Shown piece by piece: positions 1 to 64,000 of a stretch of DNA of 64,000 bases. The notes under the pieces are model-generated. The model made no database searches and was not told the DNA's origin. It saw only the letters and a program-made list of their open reading frames with translations. The stretch is from the NCBI RefSeq assembly GCF_001657485.1, contig NZ_LXFU01000030.1, forward strand, positions 186,001 through 250,000, read 5' to 3'. Numbering within the stretch: the stretch's first letter is position 1; each line of letters starts with the position of its first letter. The position numbers were made by a program, and so were the translations under genes. The stretch comes from Rhizobium sp. WYCCWR10014. Its GTDB lineage: Bacteria; Pseudomonadota; Alphaproteobacteria; Rhizobiales; Rhizobiaceae.

Positions 1-789
1 GTCGCCCTTGTTACACGGCGACTGGCTGTCGAGCGTGCCGTGCGCATCCGGCGCGAGCGCCGAGCCGGCAAGAGCTGCCACCAGCAGTTCCAAAGCGATG
101 CCGAGGCCGTAGCCCTTCGCGTCGCCAAAGGGCGCAATCGCACCGGCCTTGGCACGCTCCGGATCGGTCGTCGGGTTACCAGCCGCATCGCGCGCCCATC
201 CCTCGGGAATGGGTCTGCCGGTCGTCGCGTAATGATGGATCCTGCCCATCGGCACGAGGCTGGTGGCAAGGTCGAGCACGAGCGGTTCTTTGGCGGTCGG
301 TACGGCGATGGCGATGGGATTGGTGCCTAGCATGGCCTGGGTGCCGCCGAAGGGATGGACCAGCGCCTCGCTCGACGAGAGCGCGATGCCGACGAAACCC
401 ATTGCGGCGATGGCCTCCACATAATGCGCGAGCATGCCGAGATGGTTGGCATTGCGCACGGCGACAAGGCCGATACCAAGATCCGGAATGTGAGGCGCCA
501 GCCGCTCGATCGCGGACATGGCAACGATGGGGCCAAATCCCGACGACCCCTCCACCTCCAGCACCGCATCCGCGCGCCAGCGCTGCGTGCCCTTCGTCTG
601 CGGGTCAATGACCCCGCGCTCGATCCGTTCGACCAGCCGCGGAAGCCGGTACAGGCCATGCGAGGGGTGCCCCTTCATCTCGGCCGTTACCAGGACGCGA
701 GCCTGCAGGGCCGCATGGTCACGCGGTGCGCCATGCTCTTCCAGCAGGCGGGTGGCAAGGGCAAGCGCTGCCGCTTCGGATACGCGCAT
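1..789 (-). CDS. Ldh2-family malate/lactate/ureidoglycolate-type dehydrogenase (3' end cut by window edge)
   Basis: The frame opens at ATG 789 and runs off the left edge, giving 263 residues of a family usually about 340 long. The N-terminal helical segment (ALATRLLEEHGAPRDHA) and the substrate loop around GHPSHGLYRLPRLVERI (residues ~40-56) are typical of the Ldh2/YlbC fold. The motif NANHLGMLAHYVEAIA near residue 115 and GTNPIAIAVPT near 160 are also family hallmarks. These are NAD(P)-dependent cytoplasmic oxidoreductases acting on 2-hydroxy acids such as malate, lactate, ureidoglycolate or sulfolactate; the exact substrate cannot be read here. The start is supported by GGGAGG seven bases upstream. 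It diverges from a GntR regulator at 886, which probably controls it. Confidence 0.85.
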   Translation of the reverse strand, partial: MRVSEAAALALATRLLEEHGAPRDHAALQARVLVTAEMKGHPSHGLYRLPRLVERIERGVIDPQTKGTQRWRADAVLEVEGSSGFGPIVAMSAIERLAPHIPDLGIGLVAVRNANHLGMLAHYVEAIAAMGFVGIALSSSEALVHPFGGTQAMLGTNPIAIAVPTAKEPLVLDLATSLVPMGRIHHYATTGRPIPEGWARDAAGNPTTDPERAKAGAIAPFGDAKGYGLGIALELLVAALAGSALAPDAHGTLDSQSPCNKGD

Positions 790-810
790 AATTTTTCCTC
801 CCTATATTAA

Positions 811-822
811 ATCGTATAGGAT
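811..822. promoter_or_regulatory. candidate operator between divergent dehydrogenase and GntR genes
   Basis: The 12-mer ATCGTATAGGAT is a palindrome with one mismatched pair, and it is followed by a second AGGAT copy (ATATAGGAT at 821-829). It lies in the 96-bp gap between the divergent starts at 789 and 886. FCD-type GntR regulators commonly bind short palindromes in such gaps, so the product of the 886 gene is the natural candidate. This is inference from position and symmetry only. Confidence 0.35.
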
Positions 823-885
823 ATAGGATTGTCTTGGCCGCAGCATCGTGCTAGCGATTGAACCTGTCAAGAGGCAAGGCGGCAG

Positions 886-1584
886 ATGATTTCGACGAGA
901 CCGAAGGAACCCTCGACGGGCACAACCCAGATACCGCGCGCCAACAGCCTGGCGGGCGACGTCTACGAGGCAATCTTCAACCAGCTCATGTCATTGAAGA
1001 TCGCGCCGGGGGCGCGGATTACTGTCGACAACCTAGTCAGGGAGTTCAGCGTCTCACACACGCCTATCCGCGAAGCCCTCGGCCGGCTTGAAGGCGAGGG
1101 CCTCGTCGTCAAGCAGCATCTCGTTGGCTATCGTGCCGCGCCGCAGATCACGCGGCACCGCTTCGACGAGCTCTATGAACTGCGCCTGCTGCTGGAACCC
1201 GACGGCGCTGCGAAAGCAGCCGAGGCGATGAACGACGAAAAGCTGGCCATCCTGACGGAGGCTGCAGGGGTGATGACACGCAGCGACAACAGGGACGAAC
1301 GAGCGAACTATTCGGCCTTCGCCCGCAAGGATGCCATTTTCCATGACCGCATCATGGAATTTGCCGGCAACGAGTTGATCCGCGAGATGCTGACATTCCA
1401 GCATACCCATTTCCATATCTTCCGCCTGATGTTTCATCGCCGTGTCACCGAGGAGGCACTCGGCGAGCATCAAACGCTGCTCGATGCCTTCGCGGCGCGC
1501 GACCCCGGCGCGGCTGCGAACGCAATGCGCATCCATATCGAGCATTCGCGCGACCGGCTGTTACCGGCCTTCGACGAAATCTGA
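886..1584 (+). CDS. GntR-family transcriptional regulator, FCD subfamily
   Basis: This 232-residue protein has an N-terminal winged helix (about residues 20-90, with VREFSVSHTPIREALGRLEGEGLV as the recognition helix and wing start) and a C-terminal all-helical FCD ligand domain. Candidate metal or ligand residues include FHDRIMEFAGN near 147-157 and HFHIF near 168. The ATG is preceded by AGGCGG. It is divergent from the Ldh2-type dehydrogenase and 56 bp upstream of the PfpI-like gene on the same strand, so it may repress one or both in response to an organic acid. The ligand is unknown. Confidence 0.9.
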   Translation: MISTRPKEPSTGTTQIPRANSLAGDVYEAIFNQLMSLKIAPGARITVDNLVREFSVSHTPIREALGRLEGEGLVVKQHLVGYRAAPQITRHRFDELYELRLLLEPDGAAKAAEAMNDEKLAILTEAAGVMTRSDNRDERANYSAFARKDAIFHDRIMEFAGNELIREMLTFQHTHFHIFRLMFHRRVTEEALGEHQTLLDAFAARDPGAAANAMRIHIEHSRDRLLPAFDEI

Positions 1585-1640
1585 GCAACCCCGGCGGGCA
1601 GGGACGAGCCTGCCCGATCTGACAATGAGGAGGAGAACCC

Positions 1641-2234
1641 ATGCCAGGCAAGAAAATCCTGATGCTCACCGGCGATTTCACCGAGGAGTACGAAATCTTC
1701 GTCTTCCAGCAGGCGATGGAGGCGGTCGGCCACACGGTGCACGTCGTGTGCCCGGACAAGAAGGCCGGCGACATCCTCAGGACGTCGCTGCACGATTTCG
1801 AGGGAGACCAGACCTACACCGAAAAACTCGGGCACAACGTCACCATCAACAAGACGTTTTCCGAGGCCGAGAACCAGCTCGATCAGTATCATGCCGTCTA
1901 CTGCGCCGGCGGACGCGGACCGGAATATATCCGCACCGACAAGCGGGTGCAGGCAATGGTGCGTCATTTCCACGAGGAGAAGAAGCCGATCTTCACCATC
2001 TGCCACGGGGTCCAGATTCTGATCGCGGTCGACGGTGTCGTTCGCGGCAAGAAAGTGGGTGCACTTGGGGCCTGCGAACCGGAGGTAACCCTGGCGGGCG
2101 GAACCTATATCGACCTCTCGCCAACCGAAGCCTATGTCGATGGCACGATGGTTTCGGCCAAGGGCTGGACGGCGCTCGCCGCCTTTATCCGCGAATGCCT
2201 GAAGGTGCTGGGAACGGAGATCCACCACAGCTGA
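1641..2234 (+). CDS. DJ-1/PfpI-family protein (class I glutamine amidotransferase-like fold)
   Basis: This 197-residue cytoplasmic protein starts with KKILMLTGDFTEEYE, the first strand and acidic loop of the DJ-1/PfpI fold, and has the nucleophile elbow TICHGVQIL with Cys121-His122. An acidic residue in the TEEYE loop (15-18) would complete the usual active site. Family members act as proteases, glyoxalase/deglycase-like enzymes or chaperones, so the biochemical role is open. The start follows GAGGAGGAGAACCC. It may be cotranscribed with the GntR gene and ends just before a strong hairpin at 2257. Confidence 0.85.
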   Translation: MPGKKILMLTGDFTEEYEIFVFQQAMEAVGHTVHVVCPDKKAGDILRTSLHDFEGDQTYTEKLGHNVTINKTFSEAENQLDQYHAVYCAGGRGPEYIRTDKRVQAMVRHFHEEKKPIFTICHGVQILIAVDGVVRGKKVGALGACEPEVTLAGGTYIDLSPTEAYVDGTMVSAKGWTALAAFIRECLKVLGTEIHHS

Positions 2235-2256
2235 GACGACGGCACCAAGTAAAAAA

Positions 2257-2281
2257 GCCCGGCAGGTGACATCTGCCGGGC
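2257..2281 (-). terminator. bidirectional intrinsic terminator between convergent operons
   Basis: A perfect 9-bp GC-rich stem (GCCCGGCAG / CTGCCGGGC) with a 7-nt loop lies between convergent genes ending at 2234 (+) and 2304 (-). Read on the minus strand it is followed directly by six T residues, a classical rho-independent terminator for the operon that starts at 6016. On the plus strand only a weak T-tract (CTTGTTT) follows. Confidence 0.8.
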
Positions 2282-2303
2282 CTTGTTTGCGGTCGGCCTG
2301 CAA

Positions 2304-3494
2304 TCACGCTCCGCCGCGGTTCCAGCCGCGGCCACGGTCGCCGAACATTTCATAGCCGCCATCGGTGATGGCAAGCGTATCCTCCAGCTTGATGAATCCG
2401 CGCTTTGGGTGAAGCATCGTCGTCTCGACCGAGATCACGCTTCCGGCTTCCAGCGGCTTGTCGGCATCGACGCCATCATAGGTGACGGGGTGGTTCGTCA
2501 TGAGGAATGGCGCCTCGTGGGTGATGAGGCCCATGCCATGGCAGAAAAAGTCGGTGAAGGCCGCCGACGGCGAGGCCTTGAGCTCGGCCTCCGCTGCCAC
2601 GATCATCTCCCTGCCCGCAGCCCCTGCCCTGACCTTGGCGAAAGCCGCTTGCTGGATACATTCGACTTCGGCCAGAAGGTCCTCCAGCTCCGCATCCGGC
2701 TCGCCGAGCACACCCATGCGGCAGAGGTCACCGATATATCCGTGATAGTTGCCGCCGGAATCGATCGACAGGATCTCGCCCTCGGCCCAGGCCTGCGGCG
2801 AGCCCGCACGGTTGTGACTGGAGCCGAGCGTCAGCAGGCAATATTCGAAGTGCAGCCCGCGGTTCGTTTCCTCCCGGCGAAGCTGCTCGATGATCTCCAT
2901 CTTCGTCGAGCCGGCGCGGGCCGCCGCGATCGTCGCCAGCATAGAGTCGGTAATCAGTTCGGAGGCGCGTCTCAGCTTTGCCAGTTCATCCGGCGTCTTG
3001 ATCGCCCTTAGCCGCTCCAGCACATGCGTGGCATCGACAAATCGAGCGCCATCCAGCCGAGAGGCAAGGAGGTCGCGGGCGTCGGATGGCAGGAAGGCCG
3101 GCTCGATGCCGATACGCCCACCGGTCTTACCGATTTTCTTCAGGTGCTCGACGGCGAGCCCGGCGGCATCCTGCGTGCCCCAGGTCGCCGTATGCACGGC
3201 GGGCGTCCAGAATGGGTTGTTCTGGTGCTCTGCGCCCTCCATGCGGTTGCCCACATAGGCGGAGTGATCAGGCGCGCCTTTCTCATAAATCACCATCGGC
3301 AGGTACCGGCTATGCCCGATCGCATCCATGGCGGCGAAGAAGATGAACTTATAGCCGCCCATGAGATATTGCGTGTTGTGTTTGGAGGTGGCGACGACGA
3401 CGTCGATACCGGCTTCCTCCATGAGACGGTCGAGCTTGGCCGTATCGAACGGCGTCTCGGCGGCCTGCCTTGTTTGCCCTGCATTGTCGTTCAT
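2304..3494 (-). CDS. M24-family metallopeptidase (Xaa-Pro aminopeptidase/creatinase-like)
   Basis: This 396-residue protein has an N-terminal creatinase-like domain (about 15-165) and a C-terminal pita-bread catalytic domain. All five dimetal ligands of peptidase family M24 are visible: Asp245 (SIDSGG), Asp256 (YIGDLCR), His319 (FFCHGMGL), Glu357 (ISVETT) and Glu371 (IKLEDT). Relatives cleave X-Pro bonds or hydrolyse small amides such as creatine or ectoine. It is the last gene of an operon with a cupin, a PEP_hydrolase-family protein and a UPF0261 protein, so a small amide rather than a peptide may be the substrate; that is inference. It lacks a signal peptide. Confidence 0.85.
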   Translation of the reverse strand: MNDNAGQTRQAAETPFDTAKLDRLMEEAGIDVVVATSKHNTQYLMGGYKFIFFAAMDAIGHSRYLPMVIYEKGAPDHSAYVGNRMEGAEHQNNPFWTPAVHTATWGTQDAAGLAVEHLKKIGKTGGRIGIEPAFLPSDARDLLASRLDGARFVDATHVLERLRAIKTPDELAKLRRASELITDSMLATIAAARAGSTKMEIIEQLRREETNRGLHFEYCLLTLGSSHNRAGSPQAWAEGEILSIDSGGNYHGYIGDLCRMGVLGEPDAELEDLLAEVECIQQAAFAKVRAGAAGREMIVAAEAELKASPSAAFTDFFCHGMGLITHEAPFLMTNHPVTYDGVDADKPLEAGSVISVETTMLHPKRGFIKLEDTLAITDGGYEMFGDRGRGWNRGGA

Positions 3495-3526
3495 TGTCTT
3501 TCCTCCCAGAAAATGGATGCGCCGCC

Positions 3527-3940
3527 TCAGAAGCCCGGCGGCAGCAGGCGGAAGTCCGGCAAATCGCGAAGGGCAAGCTCCGGCCCCGCCGGTGAGTAGA
3601 CCACGAAGAGGAGCATCGGTCCGCCGCCAGTGTTCTTCGTCGAATGGAAGCGACTTTCCGGAACATAGATCGTGCAGCCGCTGGCGACCTTCCGGGTGAT
3701 CGGATTACCCGTCTCGTCCTCGACCATCTGCTCGCCCTCGCCGGAAATCACAAAAATGATTTCCTCCGCGCCAGGATGATTGTGGCGGGAATGGCCCTCG
3801 CCGCTCGGCAGTTCGACGACACCGCCGGAAAAGCGGCTGGCGCCGTTGACCTCTGGCGCCACGGTCAGCGACAGCTTGCCCCAGTCGAATCCGAAGGCTC
3901 TCACATCCTCAGGATAGATGAAGTACTTGTCCTTTGCCAT
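3527..3940 (-). CDS. cupin-domain protein
   Basis: The 137-residue product is a single small beta-barrel cupin. The first cupin motif appears as HSRHNHPGAEEIIFVISGEGE (about residues 50-70, with His/His/Glu metal ligands) and the second as PESRFHSTKNTGG. The start at 3940 (MAKDKYF) was chosen because it follows GGAGGAGG with a 7-base spacer; the open frame extends upstream but that part overlaps the next gene and does not resemble a protein family. It sits 26 bp downstream of the PEP_hydrolase-family gene and 32 bp upstream of the peptidase, in one operon. Its role could be an isomerase, a dioxygenase or a sugar/acid-binding protein. Confidence 0.85.
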   Translation of the reverse strand: MAKDKYFIYPEDVRAFGFDWGKLSLTVAPEVNGASRFSGGVVELPSGEGHSRHNHPGAEEIIFVISGEGEQMVEDETGNPITRKVASGCTIYVPESRFHSTKNTGGGPMLLFVVYSPAGPELALRDLPDFRLLPPGF

Positions 3941-3965
3941 GAAACGGCCTCCTCCATGCCCTTCC

Positions 3966-4808
3966 TCAGACGACTGCGCCGATGGCGAGCGCCTTGAAAT
4001 CTTCGGTCTGCTTGCGGATCGCCGCCTCGGCCGGCAGGCGCTCCATCGAGCTTGCGCCATAAAAGCCGTGGCAGCCAGGGCAACGCTCGAGAACGTAGCG
4101 CGCATCCTCCGGCATCGAGATCGGGCCGCCGTGGCAGAGCACGATGACATCGTCGCGCACGGAACGTGCCGCCTTGGTGATCGCGGTAATCTCATCGACG
4201 CAGTCATCGAGGGACTTCCCGGAGGTGGCGCCGATCGTGCCGCCGGTCGTCACCCCCATATGCGCCACGACAATGTCGGCGCCGGCCGCCGTCATGGCGA
4301 TGGCCTCGCTCTCGTTGAAAGCATAGGGCGTCGTCAACAGGTCGAGCCCGTGGGCGGTGGCGATCATCTCGACCTCCAGATTGTAGCTCATGCCCGTTTC
4401 CTCGAAACTCTGCCGCATCCGGCCGTCGAAGAGGCCGATTGTGGGGAAGTTCTGTACGCCTGAAAAGCCCATTGCCTTGAGGTCGGCGAGGAAGCGCGGC
4501 ATCAGCACGAAGGGGTCCGTGCCGTTGACGCCGGCGAGCACCGGCGTCTTTTTCACGACCGGCAACACTTCAAGCGCCATGTCCTTGACGATCTCGTTGG
4601 CATTGCCATAGGCGAGCAGTCCGGCCGCAGAACCGCGCCCCGCCATGCGGTAGCGCCCGGAATTGTAGATAATGATGAGGTCGATGCCGCCTGCCTCCTC
4701 GGCCTTGGCGGAGATGCCGGTGCCGGCGCCGCCGCCGACGATCGGCACGCCGGCTGCGATCATGCCGTGAAATTTTGCGAGGATGGTGCTGCGCGGTATG
4801 ACTGGCAT
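3966..4808 (-). CDS. PEP_hydrolase/IGPS-like TIM-barrel family protein (Tm-1 C-domain type)
   Basis: This 280-residue protein matches the family annotated as phosphoenolpyruvate hydrolase-like or TIM-barrel signal transduction protein. Recognisable stretches are [19 protein letters not shown] near the N terminus, [38 protein letters not shown], and a C-terminal [14 protein letters not shown]. The family is the stand-alone equivalent of the C-terminal half of tomato Tm-1. It is preceded by the matching N-terminal partner (4820-6016) with an 11-bp gap, so the two probably form one complex. The reaction catalysed is not firmly known. No signal peptide or membrane segment is visible. Confidence 0.85.
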
Positions 4809-4819
4809 CGATTTGTCTC

Positions 4820-6016
4820 TCAGGGGTTAGCGATGTCACGATAGGCCGCGACGGCGGCCTCGGCGAAATCTGGATCGTTGATATGGAGCGGCAGGCGAAT
4901 AATACGTCGTGACGCCGTCGGCTTGACCGTCGCCTCGAGTGTAGCAAAAAGCGCGGCATCGGCTTGCGGATCGAAGAATGGACCGCCTTCGACGTCGAGG
5001 GCCGAAACGCCCTTTTCGGGAATGAGAAGGCGTACGGGGCCGTGGCAGAGATTGAGCTTGTCGCCGATCCAGCGGCCGATCTCAGCGCATTCGGCCGACG
5101 TCGTGCGCATCAAGGTGACGTTCGGATTGTGCCGGTAAAACAGCCGGCCGGCATAACGCTCCGGGACGGTCTCCGGCGCCCAGAAGTTCACCATATCGAG
5201 CGCACCGACCGAGCCGACATAGGGCAGGCCTTTGCGAGCAATGGCGCCGAAACGGTCCGAGGTGGCGGGCAAGACGCCGCCGAACAGCAGATCGCAGACC
5301 TCGGTCGTCGTGATGTCGAGCACGCCAGAGATGAGCTCGCTGTCGGCAAGCTTCTCCATCGCCCGCCCACCCGTGCCTGTCGCGTGGAAGACCAGGCAGT
5401 CATAGTCCGCTCGAAGGCGCTCGACCATGGCGGATACCGCAGGTGTGGTAACGCCGAACATTGTAAGCCCGAGGGCCGGTTTCGATGCAGTCACCTCAGC
5501 CGGCCGGCCGGCCATCGCGGTGATCGCCTGGGCGGCGTTGTGAAGGATGACGCGGCTCAGCCGGTTGAGACCCGCCATGTCCGTGACCGAGGGCATCATC
5601 ACGATGTCTGAAACATCGACAAAGGGGGCCACATCGCCGGATGCGAGCGTCGAGACCATGATCTTCGGCAGACCGAGCGGCAATTGGCGCATGCCTGCGG
5701 TGATGATCGAAGTGCCCCCACCTCCACCGATACCGATGACGCCGGCCATATCCTGGCGCTCCACGAGGAAGCGCGCGAAGGCGATGCCCATCGCCTCGAC
5801 CGCCCTTCCGCGATCCCCAGCGGCAAGGACGGCTCCAGCGCCGTCGGGATGCCATGCGGCGACCGTCTCGGCCTTCACATCCACGTCGGTCGCCGGCCCG
5901 CGTGTGCCGACGTCGACACGCACCACGCTCCCACCCGCCGCTTCGATGCAAGCGGCCAGATAAGCAAGCTCCTCGCCCTTCGTGTCGGCCGTGCCGACCA
6001 CGTAGATCTGCTTCAT
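4820..6016 (-). CDS. UPF0261 / Tm-1-like ATP-binding domain protein
   Basis: This 398-residue protein belongs to UPF0261, the N-terminal half of plant Tm-1 proteins. It begins [17 protein letters not shown], the hallmark of the family, and shows [13 protein letters not shown] near 95-107 and [12 protein letters not shown] near 215. The start at 6016 was preferred over an upstream ATG (6088) because the family begins with this motif and GCGGAGGG lies just upstream. It is the first gene of the operon running to the M24 peptidase and is divergent from a TetR regulator. Function in bacteria is unassigned; nucleotide binding is expected from the family. Confidence 0.85.
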
Positions 6017-6091
6017 TTGCCCTCCGCTACCGGGTGGATTTCCTCCCGGCATATCCCACGTTCGAGGCAAAGCGACGGGCCCTTGCAAAAT

Positions 6092-6130
6092 TGTGAGACG
6101 TGCGTATCATAAAGACATGGATGTCTCACG
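6092..6130. promoter_or_regulatory. candidate TetR operator (inverted TGAGACGT/ATGTCTCA half-sites)
   Basis: Two 10-bp half-sites in inverted orientation, TGTGAGACGT at 6092-6101 and ATGTCTCACG at 6121-6130, agree at 8 of 10 positions when one is reverse-complemented. They flank the probable start of the TetR gene (6117) and lie about 80-110 bp upstream of the divergent UPF0261 start. This is a reasonable place for autorepression plus control of the operon. The 19-bp separation is wider than for most TetR sites, so two dimers or a different regulator are possible. Confidence 0.4.
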
Positions 6131-6755
6131 TCAACAGAACGAAACAGCCAGGACCGAGCGAGGCCCGCGTGCACGAACGCGAAAACTGATGCTCGAAACG
6201 GCAACGCGGCTCATGCAGTCCGGCATCACTCCGTCGGTAAGTGAAGTCGCCGAGGCTGCCGAAGTCTCGCGCGCGACGGCCTACCGTTACTTTCCGAGCC
6301 AGGCCGCGCTCGTGCATGCCGTGGTGGACGAGGCCCTGGGGCCAATACTCGGCTGGTCGTCGGATAGCCCGGATGCACGCACCCGTGTCGCCGACCTCTT
6401 GGCGACCGCGATGCCGCGCATCGATGAGTTCGAGGCCACCTTCAAGGCGGCGCTGAAACTTTCGCTGGACCAGTGGGCGCAGCGCCAGGCGGGCACGCTC
6501 GGCAACGAGCCGCTGTTCAAGCGCGGCCACCGGATCGACCTGCTGAAGAGCGTGACTGCCCCCCTGCAGGGCAAATTGCCGCCCGAATCCCGGGAACGCC
6601 TTGCACAGGCTCTTTCGCTTGTCTTCGGCGTCGAGGTGCTGATCGTATTGAAGGATATCTGGGGCCTGACCTCGGAAGGCGCGCAGTCCGTTGCCGAATG
6701 GGCCGCCAGGGCGCTTGTCGATACCGCATTGCGGCAGGCAGAGAGCGAGGCTTGA
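6117..6755 (+). CDS. TetR/AcrR-family transcriptional regulator
   Basis: This 212-residue protein has a TetR DNA-binding domain at about residues 15-65, with SVSEVAEAAEVSRATAYRYFPSQ forming the helix-turn-helix, and a C-terminal helical ligand domain. I chose ATG 6117; a GTG at 6093 is in frame but neither has a clear Shine-Dalgarno sequence. It is divergent from the UPF0261-PEP_hydrolase-cupin-peptidase operon and most likely regulates it. The effector is unknown. Confidence 0.88.
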   Translation: MDVSRQQNETARTERGPRARTRKLMLETATRLMQSGITPSVSEVAEAAEVSRATAYRYFPSQAALVHAVVDEALGPILGWSSDSPDARTRVADLLATAMPRIDEFEATFKAALKLSLDQWAQRQAGTLGNEPLFKRGHRIDLLKSVTAPLQGKLPPESRERLAQALSLVFGVEVLIVLKDIWGLTSEGAQSVAEWAARALVDTALRQAESEA

Positions 6756-6782
6756 CGTGGCGGGCCCAGACTTGGCGCACCA

Positions 6783-6797
6783 ACTGGTTAGACCAGT
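6783..6797. promoter_or_regulatory. operator-like palindrome, site A (ACTGGT-TAG-ACCAGT)
   Basis: A perfect 6+6 inverted repeat with a 3-bp spacer lies in the 369-bp gap before the importer operon starting at 7125. The core TGGT-N3-ACCA is shared with sites at 6962, 16974 and 16996 and is of the general kind bound by FadR-type GntR proteins. The GntR gene at 13918-14616 encodes the likely binder. The rest of the gap 6798-6961 shows nothing else I can name. Confidence 0.5.
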
Positions 6798-6961
6798 GTC
6801 AGTAATATATTCTTGTATTGTGGTCTGGATCGGTGATCATGGATGTGAGACGGTCCGACAAGGGAGCATCAACAGGCCTGCAATTGTGGGGGAAAGACGT
6901 CGAAACCTCGAAGACAAGCCTTTGATGGACGCTCTCCGAGGTTGCGCTTGACGATAATGGC

Positions 6962-6978
6962 ATTTGGTAATACCAGAT
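6962..6978. promoter_or_regulatory. operator-like palindrome, site B (ATTTGGTAATACCAGAT)
   Basis: This 17-mer, 150 bp upstream of the binding-protein gene at 7125, has arms that match at 6 of 7 positions around a 3-bp spacer. It differs from the site at 16996-17012 (ATTTGGTATGACCAGAT) only within the spacer, though the two promoters are 10 kb apart. Shared control of the importer operon and the epimerase at 17075 is the simplest explanation. Confidence 0.55.
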
Positions 6979-7124
6979 CAGGGAAACGACATTCAGGCTT
7001 GAGATCTGAAACGAGCTAGGGGTCGAGGAGGACCCCGAGCACGAACACCACCCAGGAGGATCGGGAAGCCAGATCGGGAGGCCCGCGATGAAGCGGGAAG
7101 CGTGCATAAATGGGAGGAAACGTT

Positions 7125-8435
7125 ATGCGCAAAACTATGACCGGTCTGTTGGCCGGTGTCGGATTGATGTGGGCCTGCGGAACATCCGCACAGGCCCAGG
7201 AACTGACCATCTTCTGGGCTGAGTGGGACCCGGCAAACTACCTTCAGGAACTCGCCAACGAATACGAGGCTCAAACCGGCGTTAAGGTCACGGTCGAGAC
7301 CACTCCATGGGCCGACTTCCAGACCAAGGCCTTCACCGAGTTCAATGCCAAGGGTTCAGCCTATGACATGGTCGTCGGCGACAGCCAGTGGATTGGGGCA
7401 GCGTCAGAAGCCGGCCATTACGTCGATCTGACCGAATTCTTCACCAAGCATAATCTGACCCAGGTGATGGCCCCGGCAACAGTGAAATACTACGCCGAAT
7501 ATCCGTCGAACTCGAAAAAGTACTGGTCAATTCCCGCCGAAGGCGACGCCGTCGGCTGGTCCTACCGCAAGGACTGGTTCGAAGATCCCAAGGAGATGGA
7601 GGCGTTCAAGGCCAAATACGGCTACGACCTCGCCCCGCCGAGGACATGGGCCGAGATGCGTGACATCGCCGAGTTCTTTCACCGTCCAGACCAGAAGCGA
7701 TACGGAATCGCCATCTACACCGACAACTCTTATGACGGTCTCGTCATGGGTGTCGAGAACGCGATCTTCTCGTTTGGGGGCGAACTCGGCGACTACCAGA
7801 GCTACAAGGTCGACGGCATCATCAATTCCGAGAAGAACGTCAAGGCGCTCGAGCTTTATCGCGAGCTCTACGGCTTTACGCCTCCGGGCTGGGCCAAGTC
7901 CTTCTTCGTCGAGAACAACCAGGCGATCACCGAGAACCTGGCAGCGATGAGCATGAACTACTTCGCCTTCTTCCCGGCCCTAGTGAACGAGGCGTCCAAC
8001 CCGAACGCCAAGGTTACCGGTTTCTTTGCCAATCCGGCAGGCCCGAACGGAGAGCAATTCGCAGCGCTCGGCGGCCAAGGCATATCGGTCATCTCCTACT
8101 CAAAGAACCAGGAAGAGGCGATGAAATTCCTCGAATGGTTCATCAAGGACGAGACCCAGAAGCGCTGGGCCGAACTCGGCGGTTACACAGCAAGCGCCAA
8201 GGTGCTTGAATCGCCGGATTTTCAGAACGCGACACCCTATAACAAGGCCTTCTACGAGACGATGTTCAAGGTGAAGGACTTCTGGGCAACGCCTGAATAT
8301 GCCGAACTGCTGATCCAGATGAACCAGCGCATCTACCCCTTCGTCACCGCCGGCCAAGGCACGGCGAAGGAAGTGCTCGACTCTCTGGCAGCGGACTGGA
8401 ACGCGACGTTCAAGAAATACGGACGCAATAAATAG
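7125..8435 (+). CDS. ABC importer solute-binding protein (sugar/polyol type, family 1)
   Basis: This 436-residue periplasmic protein has a Sec signal peptide (MRKTMTGLLAG through CGTSAQAQ, cleavage expected after AQA) followed by a two-lobed family 1 binding fold beginning ELTIFWAEWDPANYLQELA. The start at 7125 follows GGGAGGAAACGTT; an upstream GTG at 7110 lies in the ribosome-binding region and is unlikely. It leads a six-gene importer operon ending at 12841. A hairpin after the gene (8449) may raise its level over the permeases. The operon shape, with two ATPases and a small membrane protein, resembles rhizobial glycerol/polyol importers, but the substrate is not proven. Confidence 0.9.
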   Translation: MRKTMTGLLAGVGLMWACGTSAQAQELTIFWAEWDPANYLQELANEYEAQTGVKVTVETTPWADFQTKAFTEFNAKGSAYDMVVGDSQWIGAASEAGHYVDLTEFFTKHNLTQVMAPATVKYYAEYPSNSKKYWSIPAEGDAVGWSYRKDWFEDPKEMEAFKAKYGYDLAPPRTWAEMRDIAEFFHRPDQKRYGIAIYTDNSYDGLVMGVENAIFSFGGELGDYQSYKVDGIINSEKNVKALELYRELYGFTPPGWAKSFFVENNQAITENLAAMSMNYFAFFPALVNEASNPNAKVTGFFANPAGPNGEQFAALGGQGISVISYSKNQEEAMKFLEWFIKDETQKRWAELGGYTASAKVLESPDFQNATPYNKAFYETMFKVKDFWATPEYAELLIQMNQRIYPFVTAGQGTAKEVLDSLAADWNATFKKYGRNK

Positions 8436-8448
8436 CAAACGCGATCAG

Positions 8449-8472
8449 CGGAGGGGCTTCGGCGCCCCTCCG
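8449..8472 (+). terminator. intercistronic hairpin after the binding-protein gene
   Basis: A perfect 9-bp GC-rich stem (CGGAGGGGC / GCCCCTCCG) with a 6-nt loop and a short T-tract (TTTG) follows 13 bp after the stop of the binding-protein gene, before the first permease. It probably works as a partial terminator or a 3'-end stabiliser that keeps binding protein in excess. A hairpin in the same place occurs at 38553 in another importer operon. Confidence 0.6.
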
Positions 8473-8592
8473 TTTGCATTCCGCATCTCGCGCCCAAAGG
8501 CGCGGTTCGAGAGGGCGCGGCGCCCGGAATTCACTTCGCGCATCGTGATGCCTTTCCCGGCATCCGGCGCCTACTCTCGGAGGAGGAGAGGA

Positions 8593-9498
8593 TTGGCCAC
8601 CGCAGTCATGACATCGCTGGACACGAGATCGCGTGCCGCATCCCGCGGCATGAGCGACATCCGCATTCGCAATCTCTTCATTATCCCGACGATCCTGTTT
8701 CTGATCATCTTCAACATCTTTCCGTTGATTTATTCGCTCGGCTATTCGTTCACGGATTTTCGAGCCTCGACGAACGCGCCGGCCAACTTTGTCGGCCTGC
8801 AAAACTACCGGGAGTTGCTGAACGATCCTTTCATCTGGTCGAATTTCGCCATCACCGCGAAATACGTGATCGTCTCTGTGACGGGGCAGGTGATCGTCGG
8901 CTTCGGCACCGCGATGCTGCTCAACCGCGATATCCCGCTGAAGGGTCTTTTGACGACGCTGCTGCTGCTGCCGATGATGCTCTCGATGGCCGTGGTCGGC
9001 CTCTTCTGGAAGCTGCTCTACGACCCGTCCTTCGGCATCATCAACTACGCGCTCGGCCTCGGCTCCTTCGAGTGGCTGTCGAATCCGGACATGGCGCTCT
9101 ATGCGGTGGCAATCACGGACATCTGGATGTGGTCGCCCTTCGTGATGCTGCTGTCGCTTGCCGGCCTTTCGGCCGTGCCAAAGCATCTCTACGAGGCAGC
9201 GGCAATCGATCGCGCGGGACCCTTCTATACCTTCTTCCGCATCACGCTGCCGCTGGTGGCGCCGATCCTGATGATCGCAATCATCTTCCGTACGATGGAG
9301 GCGTTCAAGACCTTCGACCTCGCCTACATCCTGACCAGCCAACCGACAACCGAGGTGATCTCCATCCGGCTCTACAAAATGGCCTTCCAGGAATGGCAGA
9401 CGGGGCGCTCCTGCGCCCTCGCCTACATTGTGCTCATCATGGTTCTCGCCATCACCAACATCTACGTCAAGTACCTCAACAAAGTGAAGGAGCGCTAA
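8593..9498 (+). CDS. ABC importer permease (MalF-type, CUT1-like)
   Basis: This inner-membrane protein of about 301 residues has six predicted membrane segments; the first is NLFIIPTILFLIIFNIFPLIYS. The cytoplasmic EAA loop that contacts the ATPase is EAAAIDRAGPFYTFFRITLP. The TTG at 8593 sits 5-6 bases after GGAGGAGGAG, so it is the best-placed start; ATG 8608 is the alternative and would shorten the protein by five residues. It pairs with the permease at 9500. Substrate specificity comes from the binding protein at 7125. Confidence 0.88.
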   Translation: MATAVMTSLDTRSRAASRGMSDIRIRNLFIIPTILFLIIFNIFPLIYSLGYSFTDFRASTNAPANFVGLQNYRELLNDPFIWSNFAITAKYVIVSVTGQVIVGFGTAMLLNRDIPLKGLLTTLLLLPMMLSMAVVGLFWKLLYDPSFGIINYALGLGSFEWLSNPDMALYAVAITDIWMWSPFVMLLSLAGLSAVPKHLYEAAAIDRAGPFYTFFRITLPLVAPILMIAIIFRTMEAFKTFDLAYILTSQPTTEVISIRLYKMAFQEWQTGRSCALAYIVLIMVLAITNIYVKYLNKVKER

Positions 9499-9499
9499 G

Positions 9500-10459
9500 A
9501 TGGCAGCTGTCCAAACCCGCTCCGAACGCGCGCTGAACCGGGTAGCGATCGCCGCCGTGCTGGTCATCACGCTGATCTTCCTGGCGCCGATCTACTGGAT
9601 CACCTCGACGGCCTTCAAGCCGCGCAACCTTGCTACCACCATTCCGCCGACGGTGCTCTTCGAGCCGGAACTCTCGCCCTTCGTGAAGCTCTTCACCAAG
9701 CGCTCGCAATTGCGCGGGGCTCCAACTCCTGAAGAATATGCCGCCGCCCCCTGGTGGGAGCGGATGGTGTTTGACGGCGGCGAGAAGATCGTCCGCTCCG
9801 GCCGCGGCGAGGTGCAGCCATCCGGCTATCCGAACCGCTTCATGAACTCGCTGATCGTCGCCATCACCTCCACCGTTCTGGCCGTCGGCATGGGAACATT
9901 CACAGCCTACGGCTTTTCGCGCTTCAAAGTGAAGGGCGAGGCAGACCTTCTCTTCTTCATCCTGTCAACGCGCATGCTGCCGCCCGTCGTCGTGGCGATC
10001 CCGATGTTCCTCATGTACCGTGTCGTCGGCCTCAACGACACGCATTGGGGCCTGATCATCCTCTACACTGCCTTCAATCTTTCCTTTTCCGTCTGGCTGA
10101 TGAAGGGCTTCATCGACGAGATCCCGAAGGAGTACGAGGAGGCCGCACTTGTGGACGGCTACACGCGGATGGAGGCCTTTTTCAAGATCGTCATCCCGGA
10201 AGCGGCGACAGGTATCGCCGCGACCGCCGTCTTTTGCTTCATCACGGCCTGGAACGAATATGCGTTTGCGCTGATCATGACGAACCGACGCGCGCAAACG
10301 GCTCCACCCTTTATTCCGAGCCAGGTCGGCTCGGGCCTGCCGGATTGGACGGTAATTGCGGCCGGCACGTTCCTGTTCCTGCTACCGGTCGCCATCTTCA
10401 CCTTCCTGCTCAGGAACCATCTCCTGCGCGGCATGAGCTTTGGAGCGATCCGCAAATGA
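9500..10459 (+). CDS. ABC importer permease (MalG-type) with enlarged first periplasmic loop
   Basis: This 319-residue permease has a first membrane segment VAIAAVLVITLIFLAPIYWI, then an unusually long extracytoplasmic stretch of about 70 residues (45-115, rich in charged residues and containing PWWERM) before the membrane core. The EAA loop is EEAALVDGYTRMEAFFKIVI. The N-terminal region is longer than in ordinary MalG-type subunits. It starts 1 bp after the previous gene and its TGA overlaps the ATG of the small membrane protein (ATGA at 10456). Confidence 0.88.
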   Translation: MAAVQTRSERALNRVAIAAVLVITLIFLAPIYWITSTAFKPRNLATTIPPTVLFEPELSPFVKLFTKRSQLRGAPTPEEYAAAPWWERMVFDGGEKIVRSGRGEVQPSGYPNRFMNSLIVAITSTVLAVGMGTFTAYGFSRFKVKGEADLLFFILSTRMLPPVVVAIPMFLMYRVVGLNDTHWGLIILYTAFNLSFSVWLMKGFIDEIPKEYEEAALVDGYTRMEAFFKIVIPEAATGIAATAVFCFITAWNEYAFALIMTNRRAQTAPPFIPSQVGSGLPDWTVIAAGTFLFLLPVAIFTFLLRNHLLRGMSFGAIRK

Positions 10460-10659
10460 CCTTCCGCGCCTTGAACCAGAAATATCTCGAACCGGCGTCG
10501 CAGTATCTGATGATCCTCGGCATCATCGCGCTCTGCCAGCCCTGGAACATGTTTCTGCATCGCTACGGCATGACGATGACGCTCGTCGGACTGATTGCCT
10601 TCATGGTGACGACCAAAATCCCCCGGGACGCGCAACCAGACGAAGGCAGCCATTCATGA
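10456..10659 (+). CDS. small two-helix membrane protein within the importer operon
   Basis: This 67-residue protein has two hydrophobic segments, about YLMILGIIALCQPWNMFL (17-34) and MTLVGLIAFMVTT (41-53), joined by a short HRYG turn, and a charged tail (KIPRDAQPDEGSHS). Both ends are translationally coupled: ATGA overlap with the permease upstream and ATGA overlap with the ATPase downstream (10656). I do not recognise a named family. Small membrane proteins occupy a similar position in rhizobial glycerol importers with two ATPases, so an accessory transporter subunit is a fair guess. Confidence 0.75.
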   Translation: MTFRALNQKYLEPASQYLMILGIIALCQPWNMFLHRYGMTMTLVGLIAFMVTTKIPRDAQPDEGSHS

Positions 10660-11765
10660 CACAAATCGAACTTCGCGGGATTCAGAAATATTTCGGTGCC
10701 GTCCAGGTCATCAAAGACCTTAATCTCGCCATCGCCGACAATGAATTCATTGTGCTGCTTGGACAATCGGGCTGCGGAAAAACGACGACATTGCGCGCCG
10801 TCGCGGGGCTGGAAACGATCGACGAAGGCGACATTCTGATCGACGGGCAGCCGGTGCAGCATATCAAGGCATCCGGCAGGGACATCGCCATGGTGTTCCA
10901 ATCCTTCTCGCTCTATCCGCACATGACGGTCTACGAGAACATCGCCTTCCCGCTCCGCGCTACCCGGATGAGCCGTGCCGATGTCGATGCGTCGGTGCGC
11001 GAGATCGCCGCTGTGTTACGCATCACCGGTCTGCTGGCCCGCAAGCCTTCGGCTCTATCCGGCGGCGACATGCAGCGTGTCGCCATCGGCCGCGCGCTGG
11101 TGCGACGCCCAAAGGCCATGCTGATGGACGAGCCGATCGGTGCCCTCGACGCGAAGCTTCGCGAAGAGATGCGTGCGGAAATCAAGCGGCTGCATATCAA
11201 GCAGGGTTCAACCACCATCTACGTGACGCATGACCAGGTGGAGGCCATGTCGCTTGCCGACCGCATCGTCATCATGCACGAGGGCATCCTTCAGCAGGTC
11301 GGCACGCCGGAAGAGGTTTACGCGCAACCCGCCAACACGTTCGTCGCCCAGTTCGTCGGAAGCCCGGTCATGAACATGGCGTCGGCGACCGTAAGCGAAA
11401 CGGGTGGCCATACCAGCGTGCAGGTCGGCGACGGGACGACAGGCTTCGAGTTCCCCGCCGTATTGGCCAACCGCCTCTCCGACGCGAGGGCCGAGAACGG
11501 CAAGTTGACACTCGGGGTCCGGCCTGAGGGCGTGCTCGTTTCACGGGAGGCCCGCGAGGGCTTCATGCCGGTCGAGGCGCATATCATCGAGCCTCTCGGC
11601 TCGCACGACATCGTGGACCTGAAGGTCGGTCAGCAGATGATCAGGGCACGCACCAAGAGCGGTTTCGTGCCTGGTCCCGGCGAAGCCGTCTGGGCACGCA
11701 TCGACCCCACCCAGGCACATTTCTTCAACACCGCGACCGGCTCGTCGCTGGGGATCAGACTCTGA
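10656..11765 (+). CDS. ABC importer ATP-binding subunit, first of two (MalK/UgpC type)
   Basis: This 369-residue ATPase has Walker A GQSGCGKTTT, Q-loop VFQSFSLYPHMTV, signature [15 protein letters not shown], Walker B AMLMDEPIGALD and H-loop YVTHDQVEAM. A C-terminal regulatory OB-type domain begins near residue 240. The signature has D where most have Q (LSGGQ). I start it at ATG 10656, overlapping the stop of the preceding small gene, although the frame is open further upstream. A second ATPase follows with a 1-bp overlap, so the working transporter may be an ATPase heterodimer. Confidence 0.93.
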   Translation: MTQIELRGIQKYFGAVQVIKDLNLAIADNEFIVLLGQSGCGKTTTLRAVAGLETIDEGDILIDGQPVQHIKASGRDIAMVFQSFSLYPHMTVYENIAFPLRATRMSRADVDASVREIAAVLRITGLLARKPSALSGGDMQRVAIGRALVRRPKAMLMDEPIGALDAKLREEMRAEIKRLHIKQGSTTIYVTHDQVEAMSLADRIVIMHEGILQQVGTPEEVYAQPANTFVAQFVGSPVMNMASATVSETGGHTSVQVGDGTTGFEFPAVLANRLSDARAENGKLTLGVRPEGVLVSREAREGFMPVEAHIIEPLGSHDIVDLKVGQQMIRARTKSGFVPGPGEAVWARIDPTQAHFFNTATGSSLGIRL

Positions 11766-12841
11766 TGGCGCATATCGAACTCAAGGGCATCACCAAGACC
11801 TTCGGCAACCACACGGCGCTGAAAAACCTGAACATCGACATTGCTGACGGCGAGTTCTTCGTGCTGCTCGGGCAGACCGGCGCCGGCAAGACGACGACGC
11901 TGCGCCTGATCGCCGGTCTCGAAAAGCCGACCGCGGGCCAGATCTTCATCGACGGGCAGGACGTCGCCGACTGGGGTGCCGCCGAGCGCGACGTGGCCCT
12001 GGTGCTCCAGCAATATTCGCTTTACCCGCGCTATACGGTGCGGGAGAACCTGGAATTTCCATTGAAATCCCGTATCCGTCGCGTTGAACCCGGAGAAATC
12101 AAGGAGCGCGTCGACCGCGTTGCGAAGACCCTGCGCATCGAGCATCTGCTCGACCGCAAGACGGACCGGCTATCGGGAGGCGAGATGCAGCGCGTATCGA
12201 TCGGCCGGGCCATCGTGCGCAAACCGCGGGTCTTCTTGATGGACGAACCGCTTTCGGCGCTCGACGCGAAGCTTCGCGAAGCACTTCGCACCGAACTGAA
12301 AAACTTGCAGATGAACCTCGGCGCGACCTTCCTCTTCGTCACTCACGATCAGATAGAGGCCATGTCGATGGGCGACAAGATCGGCGTCCTGAACAATGGT
12401 CAACTGGTGCAGACGGGTACGCCGCAGGAGATCTACGGAAACCCGGTCAACACCTTCGTCGCGCGCGCGGTCGGCTCGCCGCCAATGAACCTGATCGCCG
12501 GCACGCTTGCCGGCGGCGAAGCAGTGGCGAGCGAGGGCTATCGGCTGCCCCTCGGCAACGGACACGGGATTGCGACAGACGGTCGCCCGCTCACCTTCGG
12601 CATCCGTCCCGAGGACATTTTTCTCGACAGTGGCGCGCCCGGCGAAGCACGGGTCCACGACGTGGAAAACCATGGCGTCGAAAAGATCGTGACGCTGCGT
12701 ACCGGCGAGAAGTTCATCCACGCGACCGTGCCGACACAGACGGCGCTTCGGATCGAGGATGAGGTTCGCTTTTCGTGGAATCCGGAAAAGGTCGTGCTGT
12801 TTGACGCCGGAAGCGGTGTAAGCCTGCGGCACGCGGGCTGA
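11765..12841 (+). CDS. ABC importer ATP-binding subunit, second of two (MalK/UgpC type)
   Basis: This 358-residue ATPase has Walker A GQTGAGKTTT, signature LSGGEMQRVSIGRAI, Walker B VFLMDEPLSALD and H-loop FVTHDQIEAMSMG, then a C-terminal regulatory domain. Its signature (LSGGE) also departs from LSGGQ, like its partner (LSGGD). The start codon shares its A with the TGA of the upstream ATPase (TGATG). It ends the importer operon; the convergent dehydrogenase gene ends 79 bp away with no clear terminator between. Confidence 0.93.
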   Translation: MAHIELKGITKTFGNHTALKNLNIDIADGEFFVLLGQTGAGKTTTLRLIAGLEKPTAGQIFIDGQDVADWGAAERDVALVLQQYSLYPRYTVRENLEFPLKSRIRRVEPGEIKERVDRVAKTLRIEHLLDRKTDRLSGGEMQRVSIGRAIVRKPRVFLMDEPLSALDAKLREALRTELKNLQMNLGATFLFVTHDQIEAMSMGDKIGVLNNGQLVQTGTPQEIYGNPVNTFVARAVGSPPMNLIAGTLAGGEAVASEGYRLPLGNGHGIATDGRPLTFGIRPEDIFLDSGAPGEARVHDVENHGVEKIVTLRTGEKFIHATVPTQTALRIEDEVRFSWNPEKVVLFDAGSGVSLRHAG

Positions 12842-12920
12842 CCTGATCGGTCCGAAGGATGCCAGCGGTCTCGGCGGCACGGCAGGAGCAGCGAGCGTTT
12901 CGAGTTGTCGCGACGAGGCG

Positions 12921-13895
12921 CTATGCGGGAAAGCGCCGGCGGTAGTGTTCCACCACTTCGGGATTGCGCAAATTAACGGGCAAGTCGCCCTTGATGACGC
13001 GCAGGGCTTCGCTCGCCGCGCCCGTTCCCATGCGCATCATGCTCTCTTCCGTCAGACCAGCCAGATGCGGCGTGATGATGACGTTGTCAAAGCCGAAATA
13101 GGGATGGTCGAGCGGCAGCGGCTGCGTTGCGAAGACGTCGAGCGCGGCTCCGCCGATGCGACCATCGCGCAGCGCCTCGATCAACGCCGCACCATCGATC
13201 ACCGGGCCGCGCGAGACGTTGACCAGAATGGCCGCGGGCTTCATGCGCCCGATGCGGCCGGCATCGAGCAGGCCGGTCGTCTCCGGTGTCAGCGGGCAGC
13301 AGAGCACCACGATGTCGGCCGTCGCCACAAGCTCATCAATCGTCAGGAAACGCGCGCCGTCCGGCACGCTTTCCGGCGACCGGCTGGTGGCGATCACCTC
13401 CAGGCCGAAACCGAATTTCGCGATCTGGAAGATCGCCTTGCCGACATTGCCCATGCCGACGATGCCCATGGTGCGGCCGGCGAGGTCGACGGCCGTATCC
13501 GATTGGGCGCGGCCCGCCGCCCAGCCGCTCTGACGCAGTTCGCGGTCCATCAGGCGGAAGCGCCGAAGCAGGGCCAGTGTCACGAGGAAGACGTGCTCAG
13601 CGACAGTCGAGGCATTGGCGCCCGGGACGTTGGCGACAAGCACGCCGGCCCGGGTCGCCGCATCCATCGGCACCATGTCGAGCCCGGCGCCATGGCGGAT
13701 CGCCGCGCGAAGCGCCGGCGCATCCTCGAAGAAGGCCGGCGGGATCGGCGCTCGTATGACGAGGATGCCCGCGCCGCGGCCTTCTCGTAGCAATGTTTCG
13801 GGATCGGGCGCGGAAGCGACGCGCAGATCACCCGCAGCCTCGAGCATGGACCTGGCCACAGGGTGCAGGGGATGTGTGGAAAAGATGAAGCTCAT
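12921..13895 (-). CDS. D-isomer-specific 2-hydroxyacid dehydrogenase
   Basis: This 324-residue NAD(P)-dependent enzyme has a flavodoxin-like substrate domain and a Rossmann coenzyme domain with GIVGMGNVGKAIFQIAKFG near 157-175. Catalytic residues fit the family: Arg in VNVSRGPVID, Glu in ALDVF-to-HPYF region, and His in ITPHLAGLTEE. It interconverts a 2-oxoacid and a D-2-hydroxyacid. ATG 13895 was chosen because GGGGAGGGCCG precedes it. It is the last gene of the minus-strand catabolic operon that begins at 16729 and follows the GntR gene by 22 bp. Confidence 0.9.
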   Translation of the reverse strand: MSFIFSTHPLHPVARSMLEAAGDLRVASAPDPETLLREGRGAGILVIRAPIPPAFFEDAPALRAAIRHGAGLDMVPMDAATRAGVLVANVPGANASTVAEHVFLVTLALLRRFRLMDRELRQSGWAAGRAQSDTAVDLAGRTMGIVGMGNVGKAIFQIAKFGFGLEVIATSRSPESVPDGARFLTIDELVATADIVVLCCPLTPETTGLLDAGRIGRMKPAAILVNVSRGPVIDGAALIEALRDGRIGGAALDVFATQPLPLDHPYFGFDNVIITPHLAGLTEESMMRMGTGAASEALRVIKGDLPVNLRNPEVVEHYRRRFPA

Positions 13896-13917
13896 CGGCC
13901 CTCCCCGCCGGTTACGC

Positions 13918-14616
13918 CTATCCGGCTGCCGTCGCTGGACCGCCGATGAGACCCTTCCAATAGCTTTCCGCACCTTGAAGATGCGCGCTCATCAGCGCCT
14001 GGGCGAGATTGCCGTCTCGGGCAAGCAGTGCCTCGTAGATGCGGATATGTTCCTCATGCGAGCGCCGGCTGCGGGCGGCGTCGGCAAAGTAGATCGGCAG
14101 GCGGTGCTCGCCCATCACGTAATAGACGCTGCACACCCGATGGAAGACGCTGTTCTTTGTGGCCCGGACGATCTCCAAATGGAAGTCCCGATCCTCGCGC
14201 GCCAGCCCCTCGCCGGCTGCAAGCTTCGCCTCGGACGCAGCGAGGATATCGCGCAATTGCTGGTAATTCTCCTCCGTCGCCCGATTGCAGGCGAGCTCCG
14301 CGGCCTTGATCTCATGGATCTTGCGAAGCTCCACGGTCTCGTAGATCAGGATAGGATCAAGCGGCACGCCGGCGCGGGCAAAAAGCGCCATGGCCTCCAC
14401 GCTCGCCTCGGTCGTCGTCAGGTAAATACCCGACTTGGCCCGGCGCTCGACGATGCGCATTGCCTCCAGAATGGCCAGTGCCTCGCGAACCTGGCCCCGG
14501 CTGACGCCGAAATGCTCCGCAAGCTCTCGCTCCGATGGCGTACGGCCATTGCCGCTCGAGTTCGAGAAAAGATGTGCCGCGAGATCGGAGAGGAGGGAAT
14601 TTTCTTTCATCGTCAC
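13918..14616 (-). CDS. GntR-family regulator, FadR/FCD subfamily, embedded in catabolic operon
   Basis: This 232-residue regulator has a winged helix at residues 10-75 (SERELAEHFGVSRGQVREALAILEAM) and an FCD domain with candidate metal ligands in DFHLEIVRATKN and HEEHIRIYEAL. The GTG at 14616 overlaps the TGA of the enolase-superfamily gene (GTGA); ATG 14610 two codons later is an alternative. It lies inside the operon it probably controls. The TGGT-N3-ACCA palindromes upstream of 7125 and 17075 suit a FadR-like protein, making it the best candidate for coordinating transporter and enzymes. Confidence 0.88.
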   Translation of the reverse strand: MTMKENSLLSDLAAHLFSNSSGNGRTPSERELAEHFGVSRGQVREALAILEAMRIVERRAKSGIYLTTTEASVEAMALFARAGVPLDPILIYETVELRKIHEIKAAELACNRATEENYQQLRDILAASEAKLAAGEGLAREDRDFHLEIVRATKNSVFHRVCSVYYVMGEHRLPIYFADAARSRRSHEEHIRIYEALLARDGNLAQALMSAHLQGAESYWKGLIGGPATAAG

Positions 14617-15782
14617 TGTCTTTGCGCGTGAGTCTCCAGGACCCGCTGATTGATCGTGAAGCCCAGGCCGGGCCTGTCGGGGATCTCTACCATACCGTCC
14701 TTCACCGACACAGTGTCCTCGACGAGATCATGGATCATCGGATTGGCGCCGAGCGAATATTCGATGATGAAGCTTGCCGGGGAAGCCGCGCACAAATGCA
14801 GGCCGGAAAAGAAGCAGGGCGCACCGGCCCAAAGATGCGGTGCAAAACGGAGATTGAAGGCGCTGGCGAGCGAACTGATGCGCATCGCCTCCGTAATGCC
14901 GCCGCAGAAGGCGGGATCCGGCTGGAATATGTCGGCGGCTCGAAGCATGGCAAGATCGCGGAAGGCAAAACGTGTCGCCTCGCTCTCGCCGGCAGCGATC
15001 GGCACGTTCCCAGCCGCGCGCACCTCCGCCATGCCCGGCTTGTCATCTGCTATCACCGGCTCCTCGAACCAGGCAAGATCGCAATCGGCGACCATCTGGA
15101 TGAAGCGCTTTGCCTCCGCAACAGTATAGGTGCCGTGCGCATCGACCATCAGGTCGACGTCGGGGCCGATCGCCTTGCGAGCCGCCCGCACGCGCGATGC
15201 CGAGACATGCAGCGCACGATCCATCGCACCGACGCGCATCTTGACTGACTTGAAACCACCGGCCGCGATATAGGACCGGAGCTGTTCGCCGATCCGGTCC
15301 ACGCTCTCCCAACCGCCCGAAGCATAGGCGGGCAACCTGTCGGCCTTGCGCCCACCCAGCAGCTTCCAGACAGGGACGCCGAGCGACTTGCCGAGAATGT
15401 CCCAGAGCGCTATGTCGACCGCGCTGATCGCCGCGACGGAAAGACCGCGCCGCGCGATCTCGGGCATGGCGTGACCCGAATTCGCCGCCGTCTCGTGGCG
15501 GACGCCGTTATAGAGCATCTCCCATATGGTGGAGATGTCGGCAGGATCGCGCCCGATGAGCTTCGGTCCAATCTCGTGATTGATCATGTGTACCAGCGTG
15601 CCATAGGTGCCCGAACTGCCGGCGGCGTTCTTGCCCTCTCCCCAGCCGACGATGCCGTCGTCGGTTTCGATCCGTAGGATCGCACTATCGAAGGTCGTCA
15701 GTCGGCCGAAGTCGCTGCGGTGCTGACGGCTCGCCTCGATGGGAATTTTGATCCACCAGGCCTCTACGGTCTTGATGCGCAT
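14613..15782 (-). CDS. enolase-superfamily enzyme (mandelate racemase/muconate lactonizing type)
   Basis: This 389-residue protein has the N-terminal capping domain (residues 1-130) and a beta-barrel domain. Metal ligands are Asp214 (MVDAHG), Glu240 (WFEEPV) and Glu266 (AAGESEA). The Lys motif is KMR at 181-183, where most racemase-type members have KxK, and His316 lies in APHLWAG at the general-base position. Such enzymes dehydrate sugar acids or epimerise acids. It overlaps the GntR gene by 4 bp and follows the epimerase gene (15842) in one operon. A sugar-acid dehydratase is plausible; the substrate is unknown. Confidence 0.88.
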   Translation of the reverse strand: MRIKTVEAWWIKIPIEASRQHRSDFGRLTTFDSAILRIETDDGIVGWGEGKNAAGSSGTYGTLVHMINHEIGPKLIGRDPADISTIWEMLYNGVRHETAANSGHAMPEIARRGLSVAAISAVDIALWDILGKSLGVPVWKLLGGRKADRLPAYASGGWESVDRIGEQLRSYIAAGGFKSVKMRVGAMDRALHVSASRVRAARKAIGPDVDLMVDAHGTYTVAEAKRFIQMVADCDLAWFEEPVIADDKPGMAEVRAAGNVPIAAGESEATRFAFRDLAMLRAADIFQPDPAFCGGITEAMRISSLASAFNLRFAPHLWAGAPCFFSGLHLCAASPASFIIEYSLGANPMIHDLVEDTVSVKDGMVEIPDRPGLGFTINQRVLETHAQRQ

Positions 15783-15841
15783 GTCTCGGATCCCCTGCCC
15801 CTCACGGCCCGCGAGCCGCAGGGCATATGTCTTTCCGTTCG

Positions 15842-16729
15842 TTACCTGATCAACGGCAGGATCGTCTCGGCAGTGATCCGCATCTGATCGTCGTAGAACT
15901 TCTCAGTGAGAAGGCTCGAACCGTGGTCCTGGATAAATTTCAGTTGCTCCGGGGGAATATCGACGGGATTGCGCTCGACCATGTCCGGATATTTTGAGGC
16001 CGGCGTGCGGTCGACCGGAGCGACGAATTCGTTGGTGACGGCGCCATCGTACCCGATCTCCTTCAGCGTGCCGATGATCTTCGGCCAGTCGAGCTGGCCG
16101 AGGCCGGCGGCAAAACGATTGTTATCGGCGACGTGGAAGTCGAACAGGCGCTTTCCAGCGAGCCGGATCGCTTCATACATGTCTTCCTCCTCGATGTTCA
16201 GGTGGAAGGCATCAAGGCAAACCCCGCATTCGGGGCTGACGGCATCGGCGAGCGCCAGCGCTTGGGCGGCACGGTTGAAGAAATAGGTCTCGAAACGATT
16301 GAGCGGCTCGACCGCAATGCGCACGCCCCTCTTCTGCGCATGGGCAAAACACTCCCTGGTGGCGTCCACCACCCATCTCCACTCTTCCTCCTCGGTGCCA
16401 TCCGGCACCACCTTTCCGACGGTCGCCGGCACGAGGGTGACGATCTCGCCATCAAGCTCGCTGACCATGGTGATGACGCTCTTGACATAGTCCACCGACC
16501 TGGCGCGCTGGCCTTCATCCCTGGCGGCAAGATTTCTCTCGCCGAGCGTCAGCGTAACGGCGCCCCAGCAGCGGATGCCATGCTCTTTCAGGAGCGAACG
16601 CGTCTCGTTGACGTCGTACTGCGTCGGCTCGCCGGATATCTCGATGCTTTCGTAGCCATATTTCTTGATGCGCTTCAGCGTGACGGCGAGCGGTTCGGCC
16701 CGCATCCAGTTATGTGTCGAAAGATGCAT
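15842..16729 (-). CDS. sugar epimerase/isomerase, TIM-barrel (tagatose-3-epimerase-like)
   Basis: This 295-residue protein of the xylose-isomerase-like TIM-barrel family carries the four metal ligands in AVEPLNRFETYFFN (Glu), CLDAFHLNIEE (Asp), FDFHVADNNR (His) and VTNEFV (Glu). It probably epimerises or isomerises a free ketose or sugar derivative in the cytoplasm. ATG 16729 was chosen because GGGAGGACCTC precedes it; an upstream in-frame start at 16768 lacks support. It is the first gene of the minus-strand catabolic operon and is divergent from the paralogous epimerase at 17075. Confidence 0.88.
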   Translation of the reverse strand: MHLSTHNWMRAEPLAVTLKRIKKYGYESIEISGEPTQYDVNETRSLLKEHGIRCWGAVTLTLGERNLAARDEGQRARSVDYVKSVITMVSELDGEIVTLVPATVGKVVPDGTEEEEWRWVVDATRECFAHAQKRGVRIAVEPLNRFETYFFNRAAQALALADAVSPECGVCLDAFHLNIEEEDMYEAIRLAGKRLFDFHVADNNRFAAGLGQLDWPKIIGTLKEIGYDGAVTNEFVAPVDRTPASKYPDMVERNPVDIPPEQLKFIQDHGSSLLTEKFYDDQMRITAETILPLIR

Positions 16730-16818
16730 GAGGTCCTCCCAGACAGTTGCAGCACGGTCCACCGCCAATCGGGCGGCAAAAGGTCATGTATGGTTGGCCA
16801 CTCTCGCCACCTTCGGCA

Positions 16819-16835
16819 ATCTGGTTTGGCCAATT
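16819..16835. promoter_or_regulatory. operator-like palindrome, site D (ATCTGGTTTGGCCAATT)
   Basis: This imperfect version of the TGGT-N3-ACCA element (right half GCCA) sits 90 bp upstream of the minus-strand epimerase gene (start 16729) in the 345-bp divergent gap 16730-17074. It could place the catabolic operon under the same regulator as the sites at 6783, 6962 and 16996. It is the weakest match of the group. Confidence 0.35.
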
Positions 16836-16973
16836 CTCGTTATTTGAAAGCTCTAGCTCAATTCTTAACCCTCTGCAAGACGGGGCCAAAATGTCGATAT
16901 TTCCTCATGCGCTCGATATTTAATACTGATTTTCTCGCTTAGGCCCGAATCCGGCACCCCAAGCATGTAATAA

Positions 16974-17012
16974 ACTGGGTTGACCAGATTCGAAGATTTG
17001 GTATGACCAGAT
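16974..17012. promoter_or_regulatory. paired operator-like palindromes, sites C1 and C2
   Basis: C2 at 16996-17012 reads ATTTGGTATGACCAGAT, nearly identical to site B at 6962. C1, centred at 16981, reads CTGGG-TTG-ACCAG with weaker symmetry. Their centres are 23 bp apart, about two helical turns, and C2 ends 62 bp before the epimerase start at 17075. Tandem sites with this spacing suggest cooperative binding of a GntR-type dimer pair. Confidence 0.55.
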
Positions 17013-17074
17013 CTGGAAAAGTGATAGGACGTTTGAAACCATCGCGGAGTGGCCGCAGGCCAAGTGGAGGGGAG

Positions 17075-17926
17075 ATGAAGATCGGCATGTGCATGTTCCT
17101 CTGGACGACAAGTGTCGGCCGGAAACACGAAGCGCTGTTACGCGATATCAAGGACACGGGGTTTGACGGTGTCGAGATCCCGATCTTTTCGGGCACACCC
17201 GACGACTACCATCGGCTGGCAGACATGCTTGACCGGATCGGCCTGGAACGGACCGCCGTTTCGGCCATGGGCGATCCGCAGATGAACCTGATCGCCGCCG
17301 ACGCCGCGACCCGCAGGCGCGGCATCGACTACATGAAATGGGCCATCGACTGCAGCGATGCGCTCGGCGCGACGATGCTGAGCGGGCCGTTACATTCGAC
17401 GCTCGGCAAATTTTCGGGAAGCGGGCCGAGCGCGGCCGAACTCAAGCGCTCGGTTTCCTCGCAGCGCGCGATCGGCGATCATGCAGCAAAGCATGGCATC
17501 ACGATCGGGCTTGAGGCGCTGAACCGCTTCGAATGCTACCTGTTCAACACGTTGGACGATCTTGCGGCCCATATCGACGCGGTCGGACATCCGCATATCC
17601 GCGCCATGTACGACACGTTCCACAGCAATATCGAAGAAGCCGATCCCATCGGCGCGTTCACGCGAAACAGTGACCGCATCGTGCATGTCCACATTTCGGA
17701 GAACGACCGCGGCGTACCCGGTCGCGGCAACATTCCCTGGGCGGAGACGTTTGGGGCACTACGGGCGAGCGGCTATGACGGGTGGCTGACAATCGAGGCC
17801 TTCGGCCGGGCGCTCAAGGAGCTCGCCGCCGCGACTAAGGTCTGGCGCGACTTTTCCGAGACACCGGAATCGGTCTATCGTGAAGGCCACCGCCATATCC
17901 GCGATGGATGGCACGCGGCGGCATGA
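17075..17926 (+). CDS. sugar epimerase/isomerase, TIM-barrel (tagatose-3-epimerase-like), second copy
   Basis: This 283-residue paralogue of the 15842 product has ligand motifs GLEALNRFECYLFN, MYDTFHSNIEE, HVHISENDRG and TIEAFG. Its start at ATG 17075 follows GTGGAGGGGAG. It is transcribed alone, away from the catabolic operon, with operator-like sites C1/C2 directly upstream. Having two members of the family face each other suggests sequential epimerisations or two related sugars. It converges on the GH95 gene, whose end lies 136 bp away. Confidence 0.88.
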   Translation: MKIGMCMFLWTTSVGRKHEALLRDIKDTGFDGVEIPIFSGTPDDYHRLADMLDRIGLERTAVSAMGDPQMNLIAADAATRRRGIDYMKWAIDCSDALGATMLSGPLHSTLGKFSGSGPSAAELKRSVSSQRAIGDHAAKHGITIGLEALNRFECYLFNTLDDLAAHIDAVGHPHIRAMYDTFHSNIEEADPIGAFTRNSDRIVHVHISENDRGVPGRGNIPWAETFGALRASGYDGWLTIEAFGRALKELAAATKVWRDFSETPESVYREGHRHIRDGWHAAA

Positions 17927-18062
17927 ACCCAACCGATCCGTTTGAATTTCGAACCGGTCAAGCAGTTTCTTGCGGGCGTTTCGACGAGCGCGACCTCAGA
18001 GCTACGCCGGCAGCGCTTCCCGGAACAGCCGATGTGCTGTCGTCATCGAGTGCTTCCGGAGG

Positions 18063-20327
18063 CTATCTGCTGCCCGTCGTTGCCTTGGAAAACCCATCGA
18101 TGGCGTCGAGCACAAGACGTTCACCGGCTCCCAGATCGACGTTCCATGTCCTTTGACCAAAACGGAGCTTCGCGACTGCAGCCCGAACTGCCGACAGCGT
18201 GACCATCGTCGGCATGCCGTTGCGCCAGTCAATATCCAGCAGCAGTCCACCGCGAACACGCAGACCGCGCACAGACCCCTCCTGCCACGCGTAAGGCAAC
18301 GCCGGCAGGAGATGAATTTCCCTTGGAGACGACTGAACCAGCATCTCCAGTATGCCGGCCGCGCCACCGAAATTCCCATCGATCTGGAACGGAGGATGGG
18401 CGTCGAACATGTTGTTATAGGTCCGCTCGGGGGTGAGAAGAAGCTTCAGCACGTCAAAAGCATGATTGCCGTTTCGAAGCCGTGCCCACAGATTAATGCG
18501 CCAGCCGATCCCCCATCCCGTCGCATCGTCGCCGCGGATTTCGAGGGAGCGGCGGGCGGCGGCGGCGAGCTCCGGCGTGTCCTCCATATTGATCTGCCAG
18601 CTCGGATAGAGACCGTAGAGATGCGAGACATGGCGGTGATGGATTTCGGGCGCCTGCATATCCCAATCTTCCAGCCATTCTTGCAACTGGCCGGCAGAGC
18701 CGATCCTGTCGGGCGGAATGCGAAGCAGGACGCGATCGACATCGGCGACGAGATCATCTTCGCCGCCCATGGAGGCTGCAAGGGGACGAAGCAGGCCCAG
18801 AAAGTCCCGGATGAGCTGGCGGTCCATTGCCGGACCGGCGCAGATCGAAGCGTCGTGCGGATGGACGTTTTCGGGAGACAGAGAAGGGTTTGTCACCAGA
18901 TAGTCCGTACCTGGAAGCGGGACGAGGACATCGAAGAGGAATTGCGCGGCCCCTTTCGCAACAGGAAACAGCCTACGCCGCATCGCTTCCGGGTCATCGA
19001 GGTAGTCGCACAGATCAAGCAGGTGTGCCATCAGCCAGGCGCCGCCTGTCGGCCAGAGGCCCCATTTGGCGCCGTCGATCGGTCCCGTGGCTCGCCAAAG
19101 GTCGGTATTATGGTGCATCACCCAACCGCGGGCGCGATAGTGCCTGTGGGCGACCACGCTGCCCGTTTCGGCAAGCTCTTCCACCATCGCGACAAGCGGC
19201 TGAATACACTCGGGCAGATTGGCGGGCGCCGGCAGCCAATAGTTCATTTGGAGATTGATGTTGGCGGTATATTTGCTTCCCCAGGGCGGATCGGTTTCTG
19301 CGTTCCAGATGCCTTGGAGATTGGCGGGCTGGGTACCGGGACGCGACGAAGCAATCATCAGATAGCGGCCGAACTGCACATAAAGCGCAGCCAATGCGGG
19401 ATCCTTGCCGCTGGCGAAGTCAGCGATGCGGCGATCGGTCGGCAGGGATGCCGCCGCGGTCGAGCCGAGATCGATGGCGAAGGCGCGGAATAATCTTTGA
19501 TGTTCTTTGACATGATCGTGACGAATCGGCGCGAAACCACGATTATGGGCCTGCTCAAGCCTCGCGGTGATGTCAGCACCGGGATTCCCGGACACGTCGT
19601 CGTACCGCTTGAAGCTTGTTGCGGCATCGAGGAGGAGCAGTACTTCGTCGGCTGCTTCGACCGACAGTGCTTTGGCCGACCTGCCGACCACTCCGCCGCT
19701 GTTGATGAGCCTAATGCCGAAGGCGAAGTGCAGAGCGGCGGTAATGCCGGACTCCGGTTTTCCGGTCCCGGAAAAAATCAATGAACCCTCGCTGCCACTC
19801 GCCTCCCCCTGCTGCGGGCTGTTCAGCCATATCCGGCAATTGATCGTAGCCTTCCGGTCGGCCGAGAGCCGCAGAACCAGCACGCCGTCGACCGGTGATA
19901 TGAAGGCTTCGCGCAAAAAGGCGACGCCGTCCGCAACATAGGAGACGGTCGCCGTCGCGGTGTCGAGATCGAGCGCGCGGCGATAGTGCGAGACGCCTTC
20001 GGCGTGAGCAAATTCAATGTGGAGATCGCCGATCGGCTGGTAGGACATCTGCTTGATCGGCTGGGCCATCAGGTGTCTTTCGGCCATCGCCTCCGCTTCC
20101 GCGTAACCGCCGTCGAAGACCAGCTGCCGCACCGATTCCAGATATCTGAAAGCATCCGGATTGACCGGCCGATAAGGGCCGCCGGCCCAGAAGGTGGATT
20201 CGTTGATCTGCAGCCGCTCGGAAAGCGGGTCGCCGAAAACCATGGCCCCGAGCCGACCATTGCCGAGCGGCAGTGCATCCGTCCACAGCCGGGCCGGAGC
20301 ATCGTACCAGAGAAGATCGTCTGCCAT
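18063..20327 (-). CDS. glycoside hydrolase family 95 (alpha-L-fucosidase/alpha-L-galactosidase type)
   Basis: This 754-residue enzyme shows the GH95 pattern throughout: PLGNGRLGAMVFG at 19-32, INESTFWAGGPY, HHNTDLWR at 405-412, LQEWLEDWD at 548-556, HRHVSHLYGLYP at 564-575 and FQIDGNFGGAAG at 647-658. GH95 enzymes remove terminal alpha-1,2-linked L-fucose (some L-galactose) by inversion. There is no signal peptide, so it works on imported oligosaccharides in the cytoplasm. ATG 20327 has GGAG five bases upstream; GTG 20331-20333, overlapping the ATPase stop, is the alternative. It is the last gene of the operon starting at 27779. Confidence 0.92.
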   Translation of the reverse strand: MADDLLWYDAPARLWTDALPLGNGRLGAMVFGDPLSERLQINESTFWAGGPYRPVNPDAFRYLESVRQLVFDGGYAEAEAMAERHLMAQPIKQMSYQPIGDLHIEFAHAEGVSHYRRALDLDTATATVSYVADGVAFLREAFISPVDGVLVLRLSADRKATINCRIWLNSPQQGEASGSEGSLIFSGTGKPESGITAALHFAFGIRLINSGGVVGRSAKALSVEAADEVLLLLDAATSFKRYDDVSGNPGADITARLEQAHNRGFAPIRHDHVKEHQRLFRAFAIDLGSTAAASLPTDRRIADFASGKDPALAALYVQFGRYLMIASSRPGTQPANLQGIWNAETDPPWGSKYTANINLQMNYWLPAPANLPECIQPLVAMVEELAETGSVVAHRHYRARGWVMHHNTDLWRATGPIDGAKWGLWPTGGAWLMAHLLDLCDYLDDPEAMRRRLFPVAKGAAQFLFDVLVPLPGTDYLVTNPSLSPENVHPHDASICAGPAMDRQLIRDFLGLLRPLAASMGGEDDLVADVDRVLLRIPPDRIGSAGQLQEWLEDWDMQAPEIHHRHVSHLYGLYPSWQINMEDTPELAAAARRSLEIRGDDATGWGIGWRINLWARLRNGNHAFDVLKLLLTPERTYNNMFDAHPPFQIDGNFGGAAGILEMLVQSSPREIHLLPALPYAWQEGSVRGLRVRGGLLLDIDWRNGMPTMVTLSAVRAAVAKLRFGQRTWNVDLGAGERLVLDAIDGFSKATTGSR

Positions 20328-20329
20328 CG

Positions 20330-21427
20330 TCACTCCGCCGGAATGCCGTTTGCTCGCCGGGCTTGGCGAATGCGCTGGCCGTCTGCGCCGAAGAGAAGCG
20401 CTCTGCTTGCAGGAAAACCGGCTGTGACGGCGTCTCCGGGGCGACGGGCCGTCTCGGAGCGATCCTCCACGATCACCGGTTGTCCCGAATTCGCCGTGCC
20501 GTAGATGAAGCGGGTTCCGCCGAGGTTCTCAACCACATCAACCTTAAGATCGATCGCGCCACCGACGTCGTCGCGTCCGACGAAATGTTCCGGCCGAATA
20601 CCGAGTTTGACCGGAATGTCGCCCGCCGCATGCACGGGGCCCGGTCTGAAGACCGCGCCGCATTCGAGCCTGACTAGGCCATCAGCTCCGAGCGTCCCAT
20701 CCAGGAAATTCATCCGCGGCGAGCCTATGAAACCGGCAACGAAGAGATTGTCCGGATCCGCATAGAGCGTGTCCGGAGTGCCTATCTGCTCGATCTTGCC
20801 CGCTCGCATCACGACAATCTTGTCGGCAAGCGTCATCGCTTCCGTCTGATCGTGGGTGACATAGATCATCGTTGCGCCGATGCGGCGGTGCAGCTTGGCA
20901 ATCTCCACGCGCATGGAGACCCTGAGCTCTGCGTCGAGGTTCGACAACGGCTCATCGAACAGGAAGACGGCCGGGTTGCGCACGATCGCGCGGCCAATAG
21001 CGACACGCTGGCGCTGGCCGCCGGAAAGTTGCGCGGGCTTGCGCTTCATCAGCGGCTCGATCTGTAGCGTCGTTACGGCGGCAGCGACACTACGCTCGAT
21101 CTCGGCCTTGCCCATGCCAGCCATACGTAGCGAGAAGCCGATATTCTGCTCGACGGTCATGTGCGGATAGAGGGCGTAGTTCTGGAAGACCATGGCAACA
21201 CCGCGCTCGATCGGGTCAGCGTCGTTCATGCGCCGGCCGTCGATCTGCAGTTCTCCTGCGGTGATCTTTTCGAGACCCGCGATCATCCGCAGCAAGGTGG
21301 ATTTCCCGCAGCCGGAGGGACCGACGAAGACCGTGAAGGAGCCGTCCTCGATGCTCAGATTGAGGTTGGCGATCGCCTGGAAGCTTCCGTAGGACTTGTT
21401 TATATGCTGCAATTCTACGCTGGCCAA
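20330..21427 (-). CDS. ABC importer ATP-binding subunit (MalK/UgpC type) of the glycosidase operon
   Basis: This 365-residue ATPase has Walker [12 protein letters not shown]-loop [13 protein letters not shown], signature [15 protein letters not shown], Walker [13 protein letters not shown] and H-loop [10 protein letters not shown], then a C-terminal regulatory domain. The start is TTG at 21427, well supported by GGGAGGAAGCT. It lies between the LacI regulator and the GH95 gene in the fucoside-type operon and should energise the permeases at 24695 and 25513. Confidence 0.93.
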
Positions 21428-21463
21428 AGCTTCCTCCCTTTAATCCCTTGGCGGACAGACGCG

Positions 21464-22498
21464 TCAGTTGATCCGTCGCGTCGAGCCTCGCAGGATGATG
21501 TCGCATTCGAGAATGACGTTGCGCGTCGCGTCGCCAGACGGTTCTGTCAGGCGTTCCACGAGGATGTCTGTGATCGTTTCGGCAATGCTTGCCACCGGCT
21601 GGGCAACGGCGGTGATGCCGGCTTCATAGAGGCGGAAGATGGCCACGTCGTCGAAGCTTGCAAGCGAAATATCCTCGGGCACATGCCGGCCGTTTTCCTT
21701 GAGCCAGCTGAGCGCCCCGACTGCCATGCCGTAATTGGCGGAAAAGATTGCGGTCGGCGGGGTTTGGAGTGACATCAGTCGCTTGGTGGCCTCGTAACCT
21801 CCGTCCATGCGCCAGTTGCCGCGCGCAGCAAGGGCCGGATCGATTGTTATACCTCTGTCGCTCAGCGCCTGCTCGTAACCAGCAAGCCGCTCTATACCCG
21901 AAGAGTTGCGCGGGTCGCCGGTCAGGATGCCGATGCGGCTATGGCCGAGGTCGATCAGGTGGCTGACGATGCGATGGCTTGCGCGCTGGTTCTCGACCAT
22001 CACCCGGTCGGCGGCCAGGCCGCGGACGTCATTGTTGTAGAAGATAATCGGGATATCGTGCTTGATCAGGTCGTCGACGCGATCATAGACCTCTGCGGTA
22101 CCATCCATGACCAGCGCATCGACGCGCTGCGCCGCGAAGAAATCCAGCGCCTCGGCAACCACGCGAGGGTCTCCGCCGTGGCAGTAGGTCAAAAGTGCAC
22201 GTCCGGTCTGGCGCACCGAATGGGCAAGGTGCTCCAGCATGCGCGCGTGGAATTCGTCGAAAGTCGGCACCAGGAAGCCGATCATATGAGTGAGGTCGGT
22301 GCGGATCGAGGCGGCAGCGGCATTGCGCCGATAGCCGAGATCCTGGATCGCCCGCTCGATCTGCTCACGATTTGACCGCCGAATGGTCTGGCCGTTAATA
22401 TATCGGGACACGGTACCGACGGCGACGTTTGCCACTCTGGCAACATCGATAATCGTGGCTCCCCGCTTCCTTCCGGCCGTTTGGTCCGTCTGTCGCAT
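21464..22498 (-). CDS. LacI-family transcriptional regulator
   Basis: This 344-residue repressor has the LacI helix-turn-helix at residues 15-40 (ATIIDVARVANVAVGTVSRYIN) and a periplasmic-binding-protein-like sensor domain (LTHMIGFLVPTFDEF onward, SLASFDDVAIFRLYEAGITAV near the C terminus). ATG 22498 is preferred over longer frames because the HTH lies where expected. It sits inside the operon it presumably represses; the inducer is likely a fucosylated or related sugar. A candidate operator lies upstream of the operon at 27827. Confidence 0.92.
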   Translation of the reverse strand: MRQTDQTAGRKRGATIIDVARVANVAVGTVSRYINGQTIRRSNREQIERAIQDLGYRRNAAAASIRTDLTHMIGFLVPTFDEFHARMLEHLAHSVRQTGRALLTYCHGGDPRVVAEALDFFAAQRVDALVMDGTAEVYDRVDDLIKHDIPIIFYNNDVRGLAADRVMVENQRASHRIVSHLIDLGHSRIGILTGDPRNSSGIERLAGYEQALSDRGITIDPALAARGNWRMDGGYEATKRLMSLQTPPTAIFSANYGMAVGALSWLKENGRHVPEDISLASFDDVAIFRLYEAGITAVAQPVASIAETITDILVERLTEPSGDATRNVILECDIILRGSTRRIN

Positions 22499-22638
22499 CT
22501 CGAGTGGGCTCCTGCACGCATTTAGGGGAAACGGTGCCTGGCCAGGCACTTTTCCGTCGTATAGCCCAGCGCTCCGCTGCCCACCAGTAGCGCCGGTAGC
22601 AAGTGCAACGTCCAACGGTCCCACCACTTGCACCTGCA

Positions 22639-24690
22639 TCAGCCGCCTTCGAAGACGACGGCGCTGTGGATGCGCAGGCGCGGTAGCGTGATGCTGATGG
22701 CCCCGTCGTCGCCGGCATTCCACGCCACATCCTCGCCCGTCATCGCGTCAAAGACACGCTTCGGCATTGCGGGAAGCCGGACGGTGGCCTTGACAGGGCC
22801 GATCGCCGGAATGTCCTCGATCATCTCCATGATACGGGTCGAGCCGTCATCGCCGCGCACGTCCTTGCCCCGGATTTGCGGTGGGCCGTAAAGCAGGTGC
22901 AGGATATGGCGGTCGTGCTCGATTTGGCGCGTCAGCGTTGCCCGGCCGGAAGAGGGCAGGTCGGTGACCATGGCCGGATTGGGAACGAGACGGTCGAGGA
23001 GCCCGCGAACGACATATTTGTAGAGCGGTTGACCCATCGCCCGATAGAGCCGGAAGATGGGATAGGCGATATAGGCAGCACCCTTGTTCACGGTCACGGC
23101 CGCACCGAGCATGTCGGCATCCGGATCGTCTGGTGCGTGCTGGTGCGAGCAGAAATGCTTATAGGAGCGGTTGAAGTAGGAGGGGAAAATCCCTGCCAAT
23201 ACCGTTGCACCGACGGAGCGAACCGTTTCGGCCTCCTCATAAAAGACAAAGGCCGTTTCCGGCATGGAGGGATCGAGATCCTTGCCGGCCTTCACATAGC
23301 TCGGCCTGAAAGCGACGGGGGCGGGCCCTCTTTCAATACCGAAGTCAATTGCAAATCTGCCGTCTTCGTCGAGGCCCGAATGCCAGGAGGCGATGATCCT
23401 GCCGCCGCCGGCGAGGTAAGACCTCAGACGCGCGGCGAGCGCCGCGTCAACCGGGATCTCGTCAGGGAGGATCAGCAACCGATATTGCTCGAAGCGGCCG
23501 GATAGATCGAGAACGTCGAACGGACGTTTCAGCTCCTGCAGCACCTGGGCCGCGCCATCATCGCTCGGATGGTTGCGTGCACCTGAAGGGTTCATGTGTT
23601 CGGCCGAGAGGATGGCGATTTCGGAGACCTGCTTTGCGCCCTCGAGGAAGGGTTCGAGCTTCTCGACGCGATTGTAGGCCGGAGCAATCGAGGCATAGGT
23701 ATCGGGGTTGATGGCCCCGTTCGGATGAAGCTGATCGCCGACCAGGCATTTGGAACCGAGCGCAATCATCTGGGCGCATTCATATTCCAGCGCATCCGGA
23801 TGCTTGAAACCGCCGAACTCGCCCCAGGAGGTGTGGAACTTGCCCGTATGGGCAAGGAAATCCATGCCGAGGGTTGCCGCATAACGGGCGCTGGATGGGA
23901 AGTGATCGTAGCCCCAACCGCCGGTCGGCAGACTTTCGAGTTCGAGGTGAGAATAGGTCGCGAAACGCTCCGGCCCGTGCTTGTGGATATGACCGCAATT
24001 GTAGAACACCCTGAGATTGGGGAATTCTTCGAACAGCGCCTCGCTGGTTTCGCGGCGAAACTGCTCATTGACGGCTTCGTCGTTTTTCAGGCGGTCTGCC
24101 GGATTTTCCGGGTCGAGGCCATTGCACTGCATGCGCTCGATGCAGGCCGGGCAGACGCAATCAGGCGTCAGAATGATATCGAAGAAGAGCCCCTGTGTCG
24201 GATAGCTTTCAGCGACTTCCCGTGCCTGATCGAGAATATAGTGCCGCAGGCCCGCATGGTTGAGGCAAAGCGTATGCCAGGCGGGGCTGAGCTGCTTGCC
24301 TGCCGATGGATCGGCAGGACGATCATGATGGTAGCGGTTCGAGGCGCTCATGGCGCGCCATTCCGGGTGCTCTCGCGCGGTCAGTTCGTCCCACTGCACG
24401 GAGATATAGATCGGGCTGTCGATATCGGCGGCAGCAAGCGCTTCCACCATGTCCCCGAGCAGATCCGGGCGGGCAAGCTGCGGATGCGGCTTGCCGACCT
24501 TGGTTGGATAGTAGGACCAGCCATGATGGCACTTGGCGAAGATGGTGATGGAATCGACGTGCGCCGCCTTCAGCGTCGAGACGAAGGCGTCCGGATCGAA
24601 ATCTGCGCCAATACCGGGAATATGTTCGGAGGTATGGAAATCGAGATGGATCTGGCGATAACGCAGTGGCTTATTGGTGATCTTGGGCAT
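22639..24690 (-). CDS. TIM-barrel glycoside hydrolase with beta-galactosidase-like trimerisation region (GHL6 type, possible alpha-L-fucosidase)
   Basis: The 683-residue protein starts with RYRQIHLDFHTSEHIPGIG, the opening of the hypothetical glycosyl hydrolase 6 (GHL6) barrel. It contains VQWDELTAREHPEWRA, GLFFDIILTPDCVCPACIERM (with a Cys cluster) and, near residues 370-480, a Rossmann-like trimerisation region (LLILPDEIPVDAALAARL, YLAGGGRIIASWHSG). Some relatives are assigned to GH151 alpha-L-fucosidases, which would fit the adjacent GH95 gene; that link is from memory. No signal peptide is present, so it acts in the cytoplasm. The start at 24690 has AAGGA upstream; the gene begins 5 bp after the permease stop. 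Confidence 0.75.
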   Translation of the reverse strand: MPKITNKPLRYRQIHLDFHTSEHIPGIGADFDPDAFVSTLKAAHVDSITIFAKCHHGWSYYPTKVGKPHPQLARPDLLGDMVEALAAADIDSPIYISVQWDELTAREHPEWRAMSASNRYHHDRPADPSAGKQLSPAWHTLCLNHAGLRHYILDQAREVAESYPTQGLFFDIILTPDCVCPACIERMQCNGLDPENPADRLKNDEAVNEQFRRETSEALFEEFPNLRVFYNCGHIHKHGPERFATYSHLELESLPTGGWGYDHFPSSARYAATLGMDFLAHTGKFHTSWGEFGGFKHPDALEYECAQMIALGSKCLVGDQLHPNGAINPDTYASIAPAYNRVEKLEPFLEGAKQVSEIAILSAEHMNPSGARNHPSDDGAAQVLQELKRPFDVLDLSGRFEQYRLLILPDEIPVDAALAARLRSYLAGGGRIIASWHSGLDEDGRFAIDFGIERGPAPVAFRPSYVKAGKDLDPSMPETAFVFYEEAETVRSVGATVLAGIFPSYFNRSYKHFCSHQHAPDDPDADMLGAAVTVNKGAAYIAYPIFRLYRAMGQPLYKYVVRGLLDRLVPNPAMVTDLPSSGRATLTRQIEHDRHILHLLYGPPQIRGKDVRGDDGSTRIMEMIEDIPAIGPVKATVRLPAMPKRVFDAMTGEDVAWNAGDDGAISITLPRLRIHSAVVFEGG

Positions 24691-24694
24691 GGTC

Positions 24695-25516
24695 CTATTC
24701 CTTTGCGCCGGCGCGTGTCTGCGATCCGGCGGCGAACTGACGTTGGAAGACAAGGAAAACGAGCAGGGGAACGATAGTGGTGATGATGGCGGCCACCGAT
24801 CTCAGATCCCAGTTGATTTCGTAACTGCCTGAAATACGGGCGAGCAGCACGGGAAGAGGTACGTTGTTGCGCAGAAAAAGCATCGGCAGCAGCAGGGCAT
24901 TCCATGTCCAGAGGAACTGCAGGATGCCAACGGCAAAGATTGGTGACAGGCTGTTCGGCAGCACGACGTGGCGGAAGGTCGCAAGCGGTCCGCAGCCATC
25001 GATCTTGGCGGCTTCGATGAGTTCACGCGGAAAATCTTCGAAGAAGTTTTTGACGAGGAAGATCGACCAGGCGAAGGACATCCCGACATAGGGAATGAGC
25101 ACGGAAAGAATGTTGTCGATCAGCCCGAGATCGCGCCAAAGCGTGAAAAGCGGGATGATGACGACCTGCTGCGGCAGCACGAAGGCATTGATGATGATGA
25201 TCAGCAGCACGCGGCGCAGGGGGAACGTCAGGAAGTGGAAAGCATATGCCGCAGCCGGCGTCAGCAGCATCGTCAAAGAGGTTGCAATGCCCGCCGTCTT
25301 CATCGTCGCCCACATGGACTCTGCGAGGGGATATTTGTCCCAGACGCGGCGCCAGGCACTCAACGTCAAGTCAAAATGATCGAAGCGCCACCAGCCAAGC
25401 GAAACGCCTTCCGGTGGACGCAGCGATGTAACGACAATACCGATGATCGGGACGATCCAGATGAAGGCGACGATGCCGACGACGACGATAATCCAGCGGG
25501 GAGCCTTGCCAATCAT
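24695..25516 (-). CDS. ABC importer permease (MalG-type) of the glycosidase operon
   Basis: This 273-residue permease has six predicted membrane segments, the first being WIIVVVGIVAFIWIVPIIGIVV, and an EAA loop ELIEAAKIDGCGPLATFRHV followed by VVLPNSLSPIFAVG. It overlaps the upstream permease by 4 bp (ATGA). It forms the translocation pore with the product of 25513 and should accept oligosaccharides bound by the 26472 protein. Confidence 0.9.
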   Translation of the reverse strand: MIGKAPRWIIVVVGIVAFIWIVPIIGIVVTSLRPPEGVSLGWWRFDHFDLTLSAWRRVWDKYPLAESMWATMKTAGIATSLTMLLTPAAAYAFHFLTFPLRRVLLIIIINAFVLPQQVVIIPLFTLWRDLGLIDNILSVLIPYVGMSFAWSIFLVKNFFEDFPRELIEAAKIDGCGPLATFRHVVLPNSLSPIFAVGILQFLWTWNALLLPMLFLRNNVPLPVLLARISGSYEINWDLRSVAAIITTIVPLLVFLVFQRQFAAGSQTRAGAKE

Positions 25517-26472
25517 TTTGCACCGGCCGTTCGCTGGACGATCGCGGGAATCGAGACAATGAGCACGGCAAGCAGCAAGATCACGGTTGCGGCCGCGCCG
25601 TAGCCCAATTTGAACTGGGTCATTGATTCCCGGTACATGAAATAGCCGACTGTTTCGGTGGCGCGCACTGGCCCGCCGCCGGTGAGGATATAGATGATGT
25701 CAAAGGCGCGTAGCGCACCCAGAAGATTGATGAAGACCGCGACACGCACACCCGGCATCGACAGCGGCATCATGATATGGCGCATCGTCGAGAACGGCTT
25801 GGCGCCATCCATATAGGCTGCTTCGAGCACGGATTTCGGGATTGCCTGGATGGCGGCGAAGATCAGCATCAGCGGCAGGCCGACGCCGCTCCAGGACGCG
25901 GCAATGATCAGCGCCCAGAGCGCCGTACTAGCGTCACCGAGCCATGCATGCGCAAAGCCGGAAAACCCGACAAGCTGGATCAGCGAATTGAGCAGACCGC
26001 CGGCATCCGGTCTATAAATGCCAATCCACATGTAACCGGAAACTGCTTCCGAAATGCCGAAGGCGGCAAAGATCATCACCCGGAATGGAAGCGTCTGTTG
26101 CGGCGCGAATGCGCACAGCATTGCCAGAATCCAGCCGATCGCCACCGAAATCACCGTCGTGCCGATGGTGAAGATCAGCGTCGTCAGCAGCGTGTTGCGA
26201 AAGGCAGCGTCCGAAAACAGCCGCGCATAATTGCCGAAGCCGATAAAGGCCGGCTTTCTGAGCCCCTGGATATCCCAGAAGCTCAGCCTGATCGTCTCGG
26301 CCAGCGGATAGACCACGGCGATCGCAAACAGCAGGATGACCGGTGCAATCAGGATAAGCGCAGCGGGCGTGTCCCTGAGCAGACGCCGGCGATCTTCGAT
26401 GCCAGCCGCCAGCGCAGAACCCTGCATCACGCCCGCCGCTTCCTGCACCGAGGAGGCGGAAGTACCAGCCAT
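25513..26472 (-). CDS. ABC importer permease (MalF-type) of the glycosidase operon
   Basis: This 319-residue permease begins with a 35-residue cytoplasmic leader and then ALILIAPVILLFAIAVVYPL. Its EAA loop is SVLEAAYMDGAKPFSTMRHI, and the motif LTGGGPVRATETVGYFMY is common in MalF-type subunits. The ATG shares a base with the TAA of the binding-protein gene (TAATG), so translation is coupled directly, without the hairpin seen in the 7125 and 37342 operons. Confidence 0.9.
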   Translation of the reverse strand: MAGTSASSVQEAAGVMQGSALAAGIEDRRRLLRDTPAALILIAPVILLFAIAVVYPLAETIRLSFWDIQGLRKPAFIGFGNYARLFSDAAFRNTLLTTLIFTIGTTVISVAIGWILAMLCAFAPQQTLPFRVMIFAAFGISEAVSGYMWIGIYRPDAGGLLNSLIQLVGFSGFAHAWLGDASTALWALIIAASWSGVGLPLMLIFAAIQAIPKSVLEAAYMDGAKPFSTMRHIMMPLSMPGVRVAVFINLLGALRAFDIIYILTGGGPVRATETVGYFMYRESMTQFKLGYGAAATVILLLAVLIVSIPAIVQRTAGAK

Positions 26473-27779
26473 TAGTAGGAACCCTGGGCCTTGGTTTCGA
26501 TGGAGCCAAGAACCGTGTCGATATTGGCCTCAGACGGATCCTGCAGGAATTTCTGCAACTGAACGCGATATTCGTCGACGAGATCGCCAGGTAACAGGTC
26601 GCCCAGCACGAATTGCAACTTCGAACTGGCGACCGCGGCCGTTGCCGTCTTCTGCGCCGCTCCATAAAGAGCGCTGTCGACCTGGCTGCTCGGCGATGCA
26701 TAGCCGTTCTTGACAAGCAGATTGGCAGCCTCCGCACTTGTCCAGTAGTCGAGGAAAGCGTCCGCCGCCTTCGGATTGGCGCCGTTGCTCGTCACCAGGA
26801 ACTCTTTGGCATCGACGCTCGATGTGTCGTCGTGGCCCATGCCAAGCGATGGGAATTGGAAAAGGTCGTAATCGGTGCCCTCGACGAGCTTGTAGTCATT
26901 CTTGGCGCGGTTGTTCATCCACATGCCGATCAGAAGATAGTTCTTCGCATTGGCCTGGAAAATCTGATCGGCCTCGCCGTCCCAGTCATTGGCGAGCATT
27001 GTATTGGTCGCGCCGCAGCAGCCTGCCGACAGCATCTCGGCATATTTGCTGAGCGCCGTCTTCACCGCCGGATCCGTCCACGGAATTTCGTGAGCCGCAA
27101 GCTTTGCAGCCGTCTCGACGCCTGCGGTTCTCAGAAGCAGGTTTTCAAACCATTCGGCATGCGCCCAGTATTTGCCGGGAATTGCAACCGGCGCCGCATA
27201 ACCTGCCTTGGTCAGCTTGCTAAACGTCGACAGGAACTCATCCCACGTCTTCGGCGGCGCCGTGATCCCCGCCTTGGCCAGATGCTCCTTCTTGTACCAG
27301 ATGCCGGAACGGTCGCCGAATGTGTAGGTCAGCCCGTAGGCCGCACCATCGATCGAACCCAGATCCTTCCACGACTGACTGATGAGCTTGTCCCAGCCGA
27401 AGCTCTTCCACTGATCGTCGATCGGCCGCAGCATGCCGGCATCCGACAGTTCCTTGCGAAAGGCGGGCCAGGTGTTGATCAGAACGTCGACCACTTCACC
27501 TCCCAGCAGCGCGGTACGGATGCCGCCACGCATATCGCCCTGCCCGGTGATGTTGACCTCGCGGATCCTCACGTTGGGATATTTCTTCAGAAACCCGTTC
27601 TGAATCGTCTTCATCATCTCAGCCTCGGAACCACCGATCCAGTTGAGAACGACAAGCTCGCCACTCACGGCATCCTGCGCCCGGGTGCGGCCGGCCAACG
27701 CCGCCAATGCGACACTTCCTGCCCCGGCGAGCAGAGTGCGGCGATGGATTTGAGGCATAAATCTGCTGCTGCTGGTCAT
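26472..27779 (-). CDS. ABC importer solute-binding protein (family 1) of the glycosidase operon
   Basis: This 435-residue protein has a leader with a twin-arginine-like motif (HRRTLLAGAGSVALAALAG, cleavage expected near TRAQD) and a mature family 1 binding fold (GELVVLNWIGGSEAEMM). ATG 27779 follows GGGAGGACGTGAG. It is first in the operon of transporter, two glycosidases and LacI regulator. The cytoplasmic location of both glycosidases implies that this protein binds intact, probably fucosylated, oligosaccharides. The mature part has a CC pair (SAGCCGAT) that may form a disulfide. Confidence 0.9.
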   Translation of the reverse strand: MTSSSRFMPQIHRRTLLAGAGSVALAALAGRTRAQDAVSGELVVLNWIGGSEAEMMKTIQNGFLKKYPNVRIREVNITGQGDMRGGIRTALLGGEVVDVLINTWPAFRKELSDAGMLRPIDDQWKSFGWDKLISQSWKDLGSIDGAAYGLTYTFGDRSGIWYKKEHLAKAGITAPPKTWDEFLSTFSKLTKAGYAAPVAIPGKYWAHAEWFENLLLRTAGVETAAKLAAHEIPWTDPAVKTALSKYAEMLSAGCCGATNTMLANDWDGEADQIFQANAKNYLLIGMWMNNRAKNDYKLVEGTDYDLFQFPSLGMGHDDTSSVDAKEFLVTSNGANPKAADAFLDYWTSAEAANLLVKNGYASPSSQVDSALYGAAQKTATAAVASSKLQFVLGDLLPGDLVDEYRVQLQKFLQDPSEANIDTVLGSIETKAQGSY

Positions 27780-27826
27780 CTCACGTCCTCCCAAACGATG
27801 ACTTCTGCCCTCCGGCATGCAATTTA

Positions 27827-27842
27827 ATTGAAACGTTATCAT
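27827..27842. promoter_or_regulatory. candidate LacI operator (ATTGAAACGTTATCAT)
   Basis: The element has the central AACGTT palindrome typical of LacI-family operators, with arms agreeing at 5 of 8 positions. It lies about 50 bp upstream of the first gene of the glycosidase/importer operon (start 27779), which encodes its own LacI regulator at 21464. Position and centre are good; arm symmetry is modest. Confidence 0.45.
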
Positions 27843-27882
27843 CTAATTTGTATGAGGCAAGTGCTTTCTGCCTTGCGTCGAA

Positions 27883-27909
27883 ATGGGGGGCGACACCTCC
27901 GCCCCCCAT
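27883..27909 (-). terminator. strong hairpin upstream of the glycosidase operon
   Basis: A perfect 10-bp stem (ATGGGGGGCG / CGCCCCCCAT) encloses a 7-nt loop. On the minus strand it is followed by TTTCG. It stands between the end of the upstream importer operon (28249) and the promoter of the next minus-strand operon (27779), so it may stop read-through. The rest of the gap, 27910-28216, holds no gene I can support. Confidence 0.5.
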
Positions 27910-28216
27910 GAGGACTTCGCCGCGATATCATCCCTGACAGGAAATCCCATATCCGCGCGGGAATGCGCCCCGTTGCCGCACCGGTCCCGGCGAACTCATA
28001 AATCGTCAAGAAGTGGTGCCAACATCGTAGGTCGGCACTTCGCTGGCAGTGGACGCCAAGTCGCGCTGCCCGCGATGCGACTTATGCCGATTAGCGTCAG
28101 GCGCTCATTAGGCAGACGCCAAAGATTCGATCGCGCCGCGGCGAGCGGCAGCCTTACAGAGCCAAAACCCACTTGGTTTTCAACCTACCATCTTTCGCAA
28201 ACGACGAGTGACTATT

Positions 28217-28240
28217 GCCGCGAGGTATCGAACCTACGGC
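28217..28240 (-). other. hairpin resembling a tRNA T-arm just after the ATPase stop
   Basis: On the minus strand, 9 nt after the stop at 28249, the sequence GCCGTAGGTTCGATACCTCG folds with an AGGT/ACCT stem around TCGAT and an outer GCCG/CGGC pairing. GGTTCGATACC is the classic tRNA T-arm consensus, but I cannot fold an anticodon or D arm around it. It may be a tRNA 3' remnant, for example from an old integration, or simply a terminator-like hairpin. Confidence 0.3.
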
Positions 28241-28248
28241 CCTCAAAT

Positions 28249-29346
28249 TCACAAGGGTTGACGGTTAGTCCTCGTTTCTATTCGATTCTGAGTTTCGGCA
28301 TCGAACAGGTTGATGCTTTGCGCATCGACGCTAAAGCGAACCTTATCGCTTCTCCGACCCTGGAAACGCACTTCGGCTCTTGCCACGATCGCGTGGCCGC
28401 CAACCATAGCGGTGACCATCGTGTCCGGACCAGTTGGCTCCACTACGTCTATCACTCCGTGGATTGCGGCATCATCGTTCTCGACGACCTTAAGCTCTTC
28501 CGGTCTTACCCCAAGGACGCAGTCCCGGGGTTTGACTGCGTTATCTGGGATACTGACAGGAACTATCACGCCACCGCTCTCAAACCGGGAACCGCCGTCA
28601 TCCGACATCAATTTGCCCCTGATGAAGTTCATCGCGGGAGATCCGATAAAGCCGGCGACGAACATGTTCGCAGGCCGTTCGTAGATGGTTCTGGGATCGG
28701 CAAGCTGCTGGACATAGCCACCTTTCATCACGGCAACTTTGGTCGCCAGCGTCATCGCCTCGATCTGATCGTGGGTCACGTAGACGATGGTCGTGCCGAG
28801 GCGTTCGTGCAGCCTCTTTATCTCGGTCCTCATCTCTACGCGCAACTTCGCATCCAGGTTTGAGAGCGGTTCGTCGAAGAGAAACAGGTCGGGACTCCGG
28901 ACAATTGCGCGCCCCATGGCAACGCGCTGCCTTTGGCCTCCTGAGAGATTTGCTGGAAGCCGATCCAGAAGATGTTCGATCTGCAACATCTCCGCGGCCT
29001 TTTGAATCTCCGCCCTGCGTTGTTGCTCCGGGACACCCCGCATCTCAAGGCCAAAACCGATGTTGCGAGCAACCGACATTGTCGGATAGAGCGCGTAAGA
29101 CTGGAAAACCATTGCAATATTCCGGTCCTTCGGCGGAAGCGCTGTGACCGATCGATCCCCGATCGCAATATCACCAGACGACGGCTCATCAAGTCCTGCA
29201 ATGATATTGAGCAAAGTCGACTTGCCGCATCCTGACGGTCCAAGGAGCACGAGAAAGCCACCATCCTCGAGGTCGACGTCTATTCCGTGCAGCACCTTGA
29301 GTGCGCCATATGACTTTTGAATATCCCTGATGGACAAGCTCGACAT
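28249..29346 (-). CDS. ABC importer ATP-binding subunit (MalK/UgpC type)
   Basis: This 365-residue ATPase has Walker [12 protein letters not shown]-loop VFQSYALYPTMSV, signature [15 protein letters not shown], Walker [13 protein letters not shown] and H-loop YVTHDQIEAMTLA. The C-terminal regulatory domain contains GVRPEELKVVE. ATG 29346 follows AGGAGACGATC and lies 9 bp after the permease stop. It is the last gene of the operon that begins with the binding protein at 32419. Confidence 0.93.
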   Translation of the reverse strand: MSSLSIRDIQKSYGALKVLHGIDVDLEDGGFLVLLGPSGCGKSTLLNIIAGLDEPSSGDIAIGDRSVTALPPKDRNIAMVFQSYALYPTMSVARNIGFGLEMRGVPEQQRRAEIQKAAEMLQIEHLLDRLPANLSGGQRQRVAMGRAIVRSPDLFLFDEPLSNLDAKLRVEMRTEIKRLHERLGTTIVYVTHDQIEAMTLATKVAVMKGGYVQQLADPRTIYERPANMFVAGFIGSPAMNFIRGKLMSDDGGSRFESGGVIVPVSIPDNAVKPRDCVLGVRPEELKVVENDDAAIHGVIDVVEPTGPDTMVTAMVGGHAIVARAEVRFQGRRSDKVRFSVDAQSINLFDAETQNRIETRTNRQPL

Positions 29347-29355
29347 GATCGTCTC

Positions 29356-30207
29356 CTAACCCTTGACCGCGCCTGCGGTGAGGCCCTGAACCATCGCTCG
29401 CTGGACGATCGCAAAGAGAATGACGACTGGCAGAATGCTCAGTATGCCGCCCGCAGCAAGAACGCCCCATGGCAATTGAAACTCGCCGACCATCAGTTGC
29501 AGACCGACCGGCCAGGTCCTCGACCCCTGTCCGGTCGTCAGCATCAGCGCGAAAATGAACTCGTTCCAGGCGGCGATCGCGATAAACACCGCGCTTGCAA
29601 CGAGCCCGTTGCGCGCCAGGGGCAAGACGATGCGCACCATGGCGCCCAATCTGGTGGACCCATCGATGCGGGCGGCGCTTTCCAGCTCTTTCGGGGCTGC
29701 GTCGAAGAAGCCTTTAAGCATCCAGACGAACAGCGGCAGCAGGAAGCTGGTATAGGCAAGGGCCAAGCCGAAGCGGCTGTCGACGAGGCCAACGGTCCGC
29801 ATCATCACAAAGAGCGGAATGATCACCATGACGGCCGGGAACATCCGTACCAGGAGGTAGCTGAGCATCAGTCGGTCGCGGCCCCTGAACGATAGCCGCG
29901 AGAATGCATAGGCTGCAAGCGTTCCAGTCAGGACGCAGATAGCCACCGTAATCGTCGTCACCACCAGGCTGTTTGTGATCAGCACCGGAAAATTCGACTG
30001 CGTCCAGATTGCGCGGTAGTTCTGAAAGGTGATTGTGCGAGGGATGTACTGCATCTGGGAGGTCACGATGTCGGCTTCATTTTTCAAGGACGTCAAAAAC
30101 ATCCAGACGATCGGTCCGAGGCAGAAAATCGCCATCGTGAAGAGTATGGCATAGGTCAGGATATCGGCCATGAGGCGGCGACCGCGACTAGTTTTCAACA
30201 TTGTCAT
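29356..30207 (-). CDS. ABC importer permease (MalG-type)
   Basis: This 283-residue permease has first membrane segment ILTYAILFTMAIFCLGPIVWM and EAA loop LESAARIDGSTRLGAMVRIV. I place the start at ATG 30207, which overlaps the upstream stop (ATGA); an ATG two codons later is also possible. The open frame continues upstream to 30636 but that part is antisense-like to the preceding permease and not a real extension. It pairs with the product of 30204. Confidence 0.9.
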   Translation of the reverse strand: MTMLKTSRGRRLMADILTYAILFTMAIFCLGPIVWMFLTSLKNEADIVTSQMQYIPRTITFQNYRAIWTQSNFPVLITNSLVVTTITVAICVLTGTLAAYAFSRLSFRGRDRLMLSYLLVRMFPAVMVIIPLFVMMRTVGLVDSRFGLALAYTSFLLPLFVWMLKGFFDAAPKELESAARIDGSTRLGAMVRIVLPLARNGLVASAVFIAIAAWNEFIFALMLTTGQGSRTWPVGLQLMVGEFQLPWGVLAAGGILSILPVVILFAIVQRAMVQGLTAGAVKG

Positions 30208-31181
30208 TCTTTCGAGATCCGCGTGAACCTGATGTAGAGCGTCGCGAACACCATGAGGATGGCGAACATGACGACCGAGAGCGCCCCGGCATACCCGAAG
30301 TTGAATTCGCGATAGGCGGTTTGGAAGGCGTAGAGCGACAGCACCTGTGTGGCGTTGCCCGGGCCCCCACCTGTCAGAACGAGCAGCAGATCGGGTGAGT
30401 TCACAAGGCTGATCACGCGCAGGATAACGGCCGCGGTGATCACCGTTTTCAGCATTGGCACGGTGATCAGCCGGAATTGCCGGACCGGCCCTGCGCCGTC
30501 GACTGCCGCGGCTTTGTAAAGATCCTCGGGGATGCCTTTGAGACCGGCCAGAAACAGCAGCGCGAAGAACGGAAACCCGTGCCACGCTTCGACCAGAATA
30601 GTCGCGGCCAAAGCTGTGGCCGGATCGGCGAACCATGCCTTGTAGGTGCTCAACACGCCGCTACGCACCAGCAGATCGTTGATGACACCCAGACGGGGAT
30701 CGAGCAAAAGCGCCCACATGTGTCCTGCGACAACGTTTGGCAAAAAGTAGGGAAGCAGGATCAAGACACCAAATAGCTTCGTGCCTGGAACATTGCGGTT
30801 CAGCGCGACCGCAGCAACGAAGCCAAGTGTTACTTCTATCGCGATGGCTGCGGTCACCCAGATCGCCGTGTTCTGCAACGATATCCAAAACACGCGATCC
30901 GACATCATGGCGACGTAGTGCTTTGCCCCGACCCAGCCGTTGAGGCCCGGTCGGGTGAGACGCATTTCACGTACGCTGATGACGAAGCCATAAAGGGTCG
31001 GATAGGCGACCACCAGCAAAAGCAGGAACAGGCTCGGAAACAGCAGGACGTAGACCCAGTAGCGTGTTTCGGACAGGTCGCCGAGACGGGTAAGTGGACC
31101 ACGGTGCAAGGCTTGCTTCATGTTTTCGCGGCGACTTGCCGTCCTCTCGCACGCGACGACTTCTCGTCGCGTCGGCTTCAC
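30204..31181 (-). CDS. ABC importer permease (MalF-type)
   Basis: This permease of up to 325 residues has first membrane segment YWVYVLLFPSLFLLLLVVAYP, the motif LTGGGPGNATQVLSLYAF and EAA loop YKAAAVDGAGPVRQFRLITV. The GTG at 31181 overlaps the stop of the binding-protein gene (TAGTG) and is kept on the basis of coupling. ATG 31121 would give a more usual 22-residue leader, but neither has a good Shine-Dalgarno sequence, so the N terminus is uncertain. Confidence 0.88.
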   Translation of the reverse strand: MKPTRREVVACERTASRRENMKQALHRGPLTRLGDLSETRYWVYVLLFPSLFLLLLVVAYPTLYGFVISVREMRLTRPGLNGWVGAKHYVAMMSDRVFWISLQNTAIWVTAAIAIEVTLGFVAAVALNRNVPGTKLFGVLILLPYFLPNVVAGHMWALLLDPRLGVINDLLVRSGVLSTYKAWFADPATALAATILVEAWHGFPFFALLFLAGLKGIPEDLYKAAAVDGAGPVRQFRLITVPMLKTVITAAVILRVISLVNSPDLLLVLTGGGPGNATQVLSLYAFQTAYREFNFGYAGALSVVMFAILMVFATLYIRFTRISKE

Positions 31182-32419
31182 TACCGGAGCGCGGCTTCCA
31201 GACCTTCGATCATACGGTCGACGGCCTGCTCAGGTGTGAGTTGACCTGTCAGAACGGATTGGAACGTTGGATTGACGACATTTTCCGACCAGCCCGCGGC
31301 GCCAACGAAACTGTTCGGCAAACGACCGAAGTCGAGCGTCTGCGAAGCGGCCTGGTAGATGGGATTGGACTTGATCCGCTCATCATCAAGTGCTGCCGTT
31401 GATGCCGGGAAATAACCTGTCGCTTCCAACAAGGCTATCGCCGCATCCTTTTCTCCCCAGAAGCTGATCCAGTCCCAGGCAGCATCGACATTGTCGTCCT
31501 TCATGATGCCGTTACCGGCATAGGCAACACGCGCAATATGTGCCTTCGGTCCCGCAGGCATTGGAGCGGTTGCGAACTGCTCTCCTGATTTCAAGGCGGC
31601 CGAAATTTCGATCAGCGATCCGGTATGGTGCCAGACCATCGCTGTCTGGCCGGTTCGGAACCCCTCCATGATCTGCCGATAGCTGTCGTTCGGCGCACTT
31701 GGAGGGACAACTTTCTCTTTCAGAAACAGACTTGAGTAGAAGGTGATCGCCTCTACCGCCGCACCCTTGTCGATGGCCGCCTGACCGTCCTTCACAATGG
31801 GCGAGCCGAAGGCTTCCATGACGTCGATGACGTATTTGAACGCCCCGGCGCCTCCGCGCATGCCGAACGCGTAGCGCCCCTTTGCCGGGTCGGTGAGCTT
31901 CCTGCAAGCGGCGACAAACTCGTCGAAATTCTTTGGGGGGCCTGAAAGGCCAGCTTCTTCGAAATAGTCTTTCCGGTAGTACATCCAGTCGACGAAAGCA
32001 TAGGCCGGAACCGCGTAAATCGCGCCGTCCTGAGACATGCCAGTCCACCGGTTCTCCGGCAGATTGGCTTTTCCCTTCCATCCTTTCACCCGTTCGGTGA
32101 TGTCGGTCAACGCTCCCATCGCCGTCAGATCGGCAAAACGTTCCGCGATAACCATTCCGGTATCTGGCCGCCCGCCGGCCACGACCGCCGACGAAACCTT
32201 GGCCATATATTCCGAATTCGGAATGCTCTCCTGGGTGACCGTGACGCCTGGATGAGACTTTCCAAACAGCTCGATGATTTTCACCAGGCCCGCCATTTCC
32301 GACTGGCTGGCGAAGTGATGCCAATAGTTGATCGCGGTGGCAGCACTTGCGGAGCGGACGCCGCTGGCAAGCGCTAGCGCTGCTGTCGCAACGAGGAATT
32401 CGCGTTTGGTAATCTGCAT
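31181..32419 (-). CDS. ABC importer solute-binding protein (family 1)
   Basis: This 412-residue periplasmic protein has the leader MQITKREFLVATAALALASG ending near ASA-AT, and a mature part starting AINYWHHFASQSEMAGLV. ATG 32419 follows GGGAGGATAAAGAG. It resembles the binding protein at 37342 in overall pattern (WYHF/WHHF start, VPPSAPNDSYRQIMEGFRTGQTAM versus IPPSAPNDGFQEIIAAFKTGKTAM), so the two systems are probably related. It is first in its operon, 107 bp from the GntR gene on the same strand. Confidence 0.9.
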   Translation of the reverse strand: MQITKREFLVATAALALASGVRSASAATAINYWHHFASQSEMAGLVKIIELFGKSHPGVTVTQESIPNSEYMAKVSSAVVAGGRPDTGMVIAERFADLTAMGALTDITERVKGWKGKANLPENRWTGMSQDGAIYAVPAYAFVDWMYYRKDYFEEAGLSGPPKNFDEFVAACRKLTDPAKGRYAFGMRGGAGAFKYVIDVMEAFGSPIVKDGQAAIDKGAAVEAITFYSSLFLKEKVVPPSAPNDSYRQIMEGFRTGQTAMVWHHTGSLIEISAALKSGEQFATAPMPAGPKAHIARVAYAGNGIMKDDNVDAAWDWISFWGEKDAAIALLEATGYFPASTAALDDERIKSNPIYQAASQTLDFGRLPNSFVGAAGWSENVVNPTFQSVLTGQLTPEQAVDRMIEGLEAALR

Positions 32420-32450
32420 CTCTTTATCCTCCCAGATATCAGAATAGCGA

Positions 32451-32464
32451 TCTGATCGATCAGT
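32451..32464. promoter_or_regulatory. operator-like palindrome TCTGATCGATCAGT upstream of importer operon
   Basis: The 12-bp perfect palindrome CTGATCGATCAG lies 32 bp upstream of the binding-protein start (32419). The same 14-mer with one base changed (TCTGATAGATCAGT) occurs at 33237-33250. The GntR regulator between them (32526-33221) is the obvious candidate binder. Confidence 0.6.
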
Positions 32465-32525
32465 GGGAGATAGCAGCCTTTTGCTTATACGGCAACAGCT
32501 GAGTTGACCGAGAGATATCCTGAGA

Positions 32526-33221
32526 TCAAGCCAGGCCGAGGTTGCGATTTATCGCCGCCTGGAAATGGGCTTGAAGCGCTTTCTCGGCCGCGTCGGCGTT
32601 TCTCGAAGAGCATGCTTCAAGGATTTCCAGATGCTCCTTCAGCGTTCGAATAAGCATGGGAGGCGTCACCTTGCGCTCCAATCGCAGCAAACGCAGATAG
32701 TTGTGCATGCGCCGGTATGCGGTGTCGATGAGCGGATTGCGCAAAGCCGCGATGATTTGACCGTGAAGATCGAGCTCGAGAAGATCCATTTCAGCGAGAT
32801 GGTCAGGCGTCAGACCATCCTTCTCCAGCTTCCGCAAAAGCCTAGAATGCCGGACTTCCAGCCTGTTCATCAAGTCCTCGTCGGCTTCCTCGGCAAACAC
32901 GCGAACGGCCGAGCGTTCAACGATCGAGCGGAACTGGTACGTCGAGCGCGTCAGCTCAAGGCCGGGCCGCACGAACTGGATGCCGGAGCGAGGATGGATG
33001 GTCAAAATGCCTTCGGCTTCGAGCATGCGCAACGCATCGCGAAGCGGCGCAACCGGAACGCTGACAATCTCGGACAGCTCGCTCTGGGAGATAAATGCGC
33101 CAACAGGGACCGTTCGCTCAAACAGGCTTTCGAGGATGCGATCATAGGCGAGATCGCTGAGCCGGGGGGCAGCCACCTCGGGGTCAGTTGCTTTCGCTTT
33201 GCGCACTTGCGATTTTTTCAT
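32526..33221 (-). CDS. GntR-family transcriptional regulator, FCD subfamily
   Basis: This 231-residue regulator has a winged helix at about residues 20-85 (ISQSELSEIVSVPVAPLRDALRMLEAEGIL) and an FCD domain with ligand candidates in LDLHGQIIAALRNPL and LKEHLEILEACSS. It lies between the importer operon it probably represses (start 32419) and the divergent enolase-superfamily gene (33282). Matching palindromes occur in both flanking promoters. Confidence 0.9.
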   Translation of the reverse strand: MKKSQVRKAKATDPEVAAPRLSDLAYDRILESLFERTVPVGAFISQSELSEIVSVPVAPLRDALRMLEAEGILTIHPRSGIQFVRPGLELTRSTYQFRSIVERSAVRVFAEEADEDLMNRLEVRHSRLLRKLEKDGLTPDHLAEMDLLELDLHGQIIAALRNPLIDTAYRRMHNYLRLLRLERKVTPPMLIRTLKEHLEILEACSSRNADAAEKALQAHFQAAINRNLGLA

Positions 33222-33236
33222 CCGTCCGATAATACC

Positions 33237-33250
33237 TCTGATAGATCAGT
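33237..33250. promoter_or_regulatory. operator-like palindrome TCTGATAGATCAGT between GntR and enolase-superfamily genes
   Basis: This site lies in the 60-bp divergent gap 33222-33281 and matches the site at 32451 at 13 of 14 positions. It would allow one GntR protein to control its own gene, the dehydratase/racemase gene and the importer operon. A further GATCAGA half-site follows at about 33265-33271. Confidence 0.6.
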
Positions 33251-33281
33251 CATCAATATAAAGCGATCAGAGAGCACGTTC

Positions 33282-34424
33282 ATGCCCCTATCCGAATTTC
33301 GTATAACCCGATTTCAGTTCGCCCGCGACAGAGTAATTGGTGACAGTCAAGTCCGCGCAGATGACGTCAACGTGGCCGCTCTTGAGCTTATTGGCGAAAC
33401 GGGAAACGTTGGGCTCGGCTTCATTCAAACGCTCTTTCATCCTCTCCCGGATCAGACGGAGATCGAAGCGGTGTTCAAGCACGAAGTCTGGCCGGCGATT
33501 GTTGGGCACGAAGCGATCGGGCTGGTCCATCGTGTCAGTCGCCCGCGAGGCGGCAATCAGCGCGCTTTCTCGCTGCCGTTTCACGAGGCCCTTCAGGTCG
33601 CATTGTGGGACCTTGCCGCCAAGGAAGCCGGTTTGCCCCTACACAAGCTGCTGGGAAGCCGACGTGACCGGGTCCGTGCTTACGCCAGCGGTCTTGATTT
33701 CCATCTAGGCGATGACGCTTTCTGCGCGCTGTTCTCGCACGCCGCCGGTCTTGGCTATGAGGCATTCAAGATCAAGGTTGGCCATCCTGACTTCAAGCGG
33801 GACATGCGCCGGCTCAACCTGCTCAAAGAGGTCGTCCCCGCTGGGTCGCAAATTATGATCGACCCAAACGAAGCCTGGAATTCCAAGGAGGCGCTGGTCA
33901 AGTTGACAGCGATCCGCAATGCGGGCCACGACCTGTTGTGGGTAGAGGATCCGATTCTTCGCCATGACTTTGAGGGCCTGCGTACGCTCCGTCACGCCGT
34001 GAACTGGACGCAGATCAACAGCGGCGAGTATCTCGACGCAAATGGAAAGCGTCTCCTGATGGAGAACTTCGGAACCGACCTGCTCAATGTTCATGGCCAG
34101 GTGACGGATGTCATGCGGATCGGCTGGCTCGCAGCTGAACTCGGCATCCCGGTCAGCCTCGGCAACACTTTCCTGGAAGTCGGCGTCCACATGGCTGTCG
34201 CACTTCCGGAGGTCGAGTGGCTCGAGTATTCATTCCAGAATTTCGATCATCTCGTAGAGCAGCCAATAGAAATCCGCGATGGTTTCGCCCATGCGCCGAC
34301 CCGCCCGGGACATGGCCTCGTTTTGAGCGAGGCAGCCCGGCAAGACTGGGCCCGTCCAAAGCGGCTGGATCGATCAGCCCTTGGACCGGCGCCTGTCAAT
34401 CCGAGACTTCCAACCCTCCCTTAA
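33282..34424 (+). CDS. enolase-superfamily enzyme (mandelate racemase-type) lacking the usual general-base His
   Basis: This 380-residue enzyme has a capping domain and barrel with Lys motif KIK at 163-165, and metal ligands Asp194 (MIDPNEAW), Glu222 (WVEDPI) and Glu249 (SGEYL). Asp276 (QVTDVMR) fits the dyad position, but the partner His is absent: the segment reads VSLGNTFLEVGVH, with Gly/Asn where His is expected. It may use only the Lys base, as epimerases or some dehydratases do. ATG 33282 has only a weak AGAG upstream, but the family N terminus starts here; the frame is open upstream through the antisense of the GntR gene. Confidence 0.85.
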   Translation: MPLSEFRITRFQFARDRVIGDSQVRADDVNVAALELIGETGNVGLGFIQTLFHPLPDQTEIEAVFKHEVWPAIVGHEAIGLVHRVSRPRGGNQRAFSLPFHEALQVALWDLAAKEAGLPLHKLLGSRRDRVRAYASGLDFHLGDDAFCALFSHAAGLGYEAFKIKVGHPDFKRDMRRLNLLKEVVPAGSQIMIDPNEAWNSKEALVKLTAIRNAGHDLLWVEDPILRHDFEGLRTLRHAVNWTQINSGEYLDANGKRLLMENFGTDLLNVHGQVTDVMRIGWLAAELGIPVSLGNTFLEVGVHMAVALPEVEWLEYSFQNFDHLVEQPIEIRDGFAHAPTRPGHGLVLSEAARQDWARPKRLDRSALGPAPVNPRLPTLP

Positions 34425-34497
34425 AGGTTGGCGGGCGCAGCGATGTCGCCTGCGTCTGCACAAGTGGGTCACATTCGACAAACGTCAGGCATTGCAG

Positions 34498-35559
34498 CTA
34501 GTTCAGACGTCGCCCTGTCGATTTGTCGAAGAGATGGATTGCTCCGGCATAACCCTTCAGATGGATCTTTTCTCCGACGGCGATGTCCGTTTCGCGGGGC
34601 AGTTCCACCGTCAGCATGCGAGCGTCTCCGATCTCGACATACGCGTAGGTCTGACTTCCGAGACGTTCTGCAACGGACACCTCTCCCGAAAACCATGCCT
34701 CCTCGGGTGAACAACGGGTGAGATCTTCCGGTCGAATGCCAAATACGATCGATGCCGCACGACCACCATGTTCCGCGATCTCGATCTGGTGTCCGAGCAC
34801 GGTGATCGAATTACCGTCTGCAGGCGCTGCGTCGATTGTGTTCATCGTCGGGCTGCCGATGAAGCGCGCCACGAAAAGACTTGCTGGTTTGCGATAGAGA
34901 TCCAGGGGCTTGCCGATCTGCTCGACCACGCCAGCGTTCATCACCGCGATCCTGTCAGCCAAGGTCATGGCCTCGACCTGGTCATGGGTGACGTAGACCG
35001 TGGTTGCCTTCATGCGATTGTGAAGCTTGGCGATCTCCAGACGCATTTCAACGCGCAGGGAGGCATCGAGATTGGAGAGCGGTTCGTCGAACAGAAACGC
35101 CGCCGGCTCTCGAACGATCGCGCGGCCCATGGCGACACGCTGGCGTTGGCCGCCAGACAATTGGGCAGGACGGCGCTTGAGGAAATCCTTGATCTTGAGG
35201 ACGTTGGCAGCGTTTTCGACCCGCCTGCCGATTTCGTCCGACGCCGCACCACGCATCTTGAGGCCAAACGACATGTTGTCTTCAACCGTCATGTGCGGAT
35301 AGAGCGCATAGTCCTGAAATACCATGGCGATGTTGCGCTCGGCGGGCGATAACGTGTTGACCGTGGCGCCGCCGATAGCAAGTTCGCCTCCCGTTATATC
35401 TTCGAGCCCAGCGATCATCCGCAGCAGAGTGGACTTGCCGCAGCCGGAAGGCCCGACCAGCACGAGAAATTCGCCGCTGGCGATATCGATGTCGATATCG
35501 TGGATAACCTGCAGTTCCCCGTAGGATTTGCTGATTTTGTTGAGCGTGATGCCAGCCAC
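34498..35559 (-). CDS. ABC importer ATP-binding subunit (MalK/UgpC type), divergent from its permeases
   Basis: This 353-residue ATPase has Walker [12 protein letters not shown]-loop [13 protein letters not shown], signature [15 protein letters not shown], Walker [13 protein letters not shown] and H-loop YVTHDQVEAM. The start is GTG 35559, supported by GGAGGAACGTC; the frame is open further upstream without family similarity. It is divergent from the GntR-esterase-importer operon at 35657, which has a binding protein and two permeases but no ATPase, so it almost certainly belongs to that system. Confidence 0.92.
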   Translation of the reverse strand: MAGITLNKISKSYGELQVIHDIDIDIASGEFLVLVGPSGCGKSTLLRMIAGLEDITGGELAIGGATVNTLSPAERNIAMVFQDYALYPHMTVEDNMSFGLKMRGAASDEIGRRVENAANVLKIKDFLKRRPAQLSGGQRQRVAMGRAIVREPAAFLFDEPLSNLDASLRVEMRLEIAKLHNRMKATTVYVTHDQVEAMTLADRIAVMNAGVVEQIGKPLDLYRKPASLFVARFIGSPTMNTIDAAPADGNSITVLGHQIEIAEHGGRAASIVFGIRPEDLTRCSPEEAWFSGEVSVAERLGSQTYAYVEIGDARMLTVELPRETDIAVGEKIHLKGYAGAIHLFDKSTGRRLN

Positions 35560-35593
35560 GACGTTCCTCCATGTCTTTTCGCCTTGACGGCCA

Positions 35594-35621
35594 TTATCGA
35601 TATCATTATTGATAACGATAA
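35594..35621. promoter_or_regulatory. 28-bp inverted repeat in divergent promoter (candidate GntR operator)
   Basis: Arms TTATCGATATCA and TGATAACGATAA match at 11 of 12 positions around the 4-bp spacer TTAT. The element fills the middle of the 97-bp gap between the ATPase start (35559, minus) and the GntR start (35657, plus), and so can control both directions. It is the longest near-perfect inverted repeat I found in a promoter in this window. Confidence 0.6.
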
Positions 35622-35656
35622 GACAAGCGAGATGCAATCGGCAACAGGTTCGATCA

Positions 35657-36334
35657 ATGGCATATTTTTCCCCCAGGCCCACGGTCACCAAGCCGCCCAA
35701 GGCTTCGCTCGCCTTCAATGCGCTGAAGCGCGACATCATGCTGGGGAACCTTGCGGCCGGAACCGGTCTGACGGAACTCGACCTCGCAGCGCATTTTCAA
35801 TGCAGCCAGGGAACTGTTCGCGAAGCGCTGCTGCAGCTTCAGGAGGAAGGCCTCGTTCGGCGCCAGGGTCATCGCGGGACCCAGGTTTCCGAATGCACCG
35901 CGGATGAGGCGGTGGAGATGTTCCGCTTGCGCACCCACATCGAGTGCAGTGGTCTTCCTCGAACGATGCGGTCGCCCGGCAAGGCGTTGATCGCAGATTT
36001 GAACGCAATGCTCGACGATATGGTGGCCGCGGCCGAGGGCGACGATGAACTTCATCTCGCGGCAATCGACCGGGATTTTCATCGGCGCATTCTCGAAGCC
36101 GCCAATCTTCCGGCCCTCGATCCGATCTTGCACCGGTGCCTCGTTCACAACCACCGCTTCAAGATATCGAGGAGCCGCTCGGCGCGCGACCTTCGCGCGA
36201 CGGCGTTGCGCCATCGCAGCATCATAGACGCCATCGAAAGCGGCGACATTGCTAATGCCACCGCTGTCATGCGTCACCATATCGCGACGATCGTCGACTT
36301 AGGTCCCGATGTTTTTCCGGATGCGAACCAGTGA
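35657..36334 (+). CDS. GntR-family transcriptional regulator, FCD subfamily
   Basis: This 225-residue regulator has a winged helix (LAFNALKRDIMLGNLAAG, then ELDLAAHFQCSQGTVREALLQLQEEG) and an FCD domain with IDRDFHRRILEAANLP and HRSIIDAIESGD. ATG 35657 was chosen over upstream in-frame starts inside the inverted repeat. Its stop overlaps the GTG of the esterase gene (GTGA at 36331). It heads an operon of esterase, importer, epimerase and oxidoreductase and probably represses it through the repeat at 35594. Confidence 0.9.
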   Translation: MAYFSPRPTVTKPPKASLAFNALKRDIMLGNLAAGTGLTELDLAAHFQCSQGTVREALLQLQEEGLVRRQGHRGTQVSECTADEAVEMFRLRTHIECSGLPRTMRSPGKALIADLNAMLDDMVAAAEGDDELHLAAIDRDFHRRILEAANLPALDPILHRCLVHNHRFKISRSRSARDLRATALRHRSIIDAIESGDIANATAVMRHHIATIVDLGPDVFPDANQ

Positions 36335-37311
36335 GTGCGGTCGCGGCAGATCCCGGAGTGCTGTCGGCCGAGATGCAGGCCCTGTGGGCGAGGGTTGCGG
36401 CCGACACGGGTCCGCAGACCGATCCGACACTCCTGCCAGCTGCCGAGGGCCGTGCGCAGTCGGCACGCAACAACGAGCGCTGGAACGTCAACCTGCCGCC
36501 GATGGCGGTAGACCGGCAGGTGTGGATCGCTGCCGACAGTGGACTTGGTTCTCACCCCTGCCGCATGCGTATCCTATCGCCGGCGGATGCCGAAGGCGGC
36601 GTCATATTTTTCGTGCATGGCGGCGGTTTTGCCTTTTGCAGCCCAGAAACACATGAACGTTTAGCACGCGTCTTGGCCGCGGAAGCGCGGATGACCATTG
36701 TCATGCCGGATTATCGGTTGGCGCCGGAAAACCCCTTCCCGGCCGGGTTGCTTGATACGGTCGCATGTCTTCGGGCCGTGCTGGACGGCAAAATCGAAGG
36801 TGTCGATTGCCGGCCTCTTCTTATCGCGGGCGATTCCGCTGGCGCCAATCTGGCGCTTGCCGCAATCCTGCATGAATTGCGCGACGACCGCGCCCTTCCT
36901 GACGGCGGACTGCTATTTTACGGCTGTTATCGGTGTGATCTCTCCGGCGAGTCCTATCAGCGCTTCGAAACCGGACCCGGCCTGACGACGGAGCGGATGC
37001 GCCGCTATTGGAATTGGTATGCAGGTGAGCAGGCAATCGCTTCTGATGAACTTGCCTGTCCACTGGTGGCAACGGATGACGCGTTGTCGAGATTGCCACC
37101 GCTCTATCTGATGGCTGCGGGGGTCGATCCGCTCTTTTCAGATACGATGGCGCTTCATGCGCGCCTCAGGGCGCTGCATCGCAATGACCCTATCCACATC
37201 GTTGCTGGGGTCACGCACGGCTTTCTGCAAAACACCAATGAGCTTGAGGCAGCGCGGGAGGCGTTGCGCTCGGCCGGTGCAGCGGCGAGGGCTGTGAAGA
37301 ACAGAACGTGA
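36331..37311 (+). CDS. alpha/beta-hydrolase, hormone-sensitive-lipase-type esterase
   Basis: This 326-residue enzyme carries the oxyanion-hole motif FVHGGGFAFCS, the nucleophile elbow AGDSAGANLAL, the acid AAGVDPLFSD and the base VTHGFLQNT, the full set for the HSL/acetyl-esterase group. No signal peptide is visible, so it hydrolyses esters in the cytoplasm. The GTG start overlaps the GntR stop. Its place ahead of an importer and sugar-modifying enzymes suggests it deacylates an imported acylated sugar; that is inference. Confidence 0.9.
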   Translation: MSAVAADPGVLSAEMQALWARVAADTGPQTDPTLLPAAEGRAQSARNNERWNVNLPPMAVDRQVWIAADSGLGSHPCRMRILSPADAEGGVIFFVHGGGFAFCSPETHERLARVLAAEARMTIVMPDYRLAPENPFPAGLLDTVACLRAVLDGKIEGVDCRPLLIAGDSAGANLALAAILHELRDDRALPDGGLLFYGCYRCDLSGESYQRFETGPGLTTERMRRYWNWYAGEQAIASDELACPLVATDDALSRLPPLYLMAAGVDPLFSDTMALHARLRALHRNDPIHIVAGVTHGFLQNTNELEAAREALRSAGAAARAVKNRT

Positions 37312-37341
37312 GAATTGCTGAAACTGGAGGAGATGAAGGCA

Positions 37342-38544
37342 ATGAAACTCTTGAGGAAACTGGCCTTGGGCGCGGCGATGGCTGCCTCCCTTGCGCTCAA
37401 TCCAGCACGGGCCGCAGAGACAGTCCGCTTCTGGTACCACTTCGACAACCCCGCAAACCCGATGTCCGATCTGGTGGCCAAATTCGAAAAAGCCAATCCC
37501 GACATCAAGATCGAGGCCGAAAACGTTCCCTGGAACAGTTACTACGACAATCTCTACACGGCCCTTGTCGGCGGCAACGCACCCGATGCGGCCATGGTCA
37601 AACTTTTCGCGCAGCCGCGCCTTCTTGAAATGGGCGCGCTGGAGCCGATCGGCGACCGCATCAACGCGTGGCAGGGCAAGGCAGATCTTCTCGACAATCT
37701 GCTCGAACTGAACAAGGGCGCCGATGGCCAGCAATATTACCTGCCGATCCAGTATGTGGTGCTCTACCTCTATTACCGCGCCGATCTGTTTGAAGCGGCC
37801 GGTCTCAAGCCGCCGACGACTTGCGAGGATTTCCGCGAGGCGGCGATCAAGCTGACCAAGGCGCCCGACACCTACGGCTTCGGCCTGCGTGGGGGCAAGG
37901 GTGGCTGGGATCAGTGGGGCGCTTTCGTATTTTCGAAAGGCGCCGAACTGAAGCCCGGCGGCCTGACGACGCCAGAAGCCGTGGCCGCCAATCAATGGCT
38001 GATCGACTTGTTCCAGAAAGACAAGGTCATTCCGCCATCGGCGCCGAATGACGGTTTCCAGGAAATCATCGCGGCCTTCAAAACCGGCAAGACGGCGATG
38101 ACGATCCATCATATCGGCTCGTCCAAGGATCTGGTTGCCGCTCTGGGCGACAAGGTTTCGGCGGTGCCGGTGCCGAAATGCGGCGGCAAGCAGTGGACGT
38201 CCTATGGCGACGAGTCGCTTGCCGTCTTCTCGTCGTCCTCGGTCAAGGATGCATCCTGGAAATGGATCTCGTTCCTGGCGGAAGGCGAAAACAATGTCGC
38301 CTTCAACACCGCGACCGGCCAGATGACCGTGACGAAAAGCGGAGCAGCCGATTGGAAGCTTCACGAACGCCGCTTCGTCGACGCTACTGTCCAGTCCCTG
38401 CCCTTCGCCCACGTCCTGCCCCAGAGTTCCGGCACGTCCGAATTCGTGAACACGGCCTGGCAGACGGCGATGCAGCAGGCCCTGACCGGCCAAACCACGT
38501 CGCAGCAGATGATGGAGCAGCTCAACACGCTCTTTGCGGAGTAA
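37342..38544 (+). CDS. ABC importer solute-binding protein (family 1)
   Basis: This 400-residue periplasmic protein has leader MKLLRKLALGAAMAASLALN with expected cleavage at ARA-AE, and mature start ETVRFWYHFDNPANPMSDLV. ATG 37342 is chosen because GGAGG lies 11 bases upstream; ATG 37333 is adjacent to that motif and too close. It follows the esterase gene by 30 bp. A strong hairpin after its stop (38553) separates it from the permeases. Confidence 0.9.
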   Translation: MKLLRKLALGAAMAASLALNPARAAETVRFWYHFDNPANPMSDLVAKFEKANPDIKIEAENVPWNSYYDNLYTALVGGNAPDAAMVKLFAQPRLLEMGALEPIGDRINAWQGKADLLDNLLELNKGADGQQYYLPIQYVVLYLYYRADLFEAAGLKPPTTCEDFREAAIKLTKAPDTYGFGLRGGKGGWDQWGAFVFSKGAELKPGGLTTPEAVAANQWLIDLFQKDKVIPPSAPNDGFQEIIAAFKTGKTAMTIHHIGSSKDLVAALGDKVSAVPVPKCGGKQWTSYGDESLAVFSSSSVKDASWKWISFLAEGENNVAFNTATGQMTVTKSGAADWKLHERRFVDATVQSLPFAHVLPQSSGTSEFVNTAWQTAMQQALTGQTTSQQMMEQLNTLFAE

Positions 38545-38552
38545 ATGCCCGT

Positions 38553-38579
38553 GGCTCCGGTGGACCATCCACCGGAGCC
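38553..38579 (+). terminator. intercistronic hairpin after the binding-protein gene
   Basis: A perfect 11-bp stem (GGCTCCGGTGG / CCACCGGAGCC) with loop ACCAT begins 8 bp after the binding-protein stop and ends 36 bp before the first permease. No T-tract follows, so mRNA 3'-end stabilisation is more likely than full termination. Compare the hairpin at 8449. Confidence 0.65.
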
Positions 38580-38615
38580 GCCCCATCGCGTAAATTTGAA
38601 AGTCAGGATTTTCGC

Positions 38616-39539
38616 ATGTCGACGATCGTTTCCACGCCCAGGGAACAGAAGGTAAAACCGTTCTGGCAACGCCAGCATTTTATGCCCTATTGGCTGCTGG
38701 CACCGGCTGTTTGCGTCACCGCTGTGATCGTCTTCCTGCCGATGATCCAGGCCGTTTTCACAAGCTTCTACGATCTCGTCCTGTTCAAGCCGAATGCAAG
38801 CCGCTTCGTCGGATTCGGCAATTACGTCAAATTGTTCAACGACCCTGTCTTCTGGAGCGCCCTGTGGAACACAGTGATCTGGATCGGCCTGACGGTGCCG
38901 CTGCAAATGGGCCTTGGCCTCCTCACAGCGCTGCTTCTCAACCGCGAATTTCCCTGGCGCGGGCTGGCGCGCGCCCTTGTCATCATCCCCTGGGCGCTGC
39001 CAAGCGTCGTCATCGCACTGATGTGGCGCTGGATCTATGATCCGAACACCGGTGTCCTCAACGATATCCTGCTCTACCTGCACGTCGTCCAGACGGCGGT
39101 TCCATGGCTCGCCGATCCGGGCGTCGCGCTTTACGCCATCATCGCAACGCTGACGTGGCAGGGTTTCCCCTTCTTCGCGGTGATGATCCTTGCCGGGCTT
39201 CAGGGCATTCCGAAAAGCCAATATGAAGCCGCCTCGATCGATGGCGCGTCCGCCTGGCGGCAATTCGTGCACATCACCTTGCCGGGTATCGGCCCGGTTC
39301 TGGCGACGGCCGGCCTGCTGCGGGTAATCTGGGTCGCCAATTCGATGGACGTGATTTTCGTCATGACCGGCGGCGGGCCAGGCTATGCCACCCATACGCT
39401 GCCGCTCTACGCCTTCATCAAGGCGCGTCAGAATCTGGACTTCGGCTACGGCACCACGATCGCCGTCACCTTCACCCTTTTGCTCGGCGCTTTTGTCGCC
39501 GTCTATCTTGCCCGCACCATGCGCGATGTTGAACGATGA
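38616..39539 (+). CDS. ABC importer permease (MalF-type)
   Basis: This 307-residue permease has first membrane segment YWLLAPAVCVTAVIVFLPMI, EAA loop YEAASIDGASAWRQFVHITL and MalF motif MTGGGPGYATHTLPLYAF. ATG 38616 follows AGGATTTTCGC; the frame is open upstream across the end of the binding-protein gene but that part is not protein-like. Its stop overlaps the next ATG (ATGA). Confidence 0.9.
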   Translation: MSTIVSTPREQKVKPFWQRQHFMPYWLLAPAVCVTAVIVFLPMIQAVFTSFYDLVLFKPNASRFVGFGNYVKLFNDPVFWSALWNTVIWIGLTVPLQMGLGLLTALLLNREFPWRGLARALVIIPWALPSVVIALMWRWIYDPNTGVLNDILLYLHVVQTAVPWLADPGVALYAIIATLTWQGFPFFAVMILAGLQGIPKSQYEAASIDGASAWRQFVHITLPGIGPVLATAGLLRVIWVANSMDVIFVMTGGGPGYATHTLPLYAFIKARQNLDFGYGTTIAVTFTLLLGAFVAVYLARTMRDVER

Positions 39540-40369
39540 ACAAACCCAGCACCTTACGCCGCATCCTGACGACCGACCTGCCGGTTCTCCTGATCGTGAT
39601 CTTCGCCATGGCACCCTTTGCCTGGATGATCTTGACATCGCTGACTCCAACGGCAGTTCTCAGTGCCACAGGCGTTTCCATTTCGCCCTCGGGCTGGAGC
39701 TTTGACAATTACGTCCGCCTGATCGAACAGACGTCATTTCTGAAGAACATGCTGGACAGCCTGATCATCGCCGTAGGCACCGTCGTTGTCGGACTGCTGG
39801 TTTCCGTCACGGCAGCTTACGCCTTCTCTCGCTTCAGGTTCGCAGGACGCAAAGCGTTCATGCTGCAGTTTCTGTTGATCAACATGTTCCCGATCGTGCT
39901 TCTGATCCTGCCGCTTTTCGTGCTGTTTCGAAAACTCAACATCCTCGACACGCATTTCGCACTGATCCTCGCCAATGCGACGGCGGCCATTCCCTTTGCC
40001 GTCTGGATGCTGACGAGCTATGTCGGCGCAATCCCCAGGAGCCTCGACGAAGCGGCGATGACGGACGGGTGCACGCGGCTGACGGCATTGCGCCGCGTCG
40101 TGTTGCCGCTGATGATGCCCGGCATCATCTCCACCGGCATTTACATCTTCATCACCGCTTGGAACGAATATCTCTATGCTCTGACGCTCGGCGGCAAGAA
40201 CGTTCGCCCCGTGACCGTCGCGATCCAGACGCTGATCGGCGAATACCAGATCGAATGGGGCTTGCTTGCCGCCGGCGCCGTCGTGGGAGCCTTGCCGGCG
40301 ACGCTGCTTTTCCTTCTCGTGCAACGCCGCCTGATCGGCGGGCTGACCCAGGGTGCCGTAAAAGGTTGA
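39536..40369 (+). CDS. ABC importer permease (MalG-type)
   Basis: This 277-residue permease has first membrane segment LPVLLIVIFAMAPFAWMILTS and EAA loop LDEAAMTDGCTRLTALRRVV. Typical C-terminal features are ITAWNEYLYALTLGG and a VQRRLIGGLTQGAVKG end. Translation is coupled to the upstream permease by a 4-bp overlap. The ATPase for the pair is probably the divergent gene at 34498. Confidence 0.9.
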   Translation: MNKPSTLRRILTTDLPVLLIVIFAMAPFAWMILTSLTPTAVLSATGVSISPSGWSFDNYVRLIEQTSFLKNMLDSLIIAVGTVVVGLLVSVTAAYAFSRFRFAGRKAFMLQFLLINMFPIVLLILPLFVLFRKLNILDTHFALILANATAAIPFAVWMLTSYVGAIPRSLDEAAMTDGCTRLTALRRVVLPLMMPGIISTGIYIFITAWNEYLYALTLGGKNVRPVTVAIQTLIGEYQIEWGLLAAGAVVGALPATLLFLLVQRRLIGGLTQGAVKG

Positions 40370-40421
40370 CCACCATACCGCTCCGCGAATGCCGGGCCGG
40401 TCGATGAAAGAGGATACACAC

Positions 40422-41303
40422 ATGAACCCGATCGGGTTGATCTCCATGCAGTATGCAAGGCCTTTCACGGCCGAGCATTTCCCGCTCTTTGCGCGCATGC
40501 GCCAGCACGGCTACGATTTCGTCGAGCTGCTGGTTCCCGAAGTCGGCGAGATCGACATGAAAGAGGCGCGCAAGGCTCTGGACGATGCCGGGCTCGGCGT
40601 CGTGCTGGCCGCACGCGTCAATCTGCAGCGCAATCTCTCTTCGGCTGAGGGAGACGCCCATCGCGCCGGCATAGACTACCTGAAATATACGGTCGATTGT
40701 GCCAAGGCGCTTGGCGCGCAAATCGTCGGAGGCCCGCTGACGGGCAATCCCCTGGTCTTTGCCGGCCGCCCGCCCCAGCCCGTGGCGGAAGAAGAACGCC
40801 TTGCCCGCAAGCGGCGCTGCGTGGCGGGTCTGCGCGAGGTCGGCGACTATGCCAAGGCCGCCGGCATTCTGCTGGCCGTCGAGCCCCTTAACCGTTTCGA
40901 GAGCGACGTGCTGTGCACGACGCAGCAGGCCATCGAACTGCTCGATGCCGTTGACCACCCCGCGATCCAACTGATGCTCGATACCTTCCATATGCACATG
41001 GAGGAAAGCTCGATAGCCGAGGCCATTCTTCTTGGCGGCAGCCGGATAGTGCATTTCCAGGCGAACGAGAACCATCGGGGCTTTCCGGGAACCGGAGCAA
41101 CGGACTGGGTCTCGGTCTGCCGCGCCCTGCATGCGGTTGGCTATAAAGGGCCGATATCACTTGAGCCCTTCCGCCGCACCGACGATCGGTTCGGTGTTCC
41201 CTTCGCGCAATGGCGCCCACCTCATGAGGATGAAAGCGATCGTCTCAGCGCCTCCAGCGCCTTCATCAAGTCTCATCTCACACTGACGGAATATCGCCGA
41301 TGA
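40422..41303 (+). CDS. sugar epimerase/isomerase, TIM-barrel (tagatose-3-epimerase-like), third copy
   Basis: This 293-residue protein shows the metal-ligand motifs AVEPLNRFESDVLC, MLDTFHMHMEE, HFQANENHRG and SLEPFR seen also in the products of 15842 and 17075. It likely epimerises the imported sugar or its 3-keto form. ATG 40422 is supported by AGAGGA seven bases upstream; ATG 40404 is alternative. It is followed by a Gfo/Idh/MocA oxidoreductase with an ATGA overlap, a pairing often seen in inositol and keto-sugar pathways. Confidence 0.9.
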   Translation: MNPIGLISMQYARPFTAEHFPLFARMRQHGYDFVELLVPEVGEIDMKEARKALDDAGLGVVLAARVNLQRNLSSAEGDAHRAGIDYLKYTVDCAKALGAQIVGGPLTGNPLVFAGRPPQPVAEEERLARKRRCVAGLREVGDYAKAAGILLAVEPLNRFESDVLCTTQQAIELLDAVDHPAIQLMLDTFHMHMEESSIAEAILLGGSRIVHFQANENHRGFPGTGATDWVSVCRALHAVGYKGPISLEPFRRTDDRFGVPFAQWRPPHEDESDRLSASSAFIKSHLTLTEYRR

Positions 41304-42295
41304 CATTGAAAATTGGTTGGATCGGGTGCGGCGTCCACGCTACCCAGATGCTTCTTCCGCAACTTGTTCGCCATGACGTCCAGATCGCGGCGCTCTGTGA
41401 TATAGACGGAAAACGGCTTGCCGATGCGGGCCGGCAGTTCGGCGTCCAGGCATTGGCCAGCGATGTCGAATCGCTGCTTCGCACCCCCGGCCTCGATGCC
41501 GTCGGCATGGCCGTCGGTCCAGATCAGCATCTCGCTTTCGGCAAGGCGGCTCTCGAGCGTGGTCTCGGCGTGTTCATGGAGAAACCGCCTTCGGGCTCGG
41601 CGGCCGGCGCACGAGAGCTTCTTGCTGCATCCGAAAAGGCCAAAAAGCCGCTCCTTGTCGGCTTTATGAAGCGCTATTCGGTCGGCAACAAAATCGCCGC
41701 CAATATCGTCAAATCGGGCCGTTTCGGCGACGTTCTAGGCCTGACCGGCTATTACATGACGGCGCCCGGCTACTTCGCAGGCAACGTCGATTATACCGGC
41801 TTCTTCCTGCATCATTGCGTGCATTACATGGACCTCGTCTCCTTCCTCGTCTCGCCCGTGCGTTCGATGTCTGCGCGCAAGGTGGAAAAAACGCCGGGCC
41901 GCGTTCTCTTCCATATCGGCTTCGAATTCGAGTGCGGCGCCATCGGTAACATCGCCATGGGTACCATCCAGTCTCGGGGCACGCCTGTCGAACGCATCGA
42001 ACTGATGGGCGACCATCAGCGTATCGAGGTCGAGGATGTCATCGAGGTCCGCTGGCATCGCAACCCGCCCTTCAAGACAGATGATCCGGCCGCGACGCTT
42101 GCTGACCACGTCGATACCCTGACCTGGAAGCCGAACTTCACGGCTGCCGCGAATGAAGACCCGAAGGGTTATTATTCGCTGCTCGCCGACGTCGTCCCGG
42201 CGCTTGGCGGGGCTCAAACCGCGGCACCGACCATTGCCGACGGCGTCATCGCCATGGAGCGGCTGGAGACCATGCGGCGCGAGCTAAGCCTGTGA
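41300..42295 (+). CDS. Gfo/Idh/MocA-family oxidoreductase
   Basis: This 331-residue NAD(P)-dependent dehydrogenase has N-terminal Rossmann motif KIGWIGCGVHATQMLLP and the catalytic Lys in GLGVFMEKPPSGSAAGA (about 85-100). The C-terminal substrate domain contains FFLHHCVHYMDLVSF. It would oxidise a hydroxyl of a sugar or cyclitol. It ends the operon that begins with the GntR gene at 35657. The ATGA overlap with the epimerase suggests the two act in sequence. Confidence 0.92.
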   Translation: MTLKIGWIGCGVHATQMLLPQLVRHDVQIAALCDIDGKRLADAGRQFGVQALASDVESLLRTPGLDAVGMAVGPDQHLAFGKAALERGLGVFMEKPPSGSAAGARELLAASEKAKKPLLVGFMKRYSVGNKIAANIVKSGRFGDVLGLTGYYMTAPGYFAGNVDYTGFFLHHCVHYMDLVSFLVSPVRSMSARKVEKTPGRVLFHIGFEFECGAIGNIAMGTIQSRGTPVERIELMGDHQRIEVEDVIEVRWHRNPPFKTDDPAATLADHVDTLTWKPNFTAAANEDPKGYYSLLADVVPALGGAQTAAPTIADGVIAMERLETMRRELSL

Positions 42296-42393
42296 CAGGA
42301 CTGCCTGGTCAAGATTTCAACATACTCCCCAGCACCAGTAGGTCCGGTCCGCGCACTGCTGGACTAACCGTCGGTAGGAAGAGAGGAAAATCA

Positions 42394-42693
42394 ATGCTGC
42401 ATGCAGTCCGTGTTCTAACTGGTCTGGTATTCGTGAGCGCAGTTCCGCCTTTGGTGGCGTGTTCAGCTGGTACAACGTCCGAAGTTAAAAGTGGCCGATG
42501 CGATGCCGCGGCCGCGCAAACACTCATTGGAAAGCCCAAGCCGACCGACGAGGAGGCCAGGCGGACAACCGGAGCAACCATTGCGCGTCAGATCGCACCC
42601 GACCAGCCCGTTACACATGATTACAGAGCTGACCGAATTACCATCGAGACCGATCCCGCCTCCGGCCGGGTGCTGAGAGCCACCTGCGGATGA
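42394..42693 (+). CDS. small lipoprotein of the I78 peptidase-inhibitor family
   Basis: This 99-residue protein has a lipoprotein leader with lipobox LVAC (residues 20-23, PPLVACSAG) and a C-terminal I78-type domain: CDAAAAQTLIGKP, RQIAPDQPVTHDYRADRITI and DPASGRVLRATCG. I78 proteins inhibit serine peptidases and resemble potato inhibitor I. It should be anchored in the cell envelope. ATG 42394 follows GAGAGGAAAATCA. It stands alone downstream of the sugar operon. The next 249 bp (42694-42942) contain nothing I can name. Confidence 0.8.
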   Translation: MLHAVRVLTGLVFVSAVPPLVACSAGTTSEVKSGRCDAAAAQTLIGKPKPTDEEARRTTGATIARQIAPDQPVTHDYRADRITIETDPASGRVLRATCG

Positions 42694-42942
42694 TATTGAC
42701 GCAAAATGCTGTGAGTGCATTGCACTTGGTCGAAACGGGAATGCGCCTAGCTGTGAGCCTTGGGACCAATAGCCGCGCAATGCTGGCTCACGGTCCGACG
42801 TCGCGAGGTGCTGCCAAACTCGCGCGGAATCGCCTGCTGTGGCCAAGTGTCCAGGCGGTGCCTGAATATCCTGCCGTCGCTCTCCAGCATTACCTGCGAG
42901 AGTGGAGAAGTCTTTCTAGATCATCGGACACACGCTCGAGAG

Positions 42943-43680
42943 CTACCCGATGACCATGTTTCTACCCGAGACTTTGGCCTGATAAAGGTTTTCGTCCGCG
43001 GCTTTCAAACAAGAGTGGGGATGGAACCCCGGCTGGCAATGAAACACGCCGACACTCGCCGACATTCGCACTTTCGAACCTGACGGAGATCGCAGATCAA
43101 TACGCGCGATCTCTTCCCGAATTTCCTCGCAACGCATAAGCATCTCGGCAGCCGTCAAATTGCCTTGAAACAGACCGAACTCTTCGCCCCCGAGGCGTCC
43201 CGCGAAATCTGACTGTCCTTGGTAGCGGGCGAGGACACGACCGGTGCAGCGAAGAGCTTCATCGCCGGTCGCATGACCATATCGGTCGTTGATCGACTTG
43301 AAATAGTCCAGGTCCAGAAACAGCAAGGCGCCGGATATGCCGCGCTGACTGGTCGCGTCTAGATCTTCCATGAAGGCGCTGCGAGTGAGAATTCCGGTCA
43401 GGCCATCCCTGCGAGATTGGACGCGAAGGGCGTCATAAGCCTCGGCGAGCTTGTTCAATGCCTCTTTTGTCGCAGCTTCAGCGCGTCGGACTTTTTCCGA
43501 CTGAGTAAAATGCAGCGCCGAAGCCGGGATCGATATCGCCAGGGGGCAAAAAATCGTCATGAATAGCCCAGCGCCTGCCACTTGCCCGCCCAACAACGGA
43601 ACAATGATCAACGTAAGAGCCAGGGAGGCGAACACTGAAAGCAGTCCAGTTAAAATAGCCTTTTCGACAATACGACGCAT
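42943..43680 (-). CDS. membrane-anchored GGDEF-domain protein (putative diguanylate cyclase)
   Basis: This protein of about 245 residues has two N-terminal membrane segments (AILTGLLSVFASLALTLIIV and AGLFMTIFCPLAISIPASAL), a short coiled-coil-like linker (KVRRAEAATKEALNKLAEAY) and a GGDEF domain with DGLTGILTRSAF, LFLDLDYFKSINDRYGH and active-site GGEEF. The inhibitory I-site (RxxD upstream of GGEEF) is replaced by GQSD, so product inhibition is unlikely. It probably makes cyclic-di-GMP at the inner membrane. The start is uncertain; ATG 43680 lacks a clear Shine-Dalgarno sequence. Confidence 0.88.
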   Translation of the reverse strand: MRRIVEKAILTGLLSVFASLALTLIIVPLLGGQVAGAGLFMTIFCPLAISIPASALHFTQSEKVRRAEAATKEALNKLAEAYDALRVQSRRDGLTGILTRSAFMEDLDATSQRGISGALLFLDLDYFKSINDRYGHATGDEALRCTGRVLARYQGQSDFAGRLGGEEFGLFQGNLTAAEMLMRCEEIREEIARIDLRSPSGSKVRMSASVGVFHCQPGFHPHSCLKAADENLYQAKVSGRNMVIG

Positions 43681-43840
43681 CAATACCACCGTGACGAAGT
43701 GAAATCGCTATGGGCTCATGAATTTAAAATGCTTTAAAACACATCGATAAAAATTGATTCATGCGTCCATTTCGTCGAGATTTCGCCGCGAATGGCCAAA
43801 ATCCTCTCTTGGCTACCACATCGTTGCGACGCAGGGCGTC

Positions 43841-44605
43841 CTAAATTTCTCGAGCGAGCCAGCGGATCATATTGGCCATCAGCAGATCATAGCCGGGCCA
43901 TCGCATGAACTCCTGGGACAGCCAGTGCGGGCCGATATCGGTCGTCCAAGCCAGGGTTCGGCCGGCGCCATAATCGCGAACCGATAGGAGCGGCATTTGT
44001 CCTGTGCGATGGCGGCAATGGATCAGTGTTTTCGTCTCAGTACCGCCGCGGGCGGCAACGCGGTTCATGCCAAGGAGACAAGGTATAGGCGATGGCACTC
44101 CCGCCAGTATCGAATGACCGATTTCATGAATGACCGGGTCCAAGCCCTCTGGCGCCTCTAAGCCATCCGGTCCGGGAAAACACTCGATAGGCAGGCATTC
44201 CTCGACAGCGGTGCCACGAAACATGGCAAGACCATCGATGCCTTGAAAGCTGCAATATCCGCCCGCCATCATCAGCGCCCCGCCTTTTTCCACCCAGTCC
44301 CTAAGAAGCTCGAGGCGATTGACGGAGCGGCGGCCCGCCCTCGTCTGCGGGGTATAGAGAAGCGACAGCGCACCCACATCGGAGAGCAGGACGACGGAAT
44401 AGGCCGTAAGGCCTTCCAGTGTCGTCGGGAATTCGCTTTCGCAACGCTCGCCGCCGATCTGGACGACCGCGATGTCCTGCGCCGCGAGGCCTTGTATATA
44501 GCGCTCGGCGCCGTTGGAATAGCGTGACGATGCTCCAACCTCATATCCCTTGGCGGCAAAGGACGTGACGTGAAACGTCTCGCCGGCGAGCAACACTGGC
44601 TTCAT
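43841..44605 (-). CDS. glutamine-amidotransferase-like protein (GATase1-like, DUF1355 type)
   Basis: This 254-residue cytoplasmic protein fits the GATase1-like family: KPVLLAGETFHVTSFAAKGYE at the start, VVLLSDVGALSLLY, MMAGGYCSFQGIDG (with the expected Cys at the elbow) and a C-terminal TLAWTTDIGPHWLSQEFMRWPGY. The related ThuA proteins act in disaccharide metabolism, so an accessory role in sugar use is possible; no enzyme activity is established for this group. ATG 44605 follows GGGAGGCCACC. It is the last gene of the CUT2 importer operon starting at 49322. Confidence 0.82.
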   Translation of the reverse strand: MKPVLLAGETFHVTSFAAKGYEVGASSRYSNGAERYIQGLAAQDIAVVQIGGERCESEFPTTLEGLTAYSVVLLSDVGALSLLYTPQTRAGRRSVNRLELLRDWVEKGGALMMAGGYCSFQGIDGLAMFRGTAVEECLPIECFPGPDGLEAPEGLDPVIHEIGHSILAGVPSPIPCLLGMNRVAARGGTETKTLIHCRHRTGQMPLLSVRDYGAGRTLAWTTDIGPHWLSQEFMRWPGYDLLMANMIRWLAREI

Positions 44606-44670
44606 GGTGGCCTCCCGATGTCAATTGGAACGGGTGGAGCCATGCGGCGCCACCCTTCAGCTCGAGGATT

Positions 44671-45675
44671 TCAGAACTTGAATTCTTCGACGTTTGCCGG
44701 CGTCACGATGTCAGCTGGTCCGAGAAGAACTTCGCCTTTTGCGCCAACCTTGTAGGAACCCAGCCTGCCGGCTTCGAAGGTCTCGCCCTCCTTGCCGGTC
44801 AATTTGCACTGCGCGACGGCCTGGGCCGCATAGTAGGTGAGATAGCCAAGATCCTTGACGTTCCACCAAATGTCCTGGACCGAGCCGTTCTGGATGTATT
44901 TCTTGATGAGGGTGGCTGGAGCAAGACCGGTCAGCTTGATCTTACCGAGAAGACCCGCCTGGTCCATGGCACGGGCAGCCGCGGGCAAGCCGATGCCTGC
45001 CGGAATGATGATGCCCTTGAGGTTCGGAAATGCCTGTGCCAGGGCCAGAGCCTGCTGCTGATTGACCTGTTCGCTCTCCTGGCCATAGGCGACTTGAACG
45101 AGCTTCATCTTGGCGTATTTCTTGTCGGCCGCCATGGTCTTCTTCATGAAGTCGATCCAGGCATTCTGGTTCGTCGCCGTGGGCGTCGACGACAGGATCG
45201 CAAACTCACCGTCGTAGTTGATCATCTGTCCCATCGATTCCAGCATCATTTCGGCCAGGCTGTCGCCGGCCGCCTGGTTGAGGAAGACGGAACGGGCGGC
45301 AGTCGACACGTCGGAATCATAGGATACGACTTTCACACCCTGCTTGGCTGCGCGGCGCAAAGCGGGGGCTACGGCATTGGCGTCGTTGGCGGAGATCGCG
45401 ATGACACCGACTTTTTGCGAAACCAGATTGTTGATGAAATCGATCTGCGCCTCGGCGGTCGCCTGCGACGGAGCCTGCTTGATCGCCTTGCCGCCGATTT
45501 CCTTTGCAGCTTCTTCCGCACCTGTTTGCGCGACCTGGAAATAGGGGTCGGTGTCCAGTTTCGGCAGGAAGCCGACCGTGACCGGTTCCTTGGCGCATTC
45601 CTGCGCGTTTGCCGCCGCGATGCTTGCGATCACGCTGCCCGCGACCAGCAGGCTTCTAATAAGATGCGATGTCAT
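44671..45675 (-). CDS. ABC importer solute-binding protein (CUT2, ribose/rhamnose type)
   Basis: This 334-residue periplasmic protein has leader LIRSLLVAGSVIASIAAANA cleaved before QECAKE. It shows the pentose/hexose binding fold: VTVGFLPKLDTDPYFQVAQ, GVIAISANDANAVAPALRRA and VKVVSYDSD. The closest pattern I recall is the RhaS-type rhamnose-binding protein, but no rhamnose catabolic gene is adjacent, so I leave it unnamed. ATG 45675 follows GAGGAGGAACGTC. Unlike the CUT1 operons here, it is encoded after the permeases. Confidence 0.9.
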   Translation of the reverse strand: MTSHLIRSLLVAGSVIASIAAANAQECAKEPVTVGFLPKLDTDPYFQVAQTGAEEAAKEIGGKAIKQAPSQATAEAQIDFINNLVSQKVGVIAISANDANAVAPALRRAAKQGVKVVSYDSDVSTAARSVFLNQAAGDSLAEMMLESMGQMINYDGEFAILSSTPTATNQNAWIDFMKKTMAADKKYAKMKLVQVAYGQESEQVNQQQALALAQAFPNLKGIIIPAGIGLPAAARAMDQAGLLGKIKLTGLAPATLIKKYIQNGSVQDIWWNVKDLGYLTYYAAQAVAQCKLTGKEGETFEAGRLGSYKVGAKGEVLLGPADIVTPANVEEFKF

Positions 45676-45726
45676 GACGTTCCTCCTCAAGATATCCGGT
45701 TGAATGAAGCAGGCTAGCCCCGGAAA

Positions 45727-46737
45727 CTACTCGCCTGCTTTGACTTTGAAATATCGCGTTCGAACGCTGGCAAAGACGCGCTCCGCCGCATTGCTGGCCA
45801 GCAGTGAAACGATGAGCAGAAGGCCGATGACCGTCCCCTGCGCGTCGCCGCCGATCTGCAGCAGACCAAGGACGTTGCGGATGGTGGCGACCAGAAGCAA
45901 TGCCCACAGCACGCCGGTCAGCCGGCCACGCCCGCCGAAGACGCTGATCCCGCCCAGAAGCGCGATGGTGATGACGTCGAGTTCGATGCCGACCGCATTG
46001 TTGGCGCGGGCATTCGCCAGCCGGGCCGCGTAGACCATGCCGGCTGCCGCGCAAATCACACCAGATGTGACGAACAGGCCGAACACGGTGCGAGCCAGGC
46101 GAATGCCGGAATAACGCGCGGCGTCAGGGCTCCCTCCGATCGCATAGATGCGCCGGCCGAGCGGCATCTTTTGAAGCGATATGGCGAAAATCGGGGCAAG
46201 CAGCAGGAAGGGAAGAATAGTCTGCGGCACCGGCGATGTGCCGACAGTATCGATGCCGAAATCGAGGAAGCTGTCGGGAAAATCGTTGATGGAGTCCGAG
46301 CCGAGCAGAATATAGGCAACGCCGCGAAACAGGGCCATCGTTCCGAGCGTCACGACAAGCGAGGGAAGACCGAGCTTGGTCACCAGCACGCCGTTGAAGC
46401 CACCGCAAATTCCGCCGGCGACAAGTGTTACCGGAATGGCCAGAAGGAGTGGCGCGCCCTGCTGGATGAGCAAACCGAAGATCACGCTGGTGAGCGCCAA
46501 TATGCTGCCGACGGACAGGTCGATTTCGCGCGCGATGATCAGCAGCACCATCGGCAACACGATGAGCGCCCTCTCCGAAATGCCGGCAACGGCCTGCGAA
46601 ATATTGAAGACGGAAGCGAAGTTCGGCACGCCCAGGAGAGCGTAGGCGATAACGGCGATCGTCAGCGCCGCCAGGAAATTATCCCAGTTGGCAAAGCGGG
46701 TGACGAAGTCGGAATTGCGCTCGGAATTTGTGTCCAT
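45727..46737 (-). CDS. ABC importer permease (CUT2, RbsC-like)
   Basis: This 336-residue integral membrane protein matches RbsC-type permeases: IIAREIDLSVGSILALTSVIFG, GFNGVLVTKLGLPSLVVTLGTMALFRG and ALLGGISVFGGRGRLTGVLW. Its ATG shares a base with the TGA of the upstream fusion gene (TGATG), so translation is coupled. It should pair with the permease domain of the fusion protein at 46737 to make a heterodimeric pore. Confidence 0.92.
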   Translation of the reverse strand: MDTNSERNSDFVTRFANWDNFLAALTIAVIAYALLGVPNFASVFNISQAVAGISERALIVLPMVLLIIAREIDLSVGSILALTSVIFGLLIQQGAPLLLAIPVTLVAGGICGGFNGVLVTKLGLPSLVVTLGTMALFRGVAYILLGSDSINDFPDSFLDFGIDTVGTSPVPQTILPFLLLAPIFAISLQKMPLGRRIYAIGGSPDAARYSGIRLARTVFGLFVTSGVICAAAGMVYAARLANARANNAVGIELDVITIALLGGISVFGGRGRLTGVLWALLLVATIRNVLGLLQIGGDAQGTVIGLLLIVSLLASNAAERVFASVRTRYFKVKAGE

Positions 46738-49322
46738 CAATGTGCTCCCTTGCGCTTGCCGGCGGCGCGGCGGGCGACGAGTGCGTCGATGCCGATGGCG
46801 GCGAGAATGACGAGGCCATAGACCCCCTGCAGCCAAAGTGGATCGACACGCACGAGTGTCAGCCCGTTGTTGATGATGAGCAGCATCAAGGCGCCGGCGG
46901 CGACGCCGAGCACCGTGCCGGAGCCGCCACGCACGGCAATTCCGCCGACGACGACAGCCGCAACCACCGTCAACTCGAAACCGTAGGCAACGCGTGCATC
47001 GACTGTGGCATAGCGCGAAGCCCAGAGCGCACCGTCGAACCCGGCCAGAAGCCCGGCTGCCGAAAACGCCATGAGGATGCGCGCCCGCGAGGGAATGCCG
47101 ATGAGGCTCGCTCCGCCGGGATTGGAACCGATGGCGAACAGTTCTCGACCGATCGAGGTATTTCGCAGGATGTAGGCGACGACGAGCAGCGTGGCGATGG
47201 CAATCAGGAGGACAGCCGGAACCCCGAGAATATTTGCCGCTGTCATATCCAGCCAGGCTTGCGGCACCTGGTCGGCACTCACTTGCGTTCCGCCGGCCCA
47301 GAGGCTGTTGATGCCCCGGAAGATGGACATGGTGCCGAGCGTGACGACGATGGCCGGTACGCGGCCGTAGGTCACGATGAGCCCATTCAGGAAGCCTGCG
47401 GCGAGCCCGATCGCACAAGCCAGGACGACCCCACCCATCACGCCGATCTCGGGATGCAGATGGATCGTCGAGGCCGCTCCATAGGCTGCAAGGCCAATGA
47501 TCGCAGCCACGGAAAGATCAATGCTTCGGGTGATGACAACAAGCATTTGGGCGACTGCGACGATCATCAGAAGGCCGGCATCCATTGCCAGGGCGGATAG
47601 ATTTGCGCCGCTGAGCATACGTATGTTCAATATTGAAATCGGAATGACGACAGCTGCAATGGCCGCAAACAGGCCCAATTCCCGGCGGGCGAGAACCCGC
47701 CGCCATGTGCCCTGCGCCGCTCTTTCCGGGAGCTCCAATTTTTCCTCTTGATGCGGGACCGGCTTGGCGACAATCTCGCCGTCCACCTTCTTGACGATCG
47801 CGTCTGTCGCAGCGCCGATCACCTTTTCTTGCGTGGCCTCGTCGTGGAGGAATTCGGCCGTAACCAAGCCTTCTCTCAGCACGATCATCCGGTCGGCCAT
47901 GCCTAGCAGTTCTGGCAGTTCGGATGAGATCAGGATGATCGCCATGCCTTTGCCGGCGAGATCAGCCATCATCGCATGCACATCGGCCTTGGTCTGAACG
48001 TCGATGCCTTGCGTCGGCTCGTCGAGGATAAGGATGCGAGGATTGGTCGCCAGCCATTTTGCCAGAACGACCTTTTGCTGGTTGCCGCCGGACAACGCGC
48101 CGACCGGCTGATCGAAGGATTTGAAACGCAGCCGAAGGCGATCGAGAAACGGCTTTGCAAGGTCAAGCTCCCTCTCGCGCGACATAAACCCGCCTCGGGT
48201 CGCCTTGTCGAGCACGGTCAACGACGCATTGTTCAGAATGGAGAAATCCATCACCAGGCTCTGCCCGATCCGGTCTTCGGAAACATAGGCGACGCCATTG
48301 TCCATGGCATCTTTCGGAGAGGCGAAGCGCAGTGCCTTGCCATCGATCCTGATTGTTCCCGCAGTCGGCTGATCGATCCCGAACAACACCCGGGCGATCT
48401 CGGTACGGCCACTGCCGACCAATCCGCCGAACCCCAGGATCTCGCCCGCTCTCAACTGAAACGACACATCCTTGAACGAGCCATCGCAGGACAACCCCTT
48501 AACATCGAGAACTACCTCGCCCGGGGAGGCGCTGTTGCGAGGATAGAGCCCGTCCAGCGCGCGCCCGACCATCATCTGAACGGCACGTTCCCGAGACAGA
48601 TCAGCCGCGCCTTCCGTTCCGACATGTCGCCCGTCGCGCAGGACGGCGATACGATCGGCGACGCGATAGATCTCGTCCATGCGATGGCCGACGAACATCA
48701 TCGCCACCCCTTGGGACCGGAGATTGTCCACGACTGTGAACAACCGCTCCACCTCTCGTTGGGACAGGGCCGCGGTCGGTTCGTCCATGATCAGAACGCG
48801 CGCGTCGAGCGAAAGCGCACGGGCAATTTCGACCAATTGCTGCTCTGATGTCCGAAGCCGCCCCAAGGGCGCCGTGACATCCACCTCGAGGCCGACGAGC
48901 GTAAGGAGGCGCGCCGCTTCGGCGCGCATATACAGGTGGTCAAGTTTCCAACGCAGCCCGGTCTGCCCGATGAACAGATTTTCAGCAATGCTGAGATCGG
49001 GAAAGAGACCCGGATGCTGATGCATAACCGCGACGCCGGCATGCTGGGCTTCCAGCGGGGACGCGAATGTGACGGCCTTCCCCAGAATGGAGACCTGGCC
49101 GCCATCTGGGCGATGCACGCCGGCGAGCAGCTTGACGCAGGTACTTTTGCCCGCCCCATTCTCCCCAAGCAGGGCCAGCACTTCGCCTGCGCGCAGTTGG
49201 ATAGACACATCCGCAACGGCGACGGTACCGCCAAAAACCTTCGTGACGCCTTCGAGCGACGCAACGACCTGGCCGGCCTCCATCGTTGGCGCCGCGGTTC
49301 GACGGCCTGAAATTTCAAGCAT
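46737..49322 (-). CDS. fused ABC importer protein: RbsA-like double ATPase plus RbsC-like permease
   Basis: This 861-residue protein joins two parts usually encoded separately. Residues ~20-505 are a CUT2 double ATPase: first Walker A GENGAGKST, Walker B LIMDEPTAALS; second half with the degenerate GLVGSGRTE, signature LSGGNQQKVVLAKWL and Walker B ILDEPTQGID. After a charged linker (~510-550) residues ~555-855 form a permease: ITRSIDLSVAAIIGLAAYGA, GFLNGLIVTYGRVPAIVVTLGTMSIFRG and VVGGIAVRGGSGTVLGV. The reading frame is continuous with no stop at the junction. It is first in the operon. ATG 49322 lacks a strong ribosome-binding site. Confidence 0.92.
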   Translation of the reverse strand: MLEISGRRTAAPTMEAGQVVASLEGVTKVFGGTVAVADVSIQLRAGEVLALLGENGAGKSTCVKLLAGVHRPDGGQVSILGKAVTFASPLEAQHAGVAVMHQHPGLFPDLSIAENLFIGQTGLRWKLDHLYMRAEAARLLTLVGLEVDVTAPLGRLRTSEQQLVEIARALSLDARVLIMDEPTAALSQREVERLFTVVDNLRSQGVAMMFVGHRMDEIYRVADRIAVLRDGRHVGTEGAADLSRERAVQMMVGRALDGLYPRNSASPGEVVLDVKGLSCDGSFKDVSFQLRAGEILGFGGLVGSGRTEIARVLFGIDQPTAGTIRIDGKALRFASPKDAMDNGVAYVSEDRIGQSLVMDFSILNNASLTVLDKATRGGFMSRERELDLAKPFLDRLRLRFKSFDQPVGALSGGNQQKVVLAKWLATNPRILILDEPTQGIDVQTKADVHAMMADLAGKGMAIILISSELPELLGMADRMIVLREGLVTAEFLHDEATQEKVIGAATDAIVKKVDGEIVAKPVPHQEEKLELPERAAQGTWRRVLARRELGLFAAIAAVVIPISILNIRMLSGANLSALAMDAGLLMIVAVAQMLVVITRSIDLSVAAIIGLAAYGAASTIHLHPEIGVMGGVVLACAIGLAAGFLNGLIVTYGRVPAIVVTLGTMSIFRGINSLWAGGTQVSADQVPQAWLDMTAANILGVPAVLLIAIATLLVVAYILRNTSIGRELFAIGSNPGGASLIGIPSRARILMAFSAAGLLAGFDGALWASRYATVDARVAYGFELTVVAAVVVGGIAVRGGSGTVLGVAAGALMLLIINNGLTLVRVDPLWLQGVYGLVILAAIGIDALVARRAAGKRKGAH

Positions 49323-49436
49323 CCCGAGCGTCCGACATAACCGGAATCGCTAACCCTGCACAGCACGTCATCTGTTCGATGCCTCCTCATGACCGAGAGC
49401 GTATCTCTCGCCCCAACTCCCATCGGGCATTTATTA

Positions 49437-49460
49437 AAGCAATTTACTATAATAATGCTT
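49437..49460. promoter_or_regulatory. inverted repeat in divergent promoter of CUT2 operon and ROK gene
   Basis: Half-sites AAGCAAT (49437-49443) and AATGCTT (49454-49460) are inverted with one mismatch, separated by the AT-rich TTACTATAAT. The site lies in the 295-bp gap 49323-49617 between the minus-strand importer operon and the plus-strand ROK regulator. ROK/NagC-type repressors prefer such AT-rich inverted repeats. The remaining gap shows nothing else clear. Confidence 0.4.
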
Positions 49461-49617
49461 GAATGTCGTCAAGCCTCGTCTTAATGATTATCTGGGGAGA
49501 CGGTTTTTGCTTCCGGCGCAATGAGTTGCGTTCATTCAGCGGTCGCGCTAGGTGTGGCGCACCGGCATGCGCTTAAAGCAAAGTGCTTTTGACTATGGTT
49601 TTCAACGGTGGAATCGG

Positions 49618-50850
49618 ATGGCAGGAAAAGGCAGCAATTCCGTCCAGCTCCGTCACTACAACGAGCGCGTTGTCCTGGATGCCGTTCGGCGTTTCGGCCA
49701 AGCGTCGAAGGCAGAGATCGCGCGGTTCGCGCATCTTACGCCACCAGCTGTCGCTGCGATCGTCGAGGCTCTCGTCGCCGGCGGTTACCTGGTCGAAAAC
49801 GGCAAACGCTTCGGCGGCAAGGGCCAGCCATCTGCCATGTACGGACTTGCCAGCAGCGGAGCCTATTCGATCGGCTTTCATATCGGCCGCAGGGCCATGG
49901 ATGCCATCCTGATCGATTTTGCCGGGCAAACCTGCGCATTCGAGACCCATGACTACGACCATCCGGATCCTGAGAGCATAAGGCGTCTCGGTGGCGGGGC
50001 GATCGGGCGGTTCAGGACCCAGCTCGGGAGCGACGAAAGTTCGCGCCTGATCGGCATCGGGATATCAGCCCCTTATTTCATCGGCGGGTGGGACGAGGAG
50101 CTGGGCTTTCCCGGTGATGTCCAGCTCGCCTGGCGGTCCTTTGACCTGAAAGCCCATTTCTCAGACACGCACAATCTTCCCGTCATGATCGAGAACGACG
50201 CGTCAGCAGCCGCCGTCGCCGAACTGGTCTACGGATTGGGCAAGAAGTTTTCCGATTTCCTGCATATTTCGCTCAGCACATTCGTCGGCGGAGGGCTTGT
50301 CGTCGACGGAACGTTGCAGACCGGTCCGAACGGCAATACCGCCGCGTTCGGGCCTTTCCCGGTCACACATTCAACTTTAAGCTCCGTTCCAAAGCCGACT
50401 GGAAAATTCGAAGTCCTGCTGCATCGGGCGTCGATCTACACGCTCGTCCATCATCTTAGAACAAACGGGATAGACATAAAACGTGTCCGGGATCTCGACC
50501 CGATGCCGGCGGCCGCGCGGACCCTGGTCTCGGAATGGCAGGATGATTGCGCGGATGCCCTTGCCCAGGCAATCATCGGAAGCATTTCTGTCATCGATGT
50601 CGAAGCCATTGTCATCGATGGGCTTCTCCCCGCCCCACTGCTGATGGAGACCGTTGCCCGCGTCCGGCAATGCTTTTCGGAGATGGTGCCCCCCGGCCTG
50701 ATCGCACCCACGATCGCCGCCGGCGCTCTGGGAGCCCGGGGTTCTGCGCTCGGAGCAAGCATTCTTCCGCTTTACCTGATGTTCGGGCCAGATACCGGCG
50801 TCCTTATGAAAAAGGGCAACGATAAGAAGCCGCTCTTGATTGGCTCGTAG
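49618..50850 (+). CDS. ROK-family transcriptional regulator (NagC/XylR-like), atypical sugar-kinase domain
   Basis: This 410-residue regulator has an N-terminal winged helix (LRHYNERVVLDAVRRFGQAS, then AEIARFAHLTPPAVAAIVEALVAGGYL) and a ROK domain (SIGFHIGRRAMDAILIDFAGQ, LIGIGISAPYFIGG, LSTFVGGGLVVDG). The CxCGxxGCxE zinc motif expected near residue 260 is missing (the segment runs PVTHSTLSSVPKPTG), as is GEIGH. It is therefore a sensor without kinase activity. ATG 49618 is preferred because GGTGGA precedes it; ATG 49567 is possible. It is divergent from and likely controls the CUT2 operon. Confidence 0.85.
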   Translation: MAGKGSNSVQLRHYNERVVLDAVRRFGQASKAEIARFAHLTPPAVAAIVEALVAGGYLVENGKRFGGKGQPSAMYGLASSGAYSIGFHIGRRAMDAILIDFAGQTCAFETHDYDHPDPESIRRLGGGAIGRFRTQLGSDESSRLIGIGISAPYFIGGWDEELGFPGDVQLAWRSFDLKAHFSDTHNLPVMIENDASAAAVAELVYGLGKKFSDFLHISLSTFVGGGLVVDGTLQTGPNGNTAAFGPFPVTHSTLSSVPKPTGKFEVLLHRASIYTLVHHLRTNGIDIKRVRDLDPMPAAARTLVSEWQDDCADALAQAIIGSISVIDVEAIVIDGLLPAPLLMETVARVRQCFSEMVPPGLIAPTIAAGALGARGSALGASILPLYLMFGPDTGVLMKKGNDKKPLLIGS

Positions 50851-51391
50851 GAAGTTGACCGTGCCCTTGGTTTTCACCAAGGCGATTGAGGTTTCAGCCA
50901 CAGGCCTGTCCATTAAGGGATATATCCATGTGATTAACCATGTTGCTTAGCCTTTGATTCATCCTCACGGAGCAGTTTGCGGCCGGGATGGCTAGGAACC
51001 AGCCACAAAGGATCGAAGCTATGACCCATGCACTTGTGCTTTTCTCGGCCGTGACGGCGCTCGTGGTTTCCATTTCGGCGATCGGCACCGCGCCGGTGTC
51101 AAACAGCAAGTGGCCGGAAATCCATTCGGCAAAGACCTCCAGGCTGGTGCATACGCGCCTGCCCTGAACCGCATATTACCGGATGAATAGCGATTGCGCC
51201 GCTCGCGTATCCGCTTCATCAGGAATCCGAATGTACCTGGCCGGCTAAACATGCGCCCGCCCTTACTTTGCCGTGAAATGCGCTTTCCCCGATTTTCGAC
51301 CGCTTGGTCAAAGAGGCCAGGAAACGAGGCTGGCGGTCTTTTGACGGATAAGGGATCTCGACCCAAATGGGCCAAGATCCATAGCGAACCC
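50851..51391. other. 540-bp intergenic region with one weak hairpin
   Basis: A 7-bp hairpin (CCTTGGT / ACCAAGG, loop TTTC) at 50865-50882 follows 14 bp after the ROK gene and may terminate it, although no T-tract follows. Short open frames across the rest (for example 51019-51375 on the minus strand) have no ribosome-binding site, membrane segment or family resemblance. I see no gene here. Confidence 0.5.
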
Positions 51392-53284
51392 TTATCTGCC
51401 TTGTCCTATCGCTAAGGCAAACAGTCTTGCCTGCCGCTCAGCAAATGCCCGTGGGTTTACCGGTTTATCGCCATCAAGAATGCGCGCCTCATCGAGGAGG
51501 AGCCACGCGGCATCCTCGCGAAAGCTATGATCGTCGATCGATGCGATGTTTATAACGAGCTGACTCTGCGCGTTGATTTCTAAAATGGGCTTCGACGCCG
51601 TCTGCAGCCGCCCTGCCCCCTGGAGGATTTTCTCAAGTTGTCGATCAGGGCCGTGCTCGGAAGCAACCAGGCAGACCGCACTTTCCGTCAATCGACCGGA
51701 GACACGCACATCGGTGACCTCTTGGCCGAGAGCACCGCGTGCGAAATCGATGAAAGCGACAACCTCGGAAGAGGCGTCCTGTTTTTCCTCGTCGCTGCCC
51801 GCCTCGCCGGCGATTTCATTCAAATCGGCAAGGCCCTGGGTGACCGATTTGAATGACTTGCCCTCGAAATCAGGGACATTGGTGGGCCAGAAGCTGTCTA
51901 CGGAATCGGTCAAAAGCATCACTTCGACCCCCTTGGCCCGGAAGCCCTCGAGATGTGGTGAAGCATTCAACTGCTCCAGGTTCGAGCCGCTGATGTAATA
52001 GATCGACGACTGCCCCTCCTTCATGGCGGCCACGTAGTCCGCAAGGCTCCGTGTCGCGCCTTCGACAGCAGTTGTGTGGAAACGCGCCAGCTTGAGCAAT
52101 TGCGGGCGGCGCTCGAAGTCTTCGTAGATCCCTTCCTTGACGATTGCCCCGAAGAGGTCCCAGAATTTCCCGAACGTCTCGGGTTCACTGTCGGCCATTT
52201 TCTCCAGTGCAGTAAGGACCCGGCTGGTTATGCCCTTGCGGATCGCGGTGAGAACCGGGCTCTCCTGGATCATCTCGCGGGAAATGTTGAGCGGCAGATC
52301 GGACGTATCGATGATACCGCGCACGAACCGCAGGTAACGCGGCAGCAACTCGACGTCATCGGTGATGAAGACGCGCTTCACGTAGAGCTTCATCCGACCC
52401 TTGCGATCCGGATCAAACAGATCGAAGGGCTGGGAACCGGGTATGAATGCCAGCGTCGTATATTCGTGCCGGCCTTCGGCGCGAAAATGCACGGTGGTCA
52501 GCGGCTCATCATATTGACCCGAAATACCACGATAGAAGTCGTCGTAATCCTGTTTGGAAATTTCGCTCTTCTGTTTGGTCCAGAGCGCGGCTCCATCGGA
52601 GATCTGCGACGGCTCGGCCGCTTCCCTGTCGACGAGACGAATGGGAACAGGTACGTGGCCGGACTGATCGCGAATGATCTTTTCGACGGTCCATTTGTCG
52701 GTGTATCTTTTCGCATCTTCCATGAGATGTAGAACGACGCGGGTACCCCTCGTCGGCACCTCGACGGAATCGACCGCGACGATGTCGTAGCTTCCCTTAC
52801 CGTCGGACGACCATTTCCAGGTTTCCTCCAGACCCGCACGCCGCGAGATCACGTCGACCTTGTCCGCCACCATGAACGAGGAGTAGAACCCGACGCCGAA
52901 TTGACCGATCAGTTCAGCCTTCTCGCCGCCCTTAGTACCCTCAAGCCTCTCCATGAATGCCTTTGTCCCCGAACGCGCGATCGTACCAAGCGCGTCGATC
53001 ATCTCGTTCCGGGTCATGCCAATGCCGTTGTCCTCGACAACAAGCGTCTGCGCCTCTTCGTTGAGGGTCACCAGAATTCCCGGCTGAATACCGTCGGCCG
53101 AGAGTCCCGGCTGGGAAATCGAGTCGTAACGAAGCTTTTCGCAGGCATCCGCCGCATTCGAGATCAATTCCCGGAGGAAGACATCTTTGTCGGAATAAAC
53201 CGAGTGCACCATCATGTGCAGCAGCCGACTGACATCCGCTTCGAACGCATGTTGCTCAGGCTGCCGCTCTTCTACTGTCGTCAT
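51392..53284 (-). CDS. htpG: molecular chaperone HtpG (Hsp90)
   Basis: This 630-residue ATP-dependent chaperone has the Hsp90 signature YSDKDVFLRELISNAADACEKLR near residue 30, the ATP-lid motifs VEDNGIGMTRNEM and GQFGVGFYSSFMVAD, and the middle-domain VRGIIDTSDLPLNISREMIQ. It folds and remodels client proteins in the cytoplasm during stress. It is transcribed alone, with a heat-shock-type promoter about 30-60 bp upstream. Length matches the bacterial family. Confidence 0.98.
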   Translation of the reverse strand: MTTVEERQPEQHAFEADVSRLLHMMVHSVYSDKDVFLRELISNAADACEKLRYDSISQPGLSADGIQPGILVTLNEEAQTLVVEDNGIGMTRNEMIDALGTIARSGTKAFMERLEGTKGGEKAELIGQFGVGFYSSFMVADKVDVISRRAGLEETWKWSSDGKGSYDIVAVDSVEVPTRGTRVVLHLMEDAKRYTDKWTVEKIIRDQSGHVPVPIRLVDREAAEPSQISDGAALWTKQKSEISKQDYDDFYRGISGQYDEPLTTVHFRAEGRHEYTTLAFIPGSQPFDLFDPDRKGRMKLYVKRVFITDDVELLPRYLRFVRGIIDTSDLPLNISREMIQESPVLTAIRKGITSRVLTALEKMADSEPETFGKFWDLFGAIVKEGIYEDFERRPQLLKLARFHTTAVEGATRSLADYVAAMKEGQSSIYYISGSNLEQLNASPHLEGFRAKGVEVMLLTDSVDSFWPTNVPDFEGKSFKSVTQGLADLNEIAGEAGSDEEKQDASSEVVAFIDFARGALGQEVTDVRVSGRLTESAVCLVASEHGPDRQLEKILQGAGRLQTASKPILEINAQSQLVINIASIDDHSFREDAAWLLLDEARILDGDKPVNPRAFAERQARLFALAIGQGR

Positions 53285-53316
53285 CGATAATCCCCATTTT
53301 GCAGAAGTCGCGCGTC

Positions 53317-53345
53317 AGATGGTTTTTCCGCTGACGGATTTCAAG
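53317..53345 (-). promoter_or_regulatory. probable RpoH (sigma-32) promoter of htpG
   Basis: On the minus strand CTTGAAA (53345-53339) is followed after 16 bases by CCATCT (53322-53317), about 30 bp before the htpG start at 53284. This agrees with the heat-shock consensus CTTGAA / CCAT-T, and the downstream gene is a classical heat-shock gene. Confidence 0.65.
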
Positions 53346-54111
53346 CGCTCCACCTTAGCGGTTGATAGATCGGCGCCGATTGTCGGGGAACTTTAAATGG
53401 CTTGTAGAGAGCGAGAAGTTTTGCGCAACGTTGCAGACGAGTAACACGCGCATGCGAGCAGCGGCCGAAGGCGGCGCTGCCCTGCAGATACCGGTCGAAA
53501 GATCCCATTGATTGCTCAAGCCGATCCTCCCTCGTCGAGACGTGGTGTTTCAGGTGTCGCGGCGATCAACATGTACTGCGGCTAGCCGGTCGCATGCTTG
53601 CGCCGCCGTGGCTGCCATGGCAGGCGCGCCTCCTCCAAACAATGAGCATACCAGGCAAAGGCGCGTCCGCGCCGGCGCCAGTTCGCGCACGACTTGACCG
53701 GTTAAAAGGGCAGCCGCAGGAGGGTTAGCGAAGCGCCGCTCGCAACGAGCGGAACCCGGGACCGACTGCCCCCGGCAAGCCGTTCCGCTTGAATGGTACC
53801 CGTGTCGCCCCTCACCTCACCTGCCCGACCGCGCCAGCGGCCTTGCGATATCGACGATGTCGTCGCGCGAGGCGGTTGGGTCCTCCTTGTTCCAGGCGAC
53901 ACCTAGCCCGATCCGGAAGTCGATGCCTCTCACCGCATTCAGTTCGAGGGCCCCAAGCCCTCCGTCCATTCCGGCGCGAAATCCCTGTGCCACCAAGCGT
54001 CGTGGTTATTTTCGCGCGTGAGGGGCTCTCCACCCAAATGGTCTCCTCCATCCCACGCCTTGAACCAGTTCGAGCCACCGACCCGTTGATTCTCAGCATC
54101 GAGAACAAAGC
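53346..54111. other. intergenic region with a possible gene remnant (50-residue frame at 53817-53969, minus)
   Basis: Between the htpG promoter and the toxin gene I find no complete gene. On the minus strand a frame from ATG 53969 to TGA 53817 encodes a protein-like peptide (GLGALELNAVRGIDFRIGLG, then ASRDDIVDIARPLARSGR), and the frame continues upstream without a good start. It could be the C-terminal remnant of a lost gene. I do not recognise the family. The stretch 53400-53700 shows only GC-rich sequence without features. Confidence 0.25.
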
Positions 54112-54399
54112 CTAGCTCGTTGGCAAAGTGTCTGGCCATTCCTGCGCCCCATCGAGGACGCGAAGAATACGGACCGTTGTTTTGGAAATTGCATACGCCG
54201 CGACGTACGGGGTGCCGTAAATTGCCAGTTCGCGGGTGCCATCAATTCTGCCAACACGACCGCTCGCGGGAAATCTATCAACCGACGGACGGCAGCCATG
54301 ATCCGTTCGTCGACTAGGCGGCTGCGGATTTTCTGCTTCTATGTATGTGAAGGTGGCGTCTCGATCCAATAACGCGAACGCAGACCAGGTAAGCTCCAC
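54112..54399 (-). pseudogene. RelE/ParE-type toxin with compensated double frameshift
   Basis: The 95-residue frame from GTG 54399 begins like a RelE/ParE toxin (MELTWSAFALLDRDATFTYI) and ends like one (GTPYVAAYAISKTTVRILRV, then LDGAQEWPD). The middle (about 54272-54320) is out of register: in this frame it reads QPPSRRTDHGCRPSVDR, while the next frame gives VDERIMAAVRRLIDFP, the helix expected in the family. One shift in and one shift out would restore the C terminus. The helix pair is therefore scrambled and the toxin is probably inactive. It overlaps the antitoxin gene, as intact modules do. Confidence 0.65.
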
Positions 54400-54704
54400 G
54401 ACTTGCGAGCACCCACGTTAAAGCGGACCGTCGCTCGACGCTCAGCAAAATGTGCCTCGACTTCATCATCCGCGACGTCGGGTCGAGTATCGTTCAGCGC
54501 TTCGAGTACCTTCGTAAGAAACCAAGCGTCTTGGACCTCGCTGCCCGAAAGAAGCTCCAGCGGCAGCGCCCCCTCGTTGGCCGTCCGGGAGAGTAAGATC
54601 CGAACCGCATCCGATACCTTTAGCCCCATATTTCCAAGCACTGCGGAAGCACGATCCCGAACCTCGGCATCGATACGAGTTTGTACCAGCGCGTTTGCAG
54701 CCAT
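54339..54704 (-). CDS. RelB/DinJ-type antitoxin with read-through C-terminal extension
   Basis: This 121-residue protein starts MAANALVQTRIDAEVRDRAS and contains GLKVSDAVRILLSRTANEGALPL, the ribbon-helix-helix of the RelB/DinJ family, followed by the toxin-binding segment (EALNDTRPDVADDEVEAHFA). After residue ~101 (KSWS) it runs on for about 20 residues (LPGLRSRYWIETPPSHT) that are the toxin gene read in another frame. A TGA at 54390-54392 would exist if minus-strand base 54391 were G rather than T. ATG 54704 follows GGAGATAGCA. Confidence 0.75.
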   Translation of the reverse strand: MAANALVQTRIDAEVRDRASAVLGNMGLKVSDAVRILLSRTANEGALPLELLSGSEVQDAWFLTKVLEALNDTRPDVADDEVEAHFAERRATVRFNVGARKSWSLPGLRSRYWIETPPSHT

Positions 54705-54875
54705 TGCTATCTCCACATTTCAGTCAAATGATAAGGGTGCTCTCTATGGCGATCTTTCTGAGGTGCCAACCGCATACACGCAAGCGCGGACCATCACGTT
54801 AGAAGGTAGTCCTCGCGAAGTCGGTCGAGACCGAGTGCTTCAGCAGTCAGCAAGAAAAGCACAGCCAGATTGGAG

Positions 54876-56237
54876 CTATCGTATGGCTTCTTCTGTGGCC
54901 AGCGCGACCGAAAGCAAATGCTCGTCGCCATTCGGCAAGCCGGAAAGCAGCAGACCGACAGGCATGCCGGCATCGCCGGCGCCACAGGGGATCGAGACAC
55001 CGCAGCCGTCGAGGAAGTTGCCGATCAGCGTGTTGCGCAACGTCCTGGCATTGGTTTTCACGAAAAGCTCGTCGTCGGTCAAAAGCGGTGCGGTCAGGGG
55101 CGCGACATGCGGTAAGGTTGGCGACACGACCAGTTCGCCCGGTCCGATGCTGGACGCAAATTCCGCCATCAGATGCTCACGGGTGGCCAACGTCTCGATA
55201 TAGCCTGTTAAAGTGATCGTCTCGCCCAGCCGCGTGCGAGCAACCACGCGAGGGTCCATTCCCTCGGCCTCCGGTCCCGCCAAACGCTCCCGGTGCAGCA
55301 CGAAGGCTTCCGCCGTCACCAGCGGGCCGTATTTATCCATCAGCTCAAAGATTGCGGCATAGGCCGGAAACGCCTGCCGCCGAATTTTTGCCCCGGACTT
55401 TTCCAGGAGCTTCAGGGCCGCTTCGAAGGCCGACACCACGGCTGCTTCCGCATCATCGAAAACGATGGTTTCGGGAACGACGAGCGAAAGACCCTCGACC
55501 GAGCTACGGCGAATATCGGGTGCGACGAGGCCGCGCATCGCCGCATCGATCCACACCGCATCCTGCACGGTATGGCAGAGCGGCCCGAGCGAATCGAGGC
55601 TTTTCGACAACGGGAAAACACCCCGCATGGAATAGCGGCCGCGGGTTGCCTTGTAGCCGACGACGCCGTTAAAGGCTGCCGGGATGCGGACCGATCCGCC
55701 CGTGTCCGTCCCGATCGAAACCGGCACCAGTCCTGATGCCACCACAACGCCGGAGCCGGACGAAGAACCGCCGGGCAACCGTGCACCATCGGTCGAGGCC
55801 GGGTTCTGCGGCGTTCCGTAGTGAGGATTTATGCCGAGCCCTGAAAAGGCAAACTCGCTCATATTGACCCGGCCGATGCTGACCATGCCGGCCCCGGCAA
55901 GCGCCGCAACGACATCGGCGTCCCGAGTTGCGGGTACCGATGTTTTGAGCACGGTGGAGCCGGCCGTTGTTGCAAGCCCCTCGATATCGAAAAGATCCTT
56001 CCAGGCAACCGGAATGCCGTCGAGGAGGCCAAGGGAACGACCATCCCTGACGCGCTTGGACGAAGCGGCGGCTTCAGCCCTCGCCCGCTGTTCCAGCAGG
56101 GTGACGAAGATCGACTGGTCCTTGCAGCTGTCAATGGCGATAAATGTCTCCTCAGCGAGCGCCACCGGATCGAGCGCGCCGTTCTGTATCAGCACGGAAA
56201 GCTGGGCGACTGTTTTTCCACCGTGAGACGGCATCAT
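54876..56237 (-). CDS. amidase-signature-family hydrolase (possible half-amidase)
   Basis: This 453-residue amidase has the Ser-cisSer-Lys triad: Lys80 (VAWKDLFDI), cis-Ser158 (LPGGSSSGSG) and Ser182 (TDTGGSVRIPAAF). Family members hydrolyse amides to acids and ammonia, and no signal peptide is present. ATG 56237 follows GAGGAAACGC. It is the last gene of the operon of importer, imidase-like enzyme and CobW. If the 58923 product opens a cyclic imide, this enzyme could hydrolyse the resulting half-amide; that is inference from context. Confidence 0.9.
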   Translation of the reverse strand: MMPSHGGKTVAQLSVLIQNGALDPVALAEETFIAIDSCKDQSIFVTLLEQRARAEAAASSKRVRDGRSLGLLDGIPVAWKDLFDIEGLATTAGSTVLKTSVPATRDADVVAALAGAGMVSIGRVNMSEFAFSGLGINPHYGTPQNPASTDGARLPGGSSSGSGVVVASGLVPVSIGTDTGGSVRIPAAFNGVVGYKATRGRYSMRGVFPLSKSLDSLGPLCHTVQDAVWIDAAMRGLVAPDIRRSSVEGLSLVVPETIVFDDAEAAVVSAFEAALKLLEKSGAKIRRQAFPAYAAIFELMDKYGPLVTAEAFVLHRERLAGPEAEGMDPRVVARTRLGETITLTGYIETLATREHLMAEFASSIGPGELVVSPTLPHVAPLTAPLLTDDELFVKTNARTLRNTLIGNFLDGCGVSIPCGAGDAGMPVGLLLSGLPNGDEHLLSVALATEEAIR

Positions 56238-56249
56238 GCGTTTCCTCTT

Positions 56250-57473
56250 CTACCGTCCGACAAGCTGCATCCACCGGCGGACGAGATAATTGTGTTCATC
56301 CATCGTCGTGTTCCAAACGGCGATGCAGTTTGCCCTTTGCCAGTACGACCCGCCGGCCCTTATGCTGCCCTTGTGAATTCGCACCGACCCATCCGGGCCG
56401 GGAAGATCGGTGGCGGCGGGGAGCCCCTCGTACCAGTAATCCCACTCTGCCGGCATCATGAACTGCCGGGAACGTTGCGGCGTCGAGATGTAATAACCCT
56501 GACGCGCGACGACGGCACCGGGCCAGCCCGATATCCACCAGTTCAGATATTCGTAGGCGACATCGAGCATCCGGCCACTCAGATCCTTGGACAGGCACAG
56601 ACCGCCATGCCAGGCTCGGTAGCCCTCGACGGGGACCGCCTGCTCGACGGGAATGCCCTGCCCATTCAGAATGTTAATCCCCGTCGACCACATGCTCTGT
56701 ACACAGGTTTCACCGTCGACCATCAACCGAGCGGCATCCTCTGCCGTTCGCCAGAACTCCCGGAAGAAACCGTCCTTCTTGCGTGCTTCCAGTAGATCGA
56801 TCAGCCGGTCGATTTCGGCCACCGTCATGTTGCCGATATTGTTGAACGACATCAGTCCTGCCGCCTGCGCGGCCAGCGCAGCATCGAAAATACCGATGGC
56901 CGGCTCATCGACCAAGGAGACGCGGCCGGCCCATTTCTCGTTCAGCAGCGACGCCCAGGAGTTCATCTCGACGGCATGCTTCACCACGTCGGTACGGTAG
57001 GCGAAACTGTCGAAATTGTGCGTCGTCGGCAACATCGAAATGCGCGGCGATGGCGTATCGCCAAGCGCGAGGTTCGGCTGTACGAACAGCTTCTTGGCCG
57101 GTACATCGCCCTGTCCCAGCCGCGCGTTAGGCCCGATATGCCCGGTCTTGGTGAGATCGTTGATCTCGGACCACAGCTTGATCCGCTCGGTGCTGATCGG
57201 CTGCACGGCGCGCCAGTACCAGACGATATCCAGATTGTGGAAACACTGGTCGTAAATGTCGTAGCTTCCAGGCTCCTGCGCCGCCTTGTGCTGCGTCGTC
57301 AGGAAGTCGTTGTTATCGAAGGTGACGTCGATGCCGAGATCCTGCTCGGCCTGCAGACGTAGTTCCTCCAGCAGGGAAATCGCCGTGCCGAGTACGCGCA
57401 GTTTCGGCCTGCCTTCGAGATGGAGTGCTGGCGTGGCAGGTGGTTGCGGGTTTGGGTGATGCTTGTTCATCAA
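56250..57473 (-). CDS. signal-peptide-less solute-binding-protein homologue (spermidine/putrescine-binding fold)
   Basis: The 407-residue protein has the two-lobed binding fold of the PotD/PotF group, and its C-terminal third parallels the periplasmic protein at 61031 (ARQGYYISTP...WYEGLP versus SEQGYYSPST...WYEGKP). It starts MMNKHHPNPQPPATPALHLE with no hydrophobic leader, and its ATG overlaps the CobW stop (ATGA), so no hidden upstream signal peptide is possible in this gene. It is therefore probably cytoplasmic. It may sense, sequester or deliver the imported compound; the role is unknown. Confidence 0.8.
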   Translation of the reverse strand: MMNKHHPNPQPPATPALHLEGRPKLRVLGTAISLLEELRLQAEQDLGIDVTFDNNDFLTTQHKAAQEPGSYDIYDQCFHNLDIVWYWRAVQPISTERIKLWSEINDLTKTGHIGPNARLGQGDVPAKKLFVQPNLALGDTPSPRISMLPTTHNFDSFAYRTDVVKHAVEMNSWASLLNEKWAGRVSLVDEPAIGIFDAALAAQAAGLMSFNNIGNMTVAEIDRLIDLLEARKKDGFFREFWRTAEDAARLMVDGETCVQSMWSTGINILNGQGIPVEQAVPVEGYRAWHGGLCLSKDLSGRMLDVAYEYLNWWISGWPGAVVARQGYYISTPQRSRQFMMPAEWDYWYEGLPAATDLPGPDGSVRIHKGSIRAGGSYWQRANCIAVWNTTMDEHNYLVRRWMQLVGR

Positions 57474-58540
57474 GAGGTCTGGACGTCCTGTCGTGCTGAC
57501 GGTGCTCCCCCCGCCAGGGAGGACACGGGTCCTGCGAGTGTGAAGGCCTCGAAGGATCGTTTCAGCAGACTGGCATCGAGTCCGTCAACAATAAAGACGA
57601 TATGCGAGCGGCGATCGTCCGAGGGCCAGGCAGCCATATGCGTGGGCGGGTGAACAAGATGCTGCACGCCATGGATGGCCACGGGCCGGGCCTCGCCCTC
57701 AAGATTGAGGATGCCCTTCACCCGCAGCACCCGTTCGCCGTGCCGGTGGAGTAACATGGTCAGCCAGACGCCGAACGCAGTCCAGTCTATGGCGCCCTCG
57801 ACGCTCATGACGAAGGAGGTGACGGCCGCCTGATGGGTGCCGCCGTCTGCCGTCTCCAGCATGGCCGGCGTTTCGCAATAAAAGCCGCTCGGCGATTGAG
57901 CGATGCTGCCACGTGTGGCAACAGCCTCGTCAAACAGCCCGGCGACATCCAGCTCTCCATCGGCCGTCGATAGCAGAGCGGCATCGGGGTTGAGCCGCCG
58001 CAGCCGCTCCCGAAGAAGGTCCAGACCCTCTTCATCGGCAATGTCCGTCTTCGTCAACATCAGCCGGTCGGCGATCGCCGCTTGCCGGTTGGATTCGATA
58101 TAGGTATCGAGCTGGCGCATGCCGTTGACCGCATCGACCGTCGCGATGACGTTGCCCGGCCGGAAGTGATGCCGCAGCACCGGGTCGGCCTTCAGCGTCG
58201 ACAGTACGGGAAAGGGATCGGCAAGGCCGGTGCTTTCGATCACCACGCGCTTGAAATTCGGAATAAGCCCACGCTCGCGCCTGGAATGCAGGTCGCGCAG
58301 CGCATCGGCCAGTTCACCGCGAACCGTGCAGCAGAGGCATCCCGATTGCAGCAGCACCATCGTCTCGTCGATCCGCTCAAGCAGATAATGATCGAGGCCG
58401 ACTTCGCCGAACTCGTTGACGAGCACGGCCGTCTCTGCCAGCGCCGGATCGGTCAGCAGCCGTTTCAGCAGCGTCGTCTTGCCCGAGCCGAGAAAGCCGG
58501 TAAGCAGGTTCACAGGGGTAAAGGCCGGGCTATTCGCCAT
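57470..58540 (-). CDS. CobW/G3E-family GTPase (putative metallochaperone)
   Basis: This 356-residue protein has Walker A LTGFLGSGKTTLL (13-25), the NEFGEVGLD switch region, the metal-binding CLCC motif at 68-71 (SGCLCCTVRGEL), guanine-specificity motif LTKTDI and a C-terminal CobW domain. G3E GTPases insert or deliver metals (Zn, Co, Ni) to target enzymes. In this operon the likely client is the metal-dependent deacetylase-fold enzyme at 58923. It overlaps the upstream small gene by 11 bp and the downstream binding-protein homologue by 4 bp. Confidence 0.92.
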   Translation of the reverse strand: MANSPAFTPVNLLTGFLGSGKTTLLKRLLTDPALAETAVLVNEFGEVGLDHYLLERIDETMVLLQSGCLCCTVRGELADALRDLHSRRERGLIPNFKRVVIESTGLADPFPVLSTLKADPVLRHHFRPGNVIATVDAVNGMRQLDTYIESNRQAAIADRLMLTKTDIADEEGLDLLRERLRRLNPDAALLSTADGELDVAGLFDEAVATRGSIAQSPSGFYCETPAMLETADGGTHQAAVTSFVMSVEGAIDWTAFGVWLTMLLHRHGERVLRVKGILNLEGEARPVAIHGVQHLVHPPTHMAAWPSDDRRSHIVFIVDGLDASLLKRSFEAFTLAGPVSSLAGGAPSARQDVQTS

Positions 58541-58865
58541 CGCGCGCCGCCTCCATCCGCCCGATGATATCGATATTCAGCGGATCGCAGATCCGGCCTG
58601 AAAGCCGCTCGGCAGCCGGCCAGAGATGGCCGAGATCTTCGATGATCTCGCTTTTGCCGGTGCGCGTCGACAACACAAAGGCCGCCCCCTGCCAGTCCGA
58701 CAGCGTCATGCCGAAGCCCGCCAACACCCGGTTTGCCACCCGCACCCGATTGGCACGCTCGCGACGCCGATCAATCCGCTCGACATTGCGCGTAAAAACA
58801 CCGGGCCGCGCCACCGCATCGGCCCAGTGTTCATTTCCTCCGAGAACCCCGCACAGCGAGCACAT
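58530..58865 (-). CDS. small protein with N-terminal CxxC, unknown function, coupled to CobW
   Basis: This 111-residue protein begins MCSLCGVLGGNEHW, giving a CxxC pair, and has an amphipathic, Arg-rich middle (RNVERIDRRRERANRVRVAN). The remainder (DWQGAAFVLSTRTGKSEIIE, then DLGHLWPAAERL) looks like a small alpha/beta domain. I do not recognise a named family. It overlaps the CobW gene by 11 bp and follows the imidase-like gene after a hairpin. A metal-binding or metal-handoff partner of CobW is a reasonable hypothesis from the CxxC and position. Confidence 0.75.
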   Translation of the reverse strand: MCSLCGVLGGNEHWADAVARPGVFTRNVERIDRRRERANRVRVANRVLAGFGMTLSDWQGAAFVLSTRTGKSEIIEDLGHLWPAAERLSGRICDPLNIDIIGRMEAARDGE

Positions 58866-58889
58866 AGTATTTCCTTGAAATATGTGAAA

Positions 58890-58910
58890 GGAGCGGACAC
58901 CGCCCGCTCC
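58890..58910 (-). terminator. hairpin between imidase-like gene and CxxC gene
   Basis: A perfect 7-bp stem (GGAGCGG / CCGCTCC) with a 7-nt loop is followed on the minus strand by TTTC. It lies 12 bp after the stop of the 58923 gene and may reduce expression of the four downstream genes relative to the importer and hydrolase. Confidence 0.5.
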
Positions 58911-58922
58911 TCGTCTTGCCGT

Positions 58923-59804
58923 TTACTTTTTGCGCGGAAAGCGCTTGGCGAAATCGTCGGCGATCTCGTTCATGGTCACGAACTTGACACCCGGATGCTT
59001 GCTCATATGCGCAAACAACCGCTCCAGCATCATCAGCACCTGCGGACGGCCGGCGACATCCGGATGGATGGTGATCGGGAAGACTGCATAATCCATTTCG
59101 CGATAGACCCAGTCGAACTGGTCGCGCCACATCTGCTCGATATCGTGCGGATTGACGAAACCGTGGCTGTTCGGCGCCTTCTTGATGAACATCATCGGCG
59201 GCAAGTCGTCGAGATACCAGGAAGCCGGAATTTCGATCAGGTCGGTTTCCTGGCCGCGCTTCAGGGGCACCATCCAGTCGGACGGCTTCTTCGAATAGTC
59301 GATCTTGGTCCAGCTGTCGCCGACACGCACGTAATAGGGCGTGAAATCGTTGTGCATCAGCGAGTGGTCGTACTTTATACCGCGCTCCAGCAGGAGCTCA
59401 TTGGTGACGTTGGAAAACTCCCACCAAGGCGCCACGTAGCCAGTCGGCCGCTTGCCGGAAAGCTTGGTGACGAGATCGATGCACTTATCGAGAATTTCGG
59501 TTTCCTGCTCGCGGGTCATCGCGATCGGGTTCTCATGGGTATAGCCGTGAATACCGATCTCGTGGCCGGCATCGGCCACTGCCTGCATCTGCTCCGGAAA
59601 GGTCTCGATCGAATGACCGGGTATGAACCAGGTCGTCTTGATGCCGAAGCGGTCGAACAGCTTCAGCAGGCGTGGACTGCCCACCTCGCCGGCAAAAAGC
59701 CCGCGCGAAATATCGTCCGGCGAATCCTCGCCACCATACGATCCGAGCCAGCCTGCAACGGCATCAACGTCGACGCCGAAGCTGCAAAAGATTTCCTTCG
59801 CCAT
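58923..59804 (-). CDS. polysaccharide-deacetylase-fold hydrolase of the cyclic-imidase/HP0310 type
   Basis: This 293-residue enzyme has a NodB-type metal site: Asp14 ([10 protein letters not shown]), His86 and His90 (HGYTHEN). Long stretches ([21 protein letters not shown] region, [48 protein letters not shown]) match what I recall of Helicobacter HP0310 and the 293-residue cyclic imidase of Pseudomonas putida. PuuE allantoinases are more distant relatives. It likely hydrolyses a cyclic imide or ureide rather than a polysaccharide. It has no signal peptide. The start follows AAGGAGACATAACCC. It is downstream of the ATPase gene by 41 bp. Confidence 0.85.
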
Positions 59805-59845
59805 GGGTTATGTCTCCTTGTGGTTTCTTATCAGAAGGTGTCGTT

Positions 59846-60955
59846 TCAGTGGACCGGAATGACCGTGGCTTCCGCCGGATTCCACGAAAGAAGAACGCCG
59901 GAGCCGACCGGAAAGGCCTCGGGCTGATATTTGTCGATATGCGCCTCGAGCGCGACGGAGTGCCCGTCCGGCAGGCTGGCCGTCAGGTGCGAGACGTGGC
60001 CGACCACGTCGAACCGCTCGATCCGCGCATCAACGACATTGCCGCCGATCTTGGCGACAAGACGCTCGCGCAACTGGGTGTCGGCCGCATGCACCTCGAT
60101 CGCTTCAGCGGGAATGACCAGATTGACCTTGGTCTTACCGGGCACAGCACCGTTGGCGCGCCCCGACAGCATGCCGACGGGCGTGGACACGGCGATATTA
60201 TCTCCATGTGCGCCCTGTACTTCACCCTGGAGGATCGTGTTGCGGCCGATGAACTGCGCCACAAAGGGCGTGTTGGGTCTGGTGTAAAGCTGGTGCGGCG
60301 GGCTGATCTGCTCGACACGGCCCTGGTTCATCACGACGATGCGGTCGGACAGCGCCAGTGCTTCCGACTGCGCGTGGGTGACGAAGATGAAGGTGATGCC
60401 GAGTGTTTTCTGCAGCAGCTTCAGCTCGTTCTGGATCGCCTTGCGCAGATTGGCATCGAGCGCGCCCAGCGGTTCATCCAAAAGAAGAATATCCGGTTCG
60501 ACAACGAGGCCGCGTGCCAGCGCGATGCGCTGGCGCTGGCCACCCGACAACTTGTCCGGCTTGCGATCGGCGATATCCTCCAGGCCGAGTGTCGCCAGGA
60601 TGCGATCGACCTTGGCATCACGCTCCGCCCTTGCCATGCCCTTGACCTCCAGACCGTAGCCGACATTGCGGCGCACGGTCATGTGCGGAAACAACGCATA
60701 ACTCTGGAAGATCATCGAGGTCGGCCGCCCCTGCGGCGACACGTCGTTCATCCGCACGCCCTTGATCATCATGTCGCCGGTGGAAATCCCCTCGAAGCCG
60801 GCAATCATCCGCAGCGTCGTCGTCTTGCCGCAGCCGGACGGTCCGAGAAACGCGATAAACTCGCCCTTGGTGACCGAAAGGTTGAAGTCGATGACGGCCG
60901 GTGTGCCGTTGTCATAGACCTTGCCAACATTTCTGAGTTCGAGGTCGTAGATCAT
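59846..60955 (-). CDS. ABC importer ATP-binding subunit (PotA-type)
   Basis: This 369-residue ATPase has Walker A GPSGCGKTTT, Q-loop IFQSYALFPHMTV, signature [15 protein letters not shown], Walker B ILLLDEPLGALD and H-loop FVTHAQSEALALS, followed by a TOBE-type regulatory domain. The H-loop region reads THAQSEA instead of the usual THDQEEA. It serves the PotD-type binding protein at 61031 and permeases encoded beyond the right edge. The start follows GGAGCAACACCC. Confidence 0.93.
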   Translation of the reverse strand: MIYDLELRNVGKVYDNGTPAVIDFNLSVTKGEFIAFLGPSGCGKTTTLRMIAGFEGISTGDMMIKGVRMNDVSPQGRPTSMIFQSYALFPHMTVRRNVGYGLEVKGMARAERDAKVDRILATLGLEDIADRKPDKLSGGQRQRIALARGLVVEPDILLLDEPLGALDANLRKAIQNELKLLQKTLGITFIFVTHAQSEALALSDRIVVMNQGRVEQISPPHQLYTRPNTPFVAQFIGRNTILQGEVQGAHGDNIAVSTPVGMLSGRANGAVPGKTKVNLVIPAEAIEVHAADTQLRERLVAKIGGNVVDARIERFDVVGHVSHLTASLPDGHSVALEAHIDKYQPEAFPVGSGVLLSWNPAEATVIPVH

Positions 60956-60995
60956 GGGTGTTGCTCCGGACGGTGGGGGATGCGTCTGATTGTGT

Positions 60996-61020
60996 ACCCT
61001 CCCCTTGAGAAGGGGAGGGT
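60996..61020. repeat. perfect 11-bp intergenic hairpin (ACCCTCCCCTT-GAG-AAGGGGAGGGT type)
   Basis: Between the binding-protein and ATPase genes lies a perfect inverted repeat with arms ACCCTCCCCTT and AAGGGGAGGGT and a 3-nt loop. Palindromes of this CCCTCCCC...GGGGAGGG kind are frequent between genes in alpha-proteobacteria, so it may be a dispersed repeat as well as an mRNA stem that protects the upstream binding-protein message. It starts 10 bp past the 61031 stop on the minus strand. Confidence 0.7.
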
Positions 61021-61030
61021 AGAAAGAAGC

Positions 61031-62263
61031 TTATGCGCTCAGGAACTCATCCCACTTCTGAATGAGGTGGTCGTATTCATCCGGCCACTGGTGCCAATAG
61101 GCGACATTGGCCGCGCGCTCCTCAAGCGATCCCCCGTCCCGAAGATCCCCTTCCTTGATGCCGCGCTCTTCCGCGCCGACCCACGGCTTGCCCTCATACC
61201 AGAAGGCATATTTCTCCGGCGCCATGACATCCTTGATGTTCGTCGACGGCGAATAGTAGCCCTGCTCCGAAACCGCGATGCCCGGCTCCCCGGAAAGCCA
61301 GTAGTCGGCGTAGGCGATAACGGCTTCCTTGTTGGTCGTACCGGCGATCATCGTTGGGCCGATCGCCCAGCCGCGATAACCTTCCTTCGGCACCGCGTAC
61401 TTGCAGGGCTTGCCCTGCGCCTTGACGGCCATGACCGCCGGCTGCCAGGCGTCGCAGACGACCATTTCACCCGATGCCATCAAGTTGACGAGCTCGCCGA
61501 AATCACCCCACAGCGCGCGGAACTGACCTTCCTTCTTCTTCGAAATCAGGAATGCGGCCGCCTCGTCGATTTCCGCCGCTGTCGCATTGCCGGGGTTCTT
61601 GACATCTGAAAGGCCGAGCGTGTTCATCGCCATGATGGCCTGGCCGAAAGCGATCAGCGGATCGGTGTTGAGGCCGGACTTGCCCTTCCACTTCGGATCG
61701 AAGATCGCCGCCCAGGTATTTGCTTCCTCGGCGCTGACGACGTCGGGATTGTAGCCGATCGAATCGTAGTTATAGACGGCAGGCACCATGTTGAGCGTGG
61801 TCTGCGCCTCGTCGGCCCAGATCTGGCCGGTGATCTGCGATTTCACGTCCCATTTGTCGCTCGGCTTGGTGAACACCTCGCGAATGTTCGCCCAGTTCTT
61901 CAACGATGCGGCCGGGATCACTTCGACATTGTTGGTCATGACGATCGACGGCAGACGCTCGGCAATGATTTCCCAGCAATCATAGTCCTTCGAACCGGAC
62001 AGGATCTTGGTTTGCGCATCCGGGAATGTCGCTGCCGTTCCAGAGGTGCCGCCGACGCCGGACGCCTTTTTGAATTCTTCAAGAATGCGTTCCTGAACCG
62101 TGACCGAAAGGCCGATCGTGCGCAGCTGCTGGCCAGCAAGGTCGGCCGCCTGCGCATAGGCTGCGCGCGACGACAGCAGATGCGTGCCGCCGCCGATGGC
62201 AAGCGCCATCACGCCTGCGGACCGCTTCAGAAGGGAGCGGCGATTGATTTCCATGTTGGACAT
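61031..62263 (-). CDS. ABC importer solute-binding protein (PotD/PotF type) with Tat-like leader
   Basis: This 410-residue protein has leader MSNMEINRRSLLKRSAGVMA with a twin-arginine motif (NRRSLLKR) and expected cleavage at AYAQA. The mature part has the polyamine-type binding fold (LRTIGLSVTVQERILEEFKK). ATG 62263 follows GGAGAAGAGAC. It lies in the same operon as a leaderless paralogue (56250). Export by Tat would imply folding, possibly with ligand or cofactor, before secretion. The ligand is unknown; an amide- or imide-type compound is inferred from the enzymes. Confidence 0.9.
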   Translation of the reverse strand: MSNMEINRRSLLKRSAGVMALAIGGGTHLLSSRAAYAQAADLAGQQLRTIGLSVTVQERILEEFKKASGVGGTSGTAATFPDAQTKILSGSKDYDCWEIIAERLPSIVMTNNVEVIPAASLKNWANIREVFTKPSDKWDVKSQITGQIWADEAQTTLNMVPAVYNYDSIGYNPDVVSAEEANTWAAIFDPKWKGKSGLNTDPLIAFGQAIMAMNTLGLSDVKNPGNATAAEIDEAAAFLISKKKEGQFRALWGDFGELVNLMASGEMVVCDAWQPAVMAVKAQGKPCKYAVPKEGYRGWAIGPTMIAGTTNKEAVIAYADYWLSGEPGIAVSEQGYYSPSTNIKDVMAPEKYAFWYEGKPWVGAEERGIKEGDLRDGGSLEERAANVAYWHQWPDEYDHLIQKWDEFLSA

Positions 62264-62373
62264 GTCTCTTCTCCAGTTGATTGTTGTTCCCCGGACCCCG
62301 TTTGATCGCGGCCCCTTCCTCAGTCTCCGCAGGCCGCTGGCGGCGATAACAGCCACCATCAAGCCTCAACGGT

Positions 62374-63141
62374 TCAGTAGCGCCCCACGAGGAGGCCTCC
62401 ATCCACGACCAGCACCTGGCCGGTCATGTATCTCGCGTCGTTCGACGCCAGAAATGCGATGACGTCCGCGATATCGTCAGGCGTACCGAGCCGCCCCATC
62501 GGGATGAATTCGGCTGCCTTTTCAGCCCCGGCCGGCCCCAGAGAATTCTCTTCGGACAGAAGCTGCGCCGTTCGGATGTATCCGGGCGCGATGCCGTTGA
62601 CCCGCACGCCGTCCCGCGCCAACTCCACGGCCAGACCGCGCACGAGGCCGATGACACCGGACTTGGCCGCCGAATAATGCACATGCTCGTCCCAGCCATA
62701 GGCGATGCCCATGATCGAGGAGAGCGCGACGATGCTGCCGGATTTGCGCGAACGCATGCCGGGAGCCACCGCCCGCGCCAGGCGGAAAATGCCCTTGAGA
62801 TCGATGTCGAAGGTCAGGTCCCACTTTTCGTCGGTGAGATCTGCCAGCGGCGTGCGGTGTGCGATCCCTGCATTGGCGACGACCACATCGATACCGCCGT
62901 GGCGGGCTTCTACGTCTGCCACCAGCGCCTCGGTGGCCTCGGTCGAGCGCACGTCGTAAAGCTGGAATTCGGCCGATCCGCCAGCCGACAGAATGGCCTG
63001 CGCTGTCTCCATTCCCTGCTTTTCCAGAATGTCGGTGACGATGACGTGGTCGCCACGCGCAGCAAGCGCTTTGGCCGTCGCCTGCCCGATACCGATCCCG
63101 GCGCCGGTGACGATGGCAATAGGTTTCGATGGTACCGTCAT
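62374..63141 (-). CDS. short-chain dehydrogenase/reductase (SDR), second of pair
   Basis: This 255-residue enzyme shows the classical SDR set: coenzyme motif VTGAGIGIGQA, NAG in VVVANAGIAH, Ser in IVALSSIMG and catalytic YxxxK in VHYSAAKSG, with the end IRTAQL and GQVLVVDGG. It is NAD(P)-dependent and cytoplasmic. It follows another SDR (63155) by 13 bp and precedes the binding-protein gene. ATG 63141 has GAGAGGGACAG upstream. The substrate is unknown, presumably an alcohol or ketone on the imported compound or its product. Confidence 0.92.
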   Translation of the reverse strand: MTVPSKPIAIVTGAGIGIGQATAKALAARGDHVIVTDILEKQGMETAQAILSAGGSAEFQLYDVRSTEATEALVADVEARHGGIDVVVANAGIAHRTPLADLTDEKWDLTFDIDLKGIFRLARAVAPGMRSRKSGSIVALSSIMGIAYGWDEHVHYSAAKSGVIGLVRGLAVELARDGVRVNGIAPGYIRTAQLLSEENSLGPAGAEKAAEFIPMGRLGTPDDIADVIAFLASNDARYMTGQVLVVDGGLLVGRY

Positions 63142-63154
63142 GGTTCTGTCCCTC

Positions 63155-63901
63155 TCACAGCATCACGTCGCCGGAATTCGGCCCGAGCGTCTGGCCGACG
63201 AATAGGCTCGCTGCCGGCGATGCGAGGAAGGCGACCGTTTCGGCCACTTCCTCAGGCTCGCCGAAACGCCCAAGCGGCAGTTCGGCCTTCTTGGCGGCGC
63301 GCCAGTCGTCGGACAGCGCCATCACCAGCGGCGTGTTGATCGGCCCCGGCGCCACGGCGTTCACCCGCACGCCGCGCTTGGAAACCTCGCGGGCCAGCGC
63401 CTTGGTCAGGCCGATGATGGCCGCCTTGGCGCTGGAATAATGCACAAGCTCGACGCCGCCGATCTGGCCAAGTTGCGAGGCGACATTGACGACGACCCCC
63501 TCGCCGCGGTCCAGCATCGCCGGCAGCACCGCCTTGGTCATCAGGAAGGTGCCGCGCACATGCACGGCGAACATCCGGTCGAAATCCTTGACCTCGAGAT
63601 TTTCGAACAGCGCCTGATGGGCGATGCCGGCATTGTTGACGAGAAGATGCGTCTCGCCATGCGCCGTCACCGCAGCGGCGTGGATGGCAGCCACGTCGTC
63701 TTCGGATGACACGTCCCCGGCAATGGCGGCAGCGGTTCCGCCTGCCGCCTGAATTTCGCCGGCGACCGCATCGGCCCGGACCAGCGACAGATCGTTGACC
63801 ATCACCGCGTAGCCCTCGGCCGCCAGCTTGTGGGCGATGGCCCGGCCGATACCGGAGCCGGCACCCGTGACGATCGCGGAGCGCTTTTGCGGCACCATCA
63901 T
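63155..63901 (-). CDS. short-chain dehydrogenase/reductase (SDR), first of pair
   Basis: This 248-residue SDR has VTGAGSGIGRA, LLVNNAGIAH, VVNVASQLG with catalytic Ser, and VHYSSAKAAIIG with YxxxK. Its end differs from the usual VDGG (GQTLGPNSGDVML). The ATG overlaps the stop of the upstream permease gene (ATGA at 63898-63901) and is preceded by GGAGGAGGC. It shares only general SDR similarity with the following gene, so the pair may catalyse two different redox steps. Confidence 0.92.
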   Translation of the reverse strand: MMVPQKRSAIVTGAGSGIGRAIAHKLAAEGYAVMVNDLSLVRADAVAGEIQAAGGTAAAIAGDVSSEDDVAAIHAAAVTAHGETHLLVNNAGIAHQALFENLEVKDFDRMFAVHVRGTFLMTKAVLPAMLDRGEGVVVNVASQLGQIGGVELVHYSSAKAAIIGLTKALAREVSKRGVRVNAVAPGPINTPLVMALSDDWRAAKKAELPLGRFGEPEEVAETVAFLASPAASLFVGQTLGPNSGDVML

Positions 63902-64000
63902 GCCTCCTCCTGGATTGCCATCTGCTTGGCGCGGCGCACGGACAGCGTCATCAGCACGGCGTAGACGCCCAGCAGCGCAAAGGAGAACAGTGTGGTCAGC
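63898..64000 (-). CDS. ABC importer permease C-terminus (PotC-like), cut by window edge
   Basis: Only the last 33 residues are present, ending TTLFSFALLGVYAVLMTLSV followed by RRAKQMAIQEEA and TGA. The hydrophobic last membrane helix followed by a short positive tail is typical of ABC permeases. Given the PotA- and PotD-type genes downstream, it is probably the second permease of that system. Its stop overlaps the SDR start. Confidence 0.7.
   Translation of the reverse strand, partial: LTTLFSFALLGVYAVLMTLSVRRAKQMAIQEEA

Follow-up and report, generated by a model that had tools for sequence, protein, structure and literature searches.

Organization of the operon

The window, by which we mean the whole 64,000-nucleotide stretch of Rhizobium sp. 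WYCCWR10014 DNA that was analyzed, ends within a set of minus-strand genes (Table 1). ORF and Pfam checks placed nine of these genes (54876-63901) exactly where a preliminary description of the sequence had put them, and their short gaps or overlaps (13, 11, 75, 41, 57, -11, -4 and 12 nt, reading from SDR2 to the amidase) agree with its view that they form one operon. The two SDRs, the 293-residue deacetylase-fold enzyme with Asp14, His86 and His90, the CxxC protein and the CobW GTPase with CLCC were likewise borne out by domain matches and motifs. The Pot-type importer of that description stands in part: one ATPase and a Tat-type receptor lie in the window, whereas of a permease only the final 34 codons do so. 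The operon is longer than previously described, as the importer genes continue past position 64000. Coordinates beyond that point were taken from contig C30:238000-257000 (locus L008), on which the window position equals the L008 position plus 51999. Beyond the importer genes, past the window end, lies a divergent GntR-type regulator and then a 5-oxoprolinase-like set (Pxp and biotin carboxylase). Promoter and terminator scans gave results at chance level.

Table 1. Genes of the operon, within the window and past its end
Feature	Position	Strand	Evidence and remarks
Amidase-signature enzyme, proposed half-amidase	54876..56237	-	PF01425; NF004766 above cut-off
SBP2, signal-less SBP-fold protein	56250..57473	-	PF13416; TTG start 57473 or ATG 57470; overlaps CobW
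COG0523/CobW-family GTPase with CLCC	57470..58540	-	PF02492, PF07683; YjiA relative; overlaps 111-aa gene
MCxxCG protein, 111 aa	58530..58865	-	Family without Pfam or NCBIfam model
Probable cyclic imidase, 293 aa, polysaccharide-deacetylase fold	58923..59804	-	Pfam Polysacc_deac_1; D14/H86/H90, D12, H247
ATP1, ABC ATPase, Pot/Ugp-like group	59846..60955	-	PF00005, TOBE_2; below curated PotA cut-offs
SBP1, Tat-exported receptor of importer	61031..62362	-	PF13416; PotD-like, E 9e-8; RRSLLKR leader
SDR1, NAD(P)-dependent dehydrogenase	62374..63141	-	PF13561/PF00106; TGAGIGIG, YSAAK motifs
SDR2, NAD(P)-dependent dehydrogenase	63155..63901	-	PF13561/PF00106; TGAGSGIG, YSSAK motifs
ABC permease, 3' end (last 34 codons)	63898..64000 (whole gene 63898-64743)	-	Homologues annotated ABC permease
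Second ABC permease	64746-65645		Past window end; same operon
Second ABC ATPase	about 65691-66851		Past window end; same operon

Comparable gene sets recur across many genomes, which places the arrangement beyond chance. Our survey comprised the best 80 of at least 592 confirmed candidate loci, and its frequencies lean to the Rhizobiales; counts out of 86 refer to loci with flanks, 62 of them with the importer and 24 without. Gene calls on part of the loci are crude, so that genes were missed (SBP2 and others in L194, for example). Loci L193 and L207, in which no genes were called, were dropped from the analysis, and L184 and L185 were left out.

The probable imidase and its companion enzymes

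Bacterial cyclic-imide breakdown proceeds by an imidase and then a half-amidase, and the imidase of Pseudomonas putida is reportedly a 293-residue homologue of polysaccharide deacetylases. By sequence comparison, the product of the gene at 58923 is a homologue of this cyclic-imidase type. It aligns over 293/293 residues with Helicobacter pylori HP0310 (PDB 3qbu), a protein named peptidoglycan deacetylase, with 218 of 293 residues identical (74%, 532 bits); the published metal and pocket residues of HP0310 are all kept, and Asp12 and His247 are present along with Asp14, His86 and His90. The family is tied to imide hydrolysis through the fungal enzyme HxnM, for which PMC9304392 gives an identity of 64.2% with AAY98498, a cyclic imide hydrolase of P. 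putida. The counterpart of the window gene in the laboratory strain Rhizobium johnstonii 3841 is RL_RS33635. We rejected an identity as the allantoinase PuuE, which shares the fold superfamily and is without metal according to PMC3084791: the comparison gave 59 bits, and the NCBIfam model TIGR03212 scored 85.2 bits, far below its cut-off of 424.6.

The importer shares with PotABCD an ABC layout and a PotD-like receptor fold. It differs in having two different ATPases, in being swapped for an MFS carrier in some relatives, and in scoring below the curated cut-offs (330.8 of 482 and 322.6 of 355.6 bits for the PotA models, 30 of 582 bits for PotD); given these scores and the exchangeable carrier, polyamine uptake was rejected as the main reading. 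The start of the SBP1 gene is probably at 62263 rather than at 62362, judging from the annotated Pararhizobium gene.

An amidase or asparaginase is present in 57 of the 86 loci, including 50 of the 62 with an importer, and the remaining 29 contain neither inside the retrieved stretch. The replacement of the amidase by an asparaginase in the operons of some relatives supports the half-amide step that had been proposed. In the window enzyme, Lys80, Ser158 and Ser182 occupy what we take, from the usual spacing, to be the places of the Ser-Ser-Lys triad, in keeping with the intact triad noted previously. Neighbors in related loci include HyuAB, Pxp, dihydropyrimidinase-like and asparaginase genes, with further ring-opening genes close by, and the neighborhood survey revealed no consistent association with polyamine or polysaccharide genes.

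The order of the steps is a separate question. The preliminary description had the imide itself imported and opened, in which case the SDRs would act after ring opening or be peripheral. An imidase-CxxC-CobW core without importer or SDR orthologues, found in many of the 24 importer-less loci, would suit such an order. However, SDR1 and SDR2 homologues accompany 56 of the 62 importer-bearing loci and 31/31 MFS-type operons; this makes import of the imide doubtful and fits an oxidation of lactam to imide ahead of ring opening. The same order characterizes nicotinate breakdown in Aspergillus nidulans, in which HxnW, HxnM and HxnN carry out SDR, imidase and amidase steps in succession (PMC9304392, portions covered). 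That dedicated gene set resembles the present one in its SDR, its HP0310-type cyclic imidase and its amide hydrolase; it differs in being fungal, in having an amidase nearest to FAAH, and in that no CobW, CxxC, SBP2 or ABC-importer gene appears in the portions of the report covered. From the sequence and this analogy, the 58923 enzyme most likely opens an imide made by an SDR from a hydroxylated lactam, and we regard direct import of the imide as improbable, if still a serious competitor.

A CxxC protein and a COG0523 GTPase that travel with the probable imidase

The 111-residue protein starts MCSLCG (Cys2 and Cys5), and the GTPase encoded next to it carries GFLGSGKT at residue 15, CLCC at 68 and TKTD at 163, so that all hallmarks of COG0523 (Walker A, CxCC, [NT]KxD, CobW and CobW_C domains) are present. 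Each of the two genes accompanies the imidase in 83 of the 86 loci with flanks. The pair is found with the imidase in 31/31 operons of one gammaproteobacterial genus and in 23 of the 24 importer-less loci, and 12/12 CxxC loci in relatives adjoin an imidase. In G439, a genome that is 93% complete, a recheck by tblastn found imidase, CxxC and CobW all absent together (for CobW, absent at the locus) while the remaining locus is kept. This linkage, together with the joint loss of the three genes, suggests that the CxxC protein and the GTPase form a dedicated metallation system for the imidase. For the metal loading that had been proposed, the association of two metallochaperone-like genes with the imidase is borne out, and loading itself is inferred from that linkage.

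There are exceptions. The imidase stands without CxxC and CobW in three of the 86 loci (L109, L114 and L117) and likewise in L118-L120, more distant loci from haloarchaea and Agrobacterium; some hosts can therefore do without the pair. CxxC and CobW also occur beside a 30% identical paralogue (L190) and, in L195/L128, next to an amidase that has no imidase adjoining it. A possible third metal ligand of the CxxC protein, His13, is kept in just 48 of 53 proteins. In the CobW tree, 51 imidase-linked proteins separate from 5 paralogues of the window genome with support of 100/95, a sampling whose outgroups are too sparse to establish a clade of their own for the linked proteins.

The pair might instead fold, repair or regulate the imidase, or belong to a co-regulated general metal supply, with no role in loading. 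Consistent with this, the imidases without the pair (L109, L114, L117-L119) keep identical metal ligands, and the predicted fold of the CxxC protein is uninformative: no clear match was found among solved structures (the first 30 residues have a pLDDT of about 53). The CxxC protein may be a relative of class II glutamine amidotransferases, which start MCG; no Pfam model matched it, and the structural comparison pointed clearly to no family. Against a role other than loading stand the concerted absence in G439, the persistence of the pair in importer-less loci, and the precedent of COG0523 proteins with a private client, such as Nha3, the subfamily 2 COG0523 protein that goes with Fe-type nitrile hydratase (PMC2770081). 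Nha3 is likewise a G3E GTPase beside one client metalloenzyme; here, the client would be a hydrolase of polysaccharide-deacetylase fold and the partner an undescribed MCxxCG protein. We therefore hold a role outside metal loading to be the less probable explanation, though not a remote one. None of the literature matches listed, judged by their listings and with subscription journals outside the scope, ties a COG0523 or CobW protein to an imidase, and the CobW gene named in the covered part of PMC11406972 is a different one, RL4362.

Imide opening or deacetylation

We consider it unlikely that the 58923 product removes N- or O-acetyl groups from small compounds such as acetylated polyamines or cell-wall pieces, served by a Pot-like importer and a CobW metal supply. 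The protein matches Pfam Polysacc_deac_1, and HP0310 is reported as a deacetylase and acetylesterase, with acetylated xylan, chitin and p-nitrophenyl acetate among its substrates (PMC3688963), which at 74% identity counts against the imidase reading. HP0310 is also cited in PMC3084791 as affecting peptidoglycan acetylation in vivo, and its homologues sit near polyamine importers (Shaik et al., PMC3084791). The same paper, however, found HP0310 inactive on N-acetylputrescine, N-acetylspermidine, GlcNAc and other compounds. A closed pocket, the exchange of the importer for an MFS carrier and the low Pot scores also argue against deacetylation, as does an amidase or asparaginase partner of no obvious use to a deacetylase. 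Imide opening by HxnM, for its part, has genetic and metabolite evidence in the covered portions of PMC9304392.

SBP2, a binding-protein fold without a leader

No export signal was found on the SBP2 protein of the window, as previously described. Leaderless forms were counted by script in 53 of 109 loci and occur in 31/31 MFS-type operons, in 20 of which there is no in-frame start more than 10 residues ahead of the fold. SBP2 is also kept on Pantoea and Klebsiella plasmids, without restriction to ABC importers. The signal-less proteins form a single clade (support 98/96), and six residues (Tyr74, Gln76, Phe78, His79, Asp82 and Trp85) are constant in 31/31 SBP2 proteins; in the other two groups, different residues prevail at these places. 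Because a signal-less clade is retained even where the importer is an MFS carrier, SBP2 is probably cytosolic and not a receptor of the importer; its assignment to import is consequently not supported. That SBP2 is a second receptor exported by another route, or a decaying copy, is very improbable: its fold family is that of exported receptors and the group closest to it in the tree is exported by the Tat route, but the protein is full length, has its own constant residues and persists in operons with no ABC importer. Among the literature matches listed, judged by titles and the beginnings of abstracts, none describes a comparable binding protein in the cytosol.

A proposed pathway and its implications

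On balance we favor an operon that breaks down a cyclic amide, with the activities, metal and substrate predicted as follows. The starting compound, most likely a hydroxylated lactam, would be taken up by the Tat-exported receptor and ABC importer, or by an MFS carrier in some bacteria. Oxidation by one or both SDRs would give the imide, whose ring the mononuclear-metal imidase would open to the half-amide; hydrolysis of the latter by the amidase (elsewhere asparaginase) would release ammonia and a dicarboxylate. Loading of the imidase at Asp14/His86/His90, with zinc as the probable metal, may fall to the MCxxCG protein and the GTPase acting as a pair, an arrangement like that of Nha3 for nitrile hydratase or UreE-UreG for urease. 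SBP2 might carry, sense or transform a pathway intermediate in the cytosol.

Two elements look new: the 111-residue MCxxCG protein and COG0523 GTPase associated with an imidase, and the clade of signal-less SBP-fold proteins. Our more specific proposal, which combines a dedicated two-protein imidase metallation with an SBP2 family that lost export once and became an intracellular enzyme or carrier, is tentative and somewhat less likely to hold than to fail. If it is true, one part of COG0523, a large family in which most members have no known client, would gain both a client and a small partner. The proposal also touches the dispute over what HP0310-type "peptidoglycan deacetylases" do; they may instead be openers of small rings. 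In SBP2, a receptor fold has seemingly moved into the cytosol once, and the intracellular role of such a fold would be testable in rhizobia and pseudomonads.

Identity of the probable imidase

In a PDB sequence search the 293-aa polysaccharide-deacetylase-fold product matched HP0310 of Helicobacter pylori (PDB 3qbu) with 532 bits across all 293 residues, against merely 59 bits for PuuE; the match line counts 218 of 293 identical residues (74%). As described by Shaik et al. (PMC3084791), HP0310, which has no signal peptide, binds metal through Asp14, His86 and His90 and water through Asp12, Asp14 and His247, and its pocket is shut by Trp127, Trp196, Tyr23 and Leu201. The same text gives it as inactive on allantoin and on the acetylated compounds assayed, and places polyamine-importer genes near its homologues. 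The window imidase carries every metal, water and pocket residue published for HP0310. Among 113 aligned imidase sequences, the window's included, His86, His90 and His247 are invariant, and Asp12 and Asp14 are kept in 112, the one exception coming from a locus truncated at its beginning. The imidase reading is weakened by the acetylesterase, acetylated-xylan, chitin and chitosan activity reported for HP0310 in another study (PMC3688963).

The theme of cyclic-imide opening and half-amide hydrolysis is already known. In the fungal Hxn pathway, as set out in PMC9304392, HxnM is 64.2% identical to the P. putida cyclic imide hydrolase AAY98498, has HP0310 as its nearest structure, and opens the ring of 3-hydroxypiperidine-2,6-dione; the SDR HxnW acts before it, oxidising a 6-hydroxy lactam to the imide, and the amide hydrolase HxnN acts after it. 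The gene set of Rhodococcus locus L114, in which an NADH:flavin oxidoreductase and an FAD-dependent oxidoreductase stand beside an asparaginase, the imidase, an MFS carrier and two SDRs, recalls the fungal one.

The operon and its pathway partners

The contig belongs to a 7.44 Mb genome, and past the window two permeases and a second ATPase prolong the operon to about 66851, with a GntR-type regulator opposite its far end. GntR models match this regulator twice, once around residues 53-126 and again around 147-206, which would fit a protein with two HTH domains. The close relatives are rhizobia; a 100% identical imidase occurs in Pararhizobium qamdonense plasmid p2 and in Rhizobium sp. Root483D2.

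Features of the operon and its surroundings (window positions unless a fetched locus is named; window position = L008 position + 51999)
Feature	Position	Strand	Remark
Operon within the window	54876-63901	-	filled by nine tightly spaced genes
SBP1	61031-62362	-	receptor of the importer
Imidase	58923-59804	-	293 aa
CxxC protein	58530-58865	-	111 aa, MCxxCG
CobW	57470-58540	-	COG0523-family GTPase
SBP2	56250-57473	-	signal-less SBP fold
RelB-type antitoxin and ParE-type toxin genes	54112-54716	-	directly after the amidase, same strand
861-aa protein, with divergent ROK-family regulator	46737-50850		sequence reading: apparent sugar ABC ATPase-permease fusion
GntR-type regulator	L008 15245-16372		
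PxpA-like, biotin carrier, biotin carboxylase, PxpB-like, PxpC-like genes	L206 1-2762 and L008 16444-18999		upstream of the regulator, in the window's own genome past the window end
CxxC and CobW beside divergent homologue	L190 7961-10349		

We surveyed 108 loci; 86 of them, mostly nearest relatives, had an imidase that was at least 60% identical and was flanked by 4 kb or more on each side. Alongside the imidase, the window operon encodes an amidase and two SDRs whose motifs are intact; SDR homologues were present in 64/86 loci, an amidase in 48/86, an asparaginase in 10/86, and at least one of these two hydrolases in 57/86. In relatives the amidase position is taken by an asparaginase-type enzyme (family assignment confirmed for L108 and L189), whose gene adjoins the imidase in Rhizobium ACO-34A, Skermanella, Rhodococcus, Paracoccus and Halocatena and sits further down the operon in Thioclava. 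ABC permeases were found in 54/86 loci and MFS homologues in eight, one of them (L049) at just 25% identity. Two MFS-type operons, L241 and L253, have no amidase, and neither stretch yielded an asparaginase homologue.

Other ring-opening genes are neighbours. The Pxp-like row near the operon is a 5-oxoprolinase-like set that includes a biotin carboxylase of its own; 37/80 imidase loci have KipA/PxpC homologues and 11/86 have HyuA homologues, and L186 has HyuA, HyuB and amidohydrolase genes nearby. Because of these neighbours and the SDR, imidase and amidase gene set, we infer that the compound imported is probably a lactam-like precursor.

Two records, L068 and L070, titled Terriglobia and Mycobacterium, bear proteobacteria-like loci; these are either misnamed or mixed assemblies, or cases of transfer.

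A proposed accessory pair for the imidase

No Pfam or NCBIfam model matched the CxxC protein, and PDB sequences gave no credible hit. It has 820 relatives, and among the 120 matches listed all named ones are "hypothetical" or "uncharacterized". M1, C2, C5, W14, G70, W82, D94 and P95 are invariant in 53 aligned members; a C2-C5-His13 metal site is possible, though not general, since His13 is kept in only 48/53.

CxxC and CobW were each present in 83/86 loci, the same three (L109, L114, L117) lacking both. Importer homologues were missing from 24 loci, and 23 of these have the pair. In a phylum sample of 299 genomes, the five with an imidase besides the window's, two of them from one genus, all had CxxC and CobW nearby. 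Searching from the CxxC side, imidase and CobW stood beside it in 12/12 CxxC loci (61 relatives, window's own included). A class sample yielded 26 CxxC loci in 23/385 genomes, again counting the window's; 25 had an imidase-family match within 1.5 kb flanks (one at 30% identity, three cut short at the locus edge) and 24 had CobW. The imidase occurs in 31/149 genomes of the genus of G294, which is probably Pseudomonas; GntR, MFS, both SDRs, CxxC, CobW and SBP2 accompany it in 31/31 and the amidase in 29/31.

The link is not exclusive: in L190 the pair lies beside a 30% identical polysaccharide-deacetylase homologue in which all five polar residues are present, and in genome G643 (L128, L195) beside an amidase, without an adjacent imidase. 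From its sequence the L190 stretch resembles a ring-hydroxylating oxygenase cluster.

The sharpest case is genome G439. Its 19.5 kb stretch contains the amidase, the two ATPases, the two permeases, SBP1, both SDRs, GntR, SBP2 and Pxp-like genes (32-78% identity) as well as HyuA/HyuB genes, yet nothing in it matches imidase, CxxC or CobW. A search of the whole genome at E 1e-15 gave no imidase either, and G439 is absent among the CxxC matches listed from the class-genome search, whose sample probably included it. Given this joint absence and the linkage counts, the three genes appear to be gained and lost as a unit. Some COG0523 proteins are known to serve a single dedicated client, Nha3 (PMC2770081) being an example. 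Comparative genomics points to CxxC and CobW as conserved accessory proteins of the imidase.

A binding-protein fold without a signal

Unlike SBP1, which carries a Tat leader, SBP2 and its orthologues are leaderless. By script, leaderless SBP2 was found in 53/109 loci; L122 and L194, whose longest frames extend into unrelated upstream sequence, were added by eye. In 31 MFS-type operons the SBP2 start codon lies 2-7 residues ahead of the fold (e.g. MITLRVLGTS); 20 have no in-frame start more than 10 residues upstream, and in 11 such starts, at least 37 residues upstream, would overlap the preceding gene. SBP2-like proteins had matches in 42/385 class genomes, and 28 of 30 fetched loci showed, by eye, an RR-type leader, the only exceptions being the window's and G439's.

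A 43-sequence tree puts the 31 leaderless SBP2 into one group (98/96), which adjoins six Tat-exported sequences (97/96) and stands apart from six SBP1; long branches at the junction make the sister relation less sure than the grouping. Y74, Q76, F78, H79, D82 and W85 are constant in 31/31 SBP2, and at none of these positions is the same residue the most frequent one in either of the other groups. Since SBP2 persists where the ABC importer is absent, it is probably a pathway protein of the cytosol and not a receptor, and its retention in G439, which lacks the trio, places it with the SDR and amidase side. The comparisons argue for a signal-less SBP-fold protein as an operon member; the literature searched yielded no description of it or of an accessory pair for the imidase.

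HP0310 is named a peptidoglycan deacetylase, though it is 74% identical to the probable imidase of the window, and that naming is worth testing on imides.
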